IMG/VR virus record: IMGVR_UViG_3300018420_000018
Span: 1 to 60,935 of that record
Direction: 5' to 3' (one strand)
DNA from: a virus
DNA length: 60,935 bases
Shown one piece after another: positions 1 to 60,935 of the stretch; position 1 is the stretch's first letter; every line of letters starts with the position of its first letter. Both the position numbers and the translations under genes were made by a program. A model generated the notes under the pieces. That model ran no database searches and was not told where the DNA came from. It saw only the letters and a list, made by a program, of their open reading frames with translations.

Positions 1-117
1 AACTTCCGTATGGTCGCTACCTATCGACCTTAATAAAATTGGGGTAAGGCCTCATGTAAAGGACACGGTGTAAAGAATAGGGTATTCCCTAGACATTGAA
101 CGATTAAAGTCAAGATA
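1..117. other. Intergenic spacer downstream of gp23, no gene seen
   Basis: No credible ORF on either strand. Two short dyads are visible: GGTCG (12-16) with CGACC (25-29), and TAGGG (78-82) with CCCTA (87-91) around a TATT loop. The next minus-strand gene must lie beyond the left edge of the window. Confidence 0.4.
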
Positions 118-119
118 AA

Positions 120-145
120 AAAAGGGGTCTAAAAAGACCCCTTTT
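120..145 (-). terminator. Rho-independent terminator after gp23
   Basis: An 11-bp perfect stem, AAAAGGGGTCT (120-130) with AGACCCCTTTT (135-145), encloses a 4-nt loop. On the minus strand it is followed by a T-run. It lies 18 bp past the gp23 stop and closes the gp22-gp23 late transcript. Confidence 0.9.
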
Positions 146-163
146 AAATGAACTACTAAATTC

Positions 164-1459
164 TTATAGAATGTTAGAAACTGCCATTTTTCTGAAGTAC
201 TGGTTAGTACCTGCAGAAGCAAGACCGTTTGCAGGTGTAGAACCAACAAATGGATTACTTACCATACCATATCTAGTTTTGAAACCGATTTTTGGTTGGA
301 AAGTGTTCTCACCAACTGCACGAACCATTTGTAATGGAACGTATGGGCAATAGAATAAACCAGCGTCATAAGGATTAGAACCTCTATAACCAACAGTCAT
401 ATAGTCTGATGATGCATAAGGGTCGATGTATACCTTAACTCTTCCGTTTAATAAACCAGCAAAAGTATTACCAGTGTCATCAACGTTTAAGTTTGTTGAA
501 AGAGCAGGTGTGTAATCTAATACACCAGCCATTGACAATGCAGAAGCAACGTCTGAAGAACAAAGGATAAAGTTTCCTTTTCCTCTTCTTGTTTCTTTAG
601 CGATTGTGTTTGATTCTCTTTCGATTTGGAATAACAATCCTTTGAACTTTTCAACAGACCATCTACCGTTAGCGTCAACGTCTAAGTTAAATGTACCAGC
701 TGAAGCTGTTGCAGCTGCACCTGTTTTAGCTTGGTTGTTAACACCTCTGATTACTTCCCTGTTGATTTCAGCAAGGATTTCTGATGATAGAATGTTTGCA
801 AGTTCTGACTCAGCGTCAAGACCGTGAATTGCTTTAAGGTCTTGTGCAAGTTCTAATGTGTATTCTGCTTTTAATGCTCTTGAAACTGCTGTCACGGTAG
901 CTTTCTCAATTGTGAAACTCATTTCTGCGAAATGATTACCAGCTGCATCACCTAAAGCTTCTGCTTCAGCTGTTGTCATACCTGTTTCTGTTTGAGATGC
1001 ATATGAACCGTTAAATGGGTCACCTGAATGGTCTGAACCTACAGAAGTAGAAGTTGTCTGAGGGTTTGCAGAATAACCAGTTCTAGCTTCATTAAATAAA
1101 GCTTCTGATTCTGCAGTCCTAGCAGCGTCTACATCGTCATGATATCTTGATTTCATGGCGAATATAAGTCCTGTTGGGCCAGTCATAGGTTGAACACCAC
1201 AAATGTCGTAAGCAACGAGATTTGGCATTGCACGTCTAACGAGACTGATTAAAATCGGGTCCCAGTTAGATATCGCACTTCCAGTAGCATTTAAAGGTGC
1301 AGCTTCTTCAAGAGTTGCTCTATCTTCTTTAAGAGCTCTTTCTTGGTTTTCTAGGATTACTGCTGTGACAGCCTTCTTGTAGTTATCCTCGATTTTTGGT
1401 AAATCGGAATGTTCTAGAATTGGACTCCACTTTTCCTGTAAGTTTTCTGATAAAAACAT
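164..1459 (-). CDS. 23: Major capsid protein gp23
   Basis: HK97-fold major head protein, 431 aa (T4 gp23 is 521 aa). It forms the hexamers of the prolate head after cleavage of an N-terminal delta region by gp21. The N-terminal helical segment ends in L50-E51-E52 followed by A53, which fits the T4 protease rule (L/I)-x-E before a small residue, so the mature subunit would start at Ala53. The downstream sequence (SAISNWDPILISLVRR, then a PMTGPTG stretch) is typical of marine gp23. The start has an AAGGAAAT Shine-Dalgarno. It follows scaffold gene 22 by 17 bp and ends at a strong terminator. The head-vertex paralogue gp24 is not in the window. Confidence 0.95.
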   Translation of the reverse strand: MFLSENLQEKWSPILEHSDLPKIEDNYKKAVTAVILENQERALKEDRATLEEAAPLNATGSAISNWDPILISLVRRAMPNLVAYDICGVQPMTGPTGLIFAMKSRYHDDVDAARTAESEALFNEARTGYSANPQTTSTSVGSDHSGDPFNGSYASQTETGMTTAEAEALGDAAGNHFAEMSFTIEKATVTAVSRALKAEYTLELAQDLKAIHGLDAESELANILSSEILAEINREVIRGVNNQAKTGAAATASAGTFNLDVDANGRWSVEKFKGLLFQIERESNTIAKETRRGKGNFILCSSDVASALSMAGVLDYTPALSTNLNVDDTGNTFAGLLNGRVKVYIDPYASSDYMTVGYRGSNPYDAGLFYCPYVPLQMVRAVGENTFQPKIGFKTRYGMVSNPFVGSTPANGLASAGTNQYFRKMAVSNIL

Positions 1460-1476
1460 TTTTTATTTCCTTTAAA

Positions 1477-2829
1477 TTAACCTAATGGTTTTAGTTTTGA
1501 TAATGCGTTAGCATATGTTGCGATTTCAGGTGCAAGAATTGGTTCGTCTGATTCCTCAGAGATAACTCCTGTTCCTTCTTCAACAACTGTATCTTCCACT
1601 AGTTTTTCACCTTCTACAGGGAAGTATGCATTTTTAACTTCAGAAATCTTCTCAGCGAAGTCTTCTTCTGATTTATAATCCACACCTTCTGCAAGTGAAA
1701 CTAGTTTTTCTCTCTGTGATTCAGTTAGGTCTTCACCTGCTTGTCTCACAATGTTGCCTCTTTTGAGAGTTTCCAACTCTTCAGTGATGTCAATATTCTT
1801 AGTGACTTCACCGTCAAGTTTTTGTTCCATCTCATCGAGACGATTTGCAAGTTCGTCTATGACATTATACTTGTCTTCAGGAACATCAACGTAGTGTTCT
1901 ACGAATAATGTTTTTAACCCTTCGATAAAGTTTTCAGTCATTTCCGACCTTAAACCTCTTTCTATAGCAAGTTCGTTTTCTTTCGACCACTCTTCTGCAC
2001 AATATGTTAGATACTTGTCAACTGCTTCCGATAGGTCACCTTTAACTTTCTCTACTGAGGTTTTTAATTCTTCTGAGTACTGAGACTCAAGTTGTTCTTT
2101 GATTTCTGCAACTTTAGAAGTCACAGCAGCTTTAAATATAGTTTTTGCTTTTTCAGCATTTTCTTCTGAAAGTTCTAAAGATTCTGAAATTTTAGATAGG
2201 TCGTCATCTATTTCGATTTCAACTAATGAAGATTCTAATTCAGCAGTAGTTTCTTCGTCTACTTCAACTTCTGTTTCAGCAACTTCTTCTTCTACTTTAT
2301 CATCTTTTTTCTTCATTTTCCCATAAACTTCAGCAACTGCTTCTTCGTCCATAGACTTTAAAGACTCAACTACTTTTCTAGCGATTTCTGCTTTTGTCAA
2401 ACTCTCGTCAACCTCTTTTTCAGAAATTGTTCCCAATACTGATGAGATTTCTTCCTTAGTCATTTCCTTCATGTTGTTGACGATAGCTTTGATTGATTCC
2501 ATTTTTGAAGATTTTACTTCGTCTTTCTTAGACTCAGCTTCATCCTCTGAAACTTTTTTCAATTTTGGTTGTGCTTCTGCTTTATCTGCGTTTTTTTGTT
2601 GTGCATCACCTGAAACAGGTTTTACATTTTCAGCAGACTTAACTGATGCAACAGCTTTGTCAACAGGATTTTCTTCAGGTTTAACGACTTCAACTTTTCC
2701 TGACTCTATTGACTCAGCATCAGATGAACCTTGTTTGACTGGTTTTGAATCACCTTTTTCAGCACCATCGTGAGGTTGCTTTACAGCCTTCTCCTCGATA
2801 GTTTCTAGGTTATTTTCTAACTCTGCCAT
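1477..2829 (-). CDS. 22: Prohead core scaffold gp22
   Basis: Internal scaffold of the prohead, degraded by gp21 during maturation. 450 aa, much longer than T4 gp22 (269 aa). It is strongly acidic (runs of E/D, for example EEEVAETEVEVDEETTAELE) and almost entirely predicted helix/coiled coil, with a low-complexity K/E/S/V-rich N-terminal 130 residues. Several L/I-x-E sites are potential gp21 cleavage points. It lies between gp21 and gp23 as in T4, behind its own late promoter (2869-2876) and a clear AGGAG ribosome-binding site. The N-terminal extension is the odd part and aligns to nothing I recognise. Confidence 0.85.
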   Translation of the reverse strand: MAELENNLETIEEKAVKQPHDGAEKGDSKPVKQGSSDAESIESGKVEVVKPEENPVDKAVASVKSAENVKPVSGDAQQKNADKAEAQPKLKKVSEDEAESKKDEVKSSKMESIKAIVNNMKEMTKEEISSVLGTISEKEVDESLTKAEIARKVVESLKSMDEEAVAEVYGKMKKKDDKVEEEVAETEVEVDEETTAELESSLVEIEIDDDLSKISESLELSEENAEKAKTIFKAAVTSKVAEIKEQLESQYSEELKTSVEKVKGDLSEAVDKYLTYCAEEWSKENELAIERGLRSEMTENFIEGLKTLFVEHYVDVPEDKYNVIDELANRLDEMEQKLDGEVTKNIDITEELETLKRGNIVRQAGEDLTESQREKLVSLAEGVDYKSEEDFAEKISEVKNAYFPVEGEKLVEDTVVEEGTGVISEESDEPILAPEIATYANALSKLKPLG

Positions 2830-2868
2830 TTTTTTCTCCTGTTTAGTTTCTAATTGAACTACTTAATT

Positions 2869-2876
2869 TATTTATA
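2869..2876 (-). promoter_or_regulatory. T4-type late promoter, gp22
   Basis: TATAAATA on the minus strand, 39 bp before the gp22 ATG. It leaves a conventional leader carrying AGGAG. Confidence 0.75.
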
Positions 2877-2878
2877 TA

Positions 2879-3532
2879 TTATAGGTTCTCAACGAACTTT
2901 TTCCAAAGGTTTAATTTGGTTTCTTCTAGTTGTGAAGACCTTGCAGAACGTAATTCTTTCTGCATTTGTTCTACTTGAATTGCCTTTAATATACCATTCT
3001 CCATAACCCATTCAACACCTTCCATGATTCCTTCTACGAAGGCCTCAGGTGCAGACGGGTCTGCAACGATATCACCTGCAGTTGCAAGTTGAAAATCGCC
3101 TTTCACATATTGAGCACCACCTTTTTCTTCTAGTGAACCTAGACCTCTTGATGATACTCCTAATTTTGCACCGTCATCAATCAAATTTCTCACAATTTGA
3201 CCATTTGGTGTACTTAAAATCTTTGCACGTCCCACGTAATTGTTTCCATCTTCTTCTAATGTCGTGATTAAGTGCGAAACTTTGTCTAAATTGATAGTTG
3301 GCCCTTCAGGGTGTCCTAACTCTCCGAATGCACGTTTCTTATCAACAAATTCTTTTCTATATCTGTTGACTTCTTTCTGCATTACTTCTTTAGGATACAC
3401 TCTACCGTTTCTGTTTTTAATTTCAGATTGCATAAAGATACCTTCGATGAAGTATTCTTTTTCACCCTTCTCGTTTTCTTCAACTATTACGGGTTGAACT
3501 TCGTAATCGTTAAACTCTGATATTAATTTCAT
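2879..3532 (-). CDS. 21: Prohead core protein protease gp21
   Basis: Maturation protease of the T4 prohead (herpesvirus-assemblin-like fold, MEROPS S77 type), 217 aa versus 212 in T4. Candidate catalytic residues are His74 in GELGHPEGP and a serine in LGVSSRGLGS (Ser127/128), both placed as in the family. It should process gp22, gp23 and the small core proteins at (L/I)-x-E sites. Its start lies inside the end of the preceding 99-aa gene (23-bp overlap), implying translational coupling. Order 20, small core genes, 21, 22, 23 matches T4. Confidence 0.92.
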   Translation of the reverse strand: MKLISEFNDYEVQPVIVEENEKGEKEYFIEGIFMQSEIKNRNGRVYPKEVMQKEVNRYRKEFVDKKRAFGELGHPEGPTINLDKVSHLITTLEEDGNNYVGRAKILSTPNGQIVRNLIDDGAKLGVSSRGLGSLEEKGGAQYVKGDFQLATAGDIVADPSAPEAFVEGIMEGVEWVMENGILKAIQVEQMQKELRSARSSQLEETKLNLWKKFVENL

Positions 3533-3809
3533 TGATAATTTCCTCTATATTTGTATCCTTTTCAATCAAATCTTTCATTACATAACGGATATTATTAAAC
3601 TCTTGTTCTGCATCCTTTAAACTCTTAAAGGATTCGTTTAACTTATTACCATCAATATTGATGTTGTACTCACCATTTTTTAAGGTGTATACTACGTTAA
3701 ATCTTTGTTCTCCTATTTCAATGAACTTTCTTTTTACTTCAAATGAACCTGTAGGAATATCTTTCCTTGATTCATTTAGTTCATTTAAAACAGAAGAGAA
3801 ACTTTTCAT
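3510..3809 (-). CDS. Small prohead core protein (gp68-like by position)
   Basis: 99 aa, hydrophilic, mixed alpha/beta. It sits where T4 carries gene 68, between the gp67-like ORF and gp21. The sequence is not diagnostic, and only position and size support the assignment. It contains LNES, a possible gp21-type cleavage context. It starts in a TAATG junction with the gene before it and overlaps the gp21 start by 23 bp, so all three are probably translated together. Confidence 0.6.
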   Translation of the reverse strand: MKSFSSVLNELNESRKDIPTGSFEVKRKFIEIGEQRFNVVYTLKNGEYNINIDGNKLNESFKSLKDAEQEFNNIRYVMKDLIEKDTNIEEIINEINIRV

Positions 3810-3988
3810 TACTCACCTGTTGGTTCGTTTGGTTCGTTATCGACCCAATCAACCTGCATTTCGACTCTTTTCATGTCTACTACTTCTGCAGCTTTCTGTT
3901 TGATACCTTGAGATATACTATCTTTTGCATCATTCAATTGACCTTGTTCTATTTGGTCTACTATTTGTTTTGCTATTTCACTACTCAT
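3809..3988 (-). CDS. Tiny prohead core protein (gp67-like by position)
   Basis: 59-residue ORF starting MSSEIAKQIVDQIEQGQ and ending NEPNEPTGE. It is too short for many ORF callers but fills the gap between gp20 and the 99-aa gene exactly. Its stop overlaps the next ATG as TAATG. Small, helical and acidic at the C-terminus, it matches T4 gp67 (80 aa, prohead core/PIP) in order and character, and its start is close to the usual marine gp67 pattern (short helix of I/A/D residues). Function is inferred from synteny only. Confidence 0.7.
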   Translation of the reverse strand: MSSEIAKQIVDQIEQGQLNDAKDSISQGIKQKAAEVVDMKRVEMQVDWVDNEPNEPTGE

Positions 3989-3991
3989 TTA

Positions 3992-5521
3992 TTAAAATCT
4001 CCCAAAATCGTCTTCACTTTCTTCAGCGTCACCCTTTTCATCTTCAATTTGTTTGTCGATTATTTTGATATCTTCTTCAGATTGCATTAGAACATATTTT
4101 CTAACCCAGTCTTTTGAGTAATATCTACCAACATACTCTGATACTTGTCCGAGAGTATCTATTCTCTCTCTTAGTATCTCTGCATCCTTCAACTCTGTAA
4201 AGTGGTTGTCGGTTGCATAATTAAACTGCATGAATTCTTTGATTTTATCAAATTCTTCTACAGAGACAATTTCTTTAAGAACTAATTGAGTTCTAAGAAT
4301 GTCTATGAAAACTCTTGCAAACTTCTTCTGAAGTCTGTTTGTGAACTTATTAAACTTAAGTTCATCTCTATTAATTTCGGATGCACGACCCATGTTAAAA
4401 CCATTGTCTGCTTCCATTCTAGAAGATGGGACATTAAGAGATTGATATAACTTCTTCTTGAAGTATTCGATATCATCTATATCTGCAAGGTTTTGTCCAC
4501 CAGGCAGGGTAGTAATCTCTGTTCCTCTACCACCTTCTCTTCTAGGCAACCAAAAATCTTCCAACATACTCATATGTTTTCTATCATCTTTGATTTCACC
4601 TGTATCTGCATTGTAAACAAGTTTATTTCTATACTTGTTCATAACGTCTGCAAGATACTGTTCTGCTTTTGCTTTTGGAAGGTTTCCTACGTCAATGTAG
4701 AATATCCTTCTTTCAGGAGCACGTGAAATCCTATAGATTACAAGTGCATCTTCCATCATTGATAACTGATTTGCAGTCTTCAATGCTTTATGCAGATATC
4801 CGATTACAACATTCTTAGTGTAATCTAGTAAACCTGAAGTTGTATATGATACTGCTTCAGGTGCAATTTTAACTGTTGTTCCTTCCGATGCAGAAGATTT
4901 ATCAAATCCTCTGTCGTTGAACATGTAGAACTCTTCGACCTTTTTAATTCTTTCTATCTTTGTTTTAGGGTCTTTTTCTTTCTCTACGTTTCTAACTTTT
5001 TTAATCTTTAATGGGTCGATATTTCTTAAATCAACAATACCTAATTTAGGTCTTTTTGAGTCAACGACCTTATGGAAGTATATCCTTCCATCTACGTACC
5101 ATTTTCTGAATATTTCGTGAGAGTTCTGATTGAACTTCATCATTGATAAGATTAGATTAAACTCGTCTTGTATCTTGTTTTTGATACTATCAGAGAGTTT
5201 AACATCTCTGAGGTCGAGTGTCACAATCTTATCTGAAACATCAGATGTGATACACTCATTAACAATATCTTCAATTGCAGAGTCACACTCTGGCACTAAA
5301 GATGTTTCACGGTATCTACGAATGAGTTCTGCCTCATTTTTGATACCACCTTCCATATCAACAAAGGCACCATAGGCACCTCCTGCGATATATCCAGCCT
5401 GTTGCTGAATAACGGGAGTACCGTCATCATCAACTGGTGGCACGAATGACTTTGCATTCGGTGCCTCCAAATTTCTTAACTCGTCTTTTTTACGAGTGAT
5501 TTCAAACCCAAATAATTCCAT
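3992..5521 (-). CDS. 20: Portal vertex protein gp20
   Basis: 509 aa (T4 524). Dodecameric portal that nucleates prohead assembly, docks the terminase and later joins the neck. Recognisable portal stretches include RRYRETSLVPECDSAIEDIV, the RRIFYIDVGNLPK strand, PRREGGRGTEI and LYQSLNVPSSRM, all typical of gp20. The N-terminus is the acidic marine variety (PPVDDDGTPVIQQQAGYIAGG). A TATAAATA late box lies only 5 nt upstream of ATG with no Shine-Dalgarno, so its late mRNA may be leaderless. Confidence 0.95.
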   Translation of the reverse strand: MELFGFEITRKKDELRNLEAPNAKSFVPPVDDDGTPVIQQQAGYIAGGAYGAFVDMEGGIKNEAELIRRYRETSLVPECDSAIEDIVNECITSDVSDKIVTLDLRDVKLSDSIKNKIQDEFNLILSMMKFNQNSHEIFRKWYVDGRIYFHKVVDSKRPKLGIVDLRNIDPLKIKKVRNVEKEKDPKTKIERIKKVEEFYMFNDRGFDKSSASEGTTVKIAPEAVSYTTSGLLDYTKNVVIGYLHKALKTANQLSMMEDALVIYRISRAPERRIFYIDVGNLPKAKAEQYLADVMNKYRNKLVYNADTGEIKDDRKHMSMLEDFWLPRREGGRGTEITTLPGGQNLADIDDIEYFKKKLYQSLNVPSSRMEADNGFNMGRASEINRDELKFNKFTNRLQKKFARVFIDILRTQLVLKEIVSVEEFDKIKEFMQFNYATDNHFTELKDAEILRERIDTLGQVSEYVGRYYSKDWVRKYVLMQSEEDIKIIDKQIEDEKGDAEESEDDFGRF

Positions 5522-5526
5522 ACTAA

Positions 5527-5534
5527 TATTTATA
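5527..5534 (-). promoter_or_regulatory. Late promoter 5 nt from the gp20 ATG (leaderless type)
   Basis: Minus strand reads TATAAATA, TTAGT, ATG. With T4 geometry (box -13 to -6) the A of ATG is +1. A small dyad, TACCAC (5531-5536) with GTGGTA (5546-5551), overlaps the box. Confidence 0.65.
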
Positions 5535-5564
5535 CCACCAATTTGTGGTAGTATTCACAACTAA

Positions 5565-6062
5565 TTACTTAACTCTATCCCAGTGAGAGTATGAGAAAGT
5601 CACATCAAATGTTTCTAAAGCAGCAGCTTCGTCACTTGATAATGCGATATTTCCTATTACATTAGGGAATATATTAAAGAACTCATATCTCGCAAGAACA
5701 GAATCATCTTTATGCAATTGTTCTACAAATGCACGTGATAGTAGATAATCAGTGTTAAGAGCTGCATCTGTTGTTGTCAATGATGCAATATCTTCCTGCC
5801 ATGCTTCTAAAGCAGTTCTAGAAGAAAACTCTATGTCGTTTATCACTGTAATAGTCCAGTCATCAAAAGTTCTATCTCCTGCGAGTTTTAAATTTTGACC
5901 TCTGAAAGGTACAGAGATAACGTTGACATTAGCAGCAGGAATCTGAGCAGCAGTACATAGAAACTCTATCTTTTCACCACTTCTAGGTATAAAGACTCTG
6001 TATCTGTTTGCACGTGGGCCACCACCGATTAATTGTGCTTTAAATTGGTCTATTGTTGCCAT
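5565..6062 (-). CDS. 19: Tail tube protein gp19
   Basis: 165 aa (T4 163). It polymerises into the inner tail tube on the gp48-gp54 platform of the baseplate. The sequence has the family pattern: RANRYRVFIP near the N-terminus, AAQIPAANV, the FRGQNLKLAGDRTFDDW loop and a C-terminal TFDVTFSYSHWDRV strand. It follows gp18 by 13 bp with an AGGAG ribosome-binding site. Tube and sheath adjacency is as in all T4-like phages. Confidence 0.95.
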   Translation of the reverse strand: MATIDQFKAQLIGGGPRANRYRVFIPRSGEKIEFLCTAAQIPAANVNVISVPFRGQNLKLAGDRTFDDWTITVINDIEFSSRTALEAWQEDIASLTTTDAALNTDYLLSRAFVEQLHKDDSVLARYEFFNIFPNVIGNIALSSDEAAALETFDVTFSYSHWDRVK

Positions 6063-6075
6063 TTATATACTCCTG

Positions 6076-8094
6076 TTATACTGCACTATAAATTTCTTCA
6101 AACTCAACTCCTGACCTTGCGGCAACGAAGTTAAGAGTGATAAAGTTAATTGATTTAGCAGGTTTCACAAAGATTGAACATACAAACTCGTTTCTGTCTA
6201 TGACTGAATCAGTGTTGTTTGTTTCGTCACAAACTACTGAGAAGTCTACTAAACCTCTTCTGTTCTTCACATCTCTTAGGAAAGGTTCTACTGCACTTCT
6301 AAATTGAGCACGTGTAAATGCATCATTGAACTCAAATAATTGAGACTTAGCTGCAGTTGCGATTGCTTTCTCTAATACGATGAATAATCTTCTTACATTC
6401 ACTCTATCGAATGCAGAAGGACTTGTTAATGCAGTTTTATCTCCGAACAATACTGTTCCTTGACCTGCAAACGTCACTATTGGGTTGATTCTTGCACGGT
6501 ATAAGTCGTCTCTTGAAGACTTCTTAGGGTTAAATGCAAGTTTAGTGATTCCTAAATACTGACCTCTTGTGAAACCAGCAGGTGAGAACCATGCATCACT
6601 CAATAAGTCTGACCTCGCCATTATACCTGCAGTGTGTCCATTTCCTGGCACCCAACAATACTTATCGTTAAATCTATCGTATTGATATACCCAACCACTG
6701 TCTAATACTGCGTATGATGATGATGATACTGATGTGTAATCTGTTAAAATGTTAGAAACTTGAGTAGATTCTAATGAAACGTTTACTATTGATGATTTTC
6801 TAGGTGATGCAACAACCATACAGTCTTTTCTGTTTTCACAAAGTAATATTAACTCGTTTAATATTGTGTTGTGGTCTGCGACTATATCTTGTTCTGTTCC
6901 ACTACCATTATCAGTTCTTGCAGAACCCATGATGATTAATGAAACGTCTATTGTTTCTGCATCTCCGAAGTGTGTGTTATATGCATCTGTAATTTGACCT
7001 GCAGTTCCTATTCTTCCGTTTGCACCACCAGTTAATGATGTTGCTAAAGGTAAGTTAGGTAAACCGAATGCAGTTCCACCTGCTACTGTTGCAAGTGTTC
7101 TTGATTCTGTTGCAGATGCGTGAGTAGATGTTGAGTGTCCACTCCAATACACATAGTTTGAACTTCTTTGAATTACGTCTCTGTAGTAGTTTGAACGTCC
7201 TTGTTCATCTTTAGCGTCTGATGCAAGTGAAACGAAACCATATGTTTCTAACACTTCACCTGGCACACCTGAGATTGCACCATCTTCGTCAACAACGACT
7301 ATGTGTGCTTCGTCATTTGATGCATTAACTTTGACTGCGTTTGCAGATGACCCTGGCGCTTTATCGAATAAAGCGTAGTGTTTCCAATATCTATCGATAT
7401 TTACACCGTCACCAACTACTTGTACTAAACCTGTTTTTGTAGGTGTTCCTATAGTTTCTATAGTAATGTTCGCACCATCAGGTAAAGTTAAAACTTTATA
7501 CTCCTGACTATGTCCTGCGAATTTAATGATATCTCCAACTTGGAATACTGAAGAATCGTCAACTGGAATTGTAGATGTTCCTACTGCAAGGTCTACTGGG
7601 TTTGAATCACCGTCAACACTATTAGTTGCAGTGACAACGTCATTGAAATATGCGTTTGAAGAACCACAAAGTTCCACTCTTAGTGAATTACCTAATTCAC
7701 CACCATATTTTGATACCCATACACCTACTGTTGCAGCTTGTGAACCATCTCTATAGTCCTCTATATACTGTTCATTATTTTTTAATAATGTTGTAGATGA
7801 ACCAAGTGCATTAGCGGAATACAATCCTGTTGAATTTAATCTGACCACTCTCAATGAAGAACCATATTTTAAGAAAGATTCTGCAGTATAATAATCTTCT
7901 GAACCTGCATCTGTATTTGCAGGATTACCGAATACACTATTCAATCCTTTTGAATCTGAAACTGTTATTACTTCATCAACAGGGCCCCATTGAAATGAAC
8001 CAGCGAATGCACCTGTTGTCGATGAAACGGCTGGAACAACATTTGTAAGGTCAACCTCTTTGACCTGTACGCCTGGTGATACTTGAAATGCCAT
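6076..8094 (-). CDS. 18: Contractile tail sheath protein gp18
   Basis: 672 aa (T4 659). Contractile sheath subunit. The N-terminal motif SPGVQVKEVDLTNVVPAVSS is the classic sheath start. The C-terminal third (GFTRGQYLGITKLAFNPKKS, then DLYRARINPIVTFAGQGTVLFG) is the conserved sheath core with the C-terminal arm that exchanges between neighbours. The middle is a variable surface-exposed insertion. It has its own late promoter (8137-8144) and an AGGAG site. Confidence 0.96.
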   Translation of the reverse strand: MAFQVSPGVQVKEVDLTNVVPAVSSTTGAFAGSFQWGPVDEVITVSDSKGLNSVFGNPANTDAGSEDYYTAESFLKYGSSLRVVRLNSTGLYSANALGSSTTLLKNNEQYIEDYRDGSQAATVGVWVSKYGGELGNSLRVELCGSSNAYFNDVVTATNSVDGDSNPVDLAVGTSTIPVDDSSVFQVGDIIKFAGHSQEYKVLTLPDGANITIETIGTPTKTGLVQVVGDGVNIDRYWKHYALFDKAPGSSANAVKVNASNDEAHIVVVDEDGAISGVPGEVLETYGFVSLASDAKDEQGRSNYYRDVIQRSSNYVYWSGHSTSTHASATESRTLATVAGGTAFGLPNLPLATSLTGGANGRIGTAGQITDAYNTHFGDAETIDVSLIIMGSARTDNGSGTEQDIVADHNTILNELILLCENRKDCMVVASPRKSSIVNVSLESTQVSNILTDYTSVSSSSYAVLDSGWVYQYDRFNDKYCWVPGNGHTAGIMARSDLLSDAWFSPAGFTRGQYLGITKLAFNPKKSSRDDLYRARINPIVTFAGQGTVLFGDKTALTSPSAFDRVNVRRLFIVLEKAIATAAKSQLFEFNDAFTRAQFRSAVEPFLRDVKNRRGLVDFSVVCDETNNTDSVIDRNEFVCSIFVKPAKSINFITLNFVAARSGVEFEEIYSAV

Positions 8095-8136
8095 ACTTTT
8101 ACTCCTGTTAATGTAAAAAGTTAGTTTTACTTGATA

Positions 8137-8144
8137 TATTTATA
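8137..8144 (-). promoter_or_regulatory. T4-type late promoter, gp18
   Basis: TATAAATA on the minus strand in the 76-bp gp17-gp18 gap. It gives a leader of about 37 nt ending in AGGAG. Confidence 0.75.
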
Positions 8145-8170
8145 ACTTTAATAACTCTAACGAATATATT

Positions 8171-9757
8171 TTAAACAACTGTAAACCACCTATCCCCTGT
8201 AGAATCTACAAAAGTTTCTTGTTCTTCTTGTTGTTGAGACCCAAAAACCCCTGCAGGAAGAATATCATCCTCAATCAACTTCTGTTGTTCTGAGTATAAT
8301 AAGTCTTTTACTTTCTTATCAGTTAGATGGACAAAATAATCAGTAGTGATAAACCATGAAAATAATACACAATTCATAACCAAATCATCATTATAACCCC
8401 TATCTGCTTCATATGAGTTCCCTTTTATCACAAAGGTCATCATTTCAGTAATGGTTGCACGGTCTACAATCGTTAGTCTATTTTCTTCCGTAATTTCTTT
8501 TAATGTTGAACAACCTACTCTTTTAATTCGTTTGTTCATAGTCACACCAATATCTTCTGCCTTTGTTTGTCCTTGTGTAAAGACATTAGGGTACTCTATA
8601 TCATAGTGCAACTGTTGTGCGACCATAGCACCTTCTGCATTATTCTCTATTATTACAAGTGCTTCATTATATGGTCTTACATATTTATTAATTATGTCTG
8701 CCAACAACATAGGTGAAGTAGTGTTATCTCTATACACCAACACTTGTTCAAAAGGTTGATTTGTGACATCAAAAACTGTAAACGTAGAATAGTCTAGTCC
8801 TTTACCTTGTGATACGTCAACAGTACATATGTAAATATGATTATCTACTGGTCTCTTATATAGACTAATACCGTCTTTGACCCAATCGGATTCTATTGCT
8901 CTCATACCTAATAGTGTATTACTATTAATAAGTGTAGAACCCGTTCCTAAGAAAGAGTTTCCATACTCTTGTTCAAATTGTGCTTCTGAGGTATTTGCAA
9001 TGGTCTCTTTCTTCCATTCTTCGTCTCTGCCTGGCACATCATACCAGTTGATTGTGAATGATTTATACTCAGATTGTTCATGTATTGCAGATTCGTATAT
9101 CTTGTGAAACATATTACCTACACCGTTTGCAGTTGAGGTAATGATTACCTTCGAGTCTTTACCTGACGTGACCACGGGATATGTTGCAGTATAGAATGTC
9201 TCTGCATCGTCTACGAATGCGAACTCATCGAGATATAGTAAATTGATTGACATACCACGAATTGAACTTGAAGAAGTTGCGGCTGCAACAACTTTACTAT
9301 CATTTGCAAACTCAATCGAACCTTTGTTAAGAATCTTAACACCAGGCTGTAAAAAAAATGGTACACTTTCTAACATAGTGACAAGACGTGCAATCATTTC
9401 CCTTGCAATTGCACCTTTGTTTGCAAGTATAGCAACAGTCACTTCGGGGTGAAATAGTAGAAACCATAATAGGTATGCACAAGATGTAATTGATTTACCA
9501 CTCTGACGTGATGCAAGAACAACACTAAAACGAGATTGGTCATAGTGTTTTATTAGTTTATCTTGATAACCACGAAGTTTAAAAGGAACCATACCTTCGT
9601 CCAATGATATAATTTGCGTATAGTTTTCAATAAAATGACAGGGGTCATTAGAACACTTCATGTATTCATCTAACTGTTTCTTATCATATTGAACATCTAT
9701 TCCCGCTCTTTTTATGAGTGGATTACCTAGATATCCTTCGTTTTTATTTAGAGTCAT
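8171..9757 (-). CDS. 17: Terminase large subunit gp17
   Basis: Packaging motor ATPase and headful nuclease, 528 aa (T4 610). Walker A SRQSGKS (83-89), Walker B LLYLDE (173-178) and the coupling motif TSTANG (207-212) define the ATPase. The RNase H-like nuclease begins near TVDVSQGKG (Asp314) with IIENNAEG (Glu371) and a late YNDDLV acidic motif. It overlaps the 3' end of gp16 by 14 bp, so small and large subunits are co-translated. It is shorter than T4 gp17 mainly at the N-terminus. Confidence 0.97.
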   Translation of the reverse strand: MTLNKNEGYLGNPLIKRAGIDVQYDKKQLDEYMKCSNDPCHFIENYTQIISLDEGMVPFKLRGYQDKLIKHYDQSRFSVVLASRQSGKSITSCAYLLWFLLFHPEVTVAILANKGAIAREMIARLVTMLESVPFFLQPGVKILNKGSIEFANDSKVVAAATSSSSIRGMSINLLYLDEFAFVDDAETFYTATYPVVTSGKDSKVIITSTANGVGNMFHKIYESAIHEQSEYKSFTINWYDVPGRDEEWKKETIANTSEAQFEQEYGNSFLGTGSTLINSNTLLGMRAIESDWVKDGISLYKRPVDNHIYICTVDVSQGKGLDYSTFTVFDVTNQPFEQVLVYRDNTTSPMLLADIINKYVRPYNEALVIIENNAEGAMVAQQLHYDIEYPNVFTQGQTKAEDIGVTMNKRIKRVGCSTLKEITEENRLTIVDRATITEMMTFVIKGNSYEADRGYNDDLVMNCVLFSWFITTDYFVHLTDKKVKDLLYSEQQKLIEDDILPAGVFGSQQQEEQETFVDSTGDRWFTVV

Positions 9758-10154
9758 CTTGTTTTGATTTCTTTAGAAACTTTTGCAATTCTGAAGTTGA
9801 ACCAACATATAAGTGATTGTGTTGTGTTTTTACACTTCCGTTTTCGTCTTCTAACTTCTTTAATTTGGTTTGAACGTCTAATAATTTCTCTGCAGTCTCG
9901 CCTACGGTCTTTATTAACTGACCTGCAACTTCGTATGCACGAGGGTTTTCCGTCTCCCTACAAACGTCTAAGATACCGTCAATCGCATCTTGTCCTCTTT
10001 CAACAAGACCGTATAAGTTCTCTCTAGTATATTTGTAATCAGTCTGTATATTATCAGATTGAGGGGGTTTTTTGATTACTTGTGTAGTCTTCTCTTTTAT
10101 TTCAGAGGAGATATCCAAGACATCATTTAATTTTGAATCTATATCTTTTGTCAT
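9744..10154 (-). CDS. 16: Terminase small subunit gp16
   Basis: 136 aa (T4 164). Recognises phage DNA and regulates gp17. Mostly helical with a coiled-coil segment (AGQLIKTVGETAEKLLDVQTKLKKLE), consistent with the ring-forming core of gp16. It sits between gp15 and gp17 as in T4, overlapping gp17 by 14 bp and starting 2 bp after the gp15 stop. Identification rests on synteny plus this helical pattern. Confidence 0.85.
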   Translation of the reverse strand: MTKDIDSKLNDVLDISSEIKEKTTQVIKKPPQSDNIQTDYKYTRENLYGLVERGQDAIDGILDVCRETENPRAYEVAGQLIKTVGETAEKLLDVQTKLKKLEDENGSVKTQHNHLYVGSTSELQKFLKKSKQDDSK

Positions 10155-10156
10155 AA

Positions 10157-11203
10157 TTAACTTGCATCGGTCACCTTATCTTCACTAAATGTTGAAGGTG
10201 CGCCGTCATCATAAAAAGTCACGGTTTCTGCAACCACGAATGTATCGCCTGGGTCTACAGAACCTACAAATTTCAATACAGTGTCTTCACTTATAGTCAC
10301 TGCATTACTTAAAACTACTGCAAGTCTATCACCTGCAATAGAGGAAACAGTTGGGTTTGTTGATAAGTTTGTTCCAAACACCTCGTCTCCTACACTTATC
10401 TTACTATTTATTGCAGTATCAAAAGTCACTGAAGTAGAACTAGAAACTACGTTTGCAGTTTCACCAAATGCAGGTTCGTAGTGTTTTACTTCTTTCACTA
10501 GACCTGATTCGTCTATCTGACTTGTTGTAAATAATCCAGTTGCACTGTTTATATAATCTCTCTCAATTACATTTTTAATTACACTACCAGTGTAAACAGG
10601 GCCGAAGTAATTGAGTTTCATTGTAAATTCTAATGTATATTCAATCACTCTTCTTTCTTCAAAAGTTCCTTCGTATTGGTCTTCCATATTTACACTATTC
10701 AATATAATTGGAACGTCTCTATAGTCGGTCATAGAATCAATCATTTTCATAGTGACTGTATATTCGGGTTGGAAGTATGGTAAAATCTGTTCTACAATTT
10801 GCAATGCATCAGACATATTCTTTGCAAGAATACTTAAACTAAATGTAATGTTATAAGGTGCAGGTTGATACTGATAAGAACGATTAGTTCCGTCTGATTC
10901 TAATGTAGATTTTTGGTGTCTAATTAATTTATTTTGTTGTCTTGTTGCATCATACTCAAATCCTGAAATTTGAAATGCAATTCTAGGTAATGATATTGCA
11001 GTTCTATTACCATCAGTTAGATTGGGTTCTTCTGCAAGTCTCTGTAAAAACTTCTGTTTAGGGCCGTATGATATAGGAACTTTTTGTTCAGTTAAAATTG
11101 TCCCATCTTCTTTGATTTTCTTTACTGTAATATTATTGAATAGTGTTCCAAAAATGGAGACAGCACGTTTTGTAGTTTCATTATAAAAAAATGTACCAAA
11201 CAT
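10157..11203 (-). CDS. 15: Tail sheath stabiliser/terminator gp15
   Basis: Hexameric tail terminator that caps sheath and tube and joins the tail to the neck; 348 aa (T4 272). Conserved pieces: MFGTFFYNETTKRA start (T4 MFGYFYN), VPISYGPKQKFLQRL, LPRIAFQISGF, and the signature IVEQILPYFQPEYTVTMK. The extra C-terminal ~120 residues (QIDESGLVKEVKHYEPAFGE onward) form a beta-rich, Ser/Thr/Val-rich extension absent from T4. Its ATG overlaps the gp14 stop. Confidence 0.92.
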   Translation of the reverse strand: MFGTFFYNETTKRAVSIFGTLFNNITVKKIKEDGTILTEQKVPISYGPKQKFLQRLAEEPNLTDGNRTAISLPRIAFQISGFEYDATRQQNKLIRHQKSTLESDGTNRSYQYQPAPYNITFSLSILAKNMSDALQIVEQILPYFQPEYTVTMKMIDSMTDYRDVPIILNSVNMEDQYEGTFEERRVIEYTLEFTMKLNYFGPVYTGSVIKNVIERDYINSATGLFTTSQIDESGLVKEVKHYEPAFGETANVVSSSTSVTFDTAINSKISVGDEVFGTNLSTNPTVSSIAGDRLAVVLSNAVTISEDTVLKFVGSVDPGDTFVVAETVTFYDDGAPSTFSEDKVTDAS

Positions 11204-12060
11204 TATGTGACCTCACCGAAAGGATTTGTCTCCGAGAAGTCTAAGTAGTTATCTGCTTTATCTTCAAATTCTTTATTTTGTGAATTACCATCGTTAGACA
11301 TTGTAAGGATATCTGTAATTGAACCGATTGTATACGATGCACCATCTGTTGCACCAACAAGAGTATCACCGACTTGAAGTGTTGTAGTGTTATCTTTAAT
11401 TGTAAGTTTTCTGTCATCAGGTGACCATGATACAACCTCTCCAACAACTGCACTGTTAAGAGTAAGGTTTTCATTTGCATAGTAAATTCCACTTCCACCC
11501 GAGTTCATTGTCATTTCTATAGTATATGCTTGTTGGTCTTCTACTAGGTCTATGTTTATATTACCAGTATCAAAGTCTTCACCACTGTATTCAAATAATT
11601 CACATTGCAGTTTAAATACAAATAATTTACCAACTTGATAGAAAGGATTTTCATGTTCTACAAATTTAACTTCAAACAAAGAACCACTTAATGGAAAGTG
11701 TATTAAATCACCTTCGTTTGGTCTTAGAGAAGTTGCAAGGTTTGAATCTAACGAAATAAATCTCTCCCAACTTCTAAGTGATATAATAAAGGTTGCAGTA
11801 TCCCTTACTTGTACACCGAACTTACTGAATAGGTCTCCTTCTCCTTCAAACCCGTCTGTATTTTCTATATACATTTCAACACTATATGAATCACCAAATT
11901 TAGATTGTACGTCTTCACCTAAAATAGAATCTTCCTCTACAATCTCTCTTGGTAGATAAAATGTTTCATGTCCATACATTCTAAGAGACTCAACAACTAA
12001 ATCCTCATAAAGGTGTTGTTCAGTATTGACTGCATGGTTGAAAAAAACGTTTGTTGGCAT
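11203..12060 (-). CDS. 14: Neck protein gp14
   Basis: 285 aa (T4 256). It forms the neck with gp13 after packaging and gates the portal. Start MPTNVFFNHAVNTEQHLYEDLVVESLRMYG is followed by FYLPREIVEEDSILGEDVQSKF, a widely conserved gp14 pattern. The C-terminus holds an acidic tail (KADNYLDFSETNPFGE). Its start lies 4 bp after the gp13 stop and its stop overlaps gp15. Confidence 0.93.
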   Translation of the reverse strand: MPTNVFFNHAVNTEQHLYEDLVVESLRMYGHETFYLPREIVEEDSILGEDVQSKFGDSYSVEMYIENTDGFEGEGDLFSKFGVQVRDTATFIISLRSWERFISLDSNLATSLRPNEGDLIHFPLSGSLFEVKFVEHENPFYQVGKLFVFKLQCELFEYSGEDFDTGNINIDLVEDQQAYTIEMTMNSGGSGIYYANENLTLNSAVVGEVVSWSPDDRKLTIKDNTTTLQVGDTLVGATDGASYTIGSITDILTMSNDGNSQNKEFEDKADNYLDFSETNPFGEVT

Positions 12061-12064
12061 ATAT

Positions 12065-12880
12065 CTATCCCATTAAATCCATGACTGGCATTTCAAAATT
12101 CAGTCTAGATTCTTCTTCTAATCTTATAATCTCTTCTTGTGCTTCTGTTTTAATTTGTTGTGCATCAAGTGTCACACCACCAGGCAGTGCAATACCTTGG
12201 AACTTAGAGAGGTTTTCCCCCCATTGATATTTTACTTTAGCAGTTGCATATTTCTTTAACCACATATCGTTGTATACATCTGTAAAATCTGTTGGGTCTA
12301 TCTTCCTATAACATTCAACTATAATGTATTCTCCTGCACTTAACTTCGCAGTTGTGTAATCTAAATATAATCTATTTTGATGTGCATTATATCTAATAGG
12401 AACTTGACCAACCAACATATCATTAATTAGTTTTATGTGTTGTTGAACTTGTGAGTAATACAGAATACTGGTTGAAGTTAAATCCCATAGGTCATTTAAT
12501 CTTAATTGATATTGTATATCAAACATACTTGAAGTTTGACCTGAATGAAAAGGAAAAACTCTAAGAACACTTATAACATGTTCAGGTAGTGTAATATAAC
12601 TTTTACTTTCACCATATGATTGTCCTGCAATCGCTTGTGTTCCACTTGTTGAACCTGTAAGGGTATCATTTGTCCCAAAAGATGTAATCTCTTCTGCAGT
12701 TAATTGGTGTTTTAAATATGTCTTAATATTACCATTGTAATGATATTCATGAAAGTATTGTAGTGCTTCATCAATTCTATCATCCAATTGGTCGTCATCT
12801 ACATTAATTTCAAGAACAGGAGCACCAAGAGCCCTCTTAATATACTCTTTTAATGTACTTTTTGAATTTGGTGATGCCAT
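12065..12880 (-). CDS. 13: Neck protein gp13
   Basis: 271 aa (T4 309). Head-completion/neck protein forming a ring under the portal. Diagnostic features are the N-terminal LKEYIKRALGAPVLEINVDDDQLDDRIDEAL helix pair, the FHEYHYNG motif and the C-terminal AKVKYQWGENLSKFQGIALPGG. It heads the gp13-14-15-16-17 cluster and has its own late promoter at 12912-12919. Confidence 0.93.
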   Translation of the reverse strand: MASPNSKSTLKEYIKRALGAPVLEINVDDDQLDDRIDEALQYFHEYHYNGNIKTYLKHQLTAEEITSFGTNDTLTGSTSGTQAIAGQSYGESKSYITLPEHVISVLRVFPFHSGQTSSMFDIQYQLRLNDLWDLTSTSILYYSQVQQHIKLINDMLVGQVPIRYNAHQNRLYLDYTTAKLSAGEYIIVECYRKIDPTDFTDVYNDMWLKKYATAKVKYQWGENLSKFQGIALPGGVTLDAQQIKTEAQEEIIRLEEESRLNFEMPVMDLMG

Positions 12881-12911
12881 AATATTCCTGTAGTAAATTT
12901 GTGTCTACTAC

Positions 12912-12919
12912 TATTTATA
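12912..12919 (-). promoter_or_regulatory. T4-type late promoter, gp13 operon
   Basis: TATAAATA on the minus strand, 31 bp before the gp13 ATG; the leader carries AGGA. Confidence 0.75.
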
Positions 12920-12931
12920 CTAATTGGGAAC

Positions 12932-13192
12932 CTATTCTTGGAAGTAAGTCTTAGATTGGAGTCTATCTATTTTTTCGTCTATTCTAGTCATAGTAGCCAT
13001 TATTCTTTCAAAGTCTGCTTCAATTTGGTCTCTTGTGACATATTCTTTAGCGAGTTCTTCTCTAGTTTTGTTTACAAGGATATCAAGTCTCTTTTGTTCA
13101 GATAAAATACTACGAACTAGAAATCCTAAAGGTGCTAGAACGAATGTTAATAAGAGATTCCAAAGTAGATGTGTATCGATTACTATTTCCAT
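12932..13192 (-). CDS. Small bitopic membrane protein, unknown function
   Basis: 86 aa. One predicted transmembrane segment at about residues 9-29 (LLWNLLLTFVLAPLGFLVRSI) is followed by a charged coiled coil to the C-terminus. There is no signal-peptidase motif. This layout fits a membrane-anchored coiled-coil protein (holin- or spanin-accessory type are possibilities), but no family is recognised. The upstream TCTAAATA box lies 5 nt from ATG with the same GTAGT-type spacer as other leaderless late promoters here, so it is probably expressed late. Confidence 0.6.
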   Translation of the reverse strand: MEIVIDTHLLWNLLLTFVLAPLGFLVRSILSEQKRLDILVNKTREELAKEYVTRDQIEADFERIMATMTRIDEKIDRLQSKTYFQE

Positions 13193-13197
13193 ACTAC

Positions 13198-13205
13198 TAT
13201 TTAGA
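13198..13205 (-). promoter_or_regulatory. Probable late promoter (TCTAAATA) 5 nt from ATG
   Basis: Minus strand reads TCTAAATA, GTAGT, ATG. One mismatch to the T4 late box, with the same geometry as the leaderless-type promoters elsewhere in the window. Confidence 0.5.
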
Positions 13206-13209
13206 ATAG

Positions 13210-13914
13210 TTAATCGGTTATAATGTCTCCATTTGGACGAATGTTATAGACAAATTCATCATCATTATAATTGTTTATATTACCACTATGTCCATCAGGT
13301 GAAGTGTACTTCATTTCGATATTGAAGGAAATACTATATCTATCTTTTTGAGTAGGATTTGGTTCAACCATATGCATGAGACCACTTGGAAATAAAATAA
13401 GTTTACCACTTCTTGGTTCAAATCCTTTACTTGTTGCAGTTCTAGGTGAGTTTGGAAAATCTGCAACTACTTTTGGATGAGTGTCAATCATTTCTATATG
13501 ACCTTCATCACCGTCTGCCTTTATATAAAACACACCACTATACCAACAACCATTGTGTAAGTGTGGTTTGTTCCATGCAAGGTGGTCATTAATATTCGCC
13601 CATGAATTACCGATATGCATTTGTGCTTTGTGTCGGTCTAATCCATGGAAAGGCCATACTTCGTCATAGAATGTAGTTTGTATTCTATTCATTAATTTTT
13701 GAAATGCAGGATTAGACTCACAACCATCATGTGATTGCCATCCAGTATATGCATTTGAAAGTTTTCTACCTTGTGGGTCTTTTCTTCTCATACCATCCAT
13801 AGTATCTACAAGAAGGTCTAAGTAGTTTTGGTCTATTCCACGGTTTTCATCTAGATTGGAGTCTAGTAAATCTCTTTCAAATACGTAAGTTGGAAATAAT
13901 AATCTAACGGACAT
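13210..13914 (-). CDS. 2OG-Fe(II) oxygenase-like protein (PF13759/TIGR02466 type)
   Basis: 234 aa from the ATG at 13914 (MSVRLLFPTYVFERDLL). Longer upstream readings only extend into the neighbouring gene. The motif KPHLHNGCWYSGVFYI with His118/His120, distal LILFPSGLMHMVEPN with His181, and Arg192 give the cupin/double-stranded beta-helix metal and 2-oxoglutarate sites of the 2OG-FeII_Oxy_5 family seen in marine phages. Its substrate is unknown. It sits with a second oxygenase, a DUF6065-like protein and a glycosyltransferase just before the repeat-fibre genes, so virion protein hydroxylation is one possibility. The start overlaps the preceding gene by 11 bp. Confidence 0.8.
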   Translation of the reverse strand: MSVRLLFPTYVFERDLLDSNLDENRGIDQNYLDLLVDTMDGMRRKDPQGRKLSNAYTGWQSHDGCESNPAFQKLMNRIQTTFYDEVWPFHGLDRHKAQMHIGNSWANINDHLAWNKPHLHNGCWYSGVFYIKADGDEGHIEMIDTHPKVVADFPNSPRTATSKGFEPRSGKLILFPSGLMHMVEPNPTQKDRYSISFNIEMKYTSPDGHSGNINNYNDDEFVYNIRPNGDIITD

Positions 13915-14794
13915 CGAAATCAAACTCCAATTGTGTCTCTTCTGATTCTTCTTTATTGTGAAAAGGACATTCAGGTGGTGGTGAATCTTCCTTATATAGT
14001 TTACCTTTCGGTTTCCAATATCCTCTTCTACGATATGCACCAAATTCCTTTACACTATTTTCATCAAATTCTGTTAATTGACTCCACTCTTGCATAGATT
14101 TATTAGTTGGAACTGTTCTATCAAACTCTGAAGTTCCAGTTGCACGATTGTCTATCCAAGATTTATGTGTATTTACTATATAGGATGCATTCCATTTTTC
14201 TCTTTTATATGGTATAATTTGACAAAGTGGAGTTCCCTTTGGTATTACAAAAGAGTGGTCTACTTTCGGATAAAATATAATTTGTGCATTATCCATACCA
14301 ACATTAAAAGTGTCGGTATCGATTATACCCTGCCAACATGCAAAGTGATTATTTTGAAATAAAAATGGGTCTAAGTAAAAACAAGAATAACCTTCAGGTG
14401 TTTTGATATTCCATGGGTTTCTCATTTTAAATGCATCTTTAATTGGTTTGTCTTCACCCAAATATTCAAATGCATCTAAAGTTTGGGTAATAGGGTGACT
14501 TGAGGAGTTATAACCACTATCGTGTGGGTCATAAGTTGCAAAGGTTTTTTTACCTTTATCGTCTCCACCTATACCATTTATTACATGTATATCTCTATTT
14601 GATAAAAGTATCCAACCACTCTTTAACCAATCGTCCATTGCAGGACATGAACGTATAGTTTGTTGAACCATACCTCTAGTGAGTTCTCCTGCCTTTGCAC
14701 GTTTCCACCAATCAGGCTGAATAGAACTTGCAAGGACTGGTTTAAAGTCCCTTAATGTTTCTTTATTATATGTGTGAAACTCTATCGTTGGCAT
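13904..14794 (-). CDS. DUF6065-like protein
   Basis: 296 aa. The segments PDWWKRA, TIRSCPAMDDWLKSGWILLS, the FLYLDPFLFQNNHFACWQG-like central region and GTPLCQIIPYKREKW resemble the DUF6065 family of marine phages. Similar proteins are common beside oxygenase and tail genes in T4-like cyanophages. No catalytic motif is obvious and the fold is probably cupin-like, which is an inference. It overlaps both neighbouring oxygenase genes (11 and 29 bp), so the three are tightly co-expressed and may act together. Confidence 0.6.
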   Translation of the reverse strand: MPTIEFHTYNKETLRDFKPVLASSIQPDWWKRAKAGELTRGMVQQTIRSCPAMDDWLKSGWILLSNRDIHVINGIGGDDKGKKTFATYDPHDSGYNSSSHPITQTLDAFEYLGEDKPIKDAFKMRNPWNIKTPEGYSCFYLDPFLFQNNHFACWQGIIDTDTFNVGMDNAQIIFYPKVDHSFVIPKGTPLCQIIPYKREKWNASYIVNTHKSWIDNRATGTSEFDRTVPTNKSMQEWSQLTEFDENSVKEFGAYRRRGYWKPKGKLYKEDSPPPECPFHNKEESEETQLEFDFDVR

Positions 14795-15485
14795 GAAAAA
14801 ATTCTTCCTCGTCTACTAATCTTACTTCGTCTCCTCGTAAAACTAGAGACCTTCTATCAATATATCTTGCAGATGATGTGGGTGCATCTGCACCATGTGG
14901 TATTCTACCATCAAATATAATCAACCTGTTTGGTTTAAATTCTATTTCTGCAATTTGGTGGTTTTCAATATGTTCTTGTCTACCGTCTAAACCTTGTTGC
15001 ATTTCATTATATAGTCTTAATTTACCACCCCAATTTTTATTCCAAAATTTATTAGTGTAATATAAGAATGATAAATTCCACTCATCTTCATCTTGACAAT
15101 CTGCGTGAGTTGTTCCTTGTAAACCTTGAGTTTGAGAATTAAGTCCCATATATTGAAATCTTACCCACTTAAATCCAAACTCAGTTTGCAATCTTCTGTT
15201 TAGATAATATGGAAATATAGTATGGAGTTTATCCATATCTTTTTCTAATTTCATACCATCTCTGAAATAAGTTGCACCCCAAAAACTATGGTGAGGTAAA
15301 CCTGTAGGACTTCCACTACTGACTTGATTAGTCTTAGACCATATATTTTCTCTTACAATGTAATCGTCAAAATGATGATGTAGTTCGGTTGCAAGATAAT
15401 TATCTAAGACATAGACATCTTTAAGAGGTAAGTCTTTTATTTTGAAGGGTTCATCGATATGAACAACTTTTACGTCATCAAACAT
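14766..15485 (-). CDS. 2OG-Fe(II) oxygenase (prolyl 4-hydroxylase-like)
   Basis: 239 aa. Clear jelly-roll dioxygenase signature: His127-x-Asp129 in GTTHADCQDED, a strand NLSFLYYTNKFWNKNWGGKL, distal His197 in DGRIPHGADAP and Arg211/212 for 2-oxoglutarate in DRRSLVLRG. It belongs to the 2OG-FeII_Oxy/P4Hc superfamily, many members of which hydroxylate proline or asparagine in proteins. The substrate cannot be read from the sequence. The adjacent Pro-rich repeat fibre proteins are an attractive candidate (inference). The start has an AAAGG site 4 bp after the preceding gene. Confidence 0.85.
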   Translation of the reverse strand: MFDDVKVVHIDEPFKIKDLPLKDVYVLDNYLATELHHHFDDYIVRENIWSKTNQVSSGSPTGLPHHSFWGATYFRDGMKLEKDMDKLHTIFPYYLNRRLQTEFGFKWVRFQYMGLNSQTQGLQGTTHADCQDEDEWNLSFLYYTNKFWNKNWGGKLRLYNEMQQGLDGRQEHIENHQIAEIEFKPNRLIIFDGRIPHGADAPTSSARYIDRRSLVLRGDEVRLVDEEEFFHANDRVSHI

Positions 15486-15488
15486 ATA

Positions 15489-16046
15489 CTACCTTTCATG
15501 GTCGGGTAGTAATGATGCCTGAGGTAATTGATTTAGATAATCTTGTATTGGTTTTAAATGGTCTTCTCTAGTTGCAAAAATTTCATTTACTAATTGGTCG
15601 TAGATTACATATTGTGAATCTGCAAACTCTAGTACTCTTCTTGCATTAGACCTATATGGGTGATTTGAACCTTCTCTACCTGCAAACGTGACTTCAGTTA
15701 AATCATCAAATCCATAGTTATCAAGAAAATTTGCAATATTACCTTTTACTTCGTCAACTAAGTCTTGTACATATTGATTGTTTAATGTGACTCCTGCAGG
15801 AGGTTCAGAATTTTCAATATAGTTTTCTATAATTTCTTTTTCAGGATTTGTTAATGGTCTTTTGACTTGGTCATCAAAACATTTATCATCATCCCATTTT
15901 TCAATTACGATTTCTATATCATCGTATACTAATACATCAAAATCAAAACCTAGTTCAGGTTGGTCTGTATTATCAAACTCGTATTGTAAACCATTAGGTT
16001 TTCTAATAATAAGTTTTTGGTCTTCCGTGTAAATTAGTGCGTTCAT
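15489..16046 (-). CDS. Hypothetical protein of the accessory island
   Basis: 185 aa from ATG 16046 (MNALIYTEDQKLIIRKP), chosen because GAGG lies upstream; the longer reading would need a TTG start. The N-terminal half is acidic (a beta-rich NALIYTEDQKLIIRKPNG strand pair, then EIVIEKWDDDKCFDD). The C-terminal half is helical with YRSNARRVLEFADSQYVIYD and may be a tail/assembly chaperone-like helix bundle. No family recognised. It lies between the glycosyltransferase and oxygenase genes and is presumably cotranscribed with them. Confidence 0.6.
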   Translation of the reverse strand: MNALIYTEDQKLIIRKPNGLQYEFDNTDQPELGFDFDVLVYDDIEIVIEKWDDDKCFDDQVKRPLTNPEKEIIENYIENSEPPAGVTLNNQYVQDLVDEVKGNIANFLDNYGFDDLTEVTFAGREGSNHPYRSNARRVLEFADSQYVIYDQLVNEIFATREDHLKPIQDYLNQLPQASLLPDHER

Positions 16047-16075
16047 ACTGTTATTATACCTCAATATTGATTAAA

Positions 16076-17653
16076 TTACAAGGGTAATTTATCTTTTACT
16101 CTCTTGTAGTATTCTAAATTATTTATGCGACTAGAATCCATCCCATCTATCCAAGGGCCTCCTCTAGTGTAGTGAACTGCAGAGAAATCCCATTTTACTT
16201 CAGGGTCATCATATCCTTCAACAAAAATATACTTTTCAGGTATTGGAGATATCTTATCAGTCCATTCAAACTGATGTAATTGAGCACCAGTCCAAGTGTT
16301 CACAACTTCAGGTGTAAGTTTTCTACAATCCTCATGACCATTGTTAAAGAACATCATAGAAGACCACAACTTACATGGGTAATCTATATTCACTTCACCA
16401 TCAAACTTAGTTTCATCGTGTTTCATTTGTGGATACTTAATACATGCAACTGCATCATCTGTATTTAAATAATAGAACATAGGAAGTAGAGATTTGTTAA
16501 AGATAAAATCATCATCTATAAACATACTAAATCCTTCGTAGTTCTCTAAATATGGAATTAAAAATCTACTGTATGTAAACCATGTTGATTGATTTGCATA
16601 TGGTCTTGTATATTCAGGAATTTTTGATACATCTAAAAATTTAATTTCAGGTACAAACTTATTGTAGTCTACAAATCTACCTCCTCCGATAGATTTTTGT
16701 ATACTATCTAAAATAGATTCTTTACATACTTGTTCTAAACCATTGTGTCTACTATCATATCCGATGTAGATGTTTAGTGGTTTACCTTTAGATAATTTTG
16801 TGACTTTCTCACTATGTTCCCAAACATACTTTCTAAAATCTACATTACTGAAATCGACTTGAAACTCTATGGTACCCATTGTCCATATTGCAGACAATCC
16901 TTTATACTTTGGTTTTCTTTTACCATTTAATACTTTATCTTTCCAGTATTCTAAACATTCCTTGACACCGATTGGTTCTGCAGGTATAATATCATGTGTA
17001 TCCCATAATAGTAATTCATGATTAGGGTCTTCCATTTCCTCAAAACAACCTGACCTTACAGAGCCTGGGTGAATCATTAATTGTATTCTATCACCCGAAC
17101 TTTGTGTAAGACCTTGTATAGGTGCCCATAAACCTTCTTCTTGAATACTCTGTATCAACCAATGTCCTTTTGCACTATGATAATACATAGAGTTCAATGC
17201 AATTGGAAAATCTTCTGCATCAAAATCACCCGACTGCAATTCTTCTCCTGCATAGTCTTTTATATCAACCTCTTTATCTGTTAAAGGTTCTGATACTGCA
17301 AATTTAGTAGAGGGAGCACCATGTTCGTTGATAGAACCTGATGTATAAATTTCGGGTAAGAATCTATGATATGAGTTTGCTTGGAATCTTAAACCTTGCC
17401 ATCCTATTAGTTCACCACTTCTTCTTAAAGGTTCTAAATCAGACCACTTACATAACTTAAGGGGAGGCATGTTTTCAAACATGTATTCTAGAACTTTTAT
17501 AAATTCTGAATCATAATCGATATTTTCTAAATTATCTAATTGACCTAAATGCCACTGGTCTAAGTCTCTTCTTTCCTTATGATTAAGGTCTTTGAATGAC
17601 TCGGGAAATGTTAAAAATTGTTTAGTTTGCTCTAGAGTTTTGAGTTTGTCCAT
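16076..17653 (-). CDS. ParB-like domain fused to a GT8-like glycosyltransferase
   Basis: 525 aa with two parts. Residues about 155-220 carry SIQEEGLWAPIQGL and IHPGSVRSGCFE followed by HELLLWD, a pattern like the ParB/Srx-type fold. Residues about 292-520 form a glycosyltransferase: KPLNIYIGYDSRHNGLEQV (nucleotide-binding first strand), WFTYSRFLIPYL, and the metal-binding FIDDDFIF (DDD 380-382), as in GT8/GT-A enzymes. It probably uses a nucleotide sugar in the host cytoplasm. The acceptor is unknown: candidates are virion fibre proteins, host surface glycans or DNA. Its location next to repeat fibre genes favours virion decoration. The start has GAGG. Confidence 0.7.
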   Translation of the reverse strand: MDKLKTLEQTKQFLTFPESFKDLNHKERRDLDQWHLGQLDNLENIDYDSEFIKVLEYMFENMPPLKLCKWSDLEPLRRSGELIGWQGLRFQANSYHRFLPEIYTSGSINEHGAPSTKFAVSEPLTDKEVDIKDYAGEELQSGDFDAEDFPIALNSMYYHSAKGHWLIQSIQEEGLWAPIQGLTQSSGDRIQLMIHPGSVRSGCFEEMEDPNHELLLWDTHDIIPAEPIGVKECLEYWKDKVLNGKRKPKYKGLSAIWTMGTIEFQVDFSNVDFRKYVWEHSEKVTKLSKGKPLNIYIGYDSRHNGLEQVCKESILDSIQKSIGGGRFVDYNKFVPEIKFLDVSKIPEYTRPYANQSTWFTYSRFLIPYLENYEGFSMFIDDDFIFNKSLLPMFYYLNTDDAVACIKYPQMKHDETKFDGEVNIDYPCKLWSSMMFFNNGHEDCRKLTPEVVNTWTGAQLHQFEWTDKISPIPEKYIFVEGYDDPEVKWDFSAVHYTRGGPWIDGMDSSRINNLEYYKRVKDKLPL

Positions 17654-17688
17654 AATATAAAATATCCTCTTTACACGTATTTAGTGTG

Positions 17689-18657
17689 TTAAGAAGATAT
17701 AGGTGTTCCTGGCCATGATTGTTGTAATGCACCATCCCATCTAATCACTGGTGTTCTACCTTGTCTAGCATACGTTGCAGGTTGTCTGTTCTGATATGTA
17801 AACGGTGTTTGACCTTGTCTTGCATATGTACCAGGCTGTCTGTTTTGATACGTAAACGGTGTTCTACCTTGTCTTTCATATGTACCAGGCTGTCTGTTCT
17901 GATATGTAAACGGTGTTTGACCTTGTCTTTCATATGTACTAGGTTGTCTGTTCTGATATGTAAACGGTGTTTGTGCATTCACTGGATTCTGATATGTTCC
18001 AGGCTGTCTATTCTGATAAGTGAATGGTGTTTGTGCATTCACTGGATTCTGATATGTTCCAGGCTGTCTATTCTGATATGTGAAAGGAGTTCTACCTTGT
18101 CTTGCATATGTACCAGGCTGTCTGTTTTGATACGTAAACGGTGTTCTACCAGTTCTTTGATATGTACCAGGCTGTCTGTTTTGATACGTAAACGGTGTTC
18201 TACCAGTTCTTTGATATGTACTAGGTTGTCTGTTCTGATACGTAAATGGAACACGATAAGATACTGGATTTCTATAAGTAAATGGTGACCTATTATTATA
18301 TGTAAACGGTATCTGATAGGATACTGGGTTTCTATAAGTGAATGGTGACCTATTCTGATATGTAAAAGGTAATTGGTATCCTACAGGGTTTCTATATGTA
18401 AAAGGAGACCTTGCGTTATATGTGAACGGTAATTGGTATCCTACAGGGTTTCTGTATGTAAATGGTGACCTATTATTATATGTAAAAGGTTGTCTCGCAT
18501 TCGCAATGTAAGGTACACGATATGTAAATGGTACCCTATAAGTGGAAGGTTGTCTTGCGTTGGCAATATATGGTACTCTATAGGTAAAGGGAACCCTATA
18601 CGTAGAAGGTTGTCTCGCATTTCCTATATTTGGTACTTGATAATTTCCTATTGCCAT
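17689..18657 (-). CDS. Pro/Tyr-rich tandem-repeat fibre-like protein (PFTYQNRQP repeats)
   Basis: 322 aa, almost wholly repeats. Nine consecutive copies of PFTYQNRQP alternate with linkers such as GTYQRTGR, GTYARQGR or GTYQNPVNAQ (18- or 20-residue units), after a divergent N-terminal section of PSTYRVPFTYRVPYIANAR and SPFTYRNPVGYQL. The repeat part is nearly free of acidic residues and rich in P, Y, Q, N, R and T. The last 22 residues (TPVIRWDGALQQSWPGTPI..) look like a small cap. No enzymatic motif or signal peptide is present. It lies in the fibre/adhesin locus, so a repetitive virion adhesin or fibre shaft is the best guess. A similar repeat style occurs in three more genes here. Confidence 0.7.
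   Translation of the reverse strand: MAIGNYQVPNIGNARQPSTYRVPFTYRVPYIANARQPSTYRVPFTYRVPYIANARQPFTYNNRSPFTYRNPVGYQLPFTYNARSPFTYRNPVGYQLPFTYQNRSPFTYRNPVSYQIPFTYNNRSPFTYRNPVSYRVPFTYQNRQPSTYQRTGRTPFTYQNRQPGTYQRTGRTPFTYQNRQPGTYARQGRTPFTYQNRQPGTYQNPVNAQTPFTYQNRQPGTYQNPVNAQTPFTYQNRQPSTYERQGQTPFTYQNRQPGTYERQGRTPFTYQNRQPGTYARQGQTPFTYQNRQPATYARQGRTPVIRWDGALQQSWPGTPISS
17755..18245. repeat. In-frame tandem repeats, 54 or 60 bp
   Basis: DNA repeats encode the PFTYQNRQP units of the gene at 17689-18657. Units differ mainly in the linker, and length changes keep the frame. Confidence 0.85.
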
Positions 18658-18668
18658 TTAAATTATTC

Positions 18669-18971
18669 CTAGGTTATTTCCTTTAAAATTCCTCTTATGT
18701 CTCTATATTTGTTTTCTATAGTTCTCTGACCTTCAGGCATTTCATCTATAGGATAATAATATGATTCTCTGATAATATCGTTTGCAATCAAAGCTTCATG
18801 AGTTTGTAGTGCTTCTGTTGCAGACTCCATATCGACATCTGAACCCACTGTAAAATTAGTTAAATTTATTTTTAAGTCTAATTCATAATCAACACCATTT
18901 ACAGTAATCTGATTTAAAGGATTACTTTGAAGGTATTGTATTCCGTTTTCTGTAATTATTTCTACTGACAT
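18669..18971 (-). CDS. Small hypothetical protein in the fibre locus
   Basis: 100 aa, with a GAGGA ribosome-binding site before ATG. The first half is beta-like (VEIITENGIQYLQSNPLNQITVNGVDYELDL); the second half is helical and acidic. No family is recognised. It sits between two repeat-fibre genes with gaps of 11 and 17 bp, so it is cotranscribed with them and may be a small structural or chaperone protein (inference). Confidence 0.55.
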   Translation of the reverse strand: MSVEIITENGIQYLQSNPLNQITVNGVDYELDLKINLTNFTVGSDVDMESATEALQTHEALIANDIIRESYYYPIDEMPEGQRTIENKYRDIRGILKEIT

Positions 18972-18986
18972 TTAATTCTTCCTCAT

Positions 18987-19476
18987 TATTAATAAAGTGC
19001 TAACGACATTGGTTGATACGAACCTGCAACATAACTTGGGAACGAAGAACTTGGTATAGTCCATGTATAATATTTGGTTCCTGCATATGGGTTTGTACTT
19101 GCAGTTCCTGATGAAAGTGGTAATGTCGTTGTTGTGTTTGGTAAACTCAATACAAAATAAGTTGCACTAGGGAAATCTTGAGCAAAATCATACTGACCAC
19201 TTAAACCAGTTGCCTTATACGTCATTTCTCCAATTGTTAGGGTAGATGTAGATGCACTGCCTGGACTTTGTCTAATAACCCACTCACCAGCACCATATAT
19301 TGATATAGGTGGTGCAGGACTTTGCGGCCATGTTCCTGCGAATCCTAATGGGCCATATCCATAAGGTGCGGCTGGGTATCCTGTTGAAAACCCATACCTT
19401 GCAGTACCAGTATAACTCGAAGGTTCTACATTAGAAGTCACACTATAAGGCCCCCATAGTATTGGGTCGGGATATG
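18987..19476. repeat. Duplicated C-terminal-domain cassette, copy 1
   Basis: About 490 bp nearly identical to 28434-28923, in direct orientation. Both encode the shared C-terminal domain of two repeat-fibre proteins. Differences are scattered and mostly synonymous. Confidence 0.85.
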
Positions 19477-20533
19477 GGTAAGTACCAGGCGACCTAAAAC
19501 TATACGTAAATGGTGATTGTGAGTTTGCAGGATATCTTGCATTCGCAGGATACCTTGCGTTATACGTAAATGGTGATTGTGCATTTGCAGGATACCTTGC
19601 ATTTGCAGGATACCTTGCGTTATACGTAAATGGATTCTGACCATTTGCAATGTAAGGTTGTTGTGCAGAAACAGGGTTTCTATACCCTCTTGGTGTTCTT
19701 GCATTCGCAATATAAGGTTGTTGTGCGTTTACTGGATTTCTATACCCTCTTGGTGTTCTAGCGTTTGCAATGTAAGGTTGTTGTGCAGAAACTGGATTTC
19801 TATATCCTGCAGGTTGTCTTGCGTTTGCAATGTAAGGTTGTTGTCCGTTTACTGGATTTCTATATCCTGCAGGTTGTCTTGCGTTTGCAATGTAAGGTGA
19901 TTGTGCATTCGCAATATATGGATACGGTTGCTGTGCATTTGCAATATATGGTGTTTGACTGTTAGCAATATATGGATACGGTTGTTGTGCATTCGCAATA
20001 TATGGGGTCTGACTGTTCGCAATGTATGGATATGGTTGCTGAGCATTAGCGATATATGGCGTTTGACTATTTACTGGATTCCTATATGTACTAGGTTGTC
20101 TTGCTTGTGCAATATAAGGAGTCTGACTATTTACTGGATTCCTATATGTACTTGGTTGTCTTGCATTCGCAATATATGGTGTTTGTGCATTAGCAATATA
20201 AGGGTATGGTTGCTGTGCATTAGCGATATAAGGAGTCTGACTATTCGCAATATAAGGGTACGGTTGTTGAGCGTTTGCGATATAAGGTGTCTGACTATTT
20301 GCGATGTAAGGATATGGTTGTTGAGCGTTTGCAATATATGGGGTCTGACTGTTTGCAATATATGGGTATGGTTGTTGAACAGATTGTTGACCCGATGCAT
20401 TATTCCACCCTGTTGGTGTTTTTACATAAATTTGGTCAACTGCTTTCCATGTTGTAGAACCAGTTTTTACCCACCCACCTTGAGTTGAACTCCAACCCGA
20501 AGGTGTTTTTACTTTTTGTGACCCTGTCGCCAT
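18989..20533 (-). CDS. Repeat fibre protein with shared C-terminal head domain (copy 1)
   Basis: 514 aa. N-terminal 50 residues are non-repetitive (KTPSGWSSTQGGWVKTGSTTW, then IYVKTPTGWNNASG) and resemble a virion-attachment domain. Residues about 51-345 are repeats of QPYPYIANSQTPYIANA (18 residues) and QQPYIANARTPRGYRNPVNA (20 residues), followed by a short ANARYPANAQSPFTY set. The C-terminal ~165 residues (from YPDPILWGPYSV to SYQPMSLALY) are almost identical to the C-terminus of the gene at 28435-29715, so this is a paralogous pair with different shafts and the same tip. Probably a fibre or adhesin; receptor not inferable. Confidence 0.7.
   Translation of the reverse strand: MATGSQKVKTPSGWSSTQGGWVKTGSTTWKAVDQIYVKTPTGWNNASGQQSVQQPYPYIANSQTPYIANAQQPYPYIANSQTPYIANAQQPYPYIANSQTPYIANAQQPYPYIANAQTPYIANARQPSTYRNPVNSQTPYIAQARQPSTYRNPVNSQTPYIANAQQPYPYIANSQTPYIANAQQPYPYIANSQTPYIANAQQPYPYIANAQSPYIANARQPAGYRNPVNGQQPYIANARQPAGYRNPVSAQQPYIANARTPRGYRNPVNAQQPYIANARTPRGYRNPVSAQQPYIANGQNPFTYNARYPANARYPANAQSPFTYNARYPANARYPANSQSPFTYSFRSPGTYPYPDPILWGPYSVTSNVEPSSYTGTARYGFSTGYPAAPYGYGPLGFAGTWPQSPAPPISIYGAGEWVIRQSPGSASTSTLTIGEMTYKATGLSGQYDFAQDFPSATYFVLSLPNTTTTLPLSSGTASTNPYAGTKYYTWTIPSSSFPSYVAGSYQPMSLALY
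19495..20385. repeat. In-frame tandem repeats, 54- and 60-bp units
   Basis: Encodes the PYIANA / RNPVNAQ units of the gene at 18989-20533. Two unit types are arranged in blocks: 60-bp RNPVNAQQPYIANAR units, and 54-bp QQPYPYIANSQTPYIANA units. Confidence 0.85.
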
Positions 20534-20569
20534 ATTCTAAATTACCTTAAAAATTTAAGTTATACTCTA

Positions 20570-22741
20570 TTAAGAGTAAAGTACCCATAAATCACCAACT
20601 GCACCATCACCTGCACCAGGCGATGAAGTTGATTGATATATGTTTCTCACATATCCACCTGAGTTCGATGCATTACTTGTTGTAATAGTTCCAAGTGTTG
20701 CGTTTGAACCACTCTCATATTTAGTGTTTAATGCAGTCTGTAATCCATCCACATTTGCAATTGTATGATTATGTGAATCATCTGCAACTGCTGCTGTGAT
20801 TGTAATATTTGATGTACCATTAAATGATGCAGAACCTGAAAGGTCTCCACCCAAACTAATTGTTCTTGCAGTCGTCAACTGAGCAGCACTTGAAGCAGTA
20901 CTTGCATTACCAGTTAATGAACCTTCAAAAGACGATGCTTTTACATTATATGCACCGAATGTCCATTCGTCTTCTGATTCGTCCCATGTTAATGAAACGT
21001 TAGATGATGTTCCTCTTTCTACTTCTATACCTGCATCCTCTGAAGGAGTACCAGTCACATCGTTATTAAGAACAACAATGTTATCAGAAACGTTAAGTGT
21101 TGCAGTGTTTACAGTTGTTGTAGTACCGTTTACAGTCAAGTCACCTGAAAGTGTAAGGTCTCCAAAAGATACATTATCTGATGTACCAACTGACTGACCA
21201 ATACTTACCTGACCTGAACTAATAGAAACACCAGTACCTGCACTAAAATGGGCACGTGTCTCTGATGCACTAGGGCCTGTATATGTGATTACACCAGTAC
21301 CTGAATTATACGCAAGTGAACCATCTCCACCTGCATCCGTGACTGAAACTTTTCCTCTTACTTGTGCATCTGTAATACCTGAGTATGTGATTACACCAGT
21401 TGTAGAGTTATATGAAAGTGTACCGTCTCCTGCAGAATCAGTGACTGAGATAGCACCTCTTGCATCTGAATCTGTATATGTTGTGACTGAGAATGCACCT
21501 GTTGAACTGTTGTATGATAAATCACCACCTGCAGAGAATAAACCTCTTATATCTGAATCAGATAAACCTGCAAGTGTAAGTGTTCCAGCTGCATCGTCAT
21601 ATGTTGATGTAATGTTTGTTCCACCGATAACTAAACCGTTTACGATATCTTCGATTTCTTCTTCTGTTTTACCTGAAGAGTTAATTGTAAGTGTTCCGTT
21701 TGCATCGTCATATGAAGTTGTGATATTTGTACCTGCAGTAATTAATGCATTTACTCTATCGTCAACTCTTTCGTTTGTAAAATATTGATTAGTTGAACCC
21801 TCTCCAACGTCATCTGTATCTAAAACTACTGCACCACCTAGTGATACAGAATTAGAGTTTACAGAGATTGAACTGTTAGAAAGTTTTGCATTTGAAATAG
21901 AACCCGCTAACATAGCGTCTGTAATACCTAATGCTTTTACTTGTAGTGTGTCTGAACTTGTTTCGATTGAACTATCGTCAACATTTACTGCAAGTGATAC
22001 TGCACCTGAAGTTCCACCACCTGATAAACCATCTCCTGCAGTGACACTTTCGATATCACCTGCATCATTAGTGAATGAGATTACACCAGTTGAGGAGTTA
22101 TAGGACAAGTCTCCACTTACTGATATTGCACTTCTTGCTCTTGCAGTTGTATGAAATAAATTTGTTGAACCTTCAGTGATATCATCTGAGTCACCTGAAA
22201 GTTCTGATAATGCATCTTTACTTGCAACTTGTGAATCTACATATGCTTTTACAGATTGTTGTGTTGGAATCTGTGTAGCAGAGTTCGAAGACATATCGTC
22301 TTCGTCTAATACTGCAGTTCCACTTACACCAGTATTTAAAACTGCACTTGTAAGTGTTTTGTTTGTTAATGTTTGTGAACCTGTTAATGTTGCAACAACT
22401 GAAGTATCTACTTCAATATCATCTGCATTTACAGTGATACCTGTACCAGCACCAATATTAAGTGTTGCATCTCCTGAAGTTGCAGTACCTGTTAAACCAT
22501 CACCTGCATTAACACCAGTGATATCACCGACATTACCTGTAATTGTTAATTGGTTGTTTGCATCGTCATATGATAATGAGATACCTGAACCTGCTTGTAA
22601 GAGGTTCGCAACTCTATCGTCTACACTTTCGTCAAGTGCAGAAGCAGATATTGAACCCTGAAATACACCTGCAGAAGTAATGACCTCTGTTCCACCAATG
22701 GAAAGTCCATTCTTAATATTAAAATTCTTTTCTCCTGCCAT
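20570..22741 (-). CDS. Modular tail fibre protein
   Basis: 723 aa. The N-terminal module GEKNFNIKNGLSIGGTEVI is shared with the small gene at 22741-22974. It is followed by repeated beta modules typical of marine phage fibres: TSTTVSD-type [41 protein letters not shown], repeated GDLSYNSSTGVISFT, DGSLAYNSGTGVITYTG and [24 protein letters not shown] units. The end is GAGDGAVGDLWVLYS. The same kind of modules occur in the genes at 25153-26763 and 29717-31528. A TAATG junction couples it to the preceding gene. Specific receptor unknown. Confidence 0.75.
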   Translation of the reverse strand: MAGEKNFNIKNGLSIGGTEVITSAGVFQGSISASALDESVDDRVANLLQAGSGISLSYDDANNQLTITGNVGDITGVNAGDGLTGTATSGDATLNIGAGTGITVNADDIEVDTSVVATLTGSQTLTNKTLTSAVLNTGVSGTAVLDEDDMSSNSATQIPTQQSVKAYVDSQVASKDALSELSGDSDDITEGSTNLFHTTARARSAISVSGDLSYNSSTGVISFTNDAGDIESVTAGDGLSGGGTSGAVSLAVNVDDSSIETSSDTLQVKALGITDAMLAGSISNAKLSNSSISVNSNSVSLGGAVVLDTDDVGEGSTNQYFTNERVDDRVNALITAGTNITTSYDDANGTLTINSSGKTEEEIEDIVNGLVIGGTNITSTYDDAAGTLTLAGLSDSDIRGLFSAGGDLSYNSSTGAFSVTTYTDSDARGAISVTDSAGDGTLSYNSTTGVITYSGITDAQVRGKVSVTDAGGDGSLAYNSGTGVITYTGPSASETRAHFSAGTGVSISSGQVSIGQSVGTSDNVSFGDLTLSGDLTVNGTTTTVNTATLNVSDNIVVLNNDVTGTPSEDAGIEVERGTSSNVSLTWDESEDEWTFGAYNVKASSFEGSLTGNASTASSAAQLTTARTISLGGDLSGSASFNGTSNITITAAVADDSHNHTIANVDGLQTALNTKYESGSNATLGTITTSNASNSGGYVRNIYQSTSSPGAGDGAVGDLWVLYS

Positions 22742-22974
22742 TATAATGTTCCTCCATCAATCTGAACATTATTCAGAGTTTTAGATGATGATGCATCTGC
22801 AAGATGCGTGTCGACTTTTGAAGTCGCAAAATATTGATTAGTTGAACCTTCTGAAATATCATCAGTATCAATCTGCGATAATGCAGAAGCGACAATTTTA
22901 CCTGATGAGTTAATTACTTCGGTGGTTCCTACACTGATTCCATACTCTACTACAAATTTGTTTTGTGTTGCCAT
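22741..22974 (-). CDS. Small fibre-module protein ending IDGGTL
   Basis: 77 aa from ATG 22974 (MATQNKFVVEYGISVGTTEVI), preceded by AGGA. A longer reading would begin at GTG 23013, but the internal start fits the fibre-module N-terminus better. It consists of the N-terminal module shared with the downstream fibre, a DDISEGSTNQYFATSKVD unit and a C-terminal IDGGT(L/F) tag also found at the ends of the genes at 25153 and 26912. Probably a minimal fibre or adaptor. The stop overlaps the next start (TAATG). Confidence 0.6.
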   Translation of the reverse strand: MATQNKFVVEYGISVGTTEVINSSGKIVASALSQIDTDDISEGSTNQYFATSKVDTHLADASSSKTLNNVQIDGGTL

Positions 22975-23055
22975 TTTTTCGTGTGTCCTATACTGAAAAA
23001 GTAATTTATACACTACTATTTAGAAGATAGTGTTCTTCAAAATAGTGTTTTTACT

Positions 23056-23802
23056 CTAAACTTTTAATAAATTTCTACTTATTTTAAATACAGTTGAAGA
23101 TGCAGATGCAGGAGTGACTCTCAATCTTACATTTCCTGAGTTTGTGTCAACTGAGAGACTAAAGAGTGACGAATTTGTGTACACATCACCAAATTGTGAG
23201 AAGTATGCATTCGTTGAATTATGTATTAACATCACCTCACATGCATGATAATTACTTCCTTGTGATGCTTGAATCTGATATTTACCACTTCTATAACTTA
23301 AAAGTGGGAATGTATCTAAATCTACTTCAGTCGTTGCAGTTGTTGTTAATGTTTGGTCTGCATCCATTCTTAAATTACTTAAAGATAATGGGCCGACTGC
23401 AGTCAACTGACCTGTTGCTTCTATATCACCAGCTTTAAAGTCTGCATATGCATAACCTGTTCCACTGATATTTACCGTATTGTCTGGCTCGACTTCTAAA
23501 CCGTCAAATAGTTTCCATGTGGAATCTGATGCATCTCTGAATAATCCTGTATATTCACTTGCACCACCATCTGATAAACCGTCATCATAATTTCCATAAA
23601 AACCTATATCTAATAAGTCACTTGAAGTGTTTCCACTTGCAAGTTCCATCATAGAATCAGTGACGGAAACAGTTGTTGAATCAATTGTTAAACTAGTTCC
23701 TTGGACAATTAAGTCCCCAGTCACCGTTAGATTACCATCTACGGTACTCGAAGATAAGGATTGAAACCCTAAATCTGTAAAAAACTTAGTTTTAGTTGCC
23801 AT
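23056..23802 (-). CDS. Fibre-type structural protein with shared C-terminal beta domain
   Basis: 248 aa. Begins with a fibre-type module (GNLTVTGDLIVQGTSLTIDSTTVSVTDS) and ends in an ~80-residue domain with the pattern KYQIQASQGS...AEVMLIHN-like...GDVYTN...RLRVTPASASSTVFKI. The same domain ends the next two genes (23868 and 24289). It is transcribed from its own late promoter 5 nt before ATG (leaderless type), right after a strong terminator, so it begins a new late unit. Probably a fibre or decoration protein. Confidence 0.65.
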   Translation of the reverse strand: MATKTKFFTDLGFQSLSSSTVDGNLTVTGDLIVQGTSLTIDSTTVSVTDSMMELASGNTSSDLLDIGFYGNYDDGLSDGGASEYTGLFRDASDSTWKLFDGLEVEPDNTVNISGTGYAYADFKAGDIEATGQLTAVGPLSLSNLRMDADQTLTTTATTEVDLDTFPLLSYRSGKYQIQASQGSNYHACEVMLIHNSTNAYFSQFGDVYTNSSLFSLSVDTNSGNVRLRVTPASASSTVFKISRNLLKV

Positions 23803-23807
23803 ATAAC

Positions 23808-23815
23808 TATTTATA
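23808..23815 (-). promoter_or_regulatory. Late promoter 5 nt from ATG (leaderless type)
   Basis: TATAAATA, GTTAT, ATG on the minus strand, directly downstream of the terminator at 23825-23848. Confidence 0.75.
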
Positions 23816-23824
23816 CAAATAAAA

Positions 23825-23848
23825 AAGGGGAGACCGAAGTCTCCCCTT
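23825..23848 (-). terminator. Rho-independent terminator with UUCG loop
   Basis: 10-bp stem AAGGGGAGAC (23825-23834) with GTCTCCCCTT (23839-23848); the minus-strand loop is TTCG, followed by TTTTTTATTT. It ends the transcript of 23868-24278 just before a new late promoter. Confidence 0.9.
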
Positions 23849-23867
23849 AGTGATTACTTAAAATCGT

Positions 23868-24278
23868 TTAAGCGTCTACTGTTGTTCTATCGAACTTGAT
23901 TACTGTAGATGATGATGAAGCAGGGGTTGCTAATAATCTTAGATTACTCCCACTTATGTCTGCATCAAATGTTGCAAGACTTTTTGATTTTAAAGTACCG
24001 TACTGAGTTAACGTGACTGCAGAACCGTCATGAACAACAACAATTTCTGTAGAGTGGAAATCACTTCCCTCTGACATTGCAACAACATATCTTGCAGCTC
24101 TAAAATCTGCTTTCGCAAATGTATCGAGTGCAAATTCTGTAGTTGAAGTTTTTGTTGCATCACCTGATGTTCTGTCCTTCGATTTGACTTTCTTTGAAGT
24201 CGTAATTTCATCGTTGTCTACATCGAATTGTATTCCACGAATCAACTCAGCGATTTTAAATGCATTAGTTTTCGCCAT
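23868..24278 (-). CDS. Small structural protein with shared C-terminal beta domain
   Basis: 136 aa. Short N-terminal linker (MAKTNAFKIAELIRGIQFDV), then the domain seen in both neighbours (RYVVAMSEGSDFHSTEIVVVH...YGTLKSKSLATFD...RLLATPASSSSTVIKF). This is a minimal version of that domain with almost no shaft. Likely a baseplate or fibre decoration protein in an array of three paralogues. AAGGAG ribosome-binding site; terminator directly downstream. Confidence 0.65.
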   Translation of the reverse strand: MAKTNAFKIAELIRGIQFDVDNDEITTSKKVKSKDRTSGDATKTSTTEFALDTFAKADFRAARYVVAMSEGSDFHSTEIVVVHDGSAVTLTQYGTLKSKSLATFDADISGSNLRLLATPASSSSTVIKFDRTTVDA

Positions 24279-24288
24279 GTTTTACTCC

Positions 24289-25113
24289 TTAAGAAAGTCT
24301 AATTTGGAAGGTTTTAAATGTTGTATTTGTATTCGCAGGTGTAGTTAACAATCTCATGTTTCCACTATCTATATCACTTGAAAGTGAGAATAGAGATGAA
24401 TCTGAGAATGCATCACCGTATTGAACGAAATACGCATTTGAACCGTCATTGATTAATAGTACTTCGGCCGCATGTGTTCCAGCAGTTGCATGAGATGCCA
24501 TTATGACATACTTAATTGCTTTATTACCTGTTGGATTTGAACTTAAGACTTGGTCGGATGTAGTTGCAGTTAATTCACTTGTTGTGAAAAAACCTTGAAC
24601 TAAATTCGATATCGAAGTCTGAGCGACCACCTCTAAAACGTCTCCCGACACTGCATTTGCTTGTAATGTGATTGAACTGGTGGAAGTTCTTGCATAGTCG
24701 TCTCCGACCACAAGTTTAACACCGTTCAAGTAAACCTGTTCTAAACCAAGTGTGTATGATAAGGATGCTCCGTTATCGTCACTACCTGAGAATAGAGTTT
24801 GGTTTCCAGTCACACTGTAAGTAAATGTTGTGACACCAGTTGATGGAGCATCGGTGAAACTTATTGTTCCACTACCATCAGTTGATAACAACTGACCGCT
24901 TGTTCCATCACTAGTTGGGAAAGTAATTGCATCATTAATTGTAAGAGAAGAAGGGTTAGACCCTACTTCTACTACGGCAGCAGACCCATCATTCTTCTCA
25001 GTATAAAACCTACCGTGGTAAGTATTGACCGCTAATTCTCCTAGTGCAAGGTCACCCGTGCCTGGAGCAGCGTTCTGAGTAGAACTTCTTTTAAATTGGA
25101 TTACTGTTGCCAT
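24289..25113 (-). CDS. Fibre protein, MATVIQ-type N-terminus and shared C-terminal beta domain
   Basis: 274 aa. The N-terminus MATVIQFKRSSTQNAAPGTG.. is the same module as at the start of the gene at 25153-26763, a common marine phage fibre start. The middle has a DNGASLSYTLGLEQVYLNGVKL unit like other phage fibre linkers. The C-terminal ~80 residues carry the beta domain shared with the two genes downstream. It combines N- and C-terminal modules from different relatives, which fits module shuffling. Start with AGGAG. Confidence 0.7.
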   Translation of the reverse strand: MATVIQFKRSSTQNAAPGTGDLALGELAVNTYHGRFYTEKNDGSAAVVEVGSNPSSLTINDAITFPTSDGTSGQLLSTDGSGTISFTDAPSTGVTTFTYSVTGNQTLFSGSDDNGASLSYTLGLEQVYLNGVKLVVGDDYARTSTSSITLQANAVSGDVLEVVAQTSISNLVQGFFTTSELTATTSDQVLSSNPTGNKAIKYVIMASHATAGTHAAEVLLINDGSNAYFVQYGDAFSDSSLFSLSSDIDSGNMRLLTTPANTNTTFKTFQIRLS

Positions 25114-25152
25114 TTTACTCTCCTATTGAATTGGTTGATTGAACTATTTTAA

Positions 25153-26763
25153 TTAAAATGTTCCACCATCAATAGCTGTGACTGATACAGCACCTGATGT
25201 GACTGTAAAGTTTGAAGAGTCAAATGAAGCAATACCTTTGTTTGATGTTGTTGCATCTTCACCAGCGATTGTCACTGTACCTGAAGAGTATGAAGCGTCC
25301 ATACCTTCACCAGCTGCGACAATAACAGCACCTAAGTTAGCATCTGTACCAACTTCAACTGCGACTGTAATAGCACCATCAGCGTTTGTGATGTCTATTG
25401 CTTCACCAGCAGTTAGAGTTGCAAGTTCCATGTCTCCATTAGAACCATTACCGACTAATAACTCACCAGCAGCAGGAGCAGCACCGTCTACAGAAGTGAT
25501 TGAACCACTTAATGCAAGACCAGTTGCTTCTAATCCACCGAATACAGCACTCATTGCAGTACCAGTAAATGTTGATGAACTATCTGTTGCTGAACTTAAT
25601 GCAACGAACTTACCTGATGAATCATCTAAACCAAAGAAACCAACTTTAGCAGAACCATCGTTATACTTAAATTTAATACCTCTGTCTAAGTTGTCATCTG
25701 AAGCATCATCACCGATTTCAAATACTGGGTCTGCAACTGAAGTAGTTGTAGAGTTTACAGTAGTTGTAGTACCGTTTACAGTTAAGTTTCCTGAAACTGT
25801 TAAGTTTCCTGAAGCAGAAATGTTTGTTGATGTAATATCGTCTGATGTAAGTGTACCGTCAACGTCAACGTTGTTAAATGTCACATTGTCGGATGTTCCA
25901 ACTGACTGACCAATTGCGAAAGTCACAGCTTGGTTAGCTGCAGAAGTTGTCACACCTGTTCCACCAGTGAAAGTGATTGATTGTGAGTCTAAGTCGACTG
26001 CACCTGTTCCACTATCACCTGCGATATCTAAATCTTGAGCAGTGACTTGTGAATCAACATATGCTTTTACAGATTGTTGTGAAGGAACTTTAACTGCAGA
26101 ATCAGAAGTCATATCGTCTTCGTCAACTAAGAAGTCAATTTTTCCTATTGTCACATTACTATCTGCAATCATAGCTGTTTCAACAGCACTGTTTGCGATT
26201 GTGACTGCACCACTTGATGCCATAGTCACGTCACCACTTAATGATACGTTATCAAATGAATCACTTCCATCATGAACAAGTAATTGTCCTGCTGTTGGAG
26301 ATGAAATATCTGAGTCTGTTGCACCTGCAAGTGTTGATGTTGTTGATAAGAAAGATAGGTTTCCTGAACCATCTGTTCCTAATACTTGGTTTGCACTACC
26401 ATCACCTGATGGTAATACGAAGGTCACGTCTGAAGCAAGTGTATCGGGAGCTTTAAGAGCAACGGAGTTTGAACCGTTGTCTGAATCTTCCATTAACTTT
26501 AATGAACCACCTGAAGTTGAACCATTACCGACTTTAAAGTCAGCAGGTGTTGCAGAAGAACCATCTACGATATCCGTGTAATATTTACCACCGACTTCGT
26601 GTATAGCAGCTGCACCTAAAGAGTCAACTGATTCTATATAAAGTTTTGCACTAGCACCATCATTCGACCTATCTTGTACATACGCTAATTCGCCTTCGCT
26701 CAAGTCTGAGACTGTTGGCGCACTCGCTCCTGTACTTCTTTTGATTTGAATTACTGTTGCCAT
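25153..26763 (-). CDS. Long modular tail fibre ending IDGGTF
   Basis: 536 aa. Starts [20 protein letters not shown], has an [19 protein letters not shown] adapter, then repeated fibre modules (for example [20 protein letters not shown] and [20 protein letters not shown]) and [17 protein letters not shown]. It ends [10 protein letters not shown], the C-terminal tag shared with two other small fibre proteins in the locus. AGGAAAT ribosome-binding site. Its late promoter is 138 bp upstream, leaving a leader with three hairpins. Confidence 0.7.
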
Positions 26764-26900
26764 TTTTATTTCCTATAAAAATTAATTAATTAATGTTTAT
26801 GACCCTACACTATTCGGGTCGTTGATACATAATAAAAAAATTCTATCCTCTCACTATGAGGGTCGATACCTTCACTGGTCGGTATCCTTGATATCCTAAT
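26764..26900 (-). promoter_or_regulatory. Structured leader upstream of the 25153-26763 fibre
   Basis: Between the late box and the ATG lie three hairpins on the minus strand: GATACC/GGTATC (26865-26886), CCTC/GAGG (26847-26861) and GACCC/GGGTC (26801-26820). Their loops contain AGTG, ATAGTGA and GAATAGTGTA. A T-run (about 26833-26840) follows the second hairpin. This could be a leader structure, RNA-processing sites or a weak attenuator. Confidence 0.45.
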
Positions 26901-26908
26901 TATTTATA
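26901..26908 (-). promoter_or_regulatory. T4-type late promoter upstream of the fibre gene
   Basis: TATAAATA on the minus strand, 138 bp before the ATG at 26763 and just downstream of the stop of the 26912 gene. Confidence 0.6.
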
Positions 26909-26911
26909 AAA

Positions 26912-27160
26912 CTAGAATGTTCCACCATCTATAGAAGTGGTGGTTGTCCATTTGTCTGTTTCTGCATCATAAGATAATAATCCATCGTCTGTTTCAGATG
27001 CATTTACGTCTGCAAGTTCGTTGATAGATTTTGCAGATAAGTTTACACTTGATGAAGTGTTTCCAATTGCAACCTGTTTTGCACGAATATTAGTTGCACC
27101 TGCAATTCTAGCACCTACTGAACCTGTTGCTCTGTTTAATGTTCCTTTAATGTTTGACAT
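26912..27160 (-). CDS. Small structural protein ending IDGGTF
   Basis: 82 aa. N-terminal part MSNIKGTLNRATGSVGARIAGATNIRAKQ, then a beta module KSINELADVNASETDDGLLSYDAETDKW, and the C-terminal SIDGGTF tag. Widely found in T4-like marine phages next to the Ig-like protein upstream; likely a short fibre or baseplate adaptor. Start with GAGGT, 6 bp after its neighbour. Confidence 0.65.
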   Translation of the reverse strand: MSNIKGTLNRATGSVGARIAGATNIRAKQVAIGNTSSSVNLSAKSINELADVNASETDDGLLSYDAETDKWTTTTSIDGGTF

Positions 27161-27166
27161 AATTCT

Positions 27167-27499
27167 TTACCTCGTCACACCAGGCGTCACTATAGCTTGT
27201 CCTTCTATTACTCTACTAGTGCTTCCACCTGAACTAGTTATATTCAAATCATATACATATCTTCCACCTGATAGACCTGAAGTTTGTGTATCAGTAAGTG
27301 ATAATGTCACTTGACCATTTACCTCTGAAATAGAAGTTGCAAATGTTTCAGATACAGTTGAAGAACTATAAGTTTTTCTAATTTGTGCTGATGCAGTATA
27401 ACCTGATAGGTTTAAAACGTCACCAGCAGAATCAGTCACATCTACTGTAATACTGTAATCTGTTCCTTGGTCTATGTATAAATTTGCAATAATCGCCAT
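27167..27499 (-). CDS. Ig-like (BppU N-terminal type) virion protein
   Basis: 110 aa, all-beta, with the recurring pattern IDQGTDYSITVDVTDSAGD...YTASAQIRK...GRYVYDLNIT...RVIEGQAIVTPGVTR. This is the small structural protein common in marine T4-like phages and like the N-terminal domain of BppU-type baseplate proteins. Probably a baseplate or fibre-attachment domain. Its late box is 5 nt before ATG (GTATT spacer), so its mRNA may be leaderless. Confidence 0.7.
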   Translation of the reverse strand: MAIIANLYIDQGTDYSITVDVTDSAGDVLNLSGYTASAQIRKTYSSSTVSETFATSISEVNGQVTLSLTDTQTSGLSGGRYVYDLNITSSGGSTSRVIEGQAIVTPGVTR

Positions 27500-27504
27500 A
27501 ATAC

Positions 27505-27512
27505 TATTTATA
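27505..27512 (-). promoter_or_regulatory. Late promoter 5 nt from ATG (leaderless type)
   Basis: TATAAATA, GTATT, ATG on the minus strand. No Shine-Dalgarno can fit in between. Confidence 0.75.
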
Positions 27513-27517
27513 CGGGA

Positions 27518-28426
27518 TTAACCCTTATTAAATTGTGCAGTTGGTACTGATTGGTGAATTTTCTCTAACGTACCACTATCATTTACATAAATTTCTTCCA
27601 CTTTCTCTACTGTTCCATTATTATTTCTAAACACACCTTTTACCTTTGCAATCGGGCCAACTGTTCTAGTTGTTGTGTATGGTTGTTGATACACATAGTT
27701 TTGTTGGAAACTATAAGGTGATTGATAAGGATTCTGATATATACTTGGTTGTCTCGCATTCGCAATATAAGGATTTTGATACGTAAACGGATGTTGATAT
27801 AAACTTGGTGTCCTATTCTGATACGTTTGAGGAGTCCTTAAAGGTGTTGCAAAAGAATATGATGCTTGTCTCTGATAGGTAAAAGGAGTTCGACCTTGTC
27901 TTGAATACGTACTAGGTTGTTGTGCAATAAACGGATACGGTTGTTGTAAATTTGCAATATATGGATATGGTTGTTGTGCATTCGCAATGTATGGATACGG
28001 TGCTTGTGCAATGTATGGATACGGTTGTTGTGCATCAGCAATATACGGATACGGTTGTTGTGCCTGTGCAATAGGTGTAGTTGCAGGTCTCCTTGCAATA
28101 TAAGGATACGGTACTTGTCCTTGATTTATAAACGGATATGGTTGTCTCGCTTGTGCAATATACGGATAACTTGCTTGTGCAGATGCAATGGGTCTTGTTG
28201 CAGGGTTTTGTTTATTTGCTTGATACGAAACTTGTGCAATCGCAGGTTGTCTTGCAGGTTGTTGGAAAGTTGCAATATATGGTTGTTGCGTTGTTGCAGG
28301 GTATTGAACATTAATAGGCTGTCTTCTTATTTCTTGAGTATTGATTGGTTGTTGTGAAGGTTGCCTAAACCCATACGGCACTTGGTAAGTGTATATGTAA
28401 GGTTGTTGTGTTTGTCCTATTGCCAT
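27518..28426 (-). CDS. Pro/Tyr-rich repeat fibre-like protein
   Basis: 302 aa. Irregular repeats of QQPYPYIANAQ, QPYIATFQQ, RQPINVQ, SPYSFQQ, PFTYQNPYIANARQP and related blocks run from the N-terminus to about residue 255. The C-terminal ~45 residues are non-repetitive (GVFRNNNGTVEKVEEIYVNDSG), with an EIYV motif like the non-repeat modules of its neighbours. The end may therefore be an attachment module rather than a tip. Late genes on both sides; presumed virion fibre. Confidence 0.65.
   Translation of the reverse strand: MAIGQTQQPYIYTYQVPYGFRQPSQQPINTQEIRRQPINVQYPATTQQPYIATFQQPARQPAIAQVSYQANKQNPATRPIASAQASYPYIAQARQPYPFINQGQVPYPYIARRPATTPIAQAQQPYPYIADAQQPYPYIAQAPYPYIANAQQPYPYIANLQQPYPFIAQQPSTYSRQGRTPFTYQRQASYSFATPLRTPQTYQNRTPSLYQHPFTYQNPYIANARQPSIYQNPYQSPYSFQQNYVYQQPYTTTRTVGPIAKVKGVFRNNNGTVEKVEEIYVNDSGTLEKIHQSVPTAQFNKG
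27720..28320. repeat. Irregular in-frame repeats (IANAQ/PYIA type)
   Basis: Imperfect repeats encoding PYIANAQQPYP and related units in the gene at 27518-28426. Less regular than the 54/60-bp arrays. Confidence 0.7.
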
Positions 28427-28433
28427 ATCTTAT

Positions 28434-28923
28434 CCTAATAAAGTGTTAACGACATTGGTTGATACGAACCTGCAACATAACTTGGGAACGAAGAACTTGG
28501 TATAGTCCATGTATAATATTTGGTTCCTGCATATGGGTTTGTACTTGCAGTACCACTCGCTAAAGGTAAAGTTGTTGTTGTGTTGTTAGGTAAACTCAAT
28601 ACAAAATAAGTTGCACTAGGGAAATCTTGAGCAAAATCATACTGACCACTTAAACCAGTTGCCTTATACGTAAGTTCTCCAATTGTTAAAGTCGAGGTAG
28701 CGGAGGAGCCTGGACTTTGTCTAATAACCCACTCACCAGCACCATATATTGATATAGGTGGTGCAGGAGATTGTGGCCATGTTCCTGCGAATCCTAATGG
28801 GCCATATCCATAAGGTGCGCCTGGGTATCCTGTACTAAATCCGTATCTTGCAGTACCAGTATAACTTGAAGGTTCTACATTAGAAGTCACACTATAAGGC
28901 CCCCATAGTATTGGGTCGGGATA
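28434..28923. repeat. Duplicated C-terminal-domain cassette, copy 2
   Basis: Direct repeat of 18987-19476, about 9.4 kb away in the same orientation; a possible homologous-recombination site. Confidence 0.85.
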
Positions 28924-29715
28924 CGTATATGGTGTAGGTTGTCTTCCAACTATAGATGCAGGCTGTTGTGCAATCACTGGGTGTTGATAACTTGTTTGTG
29001 CAATTACAGGGTGTCTATAGGTTGTTTGTGCAATCGATGGGTGTCTATAACTTACACTTACCTGATGAGTATATTCTGCAGGATGTCTATATGATGCTTG
29101 ATAATCAGTACTTACCTGATGAGTGTATATTGTAGGGTGTTGGTAAGACTGTTGAAAACTATAAGGTTCACGTCCTTGTCTTGCATATGTAAAAGGTTGT
29201 TGACCTGTATCGTTAAAGTTGTAAGGTTGTGTTCCTTGTGTTGCATATGGTTGTTGAAAACTTTGTTGAAAACTATAAGGTGAACGTCCTTGGTGTGCAT
29301 ATGTAAAGGGTGTTCTACCTTGTGCAATGTAAGGAGTTTGACCTTGTCTTGCGTATGTGAAAGGTGTTCTTCCAGTTGCATTATAGATTACTGGACTTCT
29401 TCCAGTCACCTGAATTGTAGTTTGTGCATTTGCAATGTATGGGTATGCTTGTTGTGCAGATGCAATATAAGGATAGTTTGCAGTCGCTTGAACTATAGAT
29501 GGTATTTGTCTATTTGCAATATAAGGTGTTTGTGCAGAACTAGGTTGTCTTGCATTTGCAGGTTGTCTCGCTTGATAAGTAAAAGGAGTTTGTGCGTTTG
29601 CAGGTTGCCTTGCAATATATTGTGCAATTACAGGTGAACGACCTTGTGCAAGTCCCTGTCCTTGGTAAGGTTGTTGGAACGAAGTTCCTATATTTACATA
29701 AATTTCATCAGACAT
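28435..29715 (-). CDS. Repeat fibre protein with shared C-terminal head domain (copy 2)
   Basis: 426 aa. Begins MSDEIYVNIGTSFQQPYQGQ, followed by degenerate P/Y/Q repeats (RQPANAQTPFTYQARQP, TPFTYARQGQTPYIAQGR, SYRHPSIAQTTYRHPVIAQ). Residues about 258-426 are nearly identical to the C-terminus of the gene at 18989-20533. The shaft and the N-terminus are entirely different from that paralogue. Probably a fibre/adhesin carrying the same distal domain. Confidence 0.7.
   Translation of the reverse strand: MSDEIYVNIGTSFQQPYQGQGLAQGRSPVIAQYIARQPANAQTPFTYQARQPANARQPSSAQTPYIANRQIPSIVQATANYPYIASAQQAYPYIANAQTTIQVTGRSPVIYNATGRTPFTYARQGQTPYIAQGRTPFTYAHQGRSPYSFQQSFQQPYATQGTQPYNFNDTGQQPFTYARQGREPYSFQQSYQHPTIYTHQVSTDYQASYRHPAEYTHQVSVSYRHPSIAQTTYRHPVIAQTSYQHPVIAQQPASIVGRQPTPYTYPDPILWGPYSVTSNVEPSSYTGTARYGFSTGYPGAPYGYGPLGFAGTWPQSPAPPISIYGAGEWVIRQSPGSSATSTLTIGELTYKATGLSGQYDFAQDFPSATYFVLSLPNNTTTTLPLASGTASTNPYAGTKYYTWTIPSSSFPSYVAGSYQPMSLTLY
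28960..29625. repeat. Degenerate in-frame repeats
   Basis: Encode the RQPANAQTPFTY and YRHPxIAQTx blocks of the gene at 28435-29715. Confidence 0.65.
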
Positions 29716-29716
29716 A

Positions 29717-31528
29717 TCATATCACAAACCATAAGTGTCCAGTCGATGTACTACCTACTTGAGTAGGTGCAGTACTTGTTGTCTCGTAATCTAACTGAAC
29801 GGTATTACTGGAAACTGTTAATCCATCACCAGTATTTAGGTCGATTGTGATTGTCCCATCTAATGGGTCGTCATTTCCACCATCTGCATTGTCCACGTAT
29901 GTTTTTACAAGACCCTTATTTGATGCAACACTTAAAATTGCATTCATTCTATCGTCTGAGAAATACTTATTGTTTGAACCCTCTGAAACGTTATCTGTTG
30001 TATTACTTGGGTTAACAGGTTCCCAATATCCTGCACTATCGTCCCATGCAAGTATTTGACCTGCTTGGGGAGATGTGGTATAATTTACATCACTTAAATC
30101 ATCTAAAGTATTGTTTGCAAGGTTGTCTTCTGTTGCAGATAATCTTAATTCATCACCAACTTTACTTACTGTAATATTAGTGTGGTTAGAGTGATTTAAT
30201 ATAGTGTCTGTTCTTGTTGATACCCTTGCATCAGTATAATACAAACTAGACCCTTCTGTCAAGTCTCCCGTATCTTTAGTTGCAAGTCTTGTATCAAAAT
30301 CTGAGTTTGCACGTGTAGAGGTATAATACAAATTAGACCCTTCAGTCAAGTCTCCAGTATCATGGTTGGATATATCTGAAACTGTTCCAGTGACATCACC
30401 AGTTAAGTCTCCGATAAAATTTGTATTTGCAGTAATTGTAGTACCAGTAATTGCGGCTGCAGTTGTACCTCCGATTGTTGTACCATCGATATTACCACCG
30501 TTAATGTCCACTGTAGTCAACGTAGAGGTTCCTGATGCGTTTATGTCAACTGCATATAGGTCTGACCACCTGTTTCCACTAGAACCTAATGCACGGGTGT
30601 TATTTGCATCTGATATTATATCAGAATCTACTGAACCAGTCAAGGTAATCGTATCTGAACTTGCGTTTCCTAAATCTATATTACCGTTTAAAGTAGTATT
30701 TCCAGTGACTGTTAAATTTTGTGTAGTCGATAAACTTCCTGTAAATGTACCTGAAGTTGCAGATATACTTGAAGAGAATGTACCAGTTGTTCCTGCAACA
30801 TCTCCTGAAGAAGTAAGTGAACCAACCCCAACATTACCACTGAATGAACCAGTAGTTGCACTTGTGATTGCACCACTATTAATAGACATAGTTCCGTCTG
30901 TAAGTGTTGGTGCAGTAAGTGTTTTACTACTTGCAAGTGTGACATTGTCTTGGTGATATACATCTCCATCAAACTCAATCTTTGCACTTGTAGATAATGT
31001 TGTAGTTGCATTTATAGACGATTCGTTGAATATTATTCCACTATCGTTGTTGTTGTAGATTACGTTTTCTGCAGTTTGGTTAAAGAAACCTGTTGCTTGA
31101 CCTGAGTCTGCAACTCCTAAATATGAACCAGTGTATGAATATACAGTAATCTTATCACCTGTAGTTGCACCACTTGTAAGTGTAATCTGACTATAGGTAT
31201 TTCCACTTAATACACCAAATCCACCGATTGAATAATCGTCATCCTTTATTTGGTGGTCTCTTTCTACATAAACTTGAAGTCTATCTTTTTTAAACTCTAA
31301 TGTATTTCCAAAACTATCTGCACCTGAGAACACTTGTTGACCTGAAGTTGCAATAAACACAAATTCTTGGAAGAAGAATGATTTATCTTCAATACTATTG
31401 ACTGCATCTACAAGTGTATTTGTGCTTGTAGTTCTTAAACCACCTACATCACCAACATCTGTAGAAACCTCGTTAAAGGTTGTTCTAAAGTCTTCTAAAG
31501 TACTGAATTGGTCTACTAGTTTAGCCAT
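29717..31528 (-). CDS. Modular tail fibre protein
   Basis: 603 aa. The region FVFIATSGQQVFSGADSFGNTLEFKKDRLQVYVER is the common fibre linker domain of T4-like marine phages. It is followed by repeats of VTGNTTLNGNIDL-type and DTGDLTEGSNLYYTSTRANSDF modules, and a C-terminal NTVQLDYETTSTAPTQVGSTS..LWFVI region. It overlaps the preceding 70-aa gene by 8 bp. Probably a distal or connecting fibre. Confidence 0.7.
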   Translation of the reverse strand: MAKLVDQFSTLEDFRTTFNEVSTDVGDVGGLRTTSTNTLVDAVNSIEDKSFFFQEFVFIATSGQQVFSGADSFGNTLEFKKDRLQVYVERDHQIKDDDYSIGGFGVLSGNTYSQITLTSGATTGDKITVYSYTGSYLGVADSGQATGFFNQTAENVIYNNNDSGIIFNESSINATTTLSTSAKIEFDGDVYHQDNVTLASSKTLTAPTLTDGTMSINSGAITSATTGSFSGNVGVGSLTSSGDVAGTTGTFSSSISATSGTFTGSLSTTQNLTVTGNTTLNGNIDLGNASSDTITLTGSVDSDIISDANNTRALGSSGNRWSDLYAVDINASGTSTLTTVDINGGNIDGTTIGGTTAAAITGTTITANTNFIGDLTGDVTGTVSDISNHDTGDLTEGSNLYYTSTRANSDFDTRLATKDTGDLTEGSSLYYTDARVSTRTDTILNHSNHTNITVSKVGDELRLSATEDNLANNTLDDLSDVNYTTSPQAGQILAWDDSAGYWEPVNPSNTTDNVSEGSNNKYFSDDRMNAILSVASNKGLVKTYVDNADGGNDDPLDGTITIDLNTGDGLTVSSNTVQLDYETTSTAPTQVGSTSTGHLWFVI

Positions 31529-31733
31529 TTATCTTTTCCACTAATTGATTAAGAATATTTTTGATATCATTCATATCGTTCTTAATATTATTTATTTCCT
31601 CTACCTGTTTTTTATAGTTTTCTTTTCTAAGTTTATATAATGACCATGCATTTGTGTCTGTTGATACTATTGCAGAGGACTCTGAATCTCTTACTAAAGA
31701 TGTATGTCCTTCTACTTTAATATACTCAGTCAT
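31521..31733 (-). CDS. Small coiled-coil protein of the fibre locus
   Basis: 70 aa from ATG 31733 (MTEYIKVEGHTSLVRDSESS), inside a TAATG junction with the 2218-aa gene; an upstream in-frame extension is not needed. Pattern YIKVEGHxxLVRDxxSxAIxSTDxxA plus a C-terminal coiled coil (NIKNDMNDIKNILNQL) is common in T4-like marine phages between baseplate and fibre genes. Function unknown; possibly fibre attachment or chaperone. Confidence 0.7.
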   Translation of the reverse strand: MTEYIKVEGHTSLVRDSESSAIVSTDTNAWSLYKLRKENYKKQVEEINNIKNDMNDIKNILNQLVEKING

Positions 31734-34700
31734 TACGCAAGTCCTAAACACCTCAATGCAGATACCATAGGAACTACTGAAGTGTTTGTTCCTTTACCTA
31801 CAATTTTAACTGCGAATGCACTAAACTCAGGTAAGTCATCTACAGTCCATTCGTATTCTTTAAAGTTTCTTGCATCTGCTTCTACTGTTGTATCAGGATT
31901 TCCATCTGAGTTAAAGTATTCCCAATTTAAATCATCAAAAGGTGTAGACTCATCATTTTTCAGAACTTTATATAACACTTCAATTTCTGTTGTTGGTGGT
32001 CTGAATACATCTGCAATCACTTTAAGTGTTGATGCAGGAGTCTTTAAGTTTACCTTTCTAGTACAGTAGATGAAGGTATTATTATCTCCATCAGGTTCTG
32101 TTGATGCAGTATAAACTGTACCACTTTGAACATCTGATGCACTATCTATTTTATTAATTCTGTTTGATATACCAATCGCACCTATTGTACCAATGTCAAT
32201 TACAGGTGAAACGTTTCCGTTTAGAGATTGTAATTGAAGTGTACATGTGAACGATTTCTCTGAAGACATTTCATTAGTTTCGTTTAATGGTGATGCAACT
32301 ACACTTGGTGAATCAAAGAATACGTTATCATTTAGTGTGATAAATTTACTTGTATTATTTTTATTGTATGCAGTTCCACTACTATATCCTTCAGGTGAGT
32401 TCATAGGTGTTGTTAATACACTTGCACTGATTCTAGTCATGTTATAATTTAGACTTGGTATCAATGTATGTAATGTATCAAAGTAATAGTTTCTTGTTGA
32501 TGTTGCATTTTCTCCACCACCAACTGTTGAATCGTTAGATGCATATGTTGTTTTTACATCAAAACTTGAAATATCAGGAAGCACTGTAAATGAATCCATT
32601 TCAATATTTCCAATTGCAGTAAATGTTTGATTGATTGCAGATACTGGAACACCACCTAGTGTATCACCAACTGCATCTACACCTACTGTAAGGTCTGCAG
32701 TTCCACCATCAAAGTTAACAGCACTCAATGTATCTGTTGTTGCGTATCCAGTGCCTGGGTCTGTAATATATGAAGTAGTGATTACATTACTTGCAACTGT
32801 AAATTCTGCAGTTGCACCAGTACCACTTCCTCCAGTTAAGGATACATTATATGTACCATCTGAAGGTGTTCCACTTACTGAAGGTGTTGCAATATTTAAT
32901 ACACCATTTTCTTTATCACCAGTAATACCTGCAATGGTCACATTTGAATTTGTTGTGTACATACCATGCATATAGTTGTAAACTTTCACATACTGTTGAC
33001 CACTAATTGTTTCAACAGGACTTGTTTGTAAAGTAGAAACTGGTAATGCTTTGTTCTCAAATTTCAATACTGGTGTTTTAGAAACATCAAAGGATGCATT
33101 TCTCATATGGAATTTAAGGTCATCCTCTTGTGTTGCAGTCCATGTTGATGCGTTTTGTGATACAAACAATGAACCTGCGTATGGTTGTCCTGAAATTGTC
33201 TGACTTGTTTTAAGGTCTTTCTCACCCATTCTTGAAATGAATGCAGTGTATTCGTTTGAGTTTGAGTACACAACGAATGCATATTCAAAATCTTGTTCTA
33301 AGTAAACTGGGGAATCAAATGTAAATGTAGTTGCACTTGAACCATCTGTAGAAGTATTTACATCTGCAGGATTCTTTGTGACTGTTGAGAAAGGCATTAC
33401 AGTCTGGCCTGGATAACCGTTTATCATATTTCTTATTTCGACTGAAACTGGTAATGTTGTGTCTTTCGTCTCAAAGAATAAATCTATAGATGTGACAAAT
33501 ATACCACCTGATTTTTCAACTAAGAATGATTGTGCAAGTGGGTCACCCCAACCTCTTTCTAATCGGAAGTCACGGAAGTTTCTATCAGGCACTTCTAATA
33601 TTCTTCTTGTTGCAGGAATAACTACTGGTTCTGCAACAAAAGGTGGCGGTTCAGGTAATGGTGGTATTATAGGTTCAACAATCTGTTCAATCCATGGTGG
33701 TGGGTCGGGAATTACAACTGGGTCTTGAATTATATCAACAATTGGTGGTAATTCAGGTGTTGGTACTTCAGGTGCATCTGCATCAAATACTTGTGCATTA
33801 ATCCTTTCTCCTTGTCTAGTGATTTGTCTAGTACTATTATTTCTTTCTAATATCACCCTACCATTTCTTGTAGATGTAATCTCTGTTTGGTTAGATTGTA
33901 ATAAACCTTGTGCTTGATACATTCCACTTGCTTGTGAGCCTGGGTTTTGTAAGTCGTAATAACTAGAAGTTAATCTTAATTCTCTTTGACCTGTTGGGAA
34001 TCTTTGTTTACTATCATTTGGTAATTCAAAGTATGCACGTAATCTACCATTACCATCTGCTTTACAATTTGAGGAAACAGTTGTTCCTCCATCTTGTGAG
34101 TAAGTTGCACTAAACGGTCTTATGTATTGGTCAACTCTGATACCATCAAAGAAGAAATAATGGTTTGCATTTGGTTTTAAATTAGTTGCATCAACTTCAA
34201 TAGTTCTCGCTCTCATGAAAGGTACTATTGAAATACTTACAACTCTATCGTTTCTTGTTTCTACAAAGTCTTCAACAACACTTGTTGTCACACCTGTTCT
34301 TGTTTGTGTTTCTACAGTCTCGGTTATTTCTCTTGTGACTTGTAAACCTGCAACCCATTCACCACCTTGTGTTGGGTCTCCACTCCATGAACCGTTAGAA
34401 GTTGCTTGAACTTCTGTTGATACAACATTAGGTTCTCCTACCCATGTTGTCTGCCATGAGTTCCATACAGTACCCAAAGAGTTTTGATTTTCTGCAAGAA
34501 CAGCGTCAAAGTTTCCTTCTCTGTTTATTCTGACTTCAGGTAATTGTTCTGTATCGTTCCATATATCAGTTTCAGGTGTAAGTTTTACTGTACCAAAGAA
34601 GTTGAATACGTGATATGGGTTTACGTTAATTGTTCTCGATGCTTTATCTTGATTTACGTATGTGACTTGGTTGTATGGTAATGTAATTAAATCACCAGTT

Positions 34701-37700
34701 TTTTGATAATTAGAAGACAATGATTGATTAAATTCGATATCAAAAAATTGTGAATAGGATTTAGGTCTCATTGCACCAAGTTTAGTATCAATACTTATTT
34801 CATAGTCGGGGTGATTTACGTCACCAACTCTATGACCTCTAAAATTGTCTACTAAGAAACCTGATTTAAATCTATCAAAACCGTCTGCATCTAAAATCTG
34901 TTTTGTTTGTGTATCTCTTTCTAATAAAGATAATGCAGTAATTCTTTCCAAGTTTGTGACACGGTTATTAATTTTACCAATGTCTTTCATAGTGAATCTT
35001 CTATGGTCTTGTGTTCTAACTCTTATATTTTTTAGATTCTTTGTATACGCAGGAATCTGAAGTTCAAATAATTCTATTGCATCATCTATCGCTTTTGGTT
35101 TTGTAGGTGATAATGCAGGAATACCTGCAGAAGTTTGGAATGAACCTGACTTATGTAAGAATACTTTATCGATTCTTCCAACATAAAAAGAAATATCACC
35201 AACAACACTTGAACCAGTCACTGGTGTATCGTTTGCACTTGCACCAGTAGATGTGATACCAACTCTAGAAGAACTAAAGTCTCTACCTGTATCATATCCA
35301 AACGGTGCATAAACAGCACCCTCTGTACCATCTGATAGGTTTACTGGGTTAGTTGGGTCTTGTGTATTTGTTGTACCGAATGTTGAAGTACCTATAATTT
35401 GTCCTGCAACTGGTCTAAAGTCAATTGCATCTGAAAGTTCAAATGTTCCATCGGGTTCTAGACCACCTAAGTCAACTCTACTTGGAGAGTATACAGGAAT
35501 ATCTTGATATGGAATCGAAGTATATGATTCAACATCAAAGAAGTCTCCACTATCTGAAGTGAAGTAATCGAATACAATTAATATTTTTCCTGAAGGAACT
35601 GGTTCTCCAACCTTTCTTGTAATTTTTGCAAGGTCATAAAAACCATCTCTTTGTCCGTTGTCAAAGAAGAATCTAGACTTGATATCGGGTGAACCTTGTG
35701 ATACACTAGTAATTGTTGCAACTGCCTTTGAAGTTTGTCCAACAACACTTTCACCTTCTGTAAAACTTCCTGATACTATTCTATAGTATGAAGTTGCAAG
35801 TGAACCATTATATGTAATTAAAACTGCACGTGCATCTGATGTTTGACCAACAATTGTTTCGTAAATTTGGAATGTTCCACTATCGACTGAAAAATATGAT
35901 GAAGGTGGTAGAGGTGTTGTTCCTCCTACTCCTTCATATATTGCATGAATTTTATGAACGTCTGCAACACCTAGTGTAATTTCTTTATCATCATATGCAG
36001 TTCCATAGAAACCACCAGCACTTCTTGCACTTTCAACACCAAGTAATCTTGATTGTCTTAGTGTCTTATTTCTAGAATTAGGATTTGTTCTATTTACTGT
36101 AAATGTGACTTTAAGTTTTGCACCATCATTATTTGCAATACTCTTAGTAAGTGTTTGTCCTGTTCCACCATCTGATGTAGGGTCACCTGTAAAATCTTCT
36201 ATGTTTAATAGGTCACCTAAATCGTATGCACTTGAGTCTGAAGATTCATCAACAACTGCAATTGTAAAGTTATCTGTATTAATTGCACCGAATGTTGCAT
36301 TTGAACCAGTAGTGATTGTAAATGAACCACCTGATACGTCAACTACTTGTTGTCTTCTTACTTGGATAGAATCACATGAGTGTGTTTTTACCCAGTCTCT
36401 TGGCCATGCGAATATAGATGCAGTTTGGTCTTGGTCATAAATCTTTGCACGTTTTCTTGTGACATTACCATTATATGAAGCACCTGCATTTCCTGTAAGT
36501 GTAAGTGTAGTATCATCAGTGACACTTGAAACTATTAATTCTTCATTAGAGTTTGCAGGGTTTACAATTATATCACCTTCTTTTAACTCTGTTGTAAACG
36601 ATGTTGCAAAACCAGTGACACTAGATGAACTGTTCGTAAATGTGACTGTTCCCAATAAAGTTTTTGAACCATCTACTACAACATTTGCAGTAAATATTGT
36701 GGAACCTGCATCTGCAGGGTCTTGTGATACACCTCTTGCACGGTCAATGTTGTAGTTTCTTACTGCAGTGACTGTTGTTGTTCCACTAGTTGTACCATTA
36801 GTTGTAATTGCATCACCAACTACGAATGTACCTACTACGTCATGAACATATAACTGACCACTTGCAGTATATGAAACAATACCAGTTGCACCTGAAGTAC
36901 CACCAACAACTTGGTCTCCTTCTGTAAATGTTCCACTAAGTGTACCACTTAGTTTTGTTAACATCTTGATGTCAAACAGATATAAGTTCCATGTGGAACT
37001 TGCATCATATTCTTGTGAAGATGCAGAACCACTTTGTAAATCTATATTTCTTAATCTTGCAAAACCAATCTTTCCACTTGTTGGTTCTGTTCCGTCACTT
37101 GAAATTGTTGAATCCCATAGTGTGACTTCTTTGAAAGGTGTAATACTTGCATCACCAGTTTCATTACCAAACTCGGGTAATGAGTGTACGTTTGTAATTC
37201 TTAATTTGTTTCCTATTCTAACTGGTGTGTTTGTGTTGTCTAATGATACTGTTGACCTTGCCTTACTGATAGATATTGGTGTTGTTCCAATCTTATCTAT
37301 CTCGTATCCTTTTACATATGCTTTACCAGGCGATATTTGCATGACAAACTTATCTACATTTCCACCGTTTGTTGCAGTGTAGTATCCTCTGTTTGTAGTA
37401 TCGTCTAAGTGTTCTCTTAAACTATGTGTAAATTGTCTTACAACAAAATCACCGTTTGCATCGAATGTTCTCCTTGCAAGTGTGTTTTCTATTTCATTGT
37501 ATATCGGTCTTGTAATTTTTAATTCGATAATACCCTGATTTACTCTGACAAGTTCTATGAAATCTGTATCGTTTGTAGTGTCAAGTGTAAATTTAGATAA
37601 TGTAAAATCTAATTTAAGTCTATCTGCACCTGCAGCGTTTTCGTTTGTAGTACCTGAAGAGTTGTCTAGTAAAGATGTATCATCTGCAGAAGATAAAAGA

Positions 37701-38389
37701 CTTTCTGTAATGTTAAGACCTACTCTATAAGTTGGTTTACCTGAATACTTTTCTAAAATTAATGTTTGTGCATCAACCTTACAAAAGAATCCTCTTGCAA
37801 ACACTACACCTTCTGATATACTTGCAATAGAAGAACGACCAATTGGACTATCTGTTTTTGGTTTTACTGTAAATTCATTTGCATTTGCAGAGTTTACAGT
37901 CACTGTACCATCTTCACCTAGTGTACATTCTTGTAATTCTTCACCTGAATAGAATACTATTGAGTTAAACTCATCTGTACCTTGTGAGTGGAATTTTACA
38001 AATAAAGTGATAGGGTCATCTGATGTTTCTGCACTTGACTCAAAAACTTTACCTACAACACCTGAAGACTTACCTCTTAAGAATTTACCATGAAAAGAAG
38101 TTCGGTAATCTTCAACACTTGCATCACCACCTGAATTAGGGTTTGCAGAATCTACCTTTACATAGAATATATCTAAATCTACATCTGACTCTGCACCAGT
38201 GACTAAAGAACCTTCTTCAAACATATGTGAACCAAATCTTTCGATTTGATTCTGTAGTATAGTTTGAGATTGAGTTAATTCTCTAGACTGTAAAGGACGA
38301 CCTGCTCTAAAAAGAACTTTTTGGAACTTCTTATCTTCGGAGAAGTCATCGTAATATGGTGCTATATTTAAATCAGTTTTTTCTGGCAT
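31733..38389 (-). CDS. Giant DUF4815-type baseplate/fibre structural protein
   Basis: 2218 aa. The N-terminal ~350 residues match the DUF4815 pattern (MPEKTDLNIAPYYDDFS, then VLFRAGRPLQSRELTQSQ and IERFGSHMFEEGSLV). Long beta-rich regions follow. Residues about 1535-1595 are a proline-rich linker (VPTPELPPIVDIIQDP, PDPPPWIEQI, PPLPEPPPFV). The next domain begins DFRLERGWGDPLAQSFLV and continues as a beta-sandwich with VEIRNMINGYPG, the typical C-terminal virion domain of these proteins. Likely a peripheral baseplate or long fibre-like component, with the proline segment as a hinge. It starts with AAGGA and its stop overlaps the next gene. Confidence 0.8.
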   Translation of the reverse strand: MPEKTDLNIAPYYDDFSEDKKFQKVLFRAGRPLQSRELTQSQTILQNQIERFGSHMFEEGSLVTGAESDVDLDIFYVKVDSANPNSGGDASVEDYRTSFHGKFLRGKSSGVVGKVFESSAETSDDPITLFVKFHSQGTDEFNSIVFYSGEELQECTLGEDGTVTVNSANANEFTVKPKTDSPIGRSSIASISEGVVFARGFFCKVDAQTLILEKYSGKPTYRVGLNITESLLSSADDTSLLDNSSGTTNENAAGADRLKLDFTLSKFTLDTTNDTDFIELVRVNQGIIELKITRPIYNEIENTLARRTFDANGDFVVRQFTHSLREHLDDTTNRGYYTATNGGNVDKFVMQISPGKAYVKGYEIDKIGTTPISISKARSTVSLDNTNTPVRIGNKLRITNVHSLPEFGNETGDASITPFKEVTLWDSTISSDGTEPTSGKIGFARLRNIDLQSGSASSQEYDASSTWNLYLFDIKMLTKLSGTLSGTFTEGDQVVGGTSGATGIVSYTASGQLYVHDVVGTFVVGDAITTNGTTSGTTTVTAVRNYNIDRARGVSQDPADAGSTIFTANVVVDGSKTLLGTVTFTNSSSSVTGFATSFTTELKEGDIIVNPANSNEELIVSSVTDDTTLTLTGNAGASYNGNVTRKRAKIYDQDQTASIFAWPRDWVKTHSCDSIQVRRQQVVDVSGGSFTITTGSNATFGAINTDNFTIAVVDESSDSSAYDLGDLLNIEDFTGDPTSDGGTGQTLTKSIANNDGAKLKVTFTVNRTNPNSRNKTLRQSRLLGVESARSAGGFYGTAYDDKEITLGVADVHKIHAIYEGVGGTTPLPPSSYFSVDSGTFQIYETIVGQTSDARAVLITYNGSLATSYYRIVSGSFTEGESVVGQTSKAVATITSVSQGSPDIKSRFFFDNGQRDGFYDLAKITRKVGEPVPSGKILIVFDYFTSDSGDFFDVESYTSIPYQDIPVYSPSRVDLGGLEPDGTFELSDAIDFRPVAGQIIGTSTFGTTNTQDPTNPVNLSDGTEGAVYAPFGYDTGRDFSSSRVGITSTGASANDTPVTGSSVVGDISFYVGRIDKVFLHKSGSFQTSAGIPALSPTKPKAIDDAIELFELQIPAYTKNLKNIRVRTQDHRRFTMKDIGKINNRVTNLERITALSLLERDTQTKQILDADGFDRFKSGFLVDNFRGHRVGDVNHPDYEISIDTKLGAMRPKSYSQFFDIEFNQSLSSNYQKTGDLITLPYNQVTYVNQDKASRTINVNPYHVFNFFGTVKLTPETDIWNDTEQLPEVRINREGNFDAVLAENQNSLGTVWNSWQTTWVGEPNVVSTEVQATSNGSWSGDPTQGGEWVAGLQVTREITETVETQTRTGVTTSVVEDFVETRNDRVVSISIVPFMRARTIEVDATNLKPNANHYFFFDGIRVDQYIRPFSATYSQDGGTTVSSNCKADGNGRLRAYFELPNDSKQRFPTGQRELRLTSSYYDLQNPGSQASGMYQAQGLLQSNQTEITSTRNGRVILERNNSTRQITRQGERINAQVFDADAPEVPTPELPPIVDIIQDPVVIPDPPPWIEQIVEPIIPPLPEPPPFVAEPVVIPATRRILEVPDRNFRDFRLERGWGDPLAQSFLVEKSGGIFVTSIDLFFETKDTTLPVSVEIRNMINGYPGQTVMPFSTVTKNPADVNTSTDGSSATTFTFDSPVYLEQDFEYAFVVYSNSNEYTAFISRMGEKDLKTSQTISGQPYAGSLFVSQNASTWTATQEDDLKFHMRNASFDVSKTPVLKFENKALPVSTLQTSPVETISGQQYVKVYNYMHGMYTTNSNVTIAGITGDKENGVLNIATPSVSGTPSDGTYNVSLTGGSGTGATAEFTVASNVITTSYITDPGTGYATTDTLSAVNFDGGTADLTVGVDAVGDTLGGVPVSAINQTFTAIGNIEMDSFTVLPDISSFDVKTTYASNDSTVGGGENATSTRNYYFDTLHTLIPSLNYNMTRISASVLTTPMNSPEGYSSGTAYNKNNTSKFITLNDNVFFDSPSVVASPLNETNEMSSEKSFTCTLQLQSLNGNVSPVIDIGTIGAIGISNRINKIDSASDVQSGTVYTASTEPDGDNNTFIYCTRKVNLKTPASTLKVIADVFRPPTTEIEVLYKVLKNDESTPFDDLNWEYFNSDGNPDTTVEADARNFKEYEWTVDDLPEFSAFAVKIVGKGTNTSVVPMVSALRCLGLA

Positions 38390-38406
38390 ATTCCTTAACC
38401 TGTTGT

Positions 38407-38423
38407 GGGGACACTAAGTCCCC
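38407..38423 (-). other. Stable intergenic hairpin between gp8 and the giant gene
   Basis: 6-bp stem GGGGAC (38407-38412) with GTCCCC (38418-38423), minus-strand loop TTAGT. No U-tract, so probably not an intrinsic terminator. It may stabilise or mark a processing site in the polycistronic mRNA. Confidence 0.5.
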
Positions 38424-38428
38424 ATAAA

Positions 38429-39892
38429 TTACATTTCAATAATTAATTTGATGTCTTCTATTTGGTCTGCAGCTCTAGTCACAGCACCTCTGTTTTCAAT
38501 GTAGAGGATATTACCTGTAAATCTTTCAACTTCAGGGAATGCAGAATCCAATGAATCTGCATTACCAATTACTGCACCATTCTTATAAACAGTATCATCT
38601 TGTGCAAAGTTTACATATCCACCTTCACTATTTGCGATTGGTTGGTGTGATACAACTGAACCGTTGATAGATACTATTCTTGATACTGCAACTCCACTAC
38701 CGTCTGAAGATGCATTTAGAATGATATCGTCTACTGATAAACCTGATACACTTGATAAAGTCATTTTATAGTATGCACCAAGTGTAGTTGCAGTTGCAAC
38801 TGTTGTTGTTCCTGCAGTGAAAGGGTCTTGTAATAGACCGATTCTTCTGAAATCGTTATCTGTTGGGAAGTCACCTGAACCTTCGTTGAACTCAAATCTT
38901 GAGTTTACGATGATATAGTTTCCACCTAGTTCTTCAACTGGGTCTGCACCATGTCCGTTCATAGGTGAAATGATTGGTGTTAATACTGCACTTGAACCAC
39001 TTCCAATTCCTGATATACTTGCAACGTCAATAGATGCACGGTTATAACCTGAACCATATGCACTTGTAGTCACTGCAACAGAAGTAATTGCACCACCAGC
39101 ACCAACAGTCACTGAACAAGTTGCACTTGAACCGTCACCATCGATAGGTACTGCAGTATATGTTCCAGGCGTATAACCTGAACCACCGTTATCTACTCTT
39201 ACGTGGTAGATTGCACCTGCAGTTGCAGAGTTTTCTACATCCCACAATGAAGATGAATCGTTATCTGCACTTGAACCTAACTGACCGTTAGTTCCAGTAC
39301 CTGCAACAGCAGTTTTTGCACCCAATGTTTTAACTGGGATAAAGTCTGAGGTGACGTATTTAATAGTATCTGCAGCTGATACAGTGTACATGTATTTCCA
39401 AATATATCCTTGAGCAGCACCAGTGTCTGAGGTATACACTAGGTCTGTTGCACTTGTTCCTGTTGGTTTAACAGTTGAAGCAACTGTTGCACCTGAAGAA
39501 TTTCTTCCAGTTCTGATACATTTATAAACATTATAGTCGTCTGTTAAGACAAAAAACTTTGAATCAAAAAGATTGTTTGCAGAAGTGCCTGGACTTGTAT
39601 TTGATGAACTATAATCATGTGCATATTCGTCATATGTAGTTCCTGTTGTCCAGTCATATCTTGTTAATGCATGAGAAACGTCTGCAGTAGACACTTTCTT
39701 CATAGAAAGCATGTCTGAAAATGCATCCATTTCCTCACTTGTTCCGTTTACAGGAACAGGTGGAGACGTATCATCCGTCCAAGGATGTGAACGTCCTATA
39801 AAAATATATGTTGATGAAGCGGATTCACCAAAGTCCTCTTTAAATTGTTTCGCATTGTGTGTTCGAAACTTTTCCGTTATAATTGCTGCCAT
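38429..39892 (-). CDS. 8: Baseplate wedge protein gp8
   Basis: 487 aa (T4 334). Clear gp8 signatures: ITEKFRTHNAKQF, YIFIGRSHPWTDD, SHALTRYDWTTGTTYDEY, GYIWKYMYTVSAAD and the C-terminal GNILYIENRGAVTRAADQ motif followed by a short strand. T4 gp8 forms a dimer in each wedge with gp7 and gp10. The extra ~150 residues compared with T4 are a Gly/Ser/Ala-rich beta insertion (about 220-310). Two tandem late boxes precede it with GAGGAG. Confidence 0.93.
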   Translation of the reverse strand: MAAIITEKFRTHNAKQFKEDFGESASSTYIFIGRSHPWTDDTSPPVPVNGTSEEMDAFSDMLSMKKVSTADVSHALTRYDWTTGTTYDEYAHDYSSSNTSPGTSANNLFDSKFFVLTDDYNVYKCIRTGRNSSGATVASTVKPTGTSATDLVYTSDTGAAQGYIWKYMYTVSAADTIKYVTSDFIPVKTLGAKTAVAGTGTNGQLGSSADNDSSSLWDVENSATAGAIYHVRVDNGGSGYTPGTYTAVPIDGDGSSATCSVTVGAGGAITSVAVTTSAYGSGYNRASIDVASISGIGSGSSAVLTPIISPMNGHGADPVEELGGNYIIVNSRFEFNEGSGDFPTDNDFRRIGLLQDPFTAGTTTVATATTLGAYYKMTLSSVSGLSVDDIILNASSDGSGVAVSRIVSINGSVVSHQPIANSEGGYVNFAQDDTVYKNGAVIGNADSLDSAFPEVERFTGNILYIENRGAVTRAADQIEDIKLIIEM

Positions 39893-39910
39893 TTTAAGTA
39901 TCTCCTCAGA

Positions 39911-39918
39911 TATTTATA
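39911..39918 (-). promoter_or_regulatory. Late promoter, gp8 (proximal)
   Basis: TATAAATA on the minus strand, 18 bp before the gp8 ATG, close to GAGGAG. Confidence 0.6.
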
Positions 39919-39921
39919 TAC

Positions 39922-39929
39922 TATTTATA
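39922..39929 (-). promoter_or_regulatory. Late promoter, gp8 (distal)
   Basis: Second TATAAATA, 11 bp upstream of the proximal box and overlapping the gp7 stop region. A tandem pair. Confidence 0.7.
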
Positions 39930-39932
39930 ACA

Positions 39933-42900
39933 TTATGCAGACTTTACGTATGCACTATATGTAATATTTGTTCTTTTTAACTCTCTTTTTTCAAATTCAG
40001 GAATGAATAGGTTAGGATAGTAATCATTTAAGTCACTGACTCGTAAACCTTCGGGTTCGGATTCCTCACTTAAGATATTTCCATAACCATCTTCCATTAA
40101 AATATCGTCCTCATCAGTCTCGTCTTTGAGATAATATGATATTTTATAGGTTCTTTGACCTGTAATTGTATTTAGGGATTTGAAATTTGTTCCAAAAGAT
40201 GCAAAAGTTGTTGGAGGAACAGAAGAATCAGAAGATTGTTCGTCAATCATTGCACTATTATCTTCAAATACAATTCTATTCCCATCTTCAAACAATGTAT
40301 ACTTGTCATTTAAGTCGGGATTTCTCTCTGATACAAAGTATTGCACTTCTTCTGTAGTTGTTGCAGTCTCTAATCTTATCAAAGTCTCTCCGTCTTCAGA
40401 TATTATTCTATCTCCTACTTCACCTTTTACTTCTGCATGTACTCTTTCTTCAAATCTCATGATACATGCTTCTTCTTCAAGTTCTATTCGACTTCCGTCT
40501 TCCATAATTAGAATTTCTTCAGTTGGTTGATACAAATCTTGTATCTTTCCTTGGTCTGCTGCCACAAACTTTCTATTTTGGTAGTCTAATGTAATCTGAT
40601 TATCCATTAAATTAATTGAACCTACAGAACGAATAACACCTCTTACATTGTCCGTCCTTACTGAAGGAATTGATTTGTTGACAATTTTCAGAATGTTCAT
40701 GTGTCGGTTTCTCATTTTTGAGTCACCGTATTCTGTATCGGGTTCTGTAATTGAACCACCAGTTCTAGGGTCTGTATTATATGTTGGTTGACCCGCTTCA
40801 TCCAATGTTAATAGACCAATACCACCTTCAGGCCCCGTTGCAGTCATATCTGCATGGAGTAAGTATGTTCTTAATGAGTTTGCGAATGCATTCGATACAG
40901 AAAGAACAGGTTCCATTACCATAATAATTGTTGGTTGGAATTTTGAAGTTCTTGTTTGACCACTAATTGAATTTTCTAGTGCAACCTCACCAAAGAATAT
41001 GTGTCCTGCAGGGTGCAATAAGTCCTTGACAACTGACCTATATTTGTTTATACTTTCACCAACTTTAATTACGTATGAGTGTGTTTGGTAATATCTACTA
41101 TCTTGTAAATTAGATGCAGCTGCGTTTACGTGTCCTTTGTCGGTCACAAATTGTTCTTGTATAATACCTTCACCACCAAACTTACCTCTTGCGTTATAAG
41201 GATTAGACCTTAATATAGTAAACTGGTCGGTGTTTTGGTAAGTGACAACTTCGTCTATTAAGAAGTGTCCATCTAAATTTGTATATTTTAATATGTGTCT
41301 ATCTGCATCATAGTCAACTACTTCTGCAGTTGTTCCTGATGCTTGACCTGTAATTACAACACCTTTGTTTAATGTATTTGTTGGTGTGGTAATTAACATA
41401 GGGAATACAGAAGAGTTTGATACAACTGAATCTGAAGTGTAGTCCCTACCTTGTTCTATAATGTTAATTGATTTTACACCACCTATCTCGTCTGAGAAAC
41501 AGAATATTTTACCACCTGTTCCACTCGATACACTTACTTGTGTGTTTGCACGTGCAGTAAGAGATGTACCACCATTAATTGTTTCACCGTTTTGGAATGC
41601 ACCTGTATCGGTTGATAGTCTTTTAACAACTAGTCTTTTCTTGTCTTTTTCTATACGTACAATAGTTGCAGTTGCATTTGATATACCACCAGTCACAACT
41701 TCATCTTCTACGAAACCAGTAAGGTCATTAAAATAGATATATCCGCCTGGGAATGCAGTTGGTACTGATTGATAACCTGCACCACCACTTAATATCTTTA
41801 TACTTCTAATATTACCAACGGTAGTCTCTAAGTTTATCTCTTCTCCACTTTCATATAACAACTGATTAAACTCAGTATACATGTCAACTCTCTGACCAGC
41901 AGTAAGTGGAGTTGAAAATGTGACTCTATCGTTTTTATGTGAATAGTCGTGTGTAGTGTAAGAAGTATTTGGTGTTTGTAATACGTCATCAACAAATACT
42001 TTAAGTGTGTTATCATTAAATATAATTAGATTGCCATTATCATCTCTAACACCTGGCCCACCTACTAAAGTTTGACCTGCAGTTGCAGTGACTTCATAGT
42101 GTCCAAATGTAGAACCACCTTCGAGTAATACTTCATCTCCTACTGAACCGATTACGGCTTCTGCACCACCACCTTGTGTACCTGCATTTTCAAATACAAT
42201 TAGGTCTCCACCTTCATAGTCTTGACCACCTTCTTCAATGTAGATATGTGTAATACCACCCTTAGATAAACCGTCAACTCTTGCTTGACATTCTGATGCA
42301 TCCGTGTTATTCTTACTACCTGAGAATAGAATCTTATCGTTAAAAGAGTATAATGAACCTAGTGAAGATTCTTCTAACAATAAACCACCATCAAAAGTAG
42401 ATTCTGTATTTGATTGAGTTCCATCATAGGTACCATCATATACTGCTGGTTGACCTGATTCTAAAAGAATGTCTCCACTATCATCATGCGATATATAAGT
42501 TGATGATGATTCGTCTGATACATTATTCACCACACCTATAACGGTTCCTGTATATTCTGTTAAACCATCACGGTCTATAAATGTGACCGTAGAACCTTGT
42601 GTAAATTCACCTATGTGATTGTCTGTAATCTCGATTGAATACTTTCTATCTTCAACAGAATCTACGAATACATTTTCTATTACTGATTCTGCTTCTACTA
42701 TTTTGGTTCCACTTGTATATTGTATTATTCTATCTGTTGCTTGTGGAGGTGCAGAGTTCACTTGAACTCTCATTCTTCTTACTTGACTATAATCAGATTC
42801 GTTAAGATAGATTGTTTCGTTATCGGGATATCTAATTGTTGCATCTTGACCGTACAACAATCTCATTAAGAACTGAACAGACTCTGCAGTTCCTTTTGTT

Positions 42901-43523
42901 TGATATAAATCTTTAATGTGTTTTATTGTTAACCTACGGTCAACAGTAGAACCTATGTCTAATGATGGTATAAAATCATTTTGGAAGTATTGTAAAAATT
43001 CTTCTGAGGTTCTATCGATATCAGAGTAGTCTAATAGTTTATTACTTGCAAGAACAGAGTTCTGTTTAAAGTTTCCGACTACACCTGATTGTTTTGATTC
43101 TCTACCAGTAATAGTTTCACCTTTTAAGAAACCATTCCCTGATATAGTATCGACATAAATTTTATCACCAACTACAATGTCTATTCTTGCAACTGATTTA
43201 GATTTACTACCAACAACAAATTCACCCTTTGTAAAAGGTGATGCATTCAGTGTTGGATTTAAAACTGATTGTTCTGTAATAATTTTAGATGATTCTGCAT
43301 TTGGAGAGAAGTCTGTCTCGGTTTCCAATAGTAGGTCACCGAGACCGTCTTCCAAACTTAAATTATCAAGAACTGATTGTGAAGATAATGTAATTATCTC
43401 CGACTCTAAGTATTCAAAATATGACTTAATGAATGCCTCAAGTGCAGGACTCTCCTCTCTTACAAATTCAGGTAAGAGATTTGGAAGTCTTGAACTTAGA
43501 CTATCAGTTGCATATTCCTTCAT
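39933..43523 (-). CDS. 7: Baseplate wedge protein gp7
   Basis: 1196 aa (T4 1032). N-terminal LPNLLPEFVREESPALEAFIKSYFEYLE is followed by the marker DFIPSLDI...LYQTKGTAESVQFLMRLLYG. This matches T4 gp7 positions FYSTKGIEASYKFLFKVLYN. The later YRSVVKDLLHPAGHIFFGE corresponds to VIRFVHPVGFGF. The wedge core connects gp6, gp8 and gp10/gp53. C-terminal regions have EDGSRIELEEE-type repeats. Here its N-terminus lacks the long T4 beta-rich domain, while insertions give a longer C-terminus. Confidence 0.85.
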   Translation of the reverse strand: MKEYATDSLSSRLPNLLPEFVREESPALEAFIKSYFEYLESEIITLSSQSVLDNLSLEDGLGDLLLETETDFSPNAESSKIITEQSVLNPTLNASPFTKGEFVVGSKSKSVARIDIVVGDKIYVDTISGNGFLKGETITGRESKQSGVVGNFKQNSVLASNKLLDYSDIDRTSEEFLQYFQNDFIPSLDIGSTVDRRLTIKHIKDLYQTKGTAESVQFLMRLLYGQDATIRYPDNETIYLNESDYSQVRRMRVQVNSAPPQATDRIIQYTSGTKIVEAESVIENVFVDSVEDRKYSIEITDNHIGEFTQGSTVTFIDRDGLTEYTGTVIGVVNNVSDESSSTYISHDDSGDILLESGQPAVYDGTYDGTQSNTESTFDGGLLLEESSLGSLYSFNDKILFSGSKNNTDASECQARVDGLSKGGITHIYIEEGGQDYEGGDLIVFENAGTQGGGAEAVIGSVGDEVLLEGGSTFGHYEVTATAGQTLVGGPGVRDDNGNLIIFNDNTLKVFVDDVLQTPNTSYTTHDYSHKNDRVTFSTPLTAGQRVDMYTEFNQLLYESGEEINLETTVGNIRSIKILSGGAGYQSVPTAFPGGYIYFNDLTGFVEDEVVTGGISNATATIVRIEKDKKRLVVKRLSTDTGAFQNGETINGGTSLTARANTQVSVSSGTGGKIFCFSDEIGGVKSINIIEQGRDYTSDSVVSNSSVFPMLITTPTNTLNKGVVITGQASGTTAEVVDYDADRHILKYTNLDGHFLIDEVVTYQNTDQFTILRSNPYNARGKFGGEGIIQEQFVTDKGHVNAAASNLQDSRYYQTHSYVIKVGESINKYRSVVKDLLHPAGHIFFGEVALENSISGQTRTSKFQPTIIMVMEPVLSVSNAFANSLRTYLLHADMTATGPEGGIGLLTLDEAGQPTYNTDPRTGGSITEPDTEYGDSKMRNRHMNILKIVNKSIPSVRTDNVRGVIRSVGSINLMDNQITLDYQNRKFVAADQGKIQDLYQPTEEILIMEDGSRIELEEEACIMRFEERVHAEVKGEVGDRIISEDGETLIRLETATTTEEVQYFVSERNPDLNDKYTLFEDGNRIVFEDNSAMIDEQSSDSSVPPTTFASFGTNFKSLNTITGQRTYKISYYLKDETDEDDILMEDGYGNILSEESEPEGLRVSDLNDYYPNLFIPEFEKRELKRTNITYSAYVKSA

Positions 43524-43531
43524 CTTCTATC

Positions 43532-44005
43532 TTACTGTACTGTTGCACCGAAAACAGAAATTGGGTACCAGTTTGAACCGTCCCAAATACAAATCACAGC
43601 TTCACCTTGTGCATCTAGTACAATCTCAGTACCTGAAGTTGAAGAATAACCCCAACTTGTCACTTCGATATTTGCACTGTATGAACTTGCAGGTTCAGTT
43701 TTTGCATAAATGATTTTAATTTGACCAACATCTGTTCCGTCATCCAATGTAAATGAAACTGACCCAGTCCATGCAGAACCGTCAATCGCAGAAACGAATG
43801 ATGATGCAAGGTTTGATGCAGTTGCAGTTAATGTAGTAATATCGTTTACTGCTAAATGAGTAGGGATATTTTCAAACAACTGACCAATGGTCATTTTTTT
43901 ATTTACTGGTGTACCGCCAGGATTGTCAACGATATGCAATAAATCATCAGCACCGATTTCTGAATCTGATACTGCTGTTAAAGCACTAATTTTTTTATCT
44001 GCCAT
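43532..44005 (-). CDS. Small structural protein, MADKKISALTA type
   Basis: 157 aa. The N-terminal MADKKISALTA...DDLLHIVDNPGGTPVNKKMTIGQLF module is a widespread marine phage virion module. The C-terminal half is beta-rich with a Trp-rich end (ICIWDGSNWYPISVFG). Located between gp6 and gp7, so probably a baseplate or fibre-attachment protein; exact role unknown. AGGAG-type site upstream. Confidence 0.65.
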   Translation of the reverse strand: MADKKISALTAVSDSEIGADDLLHIVDNPGGTPVNKKMTIGQLFENIPTHLAVNDITTLTATASNLASSFVSAIDGSAWTGSVSFTLDDGTDVGQIKIIYAKTEPASSYSANIEVTSWGYSSTSGTEIVLDAQGEAVICIWDGSNWYPISVFGATVQ

Positions 44006-44076
44006 TTTTTTCTCCTATAAAATCCAAATAAATGGGAAACTACTCGGGGGACTCCCGACCACTTTCTTCATAACGA

Positions 44077-45948
44077 TTAATAACTACTGGAGGAGGTTGA
44101 TGTATAACCAACTCCAGCACTCGATTCACCACTTGCGATGGTGTCTATTTCACCTTTCACCGTAATAGATTGTTGGTCGATATCAACTAGATTACCTCTA
44201 GTTGCAACCACATCCAAACTATTAGGGATAACGGTAAAGTCAATCGTACTATCTACATTCACCACTGAGGTGAAGAAGATAGAGTTGATTGATATTTTTC
44301 CAGTTGCATAATCTACAGTACCTGCAGAATTATCCTGATAGATTCTTGTTGACCCTGAAAGGTAATATCTTCTTAGATTTCCTTCACCGTCATCATCGAA
44401 ATACTGAGTATTTACTGAATCTCCTGAAACTTTGAAACCAGTGGTGACTATAATACCACCACCCATTTTATTATGACCTACGTGAGGGTTGAAGAGTCCG
44501 TTTCCAAACTCAACAGTCACACCTCTTGCAGTGTCTGTAAAAACTTTTTGTGATTTTTTCAATCTTATGTTTGTTGTGTTAGATAAGATTGCATCGTTTG
44601 ATTCATCTATAGTCTTAATTAGATTTGAATGTCTAAAGATAGAATCAAAATTACTTAAATTCTGATTATCAAAAGTATTAATTGCATTAATTACAACTGT
44701 TTCTAATTCACCTTGTGATAAAGTTGTTGCGTTTGCATTGTATTTAAATGTTGAAGATATAAGTATCTTAATAATTTCGGGGTCGACAATAGTTGGTCTT
44801 ACTGTTAACATGTTCAATGCATTTAGTTTTCTGACCACTTCTTTCTTTTCTGTATCGGATAAGTAATCAGAGTTTTTAGGTTTAAGTGCAACAAAGATTT
44901 TACCATACTCAGGTGGGTTGTTATCTTCACCACCCCACACTGCAACTGCATCTGCATTTGGATAATATTCTGATACTTTTGCTTTATAGTCGTTGAGTGT
45001 CACAAGTCTGTTTTGTGAAGTATAGAATTTGTTTGCTTTAAATTTGATAGACTCTATCGATTCTTTTTCTGCACCACCTTGTGCAATTGAGGTTGCAACT
45101 GTTTGAACATTTGAAAAACCATTAATTGCATTAATCATTGCAAAGGTTCTAGCACCATTTGCATGAGTTGGGTCTACTACGATATATGTGACTGTAATAA
45201 TATCACCGTCTAATAATTGTTGACCTAATACACCATCACCAAAATAGATTTCTCTAAACCCGTCTTCGTTCTCTTGTTCATAAAACACTTTAGATGTTGT
45301 TGTGATATTAGATATGTTAGTGGACAATGCATAAGTTGAAGTCACCCCATTTGAATTTACAGAGACTTGTATTCTAGATTTGTCTACTCTTTTGTTAGTG
45401 AGTACAAACTTCGGATTAGGAAGTTGTGTATCATAAACAAAAGTATCTGATGCATAAGTACCTTGTACTAATTGTACGTTGTTATAAATGTATGTGTCTC
45501 CACTTTGTGTTGGTTTGATTGTTGTTGGAACTATGAAATCGTATGTAGTCCCATCAAAAGTAGATTGAAATAGTGAACCTCTGTTTAATGACATTTCAAC
45601 TGTTGTTGGATAAGTGTCATCAGGATTTTTTACACCACTAAGTGTAATATCTACAATTGCAGTTGCACCTGTTTCTGATTGAGGAACAAACCCTAAATCT
45701 TTTGCACGGGAAACAACGTTCTTTCTAATTTGTGCAGAGTCTAAGAATAACTCTGAAGCTGCAATGTTTGTGTTCACTGCACCTATGTGTGATGCATATG
45801 CAAGTAAGTCTACCAATATGGACATAGAAGAACCATCAAAGTCATAGTCCTTAAATTGGTCTTGTCCTTTTAGATAATTTCTAAGATTTAAAGAAATATC
45901 CTCAAAATCTAAATCTGTAATATTTAATTGTGAACTTTTAACTGCCAT
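44077..45948 (-). CDS. 6: Baseplate wedge protein gp6
   Basis: 623 aa (T4 660). Start region LNITDLDFEDISLNLRNYLKGQDQFKDYDF, the NTNIAASELFLDSAQIRKNVVS helix, and the later KNVVSRAKDLGFVPQS plus VRPTIVDPEIIKILISSTF are the gp6 family pattern. gp6 makes the iris-like ring linking the wedges around the hub. TAATG junction with gp25 upstream. High confidence from sequence and the 25-6-7-8 order. Confidence 0.94.
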   Translation of the reverse strand: MAVKSSQLNITDLDFEDISLNLRNYLKGQDQFKDYDFDGSSMSILVDLLAYASHIGAVNTNIAASELFLDSAQIRKNVVSRAKDLGFVPQSETGATAIVDITLSGVKNPDDTYPTTVEMSLNRGSLFQSTFDGTTYDFIVPTTIKPTQSGDTYIYNNVQLVQGTYASDTFVYDTQLPNPKFVLTNKRVDKSRIQVSVNSNGVTSTYALSTNISNITTTSKVFYEQENEDGFREIYFGDGVLGQQLLDGDIITVTYIVVDPTHANGARTFAMINAINGFSNVQTVATSIAQGGAEKESIESIKFKANKFYTSQNRLVTLNDYKAKVSEYYPNADAVAVWGGEDNNPPEYGKIFVALKPKNSDYLSDTEKKEVVRKLNALNMLTVRPTIVDPEIIKILISSTFKYNANATTLSQGELETVVINAINTFDNQNLSNFDSIFRHSNLIKTIDESNDAILSNTTNIRLKKSQKVFTDTARGVTVEFGNGLFNPHVGHNKMGGGIIVTTGFKVSGDSVNTQYFDDDGEGNLRRYYLSGSTRIYQDNSAGTVDYATGKISINSIFFTSVVNVDSTIDFTVIPNSLDVVATRGNLVDIDQQSITVKGEIDTIASGESSAGVGYTSTSSSSY

Positions 45949-46367
45949 TATCGTGTCCTTGTAAGTACATATTCTAATTCTTCTGTTTCTAAACTGTTTA
46001 TAACTTTAAAACTTATCTGCATACTCAGTTCATTACGATTCACTTCGTTTAATACTACCTTTACATTTCTTACTCTAGGTTCGTGAATTTCTATCTGACG
46101 TGCAATATCATTTGCAACACGTCCTTTTCCGAATACAGATGTATCCAATTCAAACAATTTATTTCTTAAATTTACACCAAAATTGGGTTTAAATGGTCTC
46201 TCGTATGAATTAGTAGAGACTATATTTCTTACTGACCTTTTTACTGCATCTACATCAGTCTTTCTTGTAATATCACCCGTGATTGGATGTGGTGTAAATG
46301 AAAGATTCAAATCTGAATAGATATTTTCAGAGGAAACTGTTTTTCCGTTGTTTACATATTCGGTCAT
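45948..46367 (-). CDS. 25: Baseplate wedge protein gp25
   Basis: 139 aa (T4 132). gp25/TssE/W-like baseplate protein that joins the sheath to the wedge. It shows SFTPHPITGDITRKTDVDAVK, then RNIVSTNSYERPFKPNFG, and the family EPR motif in EIHEPRVRNVKV. A TATAAATA-GTATT late box abuts the ATG (leaderless type). TAATG coupling to gp6. Confidence 0.95.
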   Translation of the reverse strand: MTEYVNNGKTVSSENIYSDLNLSFTPHPITGDITRKTDVDAVKRSVRNIVSTNSYERPFKPNFGVNLRNKLFELDTSVFGKGRVANDIARQIEIHEPRVRNVKVVLNEVNRNELSMQISFKVINSLETEELEYVLTRTR

Positions 46368-46372
46368 AATAC

Positions 46373-46380
46373 TATTTATA
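46373..46380 (-). promoter_or_regulatory. Late promoter 5 nt from the gp25 ATG (leaderless type)
   Basis: TATAAATA, GTATT, ATG on the minus strand; same spacer as at 27505 and 52639. Confidence 0.75.
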
Positions 46381-46398
46381 CAGTTGTAAGAACTGTAA

Positions 46399-47865
46399 TT
46401 ACCTAATTACTGAAATTAATGCACCTTGTTCAGGAGTGTTTCTAAATCTTACCTGTCCGTCCATAAAAAATACTTGTCCAAACCCTGCAAAGACTGTTTG
46501 TCTGACTCCGTCTTTAAATACATACACATCTCCACTACCACTTGGGAGATTGAATCTATCTGTATTACCGTCTGCAGTGTAAACTGCAAGTCCGTCATCG
46601 TTTCCTTCGTCTGTTGCACTGATATAATTTGACTGACCACCCTCTCTAAGTGTTGCAGAGTCTATTTCCTGTAATCTATTTGATATATCGTTATTGGGTA
46701 ATACACTTTCAACAGTCATGACACCTGCAATTGTTGGTATCGCAGGAATAGAAGGAGGGAATCCTAATAGTTTTAAGAAATCGCAAAATGTAAAGAACAA
46801 CCATTTGAATATACTACCTAAACCAATTGCACTAAAGAACTTCTTCACAATCTTTACCCAATCAAAGAGTAATTTCTTCTGCCAGTTTTGCATGAAGTCT
46901 TCAAATGCAAGTTTGATTTCTGCAATTTTTTGTTCTAACATTTCAACAGTAGTATCAATTTTACCACCAATGATTGAAACTATATTAAATCCAAATACTG
47001 ATATCTTATCTAATGCTTCACCAATTTTTTCACTAATTTTTTCGTACTCTTCTATTAGTTTTTCTCTTGCAAGTTGTGTGAGACTTGTATCTTTTAATTT
47101 TTCTAAGATTTCACGTCTCTTTTCCATAAAACCCTGTATTGCATTGTTGATAAGTGTTGCAATATCAGGCATAGTTAATAAACCCACAAGACTTGGTAAA
47201 CCCAATAAGTCCCATATCTCGTCAAAAATATCAATCAGTTTTCCAAACACTGCATGAAGTGTATTGTTTAGATACTTAGATATTTCTGTTTTGATATATG
47301 ACCAAGTTAATTTTGCTTTCCACTCATTACATAATATACCAAACTCTTCATTCCAACCTTTAATTTTATTTGGAACAAGATTAAAAAAGTAATCAATCCT
47401 TTCTGCAATTTGAGCTCTTATTTCTGATTGATATGTTGGGTCAAAGATTCTAATAATGTTAATTGCAAGACCACCAAACTTAAATATCAAATCTATTGGA
47501 ACTAATTTCATTATGAGTTCTGCAATCTTTGTTGGTATGTAAGTGTGAAACTCTTTTATGATTTCATCGAATGCATCTGCGGCTTCTTTTTGCCATTCTC
47601 GTATTTTTCCTGCACTCCAATAAGGACTGAGAAGTTTTTGAACTTTGTCTATAAAGTCTTCGACCTTTTCTATGACTGCATTTATTTCATCAATTACATC
47701 TTGTGCAAGTTCTTTTCCATGTTGCACTAGATACACTCTAAGTTTACTTGGAATTTGTGCAATCTTATTAAATGCATTTACCAATTCTTCTTTTGTTGGT
47801 AAAGAAAAGATAGTATCAGGTGGACACCCGAATGCAGTTGGAGTTTGTACTGTAAATCCTGCCAT
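46399..47865 (-). CDS. Helical baseplate-associated structural protein
   Basis: 488 aa. Long, mostly helical (residues about 20-390) with hydrophobic patches such as AELIMKLVPIDLIFKFGGLA and IVSIIGGKIDTTVEMLEQK. The C-terminal ~70 residues are a beta module (GLAVYTADGNTDRFNLPSGSGD, then VFFMDGQVRFRNTPEQG). It sits between gp5 and gp25, a place that carries similar proteins in marine T4-like phages. It is not T4 gp5.4 or a recognised enzyme. A hub or needle-adjacent structural role is only inferred. TAATG with gp5. Confidence 0.6.
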   Translation of the reverse strand: MAGFTVQTPTAFGCPPDTIFSLPTKEELVNAFNKIAQIPSKLRVYLVQHGKELAQDVIDEINAVIEKVEDFIDKVQKLLSPYWSAGKIREWQKEAADAFDEIIKEFHTYIPTKIAELIMKLVPIDLIFKFGGLAINIIRIFDPTYQSEIRAQIAERIDYFFNLVPNKIKGWNEEFGILCNEWKAKLTWSYIKTEISKYLNNTLHAVFGKLIDIFDEIWDLLGLPSLVGLLTMPDIATLINNAIQGFMEKRREILEKLKDTSLTQLAREKLIEEYEKISEKIGEALDKISVFGFNIVSIIGGKIDTTVEMLEQKIAEIKLAFEDFMQNWQKKLLFDWVKIVKKFFSAIGLGSIFKWLFFTFCDFLKLLGFPPSIPAIPTIAGVMTVESVLPNNDISNRLQEIDSATLREGGQSNYISATDEGNDDGLAVYTADGNTDRFNLPSGSGDVYVFKDGVRQTVFAGFGQVFFMDGQVRFRNTPEQGALISVIR

Positions 47866-48878
47866 TATGAATTAAGTTTTATTACATTACCATATAATTT
47901 GATATTGGGTGCAGTAAATGTCATATCTTCTATAGATGTGACATTTGTTTTACCAGTCACATCCATTGTTGCATCTCCACCAACATCTATTTTTGCATCT
48001 CCAAGTATTTTTACATTGACCTTTCCACCAATGTAAACTTCATCATCTTTGCACACTATAGTATATCTATCGTTTACAATTCTACTTACTTGAGAACCAT
48101 CAGGATGAATTTCTGTAAATGTTCCTGACCTATGTTCAACTGCAATTCTTTCTGCATCTCTAGTATCATCAATTTCTATTACGTGACCTGATTCAGATTC
48201 TAAAACTTTGTTGTATGGATAAACTGGTTTTGCGTTTGACTTGATACCGTTTGCACTACTAGTGTCTCTCGAAGTGTAATCCTCTTCACCTCTTGCATAC
48301 TTTGATATATCTGATTCATCAACATAGAGAGGATAATGGGGTAAGTCTTTTTCAGTAAGTGTTGGGTTTGTGATAGTAGAACCTTTACCGTCATATTTTA
48401 TTTCTACTTTTTCAGGTTTAATAGGTGCAGTGTCTAAACCATGTTCCAATCCAAAAGGTCTTTTACCACCTGACTCGTCTGAGTTTTTACCATCGGGTGT
48501 TGAATTATATGCACCTGAAGATAATCGTCTAGGGTCATTAAAACCATCATCAGGCTTTCTATCTTTCAATTCATCTTTTTCATCCTCTAAATATCCCTTT
48601 GCAGGAATACCTGCAACTGACCCTAAGACAATAAAGTCTTGCATATCAGTTTCATCTCTAAAGAAACCTACGACTGTAGACCCCTCAACTAAACCGTGTT
48701 GTGTTCCAAATCCTGAAAGTCCTGCAGAGGTTGTAGGAAGAATCACTTGAGACCATGGAAGGTCGGGTGTTGCAATTAGTGATTTATTTTCTGTATGTAA
48801 ACCATGAATACGAACTCTTACTCTTCCTATTTCAAGAGGGTCATTTCTATCTTCAACTATTCCGTAATAATGTATCAT
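47865..48878 (-). CDS. 5: Baseplate central spike gp5 lacking the lysozyme domain
   Basis: 337 aa (T4 575). The OB-fold N-terminus (EIGRVRVRIHGLH, PWSQVILPTTSAGLSGFG, EGSTVVGFFRDETDMQDFIVLG) is followed after a linker by the VgrG-like beta-helix (DEVYIGGKVNVKILGDAKID, then MDVTGKTNVTS). No T4 lysozyme segment, with its catalytic Glu/Asp motif, is present between them. The spike could therefore pierce but not digest peptidoglycan, as in many marine T4-like phages. Start overlaps the preceding stop (ATGA). Confidence 0.9.
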   Translation of the reverse strand: MIHYYGIVEDRNDPLEIGRVRVRIHGLHTENKSLIATPDLPWSQVILPTTSAGLSGFGTQHGLVEGSTVVGFFRDETDMQDFIVLGSVAGIPAKGYLEDEKDELKDRKPDDGFNDPRRLSSGAYNSTPDGKNSDESGGKRPFGLEHGLDTAPIKPEKVEIKYDGKGSTITNPTLTEKDLPHYPLYVDESDISKYARGEEDYTSRDTSSANGIKSNAKPVYPYNKVLESESGHVIEIDDTRDAERIAVEHRSGTFTEIHPDGSQVSRIVNDRYTIVCKDDEVYIGGKVNVKILGDAKIDVGGDATMDVTGKTNVTSIEDMTFTAPNIKLYGNVIKLNS

Positions 48879-50278
48879 GTTTGTCCTGCTATTGTTATTT
48901 CTTTCACTAATTCGGTAGTGTCAATATCTCCCTTAATTACTCTACTTTCTTTTGAACATTCTAGATTTGTAGTCCCTGATTTTGTAATTGCATTTATATG
49001 TGTTGCAAGAGACATAATTAAATAAGTTGAATCTTCAACTAGTTTTGACTTTGATTCACCAACAGACACTTGTCCTAATGGTAATGCAAATTGTATTTTT
49101 TGTCCTACCTGAATTTCTGTTTGTAAAGGAACTATTACTTCTATAAGATTTTGTTGTAATACACCCATTAATGAATGTCTTTCTAAACGACTGTTATCTT
49201 TATTTTTAACACCTTCGATTGATTCGTTATCTGTTAATTTCTTAGAATTACTAAATGCGTGAGTTGTTGTGTAATCATTTAAAATAGTTGTATTAAATTT
49301 TCTCTTTGTAAAAGGTTTTTCTCCATAACGACCTGTATCTTCATCTGAAGAAACAAGAGGTTTAATTACAGAACCCTTAGTTTCTGAGTCTGCAGTACTT
49401 TCACTCACTTCATTTCTTCTATTTGCAGTATCTTTAATATCATAAACATTTATCTCTTCTATCTTTCTTATAGGGTCGTAGACTTTTAACATAGAAGAAT
49501 ACGTACCAGTGGAGACACCATGTAATGTGTCAAACTCTTGTGGTTTTGTAATTTGTAAAATTGTACGATTTTTTTCTTCTTCAGATAAATTAGTGTTATT
49601 AATTTTTGGTGTGTGACTGAACACATGTGGATATGTTTCTCTTATCATAGTATTGATAGATTTAAAATGATACCCTCCATCTAAAGTTTGATATAAAAAC
49701 ATAGAATTTTTATAACTATCTTTATTTACAGGACTTGCATTATTTACTATCCAATCAAGTGTTTTATTGATAGACCAATTTGGAACTATAAACTGATTTT
49801 TATCACCTTCAGTTTCCTCTATGTTTTGTACTTCTTCAGATATTTCTAAATCTGTAAATAGAGATTCAATCATATCTTTATGTGAACCTCTAAGAGTTTT
49901 ACTTATTCTTTCTTCTTTACTTCTAAATGCATTTGAATCGCAGAAGTGTATATTATATAGCTGTAGTATTTCGTCTGCCTTTACTATTTCTGAAATTTTA
50001 TAAATTCTAAACTTTCTATCTATTACTTCTGAATTATAAGGTAATTTGTATCTTACTTTAATAATTTCTTGACCAATTAAAGAAAGGTTCTTAATTAAAT
50101 TTCTTCCGTCAATCACTGATATATATCCAGTAGTATATTTACTGTATATACTTTCATACAAAGATAGACTATTTGCAAGAGGTAAAATATCTATTTTATC
50201 TTCTTCTTGATTTTGATACTGTATCGAAATCTCTTCTAAAACGACTTTACCATATTCTTGATGGTTTACTGTTTCCAT
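48875..50278 (-). CDS. 27: Baseplate hub protein gp27
   Basis: 467 aa (T4 391). Trimeric hub that holds gp5 and starts the tube. Segments VVLEEISIQYQNQEEDKIDI, SKYTTGYISVIDGRNLI and EIVKADEILQLYNIHFCDSN, and the adjacency to gp5 support this. The C-terminal PLQTEIQVGQKIQFALPLG..VGESKSKL belongs to the hub beta domain. Identity is by synteny plus these patterns; sequence divergence from T4 is large. The start follows gp53 within 2 bp. Confidence 0.82.
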   Translation of the reverse strand: METVNHQEYGKVVLEEISIQYQNQEEDKIDILPLANSLSLYESIYSKYTTGYISVIDGRNLIKNLSLIGQEIIKVRYKLPYNSEVIDRKFRIYKISEIVKADEILQLYNIHFCDSNAFRSKEERISKTLRGSHKDMIESLFTDLEISEEVQNIEETEGDKNQFIVPNWSINKTLDWIVNNASPVNKDSYKNSMFLYQTLDGGYHFKSINTMIRETYPHVFSHTPKINNTNLSEEEKNRTILQITKPQEFDTLHGVSTGTYSSMLKVYDPIRKIEEINVYDIKDTANRRNEVSESTADSETKGSVIKPLVSSDEDTGRYGEKPFTKRKFNTTILNDYTTTHAFSNSKKLTDNESIEGVKNKDNSRLERHSLMGVLQQNLIEVIVPLQTEIQVGQKIQFALPLGQVSVGESKSKLVEDSTYLIMSLATHINAITKSGTTNLECSKESRVIKGDIDTTELVKEITIAGQT

Positions 50279-50279
50279 A

Positions 50280-51017
50280 TTAAATTGACATTAATTTTTC
50301 AAATTCTGTAATGACTCTTGATATTGAACTTGGTTTTATAATTTTTATTTTTCGTTTTTCTTCGTTTAGGTCAAACTCTCTTTGCCACAACGATACACTT
50401 GAATATCCACTAGTTGGTACATTAGTTTTCATACCCTCTGAGTTTTCATAATGTGATATAACGTCTCTAGGTTCTATAACACTTACGATTTGAGAAGATT
50501 TATTTTTACCCACTAATGTCTCACCACTTTCCCATAGACTACTTTCAACTCTTACTCTTTTATTTAAAGGGTCAACCTCTAAGATATGTCCAGTCCCTTT
50601 TAGTGTTGTGACTTTTTCACCTAATAGGTATTTTCGTGTGTTGAGTAGATTCCCTTGATTATCAAAGTTTGGATATTGAACAACATCTTCTCTGTTTGCA
50701 AAGGTTAAGTATTGACCTTTGTAAAACGAATCAATATGATTTTCAAATTCTTCTGAACTTAGATACCAATCATAATAATTTTCCATATCATTTACTAAGA
50801 AAAGAACCCAGTGTAAATCACCGTCACCATATAATTTAGTTGCAACTACATCAGGTCTATCACCTTCAGATAATTCATAATATTCATAATCTACAACACT
50901 AGACATACTAAATGAGGATATCTTTGCTTTTCTAAAAAAGTCCTTTATAGTGACTAACTTACCATTAGATAATCTATATGGAATAGTAGGAAAATTTTCA
51001 TATAACTTATTTGACAT
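50280..51017 (-). CDS. 53: Baseplate wedge protein gp53
   Basis: 245 aa (T4 196). Typical pattern: FPTIPYRL, VTIKDFFRKAKIS, YYELSEGDRPDVVATKLYG, DLHWVLFLVNDMENYYDWYLS and a C-terminal Lys/Arg-rich helix (EEKRKIKIIKPSSISRVITEF). It completes the wedge and binds the hub. TAATG overlap with gp48. Roughly 50 residues longer than T4, in the insertion about 110-200. Confidence 0.93.
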   Translation of the reverse strand: MSNKLYENFPTIPYRLSNGKLVTIKDFFRKAKISSFSMSSVVDYEYYELSEGDRPDVVATKLYGDGDLHWVLFLVNDMENYYDWYLSSEEFENHIDSFYKGQYLTFANREDVVQYPNFDNQGNLLNTRKYLLGEKVTTLKGTGHILEVDPLNKRVRVESSLWESGETLVGKNKSSQIVSVIEPRDVISHYENSEGMKTNVPTSGYSSVSLWQREFDLNEEKRKIKIIKPSSISRVITEFEKLMSI

Positions 51018-52168
51018 TAGTCACCTCCTCCCTCAAAATCTAAACTCCCATCTTCACTGACTGGTGTACCTTCTGTAAAATAATCTGCTTCTCTACCGTC
51101 TGTTATCGCACCACCCTGTTTTATAGTTTTCTTTGCATTCAAGTCAACACCAAATTCTTTATTGGTAAGTTGATATTGTTCTTGAGTCATAACTACATTT
51201 TCTTGGAAACTTAAAGTCATGTCTATAATTAAAGGAGTTCCATCATCAAATGTTTCTATTTTACTACCACCGTTATATGTGACATTACATGCAGTTAAAA
51301 AAGAAGGTAAAAATCCGTCTATCTTGTCACTTATAGGCCCGACATATTCAATCTCAAATAAATTCGGAGTGTTAAAATAGTTTTCTGAAAATTCTTCCGA
51401 AGCAGCACCTAACCCTCCTGATTCTTTTGAAATGTTAAATGTGTCTGGCAACATTGCAGTTTTAAGTGTGTATATTATTTCTCTTACAACATTTGACTCC
51501 TCTACACTATTTGGTCTAAACTGGAACTGCATATCAAAAGTTCTGAATGTCATACCATCAAACATTATTTCTAATTGAGGGTTAAATGCTCTTGCATTCG
51601 CAAAATCTCTAGTTTGAAATTGTAGTGCATTAGAAGCTCTAACAAATGCTTCGTTTATTTCAGCACCTAGACCAGCTGCCATATCTCTACTAATGAATTT
51701 TTCAGAATTTAATAGTGCCCTTGAAAAATTACCAAATTCTACATTTTTATAATTAACGTTTGGTGCATTATTTTGAACGTTAGGTGCATACATGTAGATA
51801 TGAGTATCAGAACCACTTAATGCATTTTTACCAGTGTCACCATTTCTTGTTTGTCTCTTTTTTATTATAAAATGAATATAATTATCGACCTTATAGTCTC
51901 TTGGATAAACTAATTCCTTCCCAACAACATCTTCGGGTGGTTTTCTTTTTGATTCTTTTCTAGATAATGCAGTAATGTTTGAACTACCCTCTTTAAGTGC
52001 TTTAGCTCTTGTTGCAAGATTAGTTTGGTATTCTAATGAATCTTGTTCAAACTTACTAACGTCTGACTGATATCCTGTTCCAAAAATCTTACTTGAGATT
52101 CCTTTTACAGATTTGATTGCAGTTGTTGCTTGATTGATTTTTGATAATAATTTGTTTACAGATGACAT
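51017..52168 (-). CDS. 48: Tail tube cap/initiator gp48
   Basis: 383 aa (T4 364). Starts MSSVNKLLSKINQATTAIKSVKG. Conserved MFDGMTFRTFDMQFQFRPNS, VREIIYTLKTAMLPDTFN and FLPSFLTACNVTYNG mark gp48, which sits on the hub and primes the tail tube with gp54. The C-terminus is acidic. The start lies in the divergent intergenic region with an AAAGG site and a CATAAATA late box upstream. First gene of the large leftward late cluster. Confidence 0.92.
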   Translation of the reverse strand: MSSVNKLLSKINQATTAIKSVKGISSKIFGTGYQSDVSKFEQDSLEYQTNLATRAKALKEGSSNITALSRKESKRKPPEDVVGKELVYPRDYKVDNYIHFIIKKRQTRNGDTGKNALSGSDTHIYMYAPNVQNNAPNVNYKNVEFGNFSRALLNSEKFISRDMAAGLGAEINEAFVRASNALQFQTRDFANARAFNPQLEIMFDGMTFRTFDMQFQFRPNSVEESNVVREIIYTLKTAMLPDTFNISKESGGLGAASEEFSENYFNTPNLFEIEYVGPISDKIDGFLPSFLTACNVTYNGGSKIETFDDGTPLIIDMTLSFQENVVMTQEQYQLTNKEFGVDLNAKKTIKQGGAITDGREADYFTEGTPVSEDGSLDFEGGGD

Positions 52169-52206
52169 GTATAAATACCTTTAAATTACTTATTTATTAT
52201 CTATTT
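52169..52206. promoter_or_regulatory. Divergent late-promoter region between gp48 and gp4
   Basis: Only 38 bp separate the two ATGs. Plus-strand TATAAATA (52170-52177) serves gp4 and minus-strand CATAAATA (52202-52209) serves gp48. Each box lies at the edge of the opposite gene's start: the minus box overlaps the gp4 ATG, and the plus box lies in the gp48 ribosome-binding region. Confidence 0.65.
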
Positions 52207-52638
52207 ATGTCATACAGTGGTAAGTTCAAACCGAAGAACTATAAAAAATATAAAGGTGACCCAACTAAAATCTTTTACCGTTCATTATGGGAAAGAAGGT
52301 TTATGGTTTATTGTGATAATAATCCCAACATTATTGAATGGGGTTCTGAAGAACTTATCATACCTTACATATCTCCACTCGATAAAAAACCACATAGATA
52401 CTTCCCTGACTTCTATATCAAGTATGTCAATGGTAAAGGACAAACGGTAAGAGAAGTAATTGAAGTCAAACCAAAGAAACAACTCAAACCCCCCAAAGAA
52501 CCCAAAAGAAGAACTAAACGATATCTCGGTGAAGTGCAAACATACATGATAAACCAAGCAAAGTTCAGAGCCGCAGAAGAGTTCTGTAAAGATAGGAGAT
52601 TAAAATTCAGAATATTGACTGAAGACCACCTAACATAA
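52207..52638 (+). CDS. 4: Head completion nuclease gp4
   Basis: 143 aa (T4 150). Starts MSYSGKFKPKNYKKYKGDP, with FYRSLWERRFMVYCDNNPNIIEWGSEEL, the nuclease-like core HRYFPDFYIKYVNGKG followed by REVIEVKPKKQ (D-E-x-K pattern), as in gp4/gp50 of T4. Long upstream ORF extensions are not needed. There is no visible Shine-Dalgarno before this ATG; it may use a short unstructured leader of about 24 nt. It modifies the packaged DNA end/neck so the tail can join. Confidence 0.9.
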   Translation: MSYSGKFKPKNYKKYKGDPTKIFYRSLWERRFMVYCDNNPNIIEWGSEELIIPYISPLDKKPHRYFPDFYIKYVNGKGQTVREVIEVKPKKQLKPPKEPKRRTKRYLGEVQTYMINQAKFRAAEEFCKDRRLKFRILTEDHLT

Positions 52639-52646
52639 TATAAATA
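52639..52646 (+). promoter_or_regulatory. Late promoter 5 nt from ATG (leaderless type)
   Basis: TATAAATA, GTATT, ATG on the plus strand, directly after the gp4 stop; same 16-bp module as in front of gp25 and the Ig-like gene. Confidence 0.8.
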
Positions 52647-52651
52647 GTATT

Positions 52652-53251
52652 ATGGTTAATCTAGTCACACGTTTTTCTAAAATGTCTCCTGAAGAGATTG
52701 AAAGAAATACAAAGGAGTCATTTAATTGGTTTAGACGTGCAATAGGTTCCATGACGGTTTCTGATAGACAAAGAGGACTCATAGAAGACACTTACGCAAA
52801 CAAACCAAAACCACTTATAGGTGGTATGTTTATGTTTCAGTATGTTGCAAAATGGAAAAATATTTTACCATACTACGATAGGTTTCCATTAGTAATTCCA
52901 TTTCAATTTACAAGAGATGGATTCTATGGTTTGAATTTACACTATATTCACCCTATGAGAAGAGTTGAATTATTGTCTGAGTTGTTGAGATACGCAAGAG
53001 ACTATGATGGACAAGATGATGTTGATACTAGAATACAAATGAGTTATCAACTGATTAAGAAATCGTCTAGATTAAAATGGGCTAGACCATGTATCAAAAG
53101 ATACTTAACTACTGAAATACAAAGTAGTATAAAAGAAGTTCCATATGATGATTGGGATGTAATAAGTTTACTTCCAACATATAATTTTACAAATAAAACA
53201 AATGCAAATACCGTCTACAGAGATAGTAGACTAAAAGTAGAGAGTTATTAA
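52652..53251 (+). CDS. Conserved structural protein between gp4 and gp54
   Basis: 199 aa. Pattern SFNWFRRAIGSM, MFMFQYVAKWKNILPYYDRF, FQFTRDGFYGLNLHYIHP and RLKWARPCIKRYL is conserved in T4-like marine phages, with basic patches suggesting DNA or portal contact. Often labelled a packaging or DNA-end protein, but I do not assign a T4 gene number with confidence. Strong leaderless-type late promoter in front; stop precedes the gp54 ATG by 1 bp. Confidence 0.7.
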   Translation: MVNLVTRFSKMSPEEIERNTKESFNWFRRAIGSMTVSDRQRGLIEDTYANKPKPLIGGMFMFQYVAKWKNILPYYDRFPLVIPFQFTRDGFYGLNLHYIHPMRRVELLSELLRYARDYDGQDDVDTRIQMSYQLIKKSSRLKWARPCIKRYLTTEIQSSIKEVPYDDWDVISLLPTYNFTNKTNANTVYRDSRLKVESY

Positions 53252-53252
53252 T

Positions 53253-54263
53253 ATGTCCTTTAAAAAATACGATTTCTCACTTCCGAAACAAACTCAAGCC
53301 TTTCTTGATACATTAAATGTAGGAAAAGATATAAAAGTTCCAACTGTTGATAATTATCTAGAAAATTCTAAGGACACTGGAAGTGAACCTTGGAATGATG
53401 AGGAGTGGAGAAAGGAACTTGCAGATACTGTTGCTGAAGGACGTAGAGAAAATTTTTCTGTAGATAAACTGATTGCAAATCTCAGTGCTCCTGCAATGTC
53501 TAATCAGTTTGAGGTGGATTTCTTCCACCCCCTATCATTAGTTAAATTGGAAGGTGTAAGATGTAGAAATGCATCACTACCATCTAGAACAATTGACGTT
53601 GATGGATATTCTCCAATGGGTAAAACTAGAATGATGCCGACTGGTTCTGTAAATGACTTACACCAAATGGAGATATCATTCTACTGTGATACAGATTTTT
53701 TAGATAGACGAATATTACAATTTTGGATGGACGATATTACAAATACCGATACTACTCTTAAACAGTCAACAGATTCTGTAGAAACAAGTTCTAAACCATT
53801 ATTTAAATATCCTGACCAATATGCAGGAACTGTACTCATAAGACATTTAAGAAGAGATGCAAAAAGAAGTGGTGGTAAGGCAAGTATTACAGTAGAAAAT
53901 ACATTACATAATGCATTCCCAGTTTCAATTAATCAACAATCTCTGTCTATGGATAGTTCTGACATGTTATTGTTTACAGTCACAATTGCATATCAACATT
54001 TTACAACAAAGTATAGTCAAGGAAATGCAGTAGGAAGTTTATCACAATTACATAACGTATACAATGGTAAAAATAAAGTATCTCCTGCAGGACTAAATAG
54101 TGGGAGAAGATTTTTTGATGGTATTCAAGATGCACTTGGACTCGCAGCTAGATTTGGTGACGATGGTGCAGAAAAATATCTTAAGAAATTCAATAAATAT
54201 GATACACAAGTAAGTAGACTAAAAAACTCTTTGAGAGATTTTAGTAGTTTATTTGGTGGTTAA
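53253..54263 (+). CDS. 54: Tail tube initiator gp54
   Basis: 336 aa (T4 320). Features FEVDFFHPLSLVKLEGVRCRN, QMEISFYCDTDFLDRRILQFW, and LHNAFPVSINQQSLSMDSSD with a C-terminal LLFTVTIAYQHF strand. These match the gp54 pattern (two-layer sheet plus C-terminal beta). It joins gp48 on the hub to start gp19 polymerisation. N-terminal ~75 residues are extra and hydrophilic. Confidence 0.85.
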   Translation: MSFKKYDFSLPKQTQAFLDTLNVGKDIKVPTVDNYLENSKDTGSEPWNDEEWRKELADTVAEGRRENFSVDKLIANLSAPAMSNQFEVDFFHPLSLVKLEGVRCRNASLPSRTIDVDGYSPMGKTRMMPTGSVNDLHQMEISFYCDTDFLDRRILQFWMDDITNTDTTLKQSTDSVETSSKPLFKYPDQYAGTVLIRHLRRDAKRSGGKASITVENTLHNAFPVSINQQSLSMDSSDMLLFTVTIAYQHFTTKYSQGNAVGSLSQLHNVYNGKNKVSPAGLNSGRRFFDGIQDALGLAARFGDDGAEKYLKKFNKYDTQVSRLKNSLRDFSSLFGG

Positions 54264-54281
54264 TAAAATATGGAGTAAATT

Positions 54282-54983
54282 ATGGGATTACCAATCCAAA
54301 CTGCACCAACATATGTGTGCAATTTAAGTGATGGGAGAGAGGTAAAATATAGACCTTTCTTAGTTAAAGAACAAAAGTATCTTTTAATTGCAAAAGAAAG
54401 TGAGAGTTCAGTAGATATTGCAAATGCACTTATCCAACTGATAGATAGCACAACTTTCGGTAAAGTTGATGCAAAAAAACTTCCTTTATTTGATATAGAA
54501 TATTTGTTTTTACAAATAAGAACTAAATCAGTTGGAGAAACTACAAAGGTTAGATACTTATGTGAAGTGACTGATTGTGAAGGTAGTGGAGAAGCAACTA
54601 TAGATTTAAATAGTGTTGAACTCACAAAAAATGATAGTGACAATAAGTTAATGTTAACTGATACATTAGGTGTAATATTAGATTACCCAAGTATAAGTGA
54701 ATTATCTAAAATCGAAGAGATTGAAGATGCACAAGACCGTTTAATTGCAACTATAATGTATGGATTAAATACAATTTTCGATGAAAACGAAGTGTATGAA
54801 TCTAAAGATATCAAAGATTCTGATTTAAAAGAGTTTGTTGAAAGTCTAACACTAGAACAATTAGATAAAATAGAAAGATATTACATTAACACACCGTCAT
54901 TAGAAAAAACGATAGAGTATTCATGCGAAGTGTGTGGAACTCAACAAGAAAGAATTTTAAGGGGTCTAAACTCTTTTTTTTAG
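54282..54983 (+). CDS. 26: Baseplate hub/assembly protein gp26
   Basis: 233 aa (T4 208). Equivalent by position to lambda gpG. The sequence has LSDGREVKYRPFLVKEQKYLLIAKES and LTLEQLDKIERYYINTPSLEKT typical of this family, plus two cysteine pairs, C94-x4-C99 (YLCEVTDCEG) and C215-x2-C218 (SCEVCGTQQ), forming a possible zinc ribbon. It ends TCT-TTT-TTT-TAG: a slippery T-TTT-TTT heptamer directly before its stop, leading into the gp51-like frame. GGAG ribosome-binding site 8 nt before ATG. Confidence 0.82.
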   Translation: MGLPIQTAPTYVCNLSDGREVKYRPFLVKEQKYLLIAKESESSVDIANALIQLIDSTTFGKVDAKKLPLFDIEYLFLQIRTKSVGETTKVRYLCEVTDCEGSGEATIDLNSVELTKNDSDNKLMLTDTLGVILDYPSISELSKIEEIEDAQDRLIATIMYGLNTIFDENEVYESKDIKDSDLKEFVESLTLEQLDKIERYYINTPSLEKTIEYSCEVCGTQQERILRGLNSFF

Positions 54984-55165
54984 TAGCTCTTTCTCATGAA
55001 AGTTTAGTTGGTTATTATCAATCTAACTTTCAGTTAATGCAGGAACACAAGTACTCATTAACAGAATTGGAAGATATGATGCCATGGGAGAGAGAGATAT
55101 ATGTTCAACTCTTAGTACAACACTTAGAGGAAGAAAGAGAAAGGATTAGACAACAGAATAGTTAA
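54923..55165 (+). CDS. 51: gp51-like hub assembly protein, expected via -1 frameshift from gp26
   Basis: The frame is open from 54923, but no good ribosome-binding site or start is present. The first post-slip codon would be TTA at 54980, giving LVALSHESLVGYY...; the next ATG is only at 55037. The C-terminal 45 residues, LTELEDMMPWEREIYVQLLV then a charged EEERERIR helix, are the typical gp51/lambda T-like chaperone pattern. Reading through the slippery site gives gp26 fused to 61 extra residues (294 aa total). The alternative is an independent small protein from ATG 54923 or 55037. Confidence 0.6.
   Translation: MRSVWNSTRKNFKGSKLFFLVALSHESLVGYYQSNFQLMQEHKYSLTELEDMMPWEREIYVQLLVQHLEEERERIRQQNS
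54974..54980 (+). promoter_or_regulatory. Slippery heptamer T-TTT-TTT (programmed -1 frameshift)
   Basis: In the gp26 frame the sequence reads TCT TTT TTT TAG: X-XXY-YYZ with all T, immediately followed by the stop. A small stem CTTTC (54989-54993)/GAAAG (54998-55002) with a TCAT loop lies 8 nt downstream as a weak stimulator. The -1 frame is open for 186 nt. Confidence 0.7.
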
Positions 55166-55209
55166 CTTTCGTTATGTTTACGTGATTCATAATATAGAGG
55201 ACACAAATT

Positions 55210-55599
55210 ATGAGTGATGAAAAGAAAGTAAGTACTGGTAATGTCGAGATAGACGTTGCAAAGTATACAGAAATGGTCTTGAAGTTAGACGAAGCTCAAG
55301 ACAAAATTAAAGAGATGGAGAAGTTATCTAAGGAATTGCAGATTGCAACTGCAGCTGCAAAACCTAAAGAGAAGTTTTCTATAGGTTCGTTGTTTAGAGA
55401 TGAAAATGATATCAATGAGAAATCAATTATCGGTTTTATTTCATTCTTTTTAATGGTAGTGTTCGGAGTGTGTGATTTAATCACTGCATTTTGGGGACAA
55501 GACCTACTAATATCTGATACAATTTACACTTCATTTGTCGTAGTGACACTTGGTGCATTCGGTATATCAGAAGCTGGTAAAGCATTCGGTAAACAATAA
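55210..55599 (+). CDS. Two-TM coiled-coil membrane protein (holin-like candidate)
   Basis: 129 aa. Residues 10-55 are a charged coiled coil (EMVLKLDEAQDKIKEMEKLSK). Then two predicted transmembrane segments: about 72-96 (SIIGFISFFLMVVFGVCDLITAF) and 101-124 (TIYTSFVVVTLGAFGISEAGKAF). Size and topology are compatible with a holin or a membrane-anchoring tail protein. No family hallmark; its position between gp51 and the tape measure is unusual for a holin. GAGG ribosome-binding site. Confidence 0.5.
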   Translation: MSDEKKVSTGNVEIDVAKYTEMVLKLDEAQDKIKEMEKLSKELQIATAAAKPKEKFSIGSLFRDENDINEKSIIGFISFFLMVVFGVCDLITAFWGQDLLISDTIYTSFVVVTLGAFGISEAGKAFGKQ

Positions 55600-55607
55600 G
55601 GTAAAAT

Positions 55608-58007
55608 ATGGCAGACGATAGCATATATCTTCAACAAAGACAAAAAGAACAAGAGATTCTTAAGACAACTGAACAATTCAGTAAGAAATTTAAGAATGTC
55701 ATAGGTAATTTACAAGAAGTAAACACCCCTCTTGCAAAAACTATTGCAGATTTGAGGGAAACTACCAAAGGTTCTTTTAAAGCAGCTGCGAATGCCAAAG
55801 AATTACAACAATTTACCACAAAAATTGCAAAAGCAACTTCCGATAGTGCAGATACAACCACTAAATCATATCAAAAACTATCAGAAGGGTTAGATAGACT
55901 CAGTGGAACTAGTGGTTTTCTCGACCAACTCAAGCTTGCACAAGATAATTACAGTCTTAATCAATCAAAAGTGATGCAACTTGAACAAGATATCGCAGAT
56001 ACAGAGTTTAAAAACCGTAAATCAATTCAAGACTTCAGAGATAAGATTGCAAAATTAGAATTAGACCGTATTCGTGCAGAAGGTTTAGGTCAAGAAGAGA
56101 ATCTTAAAAAGATTACTACAGAAAAAGAGAAACAAGAGAAAGCACTTACCAAATTTGAAACTCAAATCTTTGATACAAAGAGAGAAGAACTTGAAATTCA
56201 AAAAAATCTTTTAGATACTTCTAAATCTAACCTAGAAAAACTCAACGAAACAGTAGACAAACAAGCAAAAGAGATAGCAGACCAAGATACTAAGTTCACT
56301 ATGTTCGGTCAAGGACTAAAAGAACTTACTGGTTTTGATTTGTTAGGAACACTTGACACTGTAGTTGATAAAGTAGATGCAGTTGGTAAGATATTTGGTA
56401 ATAAAGATTTATCGGGAACGATTGCAAGTGCATTTTCTTTTGGTGGAAATGACGATGTCATACCTTCAATCGCAGGTGAATCTCAAGAAATAGACCCTGC
56501 AATTAAAATTGCAAAGAAAGAACTAAAAGAAACTGAAGAGATGGGTGATGATGTCGGTGATATAAAAAGATTATTACAGGCGGGTTTTGCAAAAGATAGA
56601 GTAGTTCCTAATAATGAAGGAGGTGGGTTTGGTTTTAACTTTATTGGAGGAGACATATTAAAGAAAATAGGTGGACTCACAATTGGTGGTTATACCTTAA
56701 AACAAATTTTTAGTAAAGATAGTGCTAAAAAAGGTGGTAAAGGACTTTTAGGTGCTGTTATTGCAACTGCAGTTATTTCTGCATTGAACGATAGTTTTAA
56801 AGACCTTGGTGATATGGGTAATAGAGGAACAGACGACCCAGCAGTCGACCCTGATTCAACTGGTGCAAATACAACAACAAATGTAGGTTCATATTTAGGT
56901 GCTCAAGAAAAGACCACTTCTAAATTTAATAAAATTGATGCTTTAGCGAAAGTTGAAGAATTAAGATTTAAGGATGATGGAACACTTGATAGAAGAACTG
57001 GAGGATATAAGGACTTAGTAAAAGGACTAAAAACTGCAGAAAATCCACCAAAATATATGAGGAATAAACAAGTACCAAATAAAAGATTATTACAAGAACT
57101 CTATAAAATCACTGGAACAAAAAATTTAGATGATTTACTAGATAGTCCAAAACTTAATGCTACTAATATAGAAAAAGCATTTGCAAGAGCTCCAAGAAGT
57201 GCATTAGCACTTTCATTAAAACTAGATAAAGCTTTAAAAGCAGCTCCTGCAATAACTGGTGTTGTAGATGGAGTCTTAGACTTAAATGCCCAAAAAGACC
57301 AACAATCTTTTATCAGTAGTGTATTCGATATTGATACTATGGATGGTGAAACAACATTTGATGAAGAGACAACTAAATTAATAAACGATGTTTTTACAAA
57401 AAATCAACAAGGTTCAGTTGGAAGAGGTATTGGTTCTACAGTAGGTGCATCTACAGGTATCTATTTAACTGGTAAAGGTATCGAAAAATCAGCAAGCTTC
57501 ATTCCAGCTGGAACTATACCATCTGCAATAGCTAAGGGTGCTACACTGATAGCTGGTATAGGAATATCATCTATAGGTGCAGCTCTTGGTGGTAATGTTG
57601 GAGATGAACTTGCAACATTTGATAAAAATGCACAAAAACTTCAAACCGAATTAGCAAATATTGCTTATCATTACCAACAAAATCCTCTTTCTGACATATA
57701 TCAAAATGATAAATTAATGCAGAAAGCAGTCGATGCTGCAGTAATGAGATATAGAAATAATGTTCCAGTTGATAATGGTCAAGGTAGTGATATTGGTGGA
57801 AAGTTGCAAGAAAATAAGAATAATGAATTAGAACAGAAACATTCAAATGATAAGTACTTAAGAAATAAAAATGGTATTATAGATAAAGAAGTTTCTTCAT
57901 TGAATAACTTTAAAAGTAATATTACAACCAATCATAATCATTACGGTAGGTCATCATTTCAAAATCCCGATGCATCTGCAAGGATTTTAGACGTTAAATA
58001 TTCTTAA
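55608..58007 (+). CDS. 29: gp29/tape-measure-like tail protein
   Basis: 799 aa (T4 gp29 590). N-terminal ~280 residues are coiled coil (for example LDQLKLAQDNYSLNQSKVMQ, KTEREELEIQKNL-type). A Gly-rich hydrophobic region lies around 345-395 (GGLTIGGYTLKQIF, KGLLGAVIATAVISALND), and a second long Gly/Ala/Ile hydrophobic region around 610-680 (GRGIGSTVGASTGIYLTG, AKGATLIAGIGISSIGAALG). The tape-measure layout plus position after gp26/gp51 support gp29-like. Its 3' end overlaps the convergent small gene by 14 bp. AAGGT ribosome-binding site. Confidence 0.7.
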   Translation: MADDSIYLQQRQKEQEILKTTEQFSKKFKNVIGNLQEVNTPLAKTIADLRETTKGSFKAAANAKELQQFTTKIAKATSDSADTTTKSYQKLSEGLDRLSGTSGFLDQLKLAQDNYSLNQSKVMQLEQDIADTEFKNRKSIQDFRDKIAKLELDRIRAEGLGQEENLKKITTEKEKQEKALTKFETQIFDTKREELEIQKNLLDTSKSNLEKLNETVDKQAKEIADQDTKFTMFGQGLKELTGFDLLGTLDTVVDKVDAVGKIFGNKDLSGTIASAFSFGGNDDVIPSIAGESQEIDPAIKIAKKELKETEEMGDDVGDIKRLLQAGFAKDRVVPNNEGGGFGFNFIGGDILKKIGGLTIGGYTLKQIFSKDSAKKGGKGLLGAVIATAVISALNDSFKDLGDMGNRGTDDPAVDPDSTGANTTTNVGSYLGAQEKTTSKFNKIDALAKVEELRFKDDGTLDRRTGGYKDLVKGLKTAENPPKYMRNKQVPNKRLLQELYKITGTKNLDDLLDSPKLNATNIEKAFARAPRSALALSLKLDKALKAAPAITGVVDGVLDLNAQKDQQSFISSVFDIDTMDGETTFDEETTKLINDVFTKNQQGSVGRGIGSTVGASTGIYLTGKGIEKSASFIPAGTIPSAIAKGATLIAGIGISSIGAALGGNVGDELATFDKNAQKLQTELANIAYHYQQNPLSDIYQNDKLMQKAVDAAVMRYRNNVPVDNGQGSDIGGKLQENKNNELEQKHSNDKYLRNKNGIIDKEVSSLNNFKSNITTNHNHYGRSSFQNPDASARILDVKYS

Positions 58008-58188
58008 GTTTCTTACGATTGTATTTTGTTTTGTCCGAGTGGACTTGAGTTGCACCTTGACTAGGTGTCTTTTTTCTTACCTTTAATTCGGGTTCTTTCT
58101 TACCAAAGATTTTTTCCCAGTTATCTGCATAGAGTTTTTCATCAGAGTTCCTTCTCTTAGAACCCTTACCACCGTGCCAATTACTCAT
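57994..58188 (-). CDS. Small basic protein (GGKGSKRR type)
   Basis: 64 aa, rich in K/R. The MSNWHGGKGSKRR start and a W-x-x-IFGKK motif are conserved in small proteins of T4-like marine phages. It may bind nucleic acid or a ribosome; function unknown. ATGA overlap with the bS21 stop, so it is translated with bS21. Its last 14 bp are antisense to the tape-measure stop region. Confidence 0.6.
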   Translation of the reverse strand: MSNWHGGKGSKRRNSDEKLYADNWEKIFGKKEPELKVRKKTPSQGATQVHSDKTKYNRKKLKNI

Positions 58189-58421
58189 CTTACTTTTCTA
58201 TAAGATGCAGACTGAGACCTTTTTAAATTGAGTTTCTTTCTACGTTTCAAATCTTGATTTTTTTGATTACGTGTATCGTTAGGTTTCTCATGATACTTTC
58301 TATCCCTGCACTCTTGCACGATACCTGCACGGTCACATTCCTTTTTAAAACGTCTTAACATTCTATCGAATGGTTCTTCGTTTCTAGTTTTTCTATCAAT
58401 TCTTGGTTTTACTTCTGGCAT
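58185..58421 (-). CDS. rpsU: Phage-encoded ribosomal protein bS21
   Basis: 78 aa. The core NEEPFDRMLRRFKKECDRAG aligns with cellular bS21 (NEPFDxALRRFKRxCEKAG), followed by the helix QECRDRKYHEKP and a basic C-terminal tail. An extra N-terminal MPEVKPRIDRKTR replaces the usual MPVIKVRE. bS21 sits at the platform of the 30S subunit by the anti-Shine-Dalgarno helix and influences initiation. The protein could replace host bS21 and favour phage mRNAs (family knowledge; effect inferred). It follows a structured, 176-nt gene-free region. Confidence 0.92.
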   Translation of the reverse strand: MPEVKPRIDRKTRNEEPFDRMLRRFKKECDRAGIVQECRDRKYHEKPNDTRNQKNQDLKRRKKLNLKRSQSASYRKVR

Positions 58422-58597
58422 AATATTCTCTTAATAATAAGTGTTAAGTCGCCCCGTCACTTTACAGCATTCCCGCTCTTAACCGATACTTCCGCTTTGA
58501 CCCCAAGTACCTTTCCCTTACTGATTGACCCCATTCCTACGTCACCAGTTTGATATTGACTACACGGACACATAATGTAATATCAATATCCCCTCAA
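58422..58597 (-). ncRNA. Structured gene-free region (candidate ncRNA or bS21 leader)
   Basis: No ORF. Locally G-rich on the minus strand with three dyads: GATATTGA (58552-58559)/TCAATATC (58583-58590), GATACTT (58485-58491)/AAGTACC (58505-58511) and GTTAAG (58443-58448)/CTTAAC (58478-58483). It lies between the gp32 terminator and bS21. It could be a regulatory leader (r-protein leader style) or a small RNA; promoter not identified. Confidence 0.4.
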
Positions 58598-58624
58598 AAG
58601 AAACTAGTCTTGTGCTAGTTTCTT
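58598..58624 (-). terminator. Rho-independent terminator overlapping the gp32 stop
   Basis: 10-bp stem AAGAAACTAG (58598-58607) with CTAGTTTCTT (58615-58624), loop of 7 nt. On the minus strand the U-rich 3' arm continues as TTTCTTTTG. The stem includes the gp32 stop codon. Confidence 0.7.
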
Positions 58625-59494
58625 AAAGTAATCCATCGCATCCTCATCCTCAGATGGTGAGGTTGATTCTGCTGATGAGATTACAGGTTCGTCTGCAACA
58701 GACTCAGTGTTGACATTAGACCATGGCACTTCTTCCAAGTCTTCTGCAACAGATTCTGCTGTAGATGTACTTACTGAACCAGTTAATCCAAGTACTCTAT
58801 CGAGTTTCTCTTTGAGTTCCTCGTAAGTTTTGAATTCACTTGGTGCAATAATGTCTGTTAAAGAATAAGCAGAACTAAATGTTTCGTTCAACTTATCTTC
58901 GTCTTCAAACAACGGTGCGACACTATCGAACTCTGACTTGTCATAGTTCCAGTATCCATCAACCTTTCTGATTTTGATTTTGAAGTTTGCACCTTCTCTC
59001 AAATCGAAAGGATTGATTGCAGCTTCATCTTCAAATGCAGGTGAGATTGCTTCTTTGAGTTGTTCAAAGATTTTCTTACCATATTTATAAAGGAAGACCT
59101 TTCCTTCATTATCAGGATTTTTAGGGTCTGAAACAACGTAGACGTTAGAAACATAGTGGAGTCTTCTCTTCTGTTTTCTAGCAATCTCTTTGTTTGCTTC
59201 TATACCAGTATTCCATAACTGAGTATTATATTCAGACACTGGGTCTTTCTTGTTAAGAGTAGTCAAAGACTTCTCTATATACCATCCACCTGGCCCTTGG
59301 AACCCGTGGTCAAAATAACTGACCCAAGGCATTTCTTCGTTTTGTGGGGTTGGTAGAAAACGAACAACTGCAAATCCATTCCCAGTTTTATCTAGTTCAG
59401 GTTTCCAGTATCTATCGTCACTGTAGGACTTTTTTGCACCTTCTGTAGGTGATGCAGATTCCATAGCTGCACGTAATTTATCTAATGATGACAT
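58604..59494 (-). CDS. 32: Single-stranded DNA-binding protein gp32
   Basis: 296 aa (T4 301). N-terminal B-domain (MSSLDKLRAAMES), the DNA-binding core with GNGFAVVRFLPTPQ, FDHGFQGPGGWYIEKSLTTL, RRLHYVSNVYVVSDPKNPDNEGKVFLYKYGKKIFEQL, and a C-terminal acidic tail (SPSEDEDAMDYFKKL) for partner binding. T4's zinc-binding cysteines are absent: the protein has no cysteine at all. Upstream is a structured AU-rich leader, likely for translational autoregulation. It coats ssDNA in replication and recombination and works with gp59. Confidence 0.95.
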   Translation of the reverse strand: MSSLDKLRAAMESASPTEGAKKSYSDDRYWKPELDKTGNGFAVVRFLPTPQNEEMPWVSYFDHGFQGPGGWYIEKSLTTLNKKDPVSEYNTQLWNTGIEANKEIARKQKRRLHYVSNVYVVSDPKNPDNEGKVFLYKYGKKIFEQLKEAISPAFEDEAAINPFDLREGANFKIKIRKVDGYWNYDKSEFDSVAPLFEDEDKLNETFSSAYSLTDIIAPSEFKTYEELKEKLDRVLGLTGSVSTSTAESVAEDLEEVPWSNVNTESVADEPVISSAESTSPSEDEDAMDYFKKLAQD

Positions 59495-59549
59495 TGTATT
59501 CTCCTATTGTATTACATTGTATCGCATTATATCAAGACTCCGAAGAGTC
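59493..59549 (-). promoter_or_regulatory. gp32 leader: hairpin plus repeated ATACAAT (candidate autogenous operator)
   Basis: On the minus strand a UUCG hairpin, GACTC (59545-59549)/GAGTC (59536-59540), is followed by an AU-rich, unpaired tract with three ATACAAT repeats (59516-59522, 59506-59512, 59493-59499). These flank AGGAG (59501-59505) and overlap the ATG. T4 gp32 represses itself by binding a structured element plus an unstructured AU-rich ribosome-binding region; the layout here fits. Confidence 0.6.
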
Positions 59550-59581
59550 CACCACTCACTATTTTCATAATAAGAACATTC

Positions 59582-59611
59582 ATTATACTCTATTTTTACT
59601 CTCTATGTCTA
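59582..59611 (-). promoter_or_regulatory. Sigma70-like promoter for gp32
   Basis: Minus strand TAGACA (59606-59611), 18-nt spacer, TATAAT (59582-59587). It would start transcription in the 162-bp gap upstream of gp32. Confidence 0.55.
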
Positions 59612-59622
59612 GAGGGTTTTTT
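59598..59622 (+). terminator. Plus-strand terminator in the gp32-gp59 gap
   Basis: 8-bp stem with one G-U pair, ACTCTCTA (59598-59605)/TAGAGGGT (59610-59617), loop TGTC, then TTTTTT. There is no plus-strand gene here, so it would stop antisense read-through from the rightward tail genes. Confidence 0.6.
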
Positions 59623-59647
59623 AAAATAAATGAATATTTTGTAATAG

Positions 59648-59655
59648 TATTTATG
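59648..59655 (-). promoter_or_regulatory. Late promoter (CATAAATA), gp32
   Basis: Minus strand CATAAATA just after the gp59 stop; T4 late promoters tolerate variation at the first base. It suggests gp32 is also transcribed late. Confidence 0.5.
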
Positions 59656-59656
59656 T

Positions 59657-60247
59657 CTACTGACATAACTCTATTGTTTTATTTTTATACTTTTTAAAAT
59701 CAAAATCTATAAATGATTTATACTTTTGAATCTTAATATGTATATCGGGATACACTATCTTTTCAGATATAAGTCTCTCCCAATCGGAACTGAATCCGAT
59801 AATGGAATCCATGATACATAGTGTTTCAAGTGAAACATTTTTTGCCATGTATTCCTTCAAGAGTATTGGATGTTGTCCATTTTTTACTTCCAATACTTTT
59901 TGAATATTTCTTTTAAGTAGGATATCAGAGACTTCTGTTTCATACAGATATGACAATTTTTGTTGTCTCTTCTTCCAGTCTTTATAAACTCGTTCACATT
60001 CATTGTCTAACAAGTCTCCTGCCCAACTATCTTTAAGACTTAGATTTGCAATGTAGAAATCTTGTAAGTCTTGTTTGTATATTTTAAATAATTTACCGAA
60101 ATGAAATTTATCTTTTCTTTTTAAGAAAGAGTTGATGTCACTCTTCACCTTACCATTGTATTTTATAAAGTCGTAATCCTTTGTATAGAAGTGCAACTTT
60201 ATTCCAAGATAAAGAGTGTATGCATCATATCCTTCTCTACTCGTCAT
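59657..60247 (-). CDS. 59: DNA helicase loader gp59
   Basis: 196 aa (T4 217). N-terminal YDAYTLYLGIKLHFYTKDYDFIKYNGK and KRKDKFHFGKLFKIYKQDLQDFYIANL match T4 gp59 (YKLYLMIKQHMN..YDVIKYNW and KRRDKYFFQKL). It loads gp41 helicase on gp32-coated forks. TAATG coupling with the upstream gene. Moderately shorter at the C-terminus. Confidence 0.93.
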   Translation of the reverse strand: MTSREGYDAYTLYLGIKLHFYTKDYDFIKYNGKVKSDINSFLKRKDKFHFGKLFKIYKQDLQDFYIANLSLKDSWAGDLLDNECERVYKDWKKRQQKLSYLYETEVSDILLKRNIQKVLEVKNGQHPILLKEYMAKNVSLETLCIMDSIIGFSSDWERLISEKIVYPDIHIKIQKYKSFIDFDFKKYKNKTIELCQ

Positions 60248-60543
60248 TAAGTTGTGACGATAGTAGGTGTTTTGGATGGAGTGACAATTGAACCAGTTGC
60301 TTCTTGGTAGTGACCTGCAATTTTTTCATTTGTTGGTACCACAAAAATATAATTACTGAATGTGACTGAAGTAGGATTCTCTTCTCCAGTGACTGCAATA
60401 CCTCTTGCAAATCCCATACCACCATCGTCTGCTCTTAGAATCATTCTAGGGTCTTCTAGTGTAAGACCACCCTCTGATGATTTGAACTTACCAACGTATT
60501 CACCACTTTGTGCAATGACCGTGACTATATCATTTACTTCCAT
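60247..60543 (-). CDS. Small beta-rich protein, possible Sm-like fold
   Basis: 98 aa. N-terminal EVNDIVTVIAQSGEYVGKFKSSEGGLTLEDP resembles an Sm1 motif (VTV-x-GxYVGxL..LxLxD) and FARGIAVTG then NYIFVVPTNEKI resembles an Sm2-like strand pair. Related proteins occur beside gp33/gp59 in other marine T4-like phages. RNA binding is a possible role but not shown; the last 25 residues are disordered Thr/Pro-rich. Stop overlaps the gp59 start as TAATG. Confidence 0.55.
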   Translation of the reverse strand: MEVNDIVTVIAQSGEYVGKFKSSEGGLTLEDPRMILRADDGGMGFARGIAVTGEENPTSVTFSNYIFVVPTNEKIAGHYQEATGSIVTPSKTPTIVTT

Positions 60544-60545
60544 AA

Positions 60546-60785
60546 TTAATCCTCATAAAATCGTGTGATTGTCCCTTGACTAGTCCTACCACGATTGATT
60601 AGGTTTAGTCCTTGTGCTTCTGCTTCTAACTTTTCCTTTAGAGGTGGTGTTAAAAGTCTCTTTGCACTTTCGGGTTCTAAATTGTTATTCTCACATACTT
60701 TAATAATTGCAGACATTACATCTACACCTTTACCACGTGATAGAATTTTTTCAACTTGTTCAGTAAATTCTTTTCTACTTATCAT
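60546..60785 (-). CDS. 33: Late transcription coactivator gp33
   Basis: 79 aa. The pattern MISRKEFTEQVEKILSRGKGVD...NNLEPESAKRLLTPPLKEKLEAEAQGLNLI is that of marine gp33. Such proteins bind RNA polymerase beta-flap and connect the sliding clamp to gp55 at TATAAATA promoters. The genes that depend on these boxes are the structural genes of this window, so this supplies the matching regulator. TAATG with the upstream partial ORF. Confidence 0.85.
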   Translation of the reverse strand: MISRKEFTEQVEKILSRGKGVDVMSAIIKVCENNNLEPESAKRLLTPPLKEKLEAEAQGLNLINRGRTSQGTITRFYED

Positions 60786-60935
60786 TATATTAAATTTATT
60801 GGAGCGTGTTCTACTTCCTCACCATCATCAAAGTTTTCAATCCAATCCATCATGACTCTATAGTATGCATAGTATGTTGGACTATGTCCATTCATATCCA
60901 TACCTTGTCCATCTTCTGAATAAGGTGTTTCTAAG
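60785..60935 (-). CDS. Partial ORF at the window edge (C-terminus)
   Basis: The last 49 residues of a gene entering from the right edge, ending EEVEHAPINLI. Tyr/Asp-rich: NGHSPTYYAYYRVMMDWIEN. No family recognised. Its stop TAA overlaps the gp33 ATG (TAATG). Confidence 0.6.
   Translation of the reverse strand, partial: LETPYSEDGQGMDMNGHSPTYYAYYRVMMDWIENFDDGEEVEHAPINLI

Follow-up and report, generated by a model that had tools for sequence, protein, structure and literature searches.

The virus DNA analysed here, a stretch of 60,935 nucleotides covering positions 1 to 60,935 of IMG/VR record IMGVR_UViG_3300018420_000018 (the window), encodes four repeat proteins, A, B, C and D, in two pairs of adjacent genes, and their comparison with relatives makes it likely that B pairs with A, and D with C, to make heteromeric virion fibres, each built as a two-chain antiparallel β zipper. 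Judged from register and pairing rules, antiparallel pairing of the arrays is almost certain, and it is very likely that the paired proteins form a virion fibre. A symmetric, module-by-module antiparallel code along hundreds of residues, resembling in its logic the pairing of nucleic-acid strands, which yields a two-chain fibre, with matched insertions and possible modification of the shaft, is fairly likely. All the evidence is comparative and comes from one virus clade.

The sequence-only reading of this DNA had placed the four genes at 17689, 18989, 27518 and 28435, and they were confirmed at those coordinates, all on the minus strand (Table 1); the pairing, B:A and D:C, was absent from it. 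The four repeat proteins are genuine features, far removed from what chance would give. Pro, Tyr, Asn and Gln together make up ~46% of A, ~42% of B, ~48% of C and ~36% of D, glycine accounts for 3–7%, and acidic residues are, as had been noticed, nearly absent (Asp plus Glu: 3, 7, 7 and 12 residues in A, B, C and D). Tandem Repeats Finder identified units of 18, 24, 30, 54 and 60 nt, with modules of 6, 8 and 10 residues combining into 18- and 20-residue units. All four proteins carry such arrays, but the description of them as repeat-dominated has to be qualified for B and D, which also have non-repeat domains, among them a common C-terminal one of ~155 residues.

Table 1. Features of the fibre locus and the adjoining cassette
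Feature	Position	Strand	Basis or remark
2OG-Fe(II) oxygenase OG1 (PF13759)	13210..13914	-	Pfam 1.6e-18; PHROG_81
Conserved cassette gene, PHROG_7084	13904..14794	-	conservation in relatives
2OG-Fe(II) oxygenase OG2 (PF13640), prolyl-hydroxylase-like	14766..15485	-	Pfam 2e-9
Conserved cassette gene	15489..16064	-	conservation in relatives
Glycosyltransferase, GT8-like C-terminal half	16076..17653	-	weak Pfam GT8; phage glycosyltransferase homologues
ORF A	17689-18657	-	322 aa
A C-terminal base segment RWDGALQQSWPGTPISS	17689..17742	-	conserved in relatives
A repeat array, partner strand of B	17743..18657	-	residues 1-305
Small ORF between B and A	18669..18971	-	100 aa; only in the window's clade
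ORF B	18989-20533	-	514 aa
B C-terminal tip domain	18989..19468	-	~158 aa; varies between phages
B repeat array, one strand of proposed zipper	19469..20386	-	~residues 50-355; even Pro spacing, Pro match to A
B N-terminal base domain KVKTPSGW..IYVKTPTGWNNASGQ	20387..20533	-	residues 1-49; near-invariant among relatives
ORF C	27518-28426	-	302 aa
C C-terminal base domain KVKGVFRNNNGTVEKVEEIYVNDSGTLEKIHQS...	27518..27652	-	conserved, 44 residues; weak PHROG_13729 match
C repeat array, partner of D	27653..28426	-	length match, register, pair matrix
ORF D	28435-29715	-	426 aa
D C-terminal tip domain, also present in B	28435..28905	-	B-D identity comparison
D repeat array	28906..29679	-	length matched to C
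D N-terminal base segment MSDEIYVNIGTS	29680..29715	-	conserved

A search of marine phage metagenomes had been proposed, and the repeat units occur in at least 212 IMG/VR stretches; the system is limited to one clade of T4-like phages, with the fibre locus adjoining baseplate and neck genes. None of the four proteins matched a fibre family in Pfam or PHROGs, the repeats giving only weak, meaningless matches, and tblastn of B, in which low complexity is masked, matched nothing in named phages. On these grounds the view of the locus as an unusual fibre locus stands. No repeat proteins were found in the prokaryotic genomes searched, nor in the regions read of the named T4-like relatives C48C1, Melnitz and Mosig, and a literature search for the repeat strings returned no paper.

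Prolines in the window proteins follow one another at even spacings (A 38/38, B 49/51, C 36/38, D 28/29), compared with ~46% in shuffled sequences (p < 1/2000 for each protein). Among 152 distinct relatives 5809 of 6052 Pro gaps are even, and Tyr lies at an odd offset from Pro 4739 times and at an even one 36 times; Tyr, Phe and Ala are restricted to the parity opposite to that of Pro. Because the PPII helix has three residues per turn, this strict two-residue alternation contradicts the polyproline-like structure suggested earlier.

The B and A arrays, ranging from 178 to 543 residues, match in length (slope 1.01, median difference 5 residues, n = 70), and the MAD of the difference is 3, against a permuted minimum of 49.5. 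Close relatives mostly alter both arrays jointly (±18, 16, 58/60, 78/80, 50/46, 77/72); in five very close pairs with identical downstream DNA only one array differs, probably through repeat collapse in assembly. When A of the window is reversed, 40 of 42 prolines of B and A coincide in one fixed register. At the best offset the median Pro match is 0.90 for cognate antiparallel B:A, compared with 0.65 in parallel, 0.57 for non-cognate and 0.42 for module-shuffled controls; the parallel register carried no cognate signal. The fixed-register match lies above the non-cognate mean in 38 of 38 sequence clusters, and in 37 of them the phage's own A ranks first of 38. The offset is +2 in 64 of 69 pairs, the Arg of RWD in A facing the B residue at +2 after NNASGQ, and the register is anchored at one end of the arrays.

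Preferences among facing residues are symmetric (P-P, I-R/R-I, Q-T/T-Q, F-Q/Q-F, H-R/R-H, Y-A/G), with facing FF, RR, TT and II almost never occurring, and they partly reflect the small set of modules. At a compensatory site, in both chain roles, N or A faces Ala every time, His faces Arg/Lys in 74/106 and 84/94 cases, and Tyr faces Arg/Lys in 15/16 and 16/17. Concerted duplication and conversion of neighbouring genes, without physical pairing, is a most improbable source of the match in length and module order. Tandem repeats recombine easily and each genome has homogenised its B and D tips, but the modules at corresponding places of B and A differ (PYIANAQQ in one chain faces PFTYQNRQ in the partner), their genes are co-directional yet match antiparallel, and copying does not yield single-residue compensation (H-R, N-A). 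Antisense coding was rejected as a source of complementarity because Pro faces Pro, whereas the antisense of CCN encodes G, R or W.

A pair matrix trained on the B:A pairs of other phages recovers A:B of the window with a score of 221.6, the next-best window pairing scoring 56.4, and the same B:A-trained matrix recovers a +5 register in most D:C pairs. D and C arrays are likewise matched in length (slope 1.04, median difference 3 residues, MAD 5 against a permuted minimum of 12, n = 32). The antiparallel D:C complement of the window spans 109 residues; in its clade D:C lengths are matched, with prolines in register in the base-proximal half only. D:C behaves like B:A in most phages, but in the window over that half only.

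Each protein, alone or as a homotrimer, might instead form a β-solenoid with 18–20-residue coils, B and A lying merely side by side. The 18- and 20-residue superunits favour such coiling, as does a Pro autocorrelation period near 9, which even the irregular arrays of C and D show. AF2 run on a natural B-A fusion as a single sequence gave pLDDT 41 and no hairpin, with solenoid-like strands of 18-residue period in the A half, reaching pLDDT 70–80 in part; the AF2 models of fusion and tip are of low confidence, and Foldseek matches of both were left out of the evidence. We regard this arrangement as quite unlikely, since the fixed antiparallel register, the partner specificity and the compensating facing residues would go unexplained and self-pairing scores are low (A-A 33 and B-B 56, against 222 for A-B). 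The single-chain β-solenoid of the sequence-only reading agrees with the model of one half of a fused homologue but leaves B:A antiparallel complementarity unaccounted for; a ribbon of both chains that coils on itself would fit the solenoid and pairing data alike.

The conserved ends of the proteins fall into the same register: the N-terminal base domain of B faces the conserved A C-terminus at a fixed position, and the N-terminal base segment of D stands at +5 to GPxAK of C in most phages. Many phages have dedicated fibre chaperones, and A, a separate downstream gene, could act as a chaperone in assembly, or as a protective partner, by zipping onto B while B folds, without staying in the fibre, the more so as the N-terminal domain and tip reside on B (and D). 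This is unlikely, given that A has its own conserved C-terminal segment facing the B base and that B and A are fused into a single ORF in some phages, which better suits a permanent structure. In these natural fusions (L304-L307) the best internal antiparallel register lies exactly where the +2 rule places it, even in one that is 71 residues shorter.

In the proposed two-chain zipper each pair would form a continuous antiparallel β ribbon, the fibre shaft. Proline lacks an NH and would fit only at positions whose NH faces away from the partner, which are every other residue, and across from another position of that kind, so that such a ribbon would produce both the even-spacing rule and Pro facing Pro. 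One face would present P/I/Q/T/R/N and the other Tyr/Phe beside small or polar partners. The B N-terminus with the A C-terminus, and the D N-terminus with the C C-terminus, would make up the base on the virion. A 305-residue ribbon would measure ~100 nm extended, or ~16 nm if coiled at ~18 residues per turn.

In the tandem β-zipper, staphylococcal and streptococcal fibronectin-binding repeats bind fibronectin F1 modules. The name is given in PMC7480013. At the level of sequence, a repeat chain that pairs antiparallel and in register with its partner, adding strands along a series of modules, is common to both systems. There, however, a disordered bacterial ligand binds a row of folded globular modules of a host protein, whereas here both partners are repeat chains of a similar kind, encoded by adjacent phage genes and length-matched over hundreds of residues, with module roles interchangeable between them; no F1-type Pfam domain was found, the partner being a Pro/Tyr repeat chain. 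Canonical trimeric phage fibres (T4 gp34-37, T5 pb1; PMC12750041) likewise have loci by baseplate and neck genes, a repetitive shaft, a variable C-terminal tip and a β-rich structure, but are homotrimers of β motifs, unlike two non-identical complementary antiparallel chains with Pro at fixed parity. Equal-length chains in common register, rich in proline and linked to prolyl hydroxylases and glycosyltransferases, also make up collagen and other length-matched heteromeric repeat fibres; the present proteins differ in having no Gly-X-Y, a parity of 2 rather than a period of 3, and antiparallel rather than parallel chains. Identical chains are the usual make-up of long protein fibres. In this case two different chains appear complementary over their full length, with rules that predict the partner from sequence alone, which suggests a long thin two-chain fibre of a kind that we did not find described in the literature searched. 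If true, this would be a natural peptide pairing code, usable to design addressable protein fibres, and a new architecture of phage host recognition.

The glycosyltransferase gene directly follows A, invariably so in relatives, and OG1 (likely starting with MSVRLLF at 13914, by alignment of starts), OG2 and the glycosyltransferase are present in 25 of 25 marker-sampled loci with repeats. OG2 is a 2OG-Fe(II) oxygenase by family profile (10 of 10 aligned members) and conserved HxD...H metal ligands; its nearest PDB profile matches are prolyl hydroxylases, all weak, the best being prolyl 4-hydroxylase alpha (E 0.0016). Two such oxygenases and a glycosyltransferase directly after A make proline modification plausible: hydroxylation of shaft proline by the cassette has, in our estimate, slightly less than an even chance, and both it and glycosylation of the shaft are less certain than the pairing. 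If the pairing is true, the repeats would be a candidate substrate for the 2OG oxygenases of marine T4-like phages, which are common yet unexplained. OG2 was present in all records that yielded the neck gene; Mosig has 2OG oxygenases at the same place and no such repeats in the region read. An unrelated virus lineage with repeats but without oxygenases was sought and none found, and the oxygenase link counts as one evolutionary event because the whole system is limited to one T4-like clade. Literature searches for hydroxyproline in phage fibres, or for fibres of two paired chains, returned nothing relevant. The prolyl 4-hydroxylase of Chlorella virus PBCV-1 is reported to act on proline-rich repeats of viral proteins (Eriksson et al. 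1999, cited in PMC9301287), a virus having both the enzyme and its own repeat proteins; PBCV-1 is a eukaryotic giant virus whose simple repeats have no known pairing partner, and here the substrate is putative. The adhesive reading of the repeats is an analogy, and disordered proteins of adhesive or extensin type that the neighbouring enzymes hydroxylate and glycosylate are very unlikely: a Pro/Tyr-rich composition nearly devoid of acidic residues and an always conserved P4H-like oxygenase and glycosyltransferase would suit them, but they need neither parity rule, length matching nor register.

The receptor-binding tips of the proposed zipper fibres are probably the C-terminal domains of B and D, which are variable. 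Within a genome the B and D tips are 87–95% identical in 7 of 11 genomes, and B tips of different genomes mostly share 31–77%; AF2 predicts the B tip to be β-rich, at low confidence. A Hint/intein-like domain, absent from the window proteins by Pfam profile search, occupies the C-terminus of B and D in some relatives and ends in an HN motif; PF01079 and PF05203 score above the curated cut-off in L038 B and L078 D, and PF14623 in L078 B.

Derived from a T4-like marine myovirus (virus record of 60,935 bases), the window encodes neck proteins with 35–50% identity to those of Kyanoviridae, e.g. Melnitz, Mosig and C48C1. All four repeat ORFs claimed by the sequence-only reading are confirmed, and the claim as to their composition holds: Pro, Tyr, Asn and Gln dominate all four proteins and acidic residues are rare. 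B and D each combine a repeat array with a C-terminal tip domain, and A and C are their respective proposed partner arrays with a conserved C-terminal base segment. The gene order D-C ... B-A is kept in marine relatives. The small ORF between B and A (18669-18971) was found only in the window's clade; another small gene, directly after C (27167-27499), matches PHROG_3304, L-shaped tail fibre protein assembly.

Features of the window; the four repeat genes lie on the minus strand
Feature	Position	Remark
Neck genes	11203-12880	
A	17689-18657	last of the four in transcription order
B	18989-20533	only a 100-aa ORF between B and A
B tip domain	18989-19468	
Fibre genes	20570-31528	
C	27518-28426	adjoins D
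D	28435-29715	first in transcription order, adjoins C
D tip domain	28435-28905	
DUF4815 protein	at 31733	2218 aa

Each repeat module comprises 6, 8 or 10 residues, and the spacing between prolines is even in 38 of 38 cases in A, 49/51 in B, 36/38 in C and 28/29 in D. Among 152 distinct proteins of IMG/VR relatives, even spacing accounts for 5809 of 6052 cases, against about 46% in shuffles, and the offset of Tyr from Pro is odd 4739 times and even 36 times. Such two-residue alternation is the signature of extended beta structure; it fits neither polyproline II nor collagen, and the polyproline-like structure suggested earlier is not upheld.

The arrangement of the chains is indicated by the ANTIPARALLEL register, in which A is reversed against B and, in cognate pairs, Pro-Pro coincidence reaches 6.3 times expectation at one shift; no cognate signal was found for a parallel B:A arrangement. 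In the window, 40 of 42 A prolines face a B proline. Best-offset proline matching over 61 pairs is 0.90 for cognate antiparallel, 0.65 for parallel, 0.57 for non-cognate and 0.42 for shuffled module order. A single register, with the Arg of the A motif RWD opposite the B residue two after NNASGQ, is found in 64/69 pairs. When this register is fixed and the sequences are grouped into clusters, the cognate A comes first of 38 in 37 cases (a set without six loci whose arrays are truncated or discordant in length). Natural B-A fusions occur (L245/L304, L305, L306, L307), and their best internal antiparallel register is the one predicted from B:A, even in a fusion shorter by 71 residues, with a lower matched-proline fraction (0.58–0.65).

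Opposite residues at this register follow symmetric rules, one face pairing P-P, I-R, Q-T and N-Q/N-N and the other Y-A, Y-G, F-Q, F-E, V-N and H-R, while FF, RR, TT and II are almost missing. Modules exchange roles between chains, PYIANARQ:PFTYNARY being seen both ways. At one site of otherwise similar modules, Asn or Ala is always opposite Ala (144/144, 29/29, 64/64, 68/68), and Arg or Lys lies opposite His in 74/106 and 84/94 cases and opposite Tyr in 15/16 and 16/17. A pair matrix trained on B:A pairs from outside the window's group scores the window A:B at 221.6, versus 56.4 for the next-best window pairing; in most phages the B:A matrix also finds +5 as the register of D:C. At +5 the cognate C takes first place in 14 of 22 clusters, the window's clade not among them. 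In that clade D and C match in length and are complementary in the base-proximal part over 109 residues (score 51.6 versus at most 27.3 with shuffled modules); the window D:C complementarity is weaker than that of B:A.

With array boundaries set by composition, B and A lengths, which range over 178–543 residues, are related with a slope of 1.01, a median difference of 5 residues and an MAD of 3 (permutations, at least 49.5); for D and C the slope is 1.04 and the median difference 3. The match is specific to the pair (window B:A 307/302, D:C 254/251). Greedy selection gave 23 pairs of close phages that differ in array length; in 13 of them the changes in the two arrays agree within 4 residues. 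In five discordant pairs (L064, L080, L085, L181, L023) one array differs by 20–88 residues from a contig whose downstream DNA is 100% identical, probably because repeats collapsed when short reads were assembled.

We propose that B and A, and likewise D and C, would form a two-chain antiparallel beta zipper, the shaft of a fibre. In an antiparallel beta ribbon the NH of alternate residues faces either the partner or away, and proline has no NH. On general beta-sheet chemistry, proline would be tolerated at outward sites only, which would explain both its even spacing and the opposition of Pro to Pro, and outer-edge prolines would block further sheet growth. A ribbon of 305 residues would measure about 100 nm extended, or about 16 nm coiled at about 18 residues per turn, a coiling at which the Pro period near 9 in the arrays may hint. 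An AF2 model of a natural B-A fusion has low confidence, with a pLDDT of 41, and gives no guide to the fold. The system appears novel, since no match turned up in Pfam, in PHROGs, among named phages or in the open-access literature searched.

The register places the conserved B N-terminus beside the conserved A C-terminus, and the conserved D N-terminus near the conserved C C-terminus, so that the apposed ends of both pairs would mark a base. The opposite end carries the C-terminal tip domains of B and D. The two tips of one genome are 87–95% identical in 7 of the 11 genomes with both, and between genomes B tips are mostly 31–77% identical; they evolve in concert, homogenised within genomes and diverging between them. 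Such fast divergence, together with uniformity inside each genome, suits putative receptor-binding tips. The AF2 model of the tip domain is likewise of low confidence, with a pLDDT of 50. In other lineages B lacks a tip domain, or the C-terminus of B or D is a Hint/intein-like self-processing domain terminating in ..VLVHNG (L034, L038, L050, L078, L268), which may release or splice the repeat chain.

After A follow a GT8-like glycosyltransferase (GT), an unknown gene, the 2OG-Fe(II) oxygenase OG2 (PF13640; best PDB profile match, weak, prolyl 4-hydroxylase alpha, E 0.0016), another unknown gene and a second such oxygenase, OG1 (PF13759). In neck-gene sampling, OG1, OG2 and GT were present in 25/25 repeat-bearing loci with 7.5 kb or more of upstream sequence; repeats, OG2 and GT were all absent from the four loci that are more distant. 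This co-occurrence, a single clade-level event, speaks for a functional link between repeats and cassette without proving it. Mosig carries 2OG oxygenases at the equivalent place, and no repeats were found in the region of its genome that was read. The called TTG start of the ORF at 13210-14043 overlaps the next gene, and homologues favour an ATG at 13914 (MSVRLLF). The 2OG-Fe(II) oxygenase at 14766-15485 matches PHROG_274, whose label, DNA endonuclease V, looks like a carried-over misannotation. The OG2 homologue of L093 (G002:C1:20084-20788) has one in-frame TGA, either a sequencing error or a broken gene.
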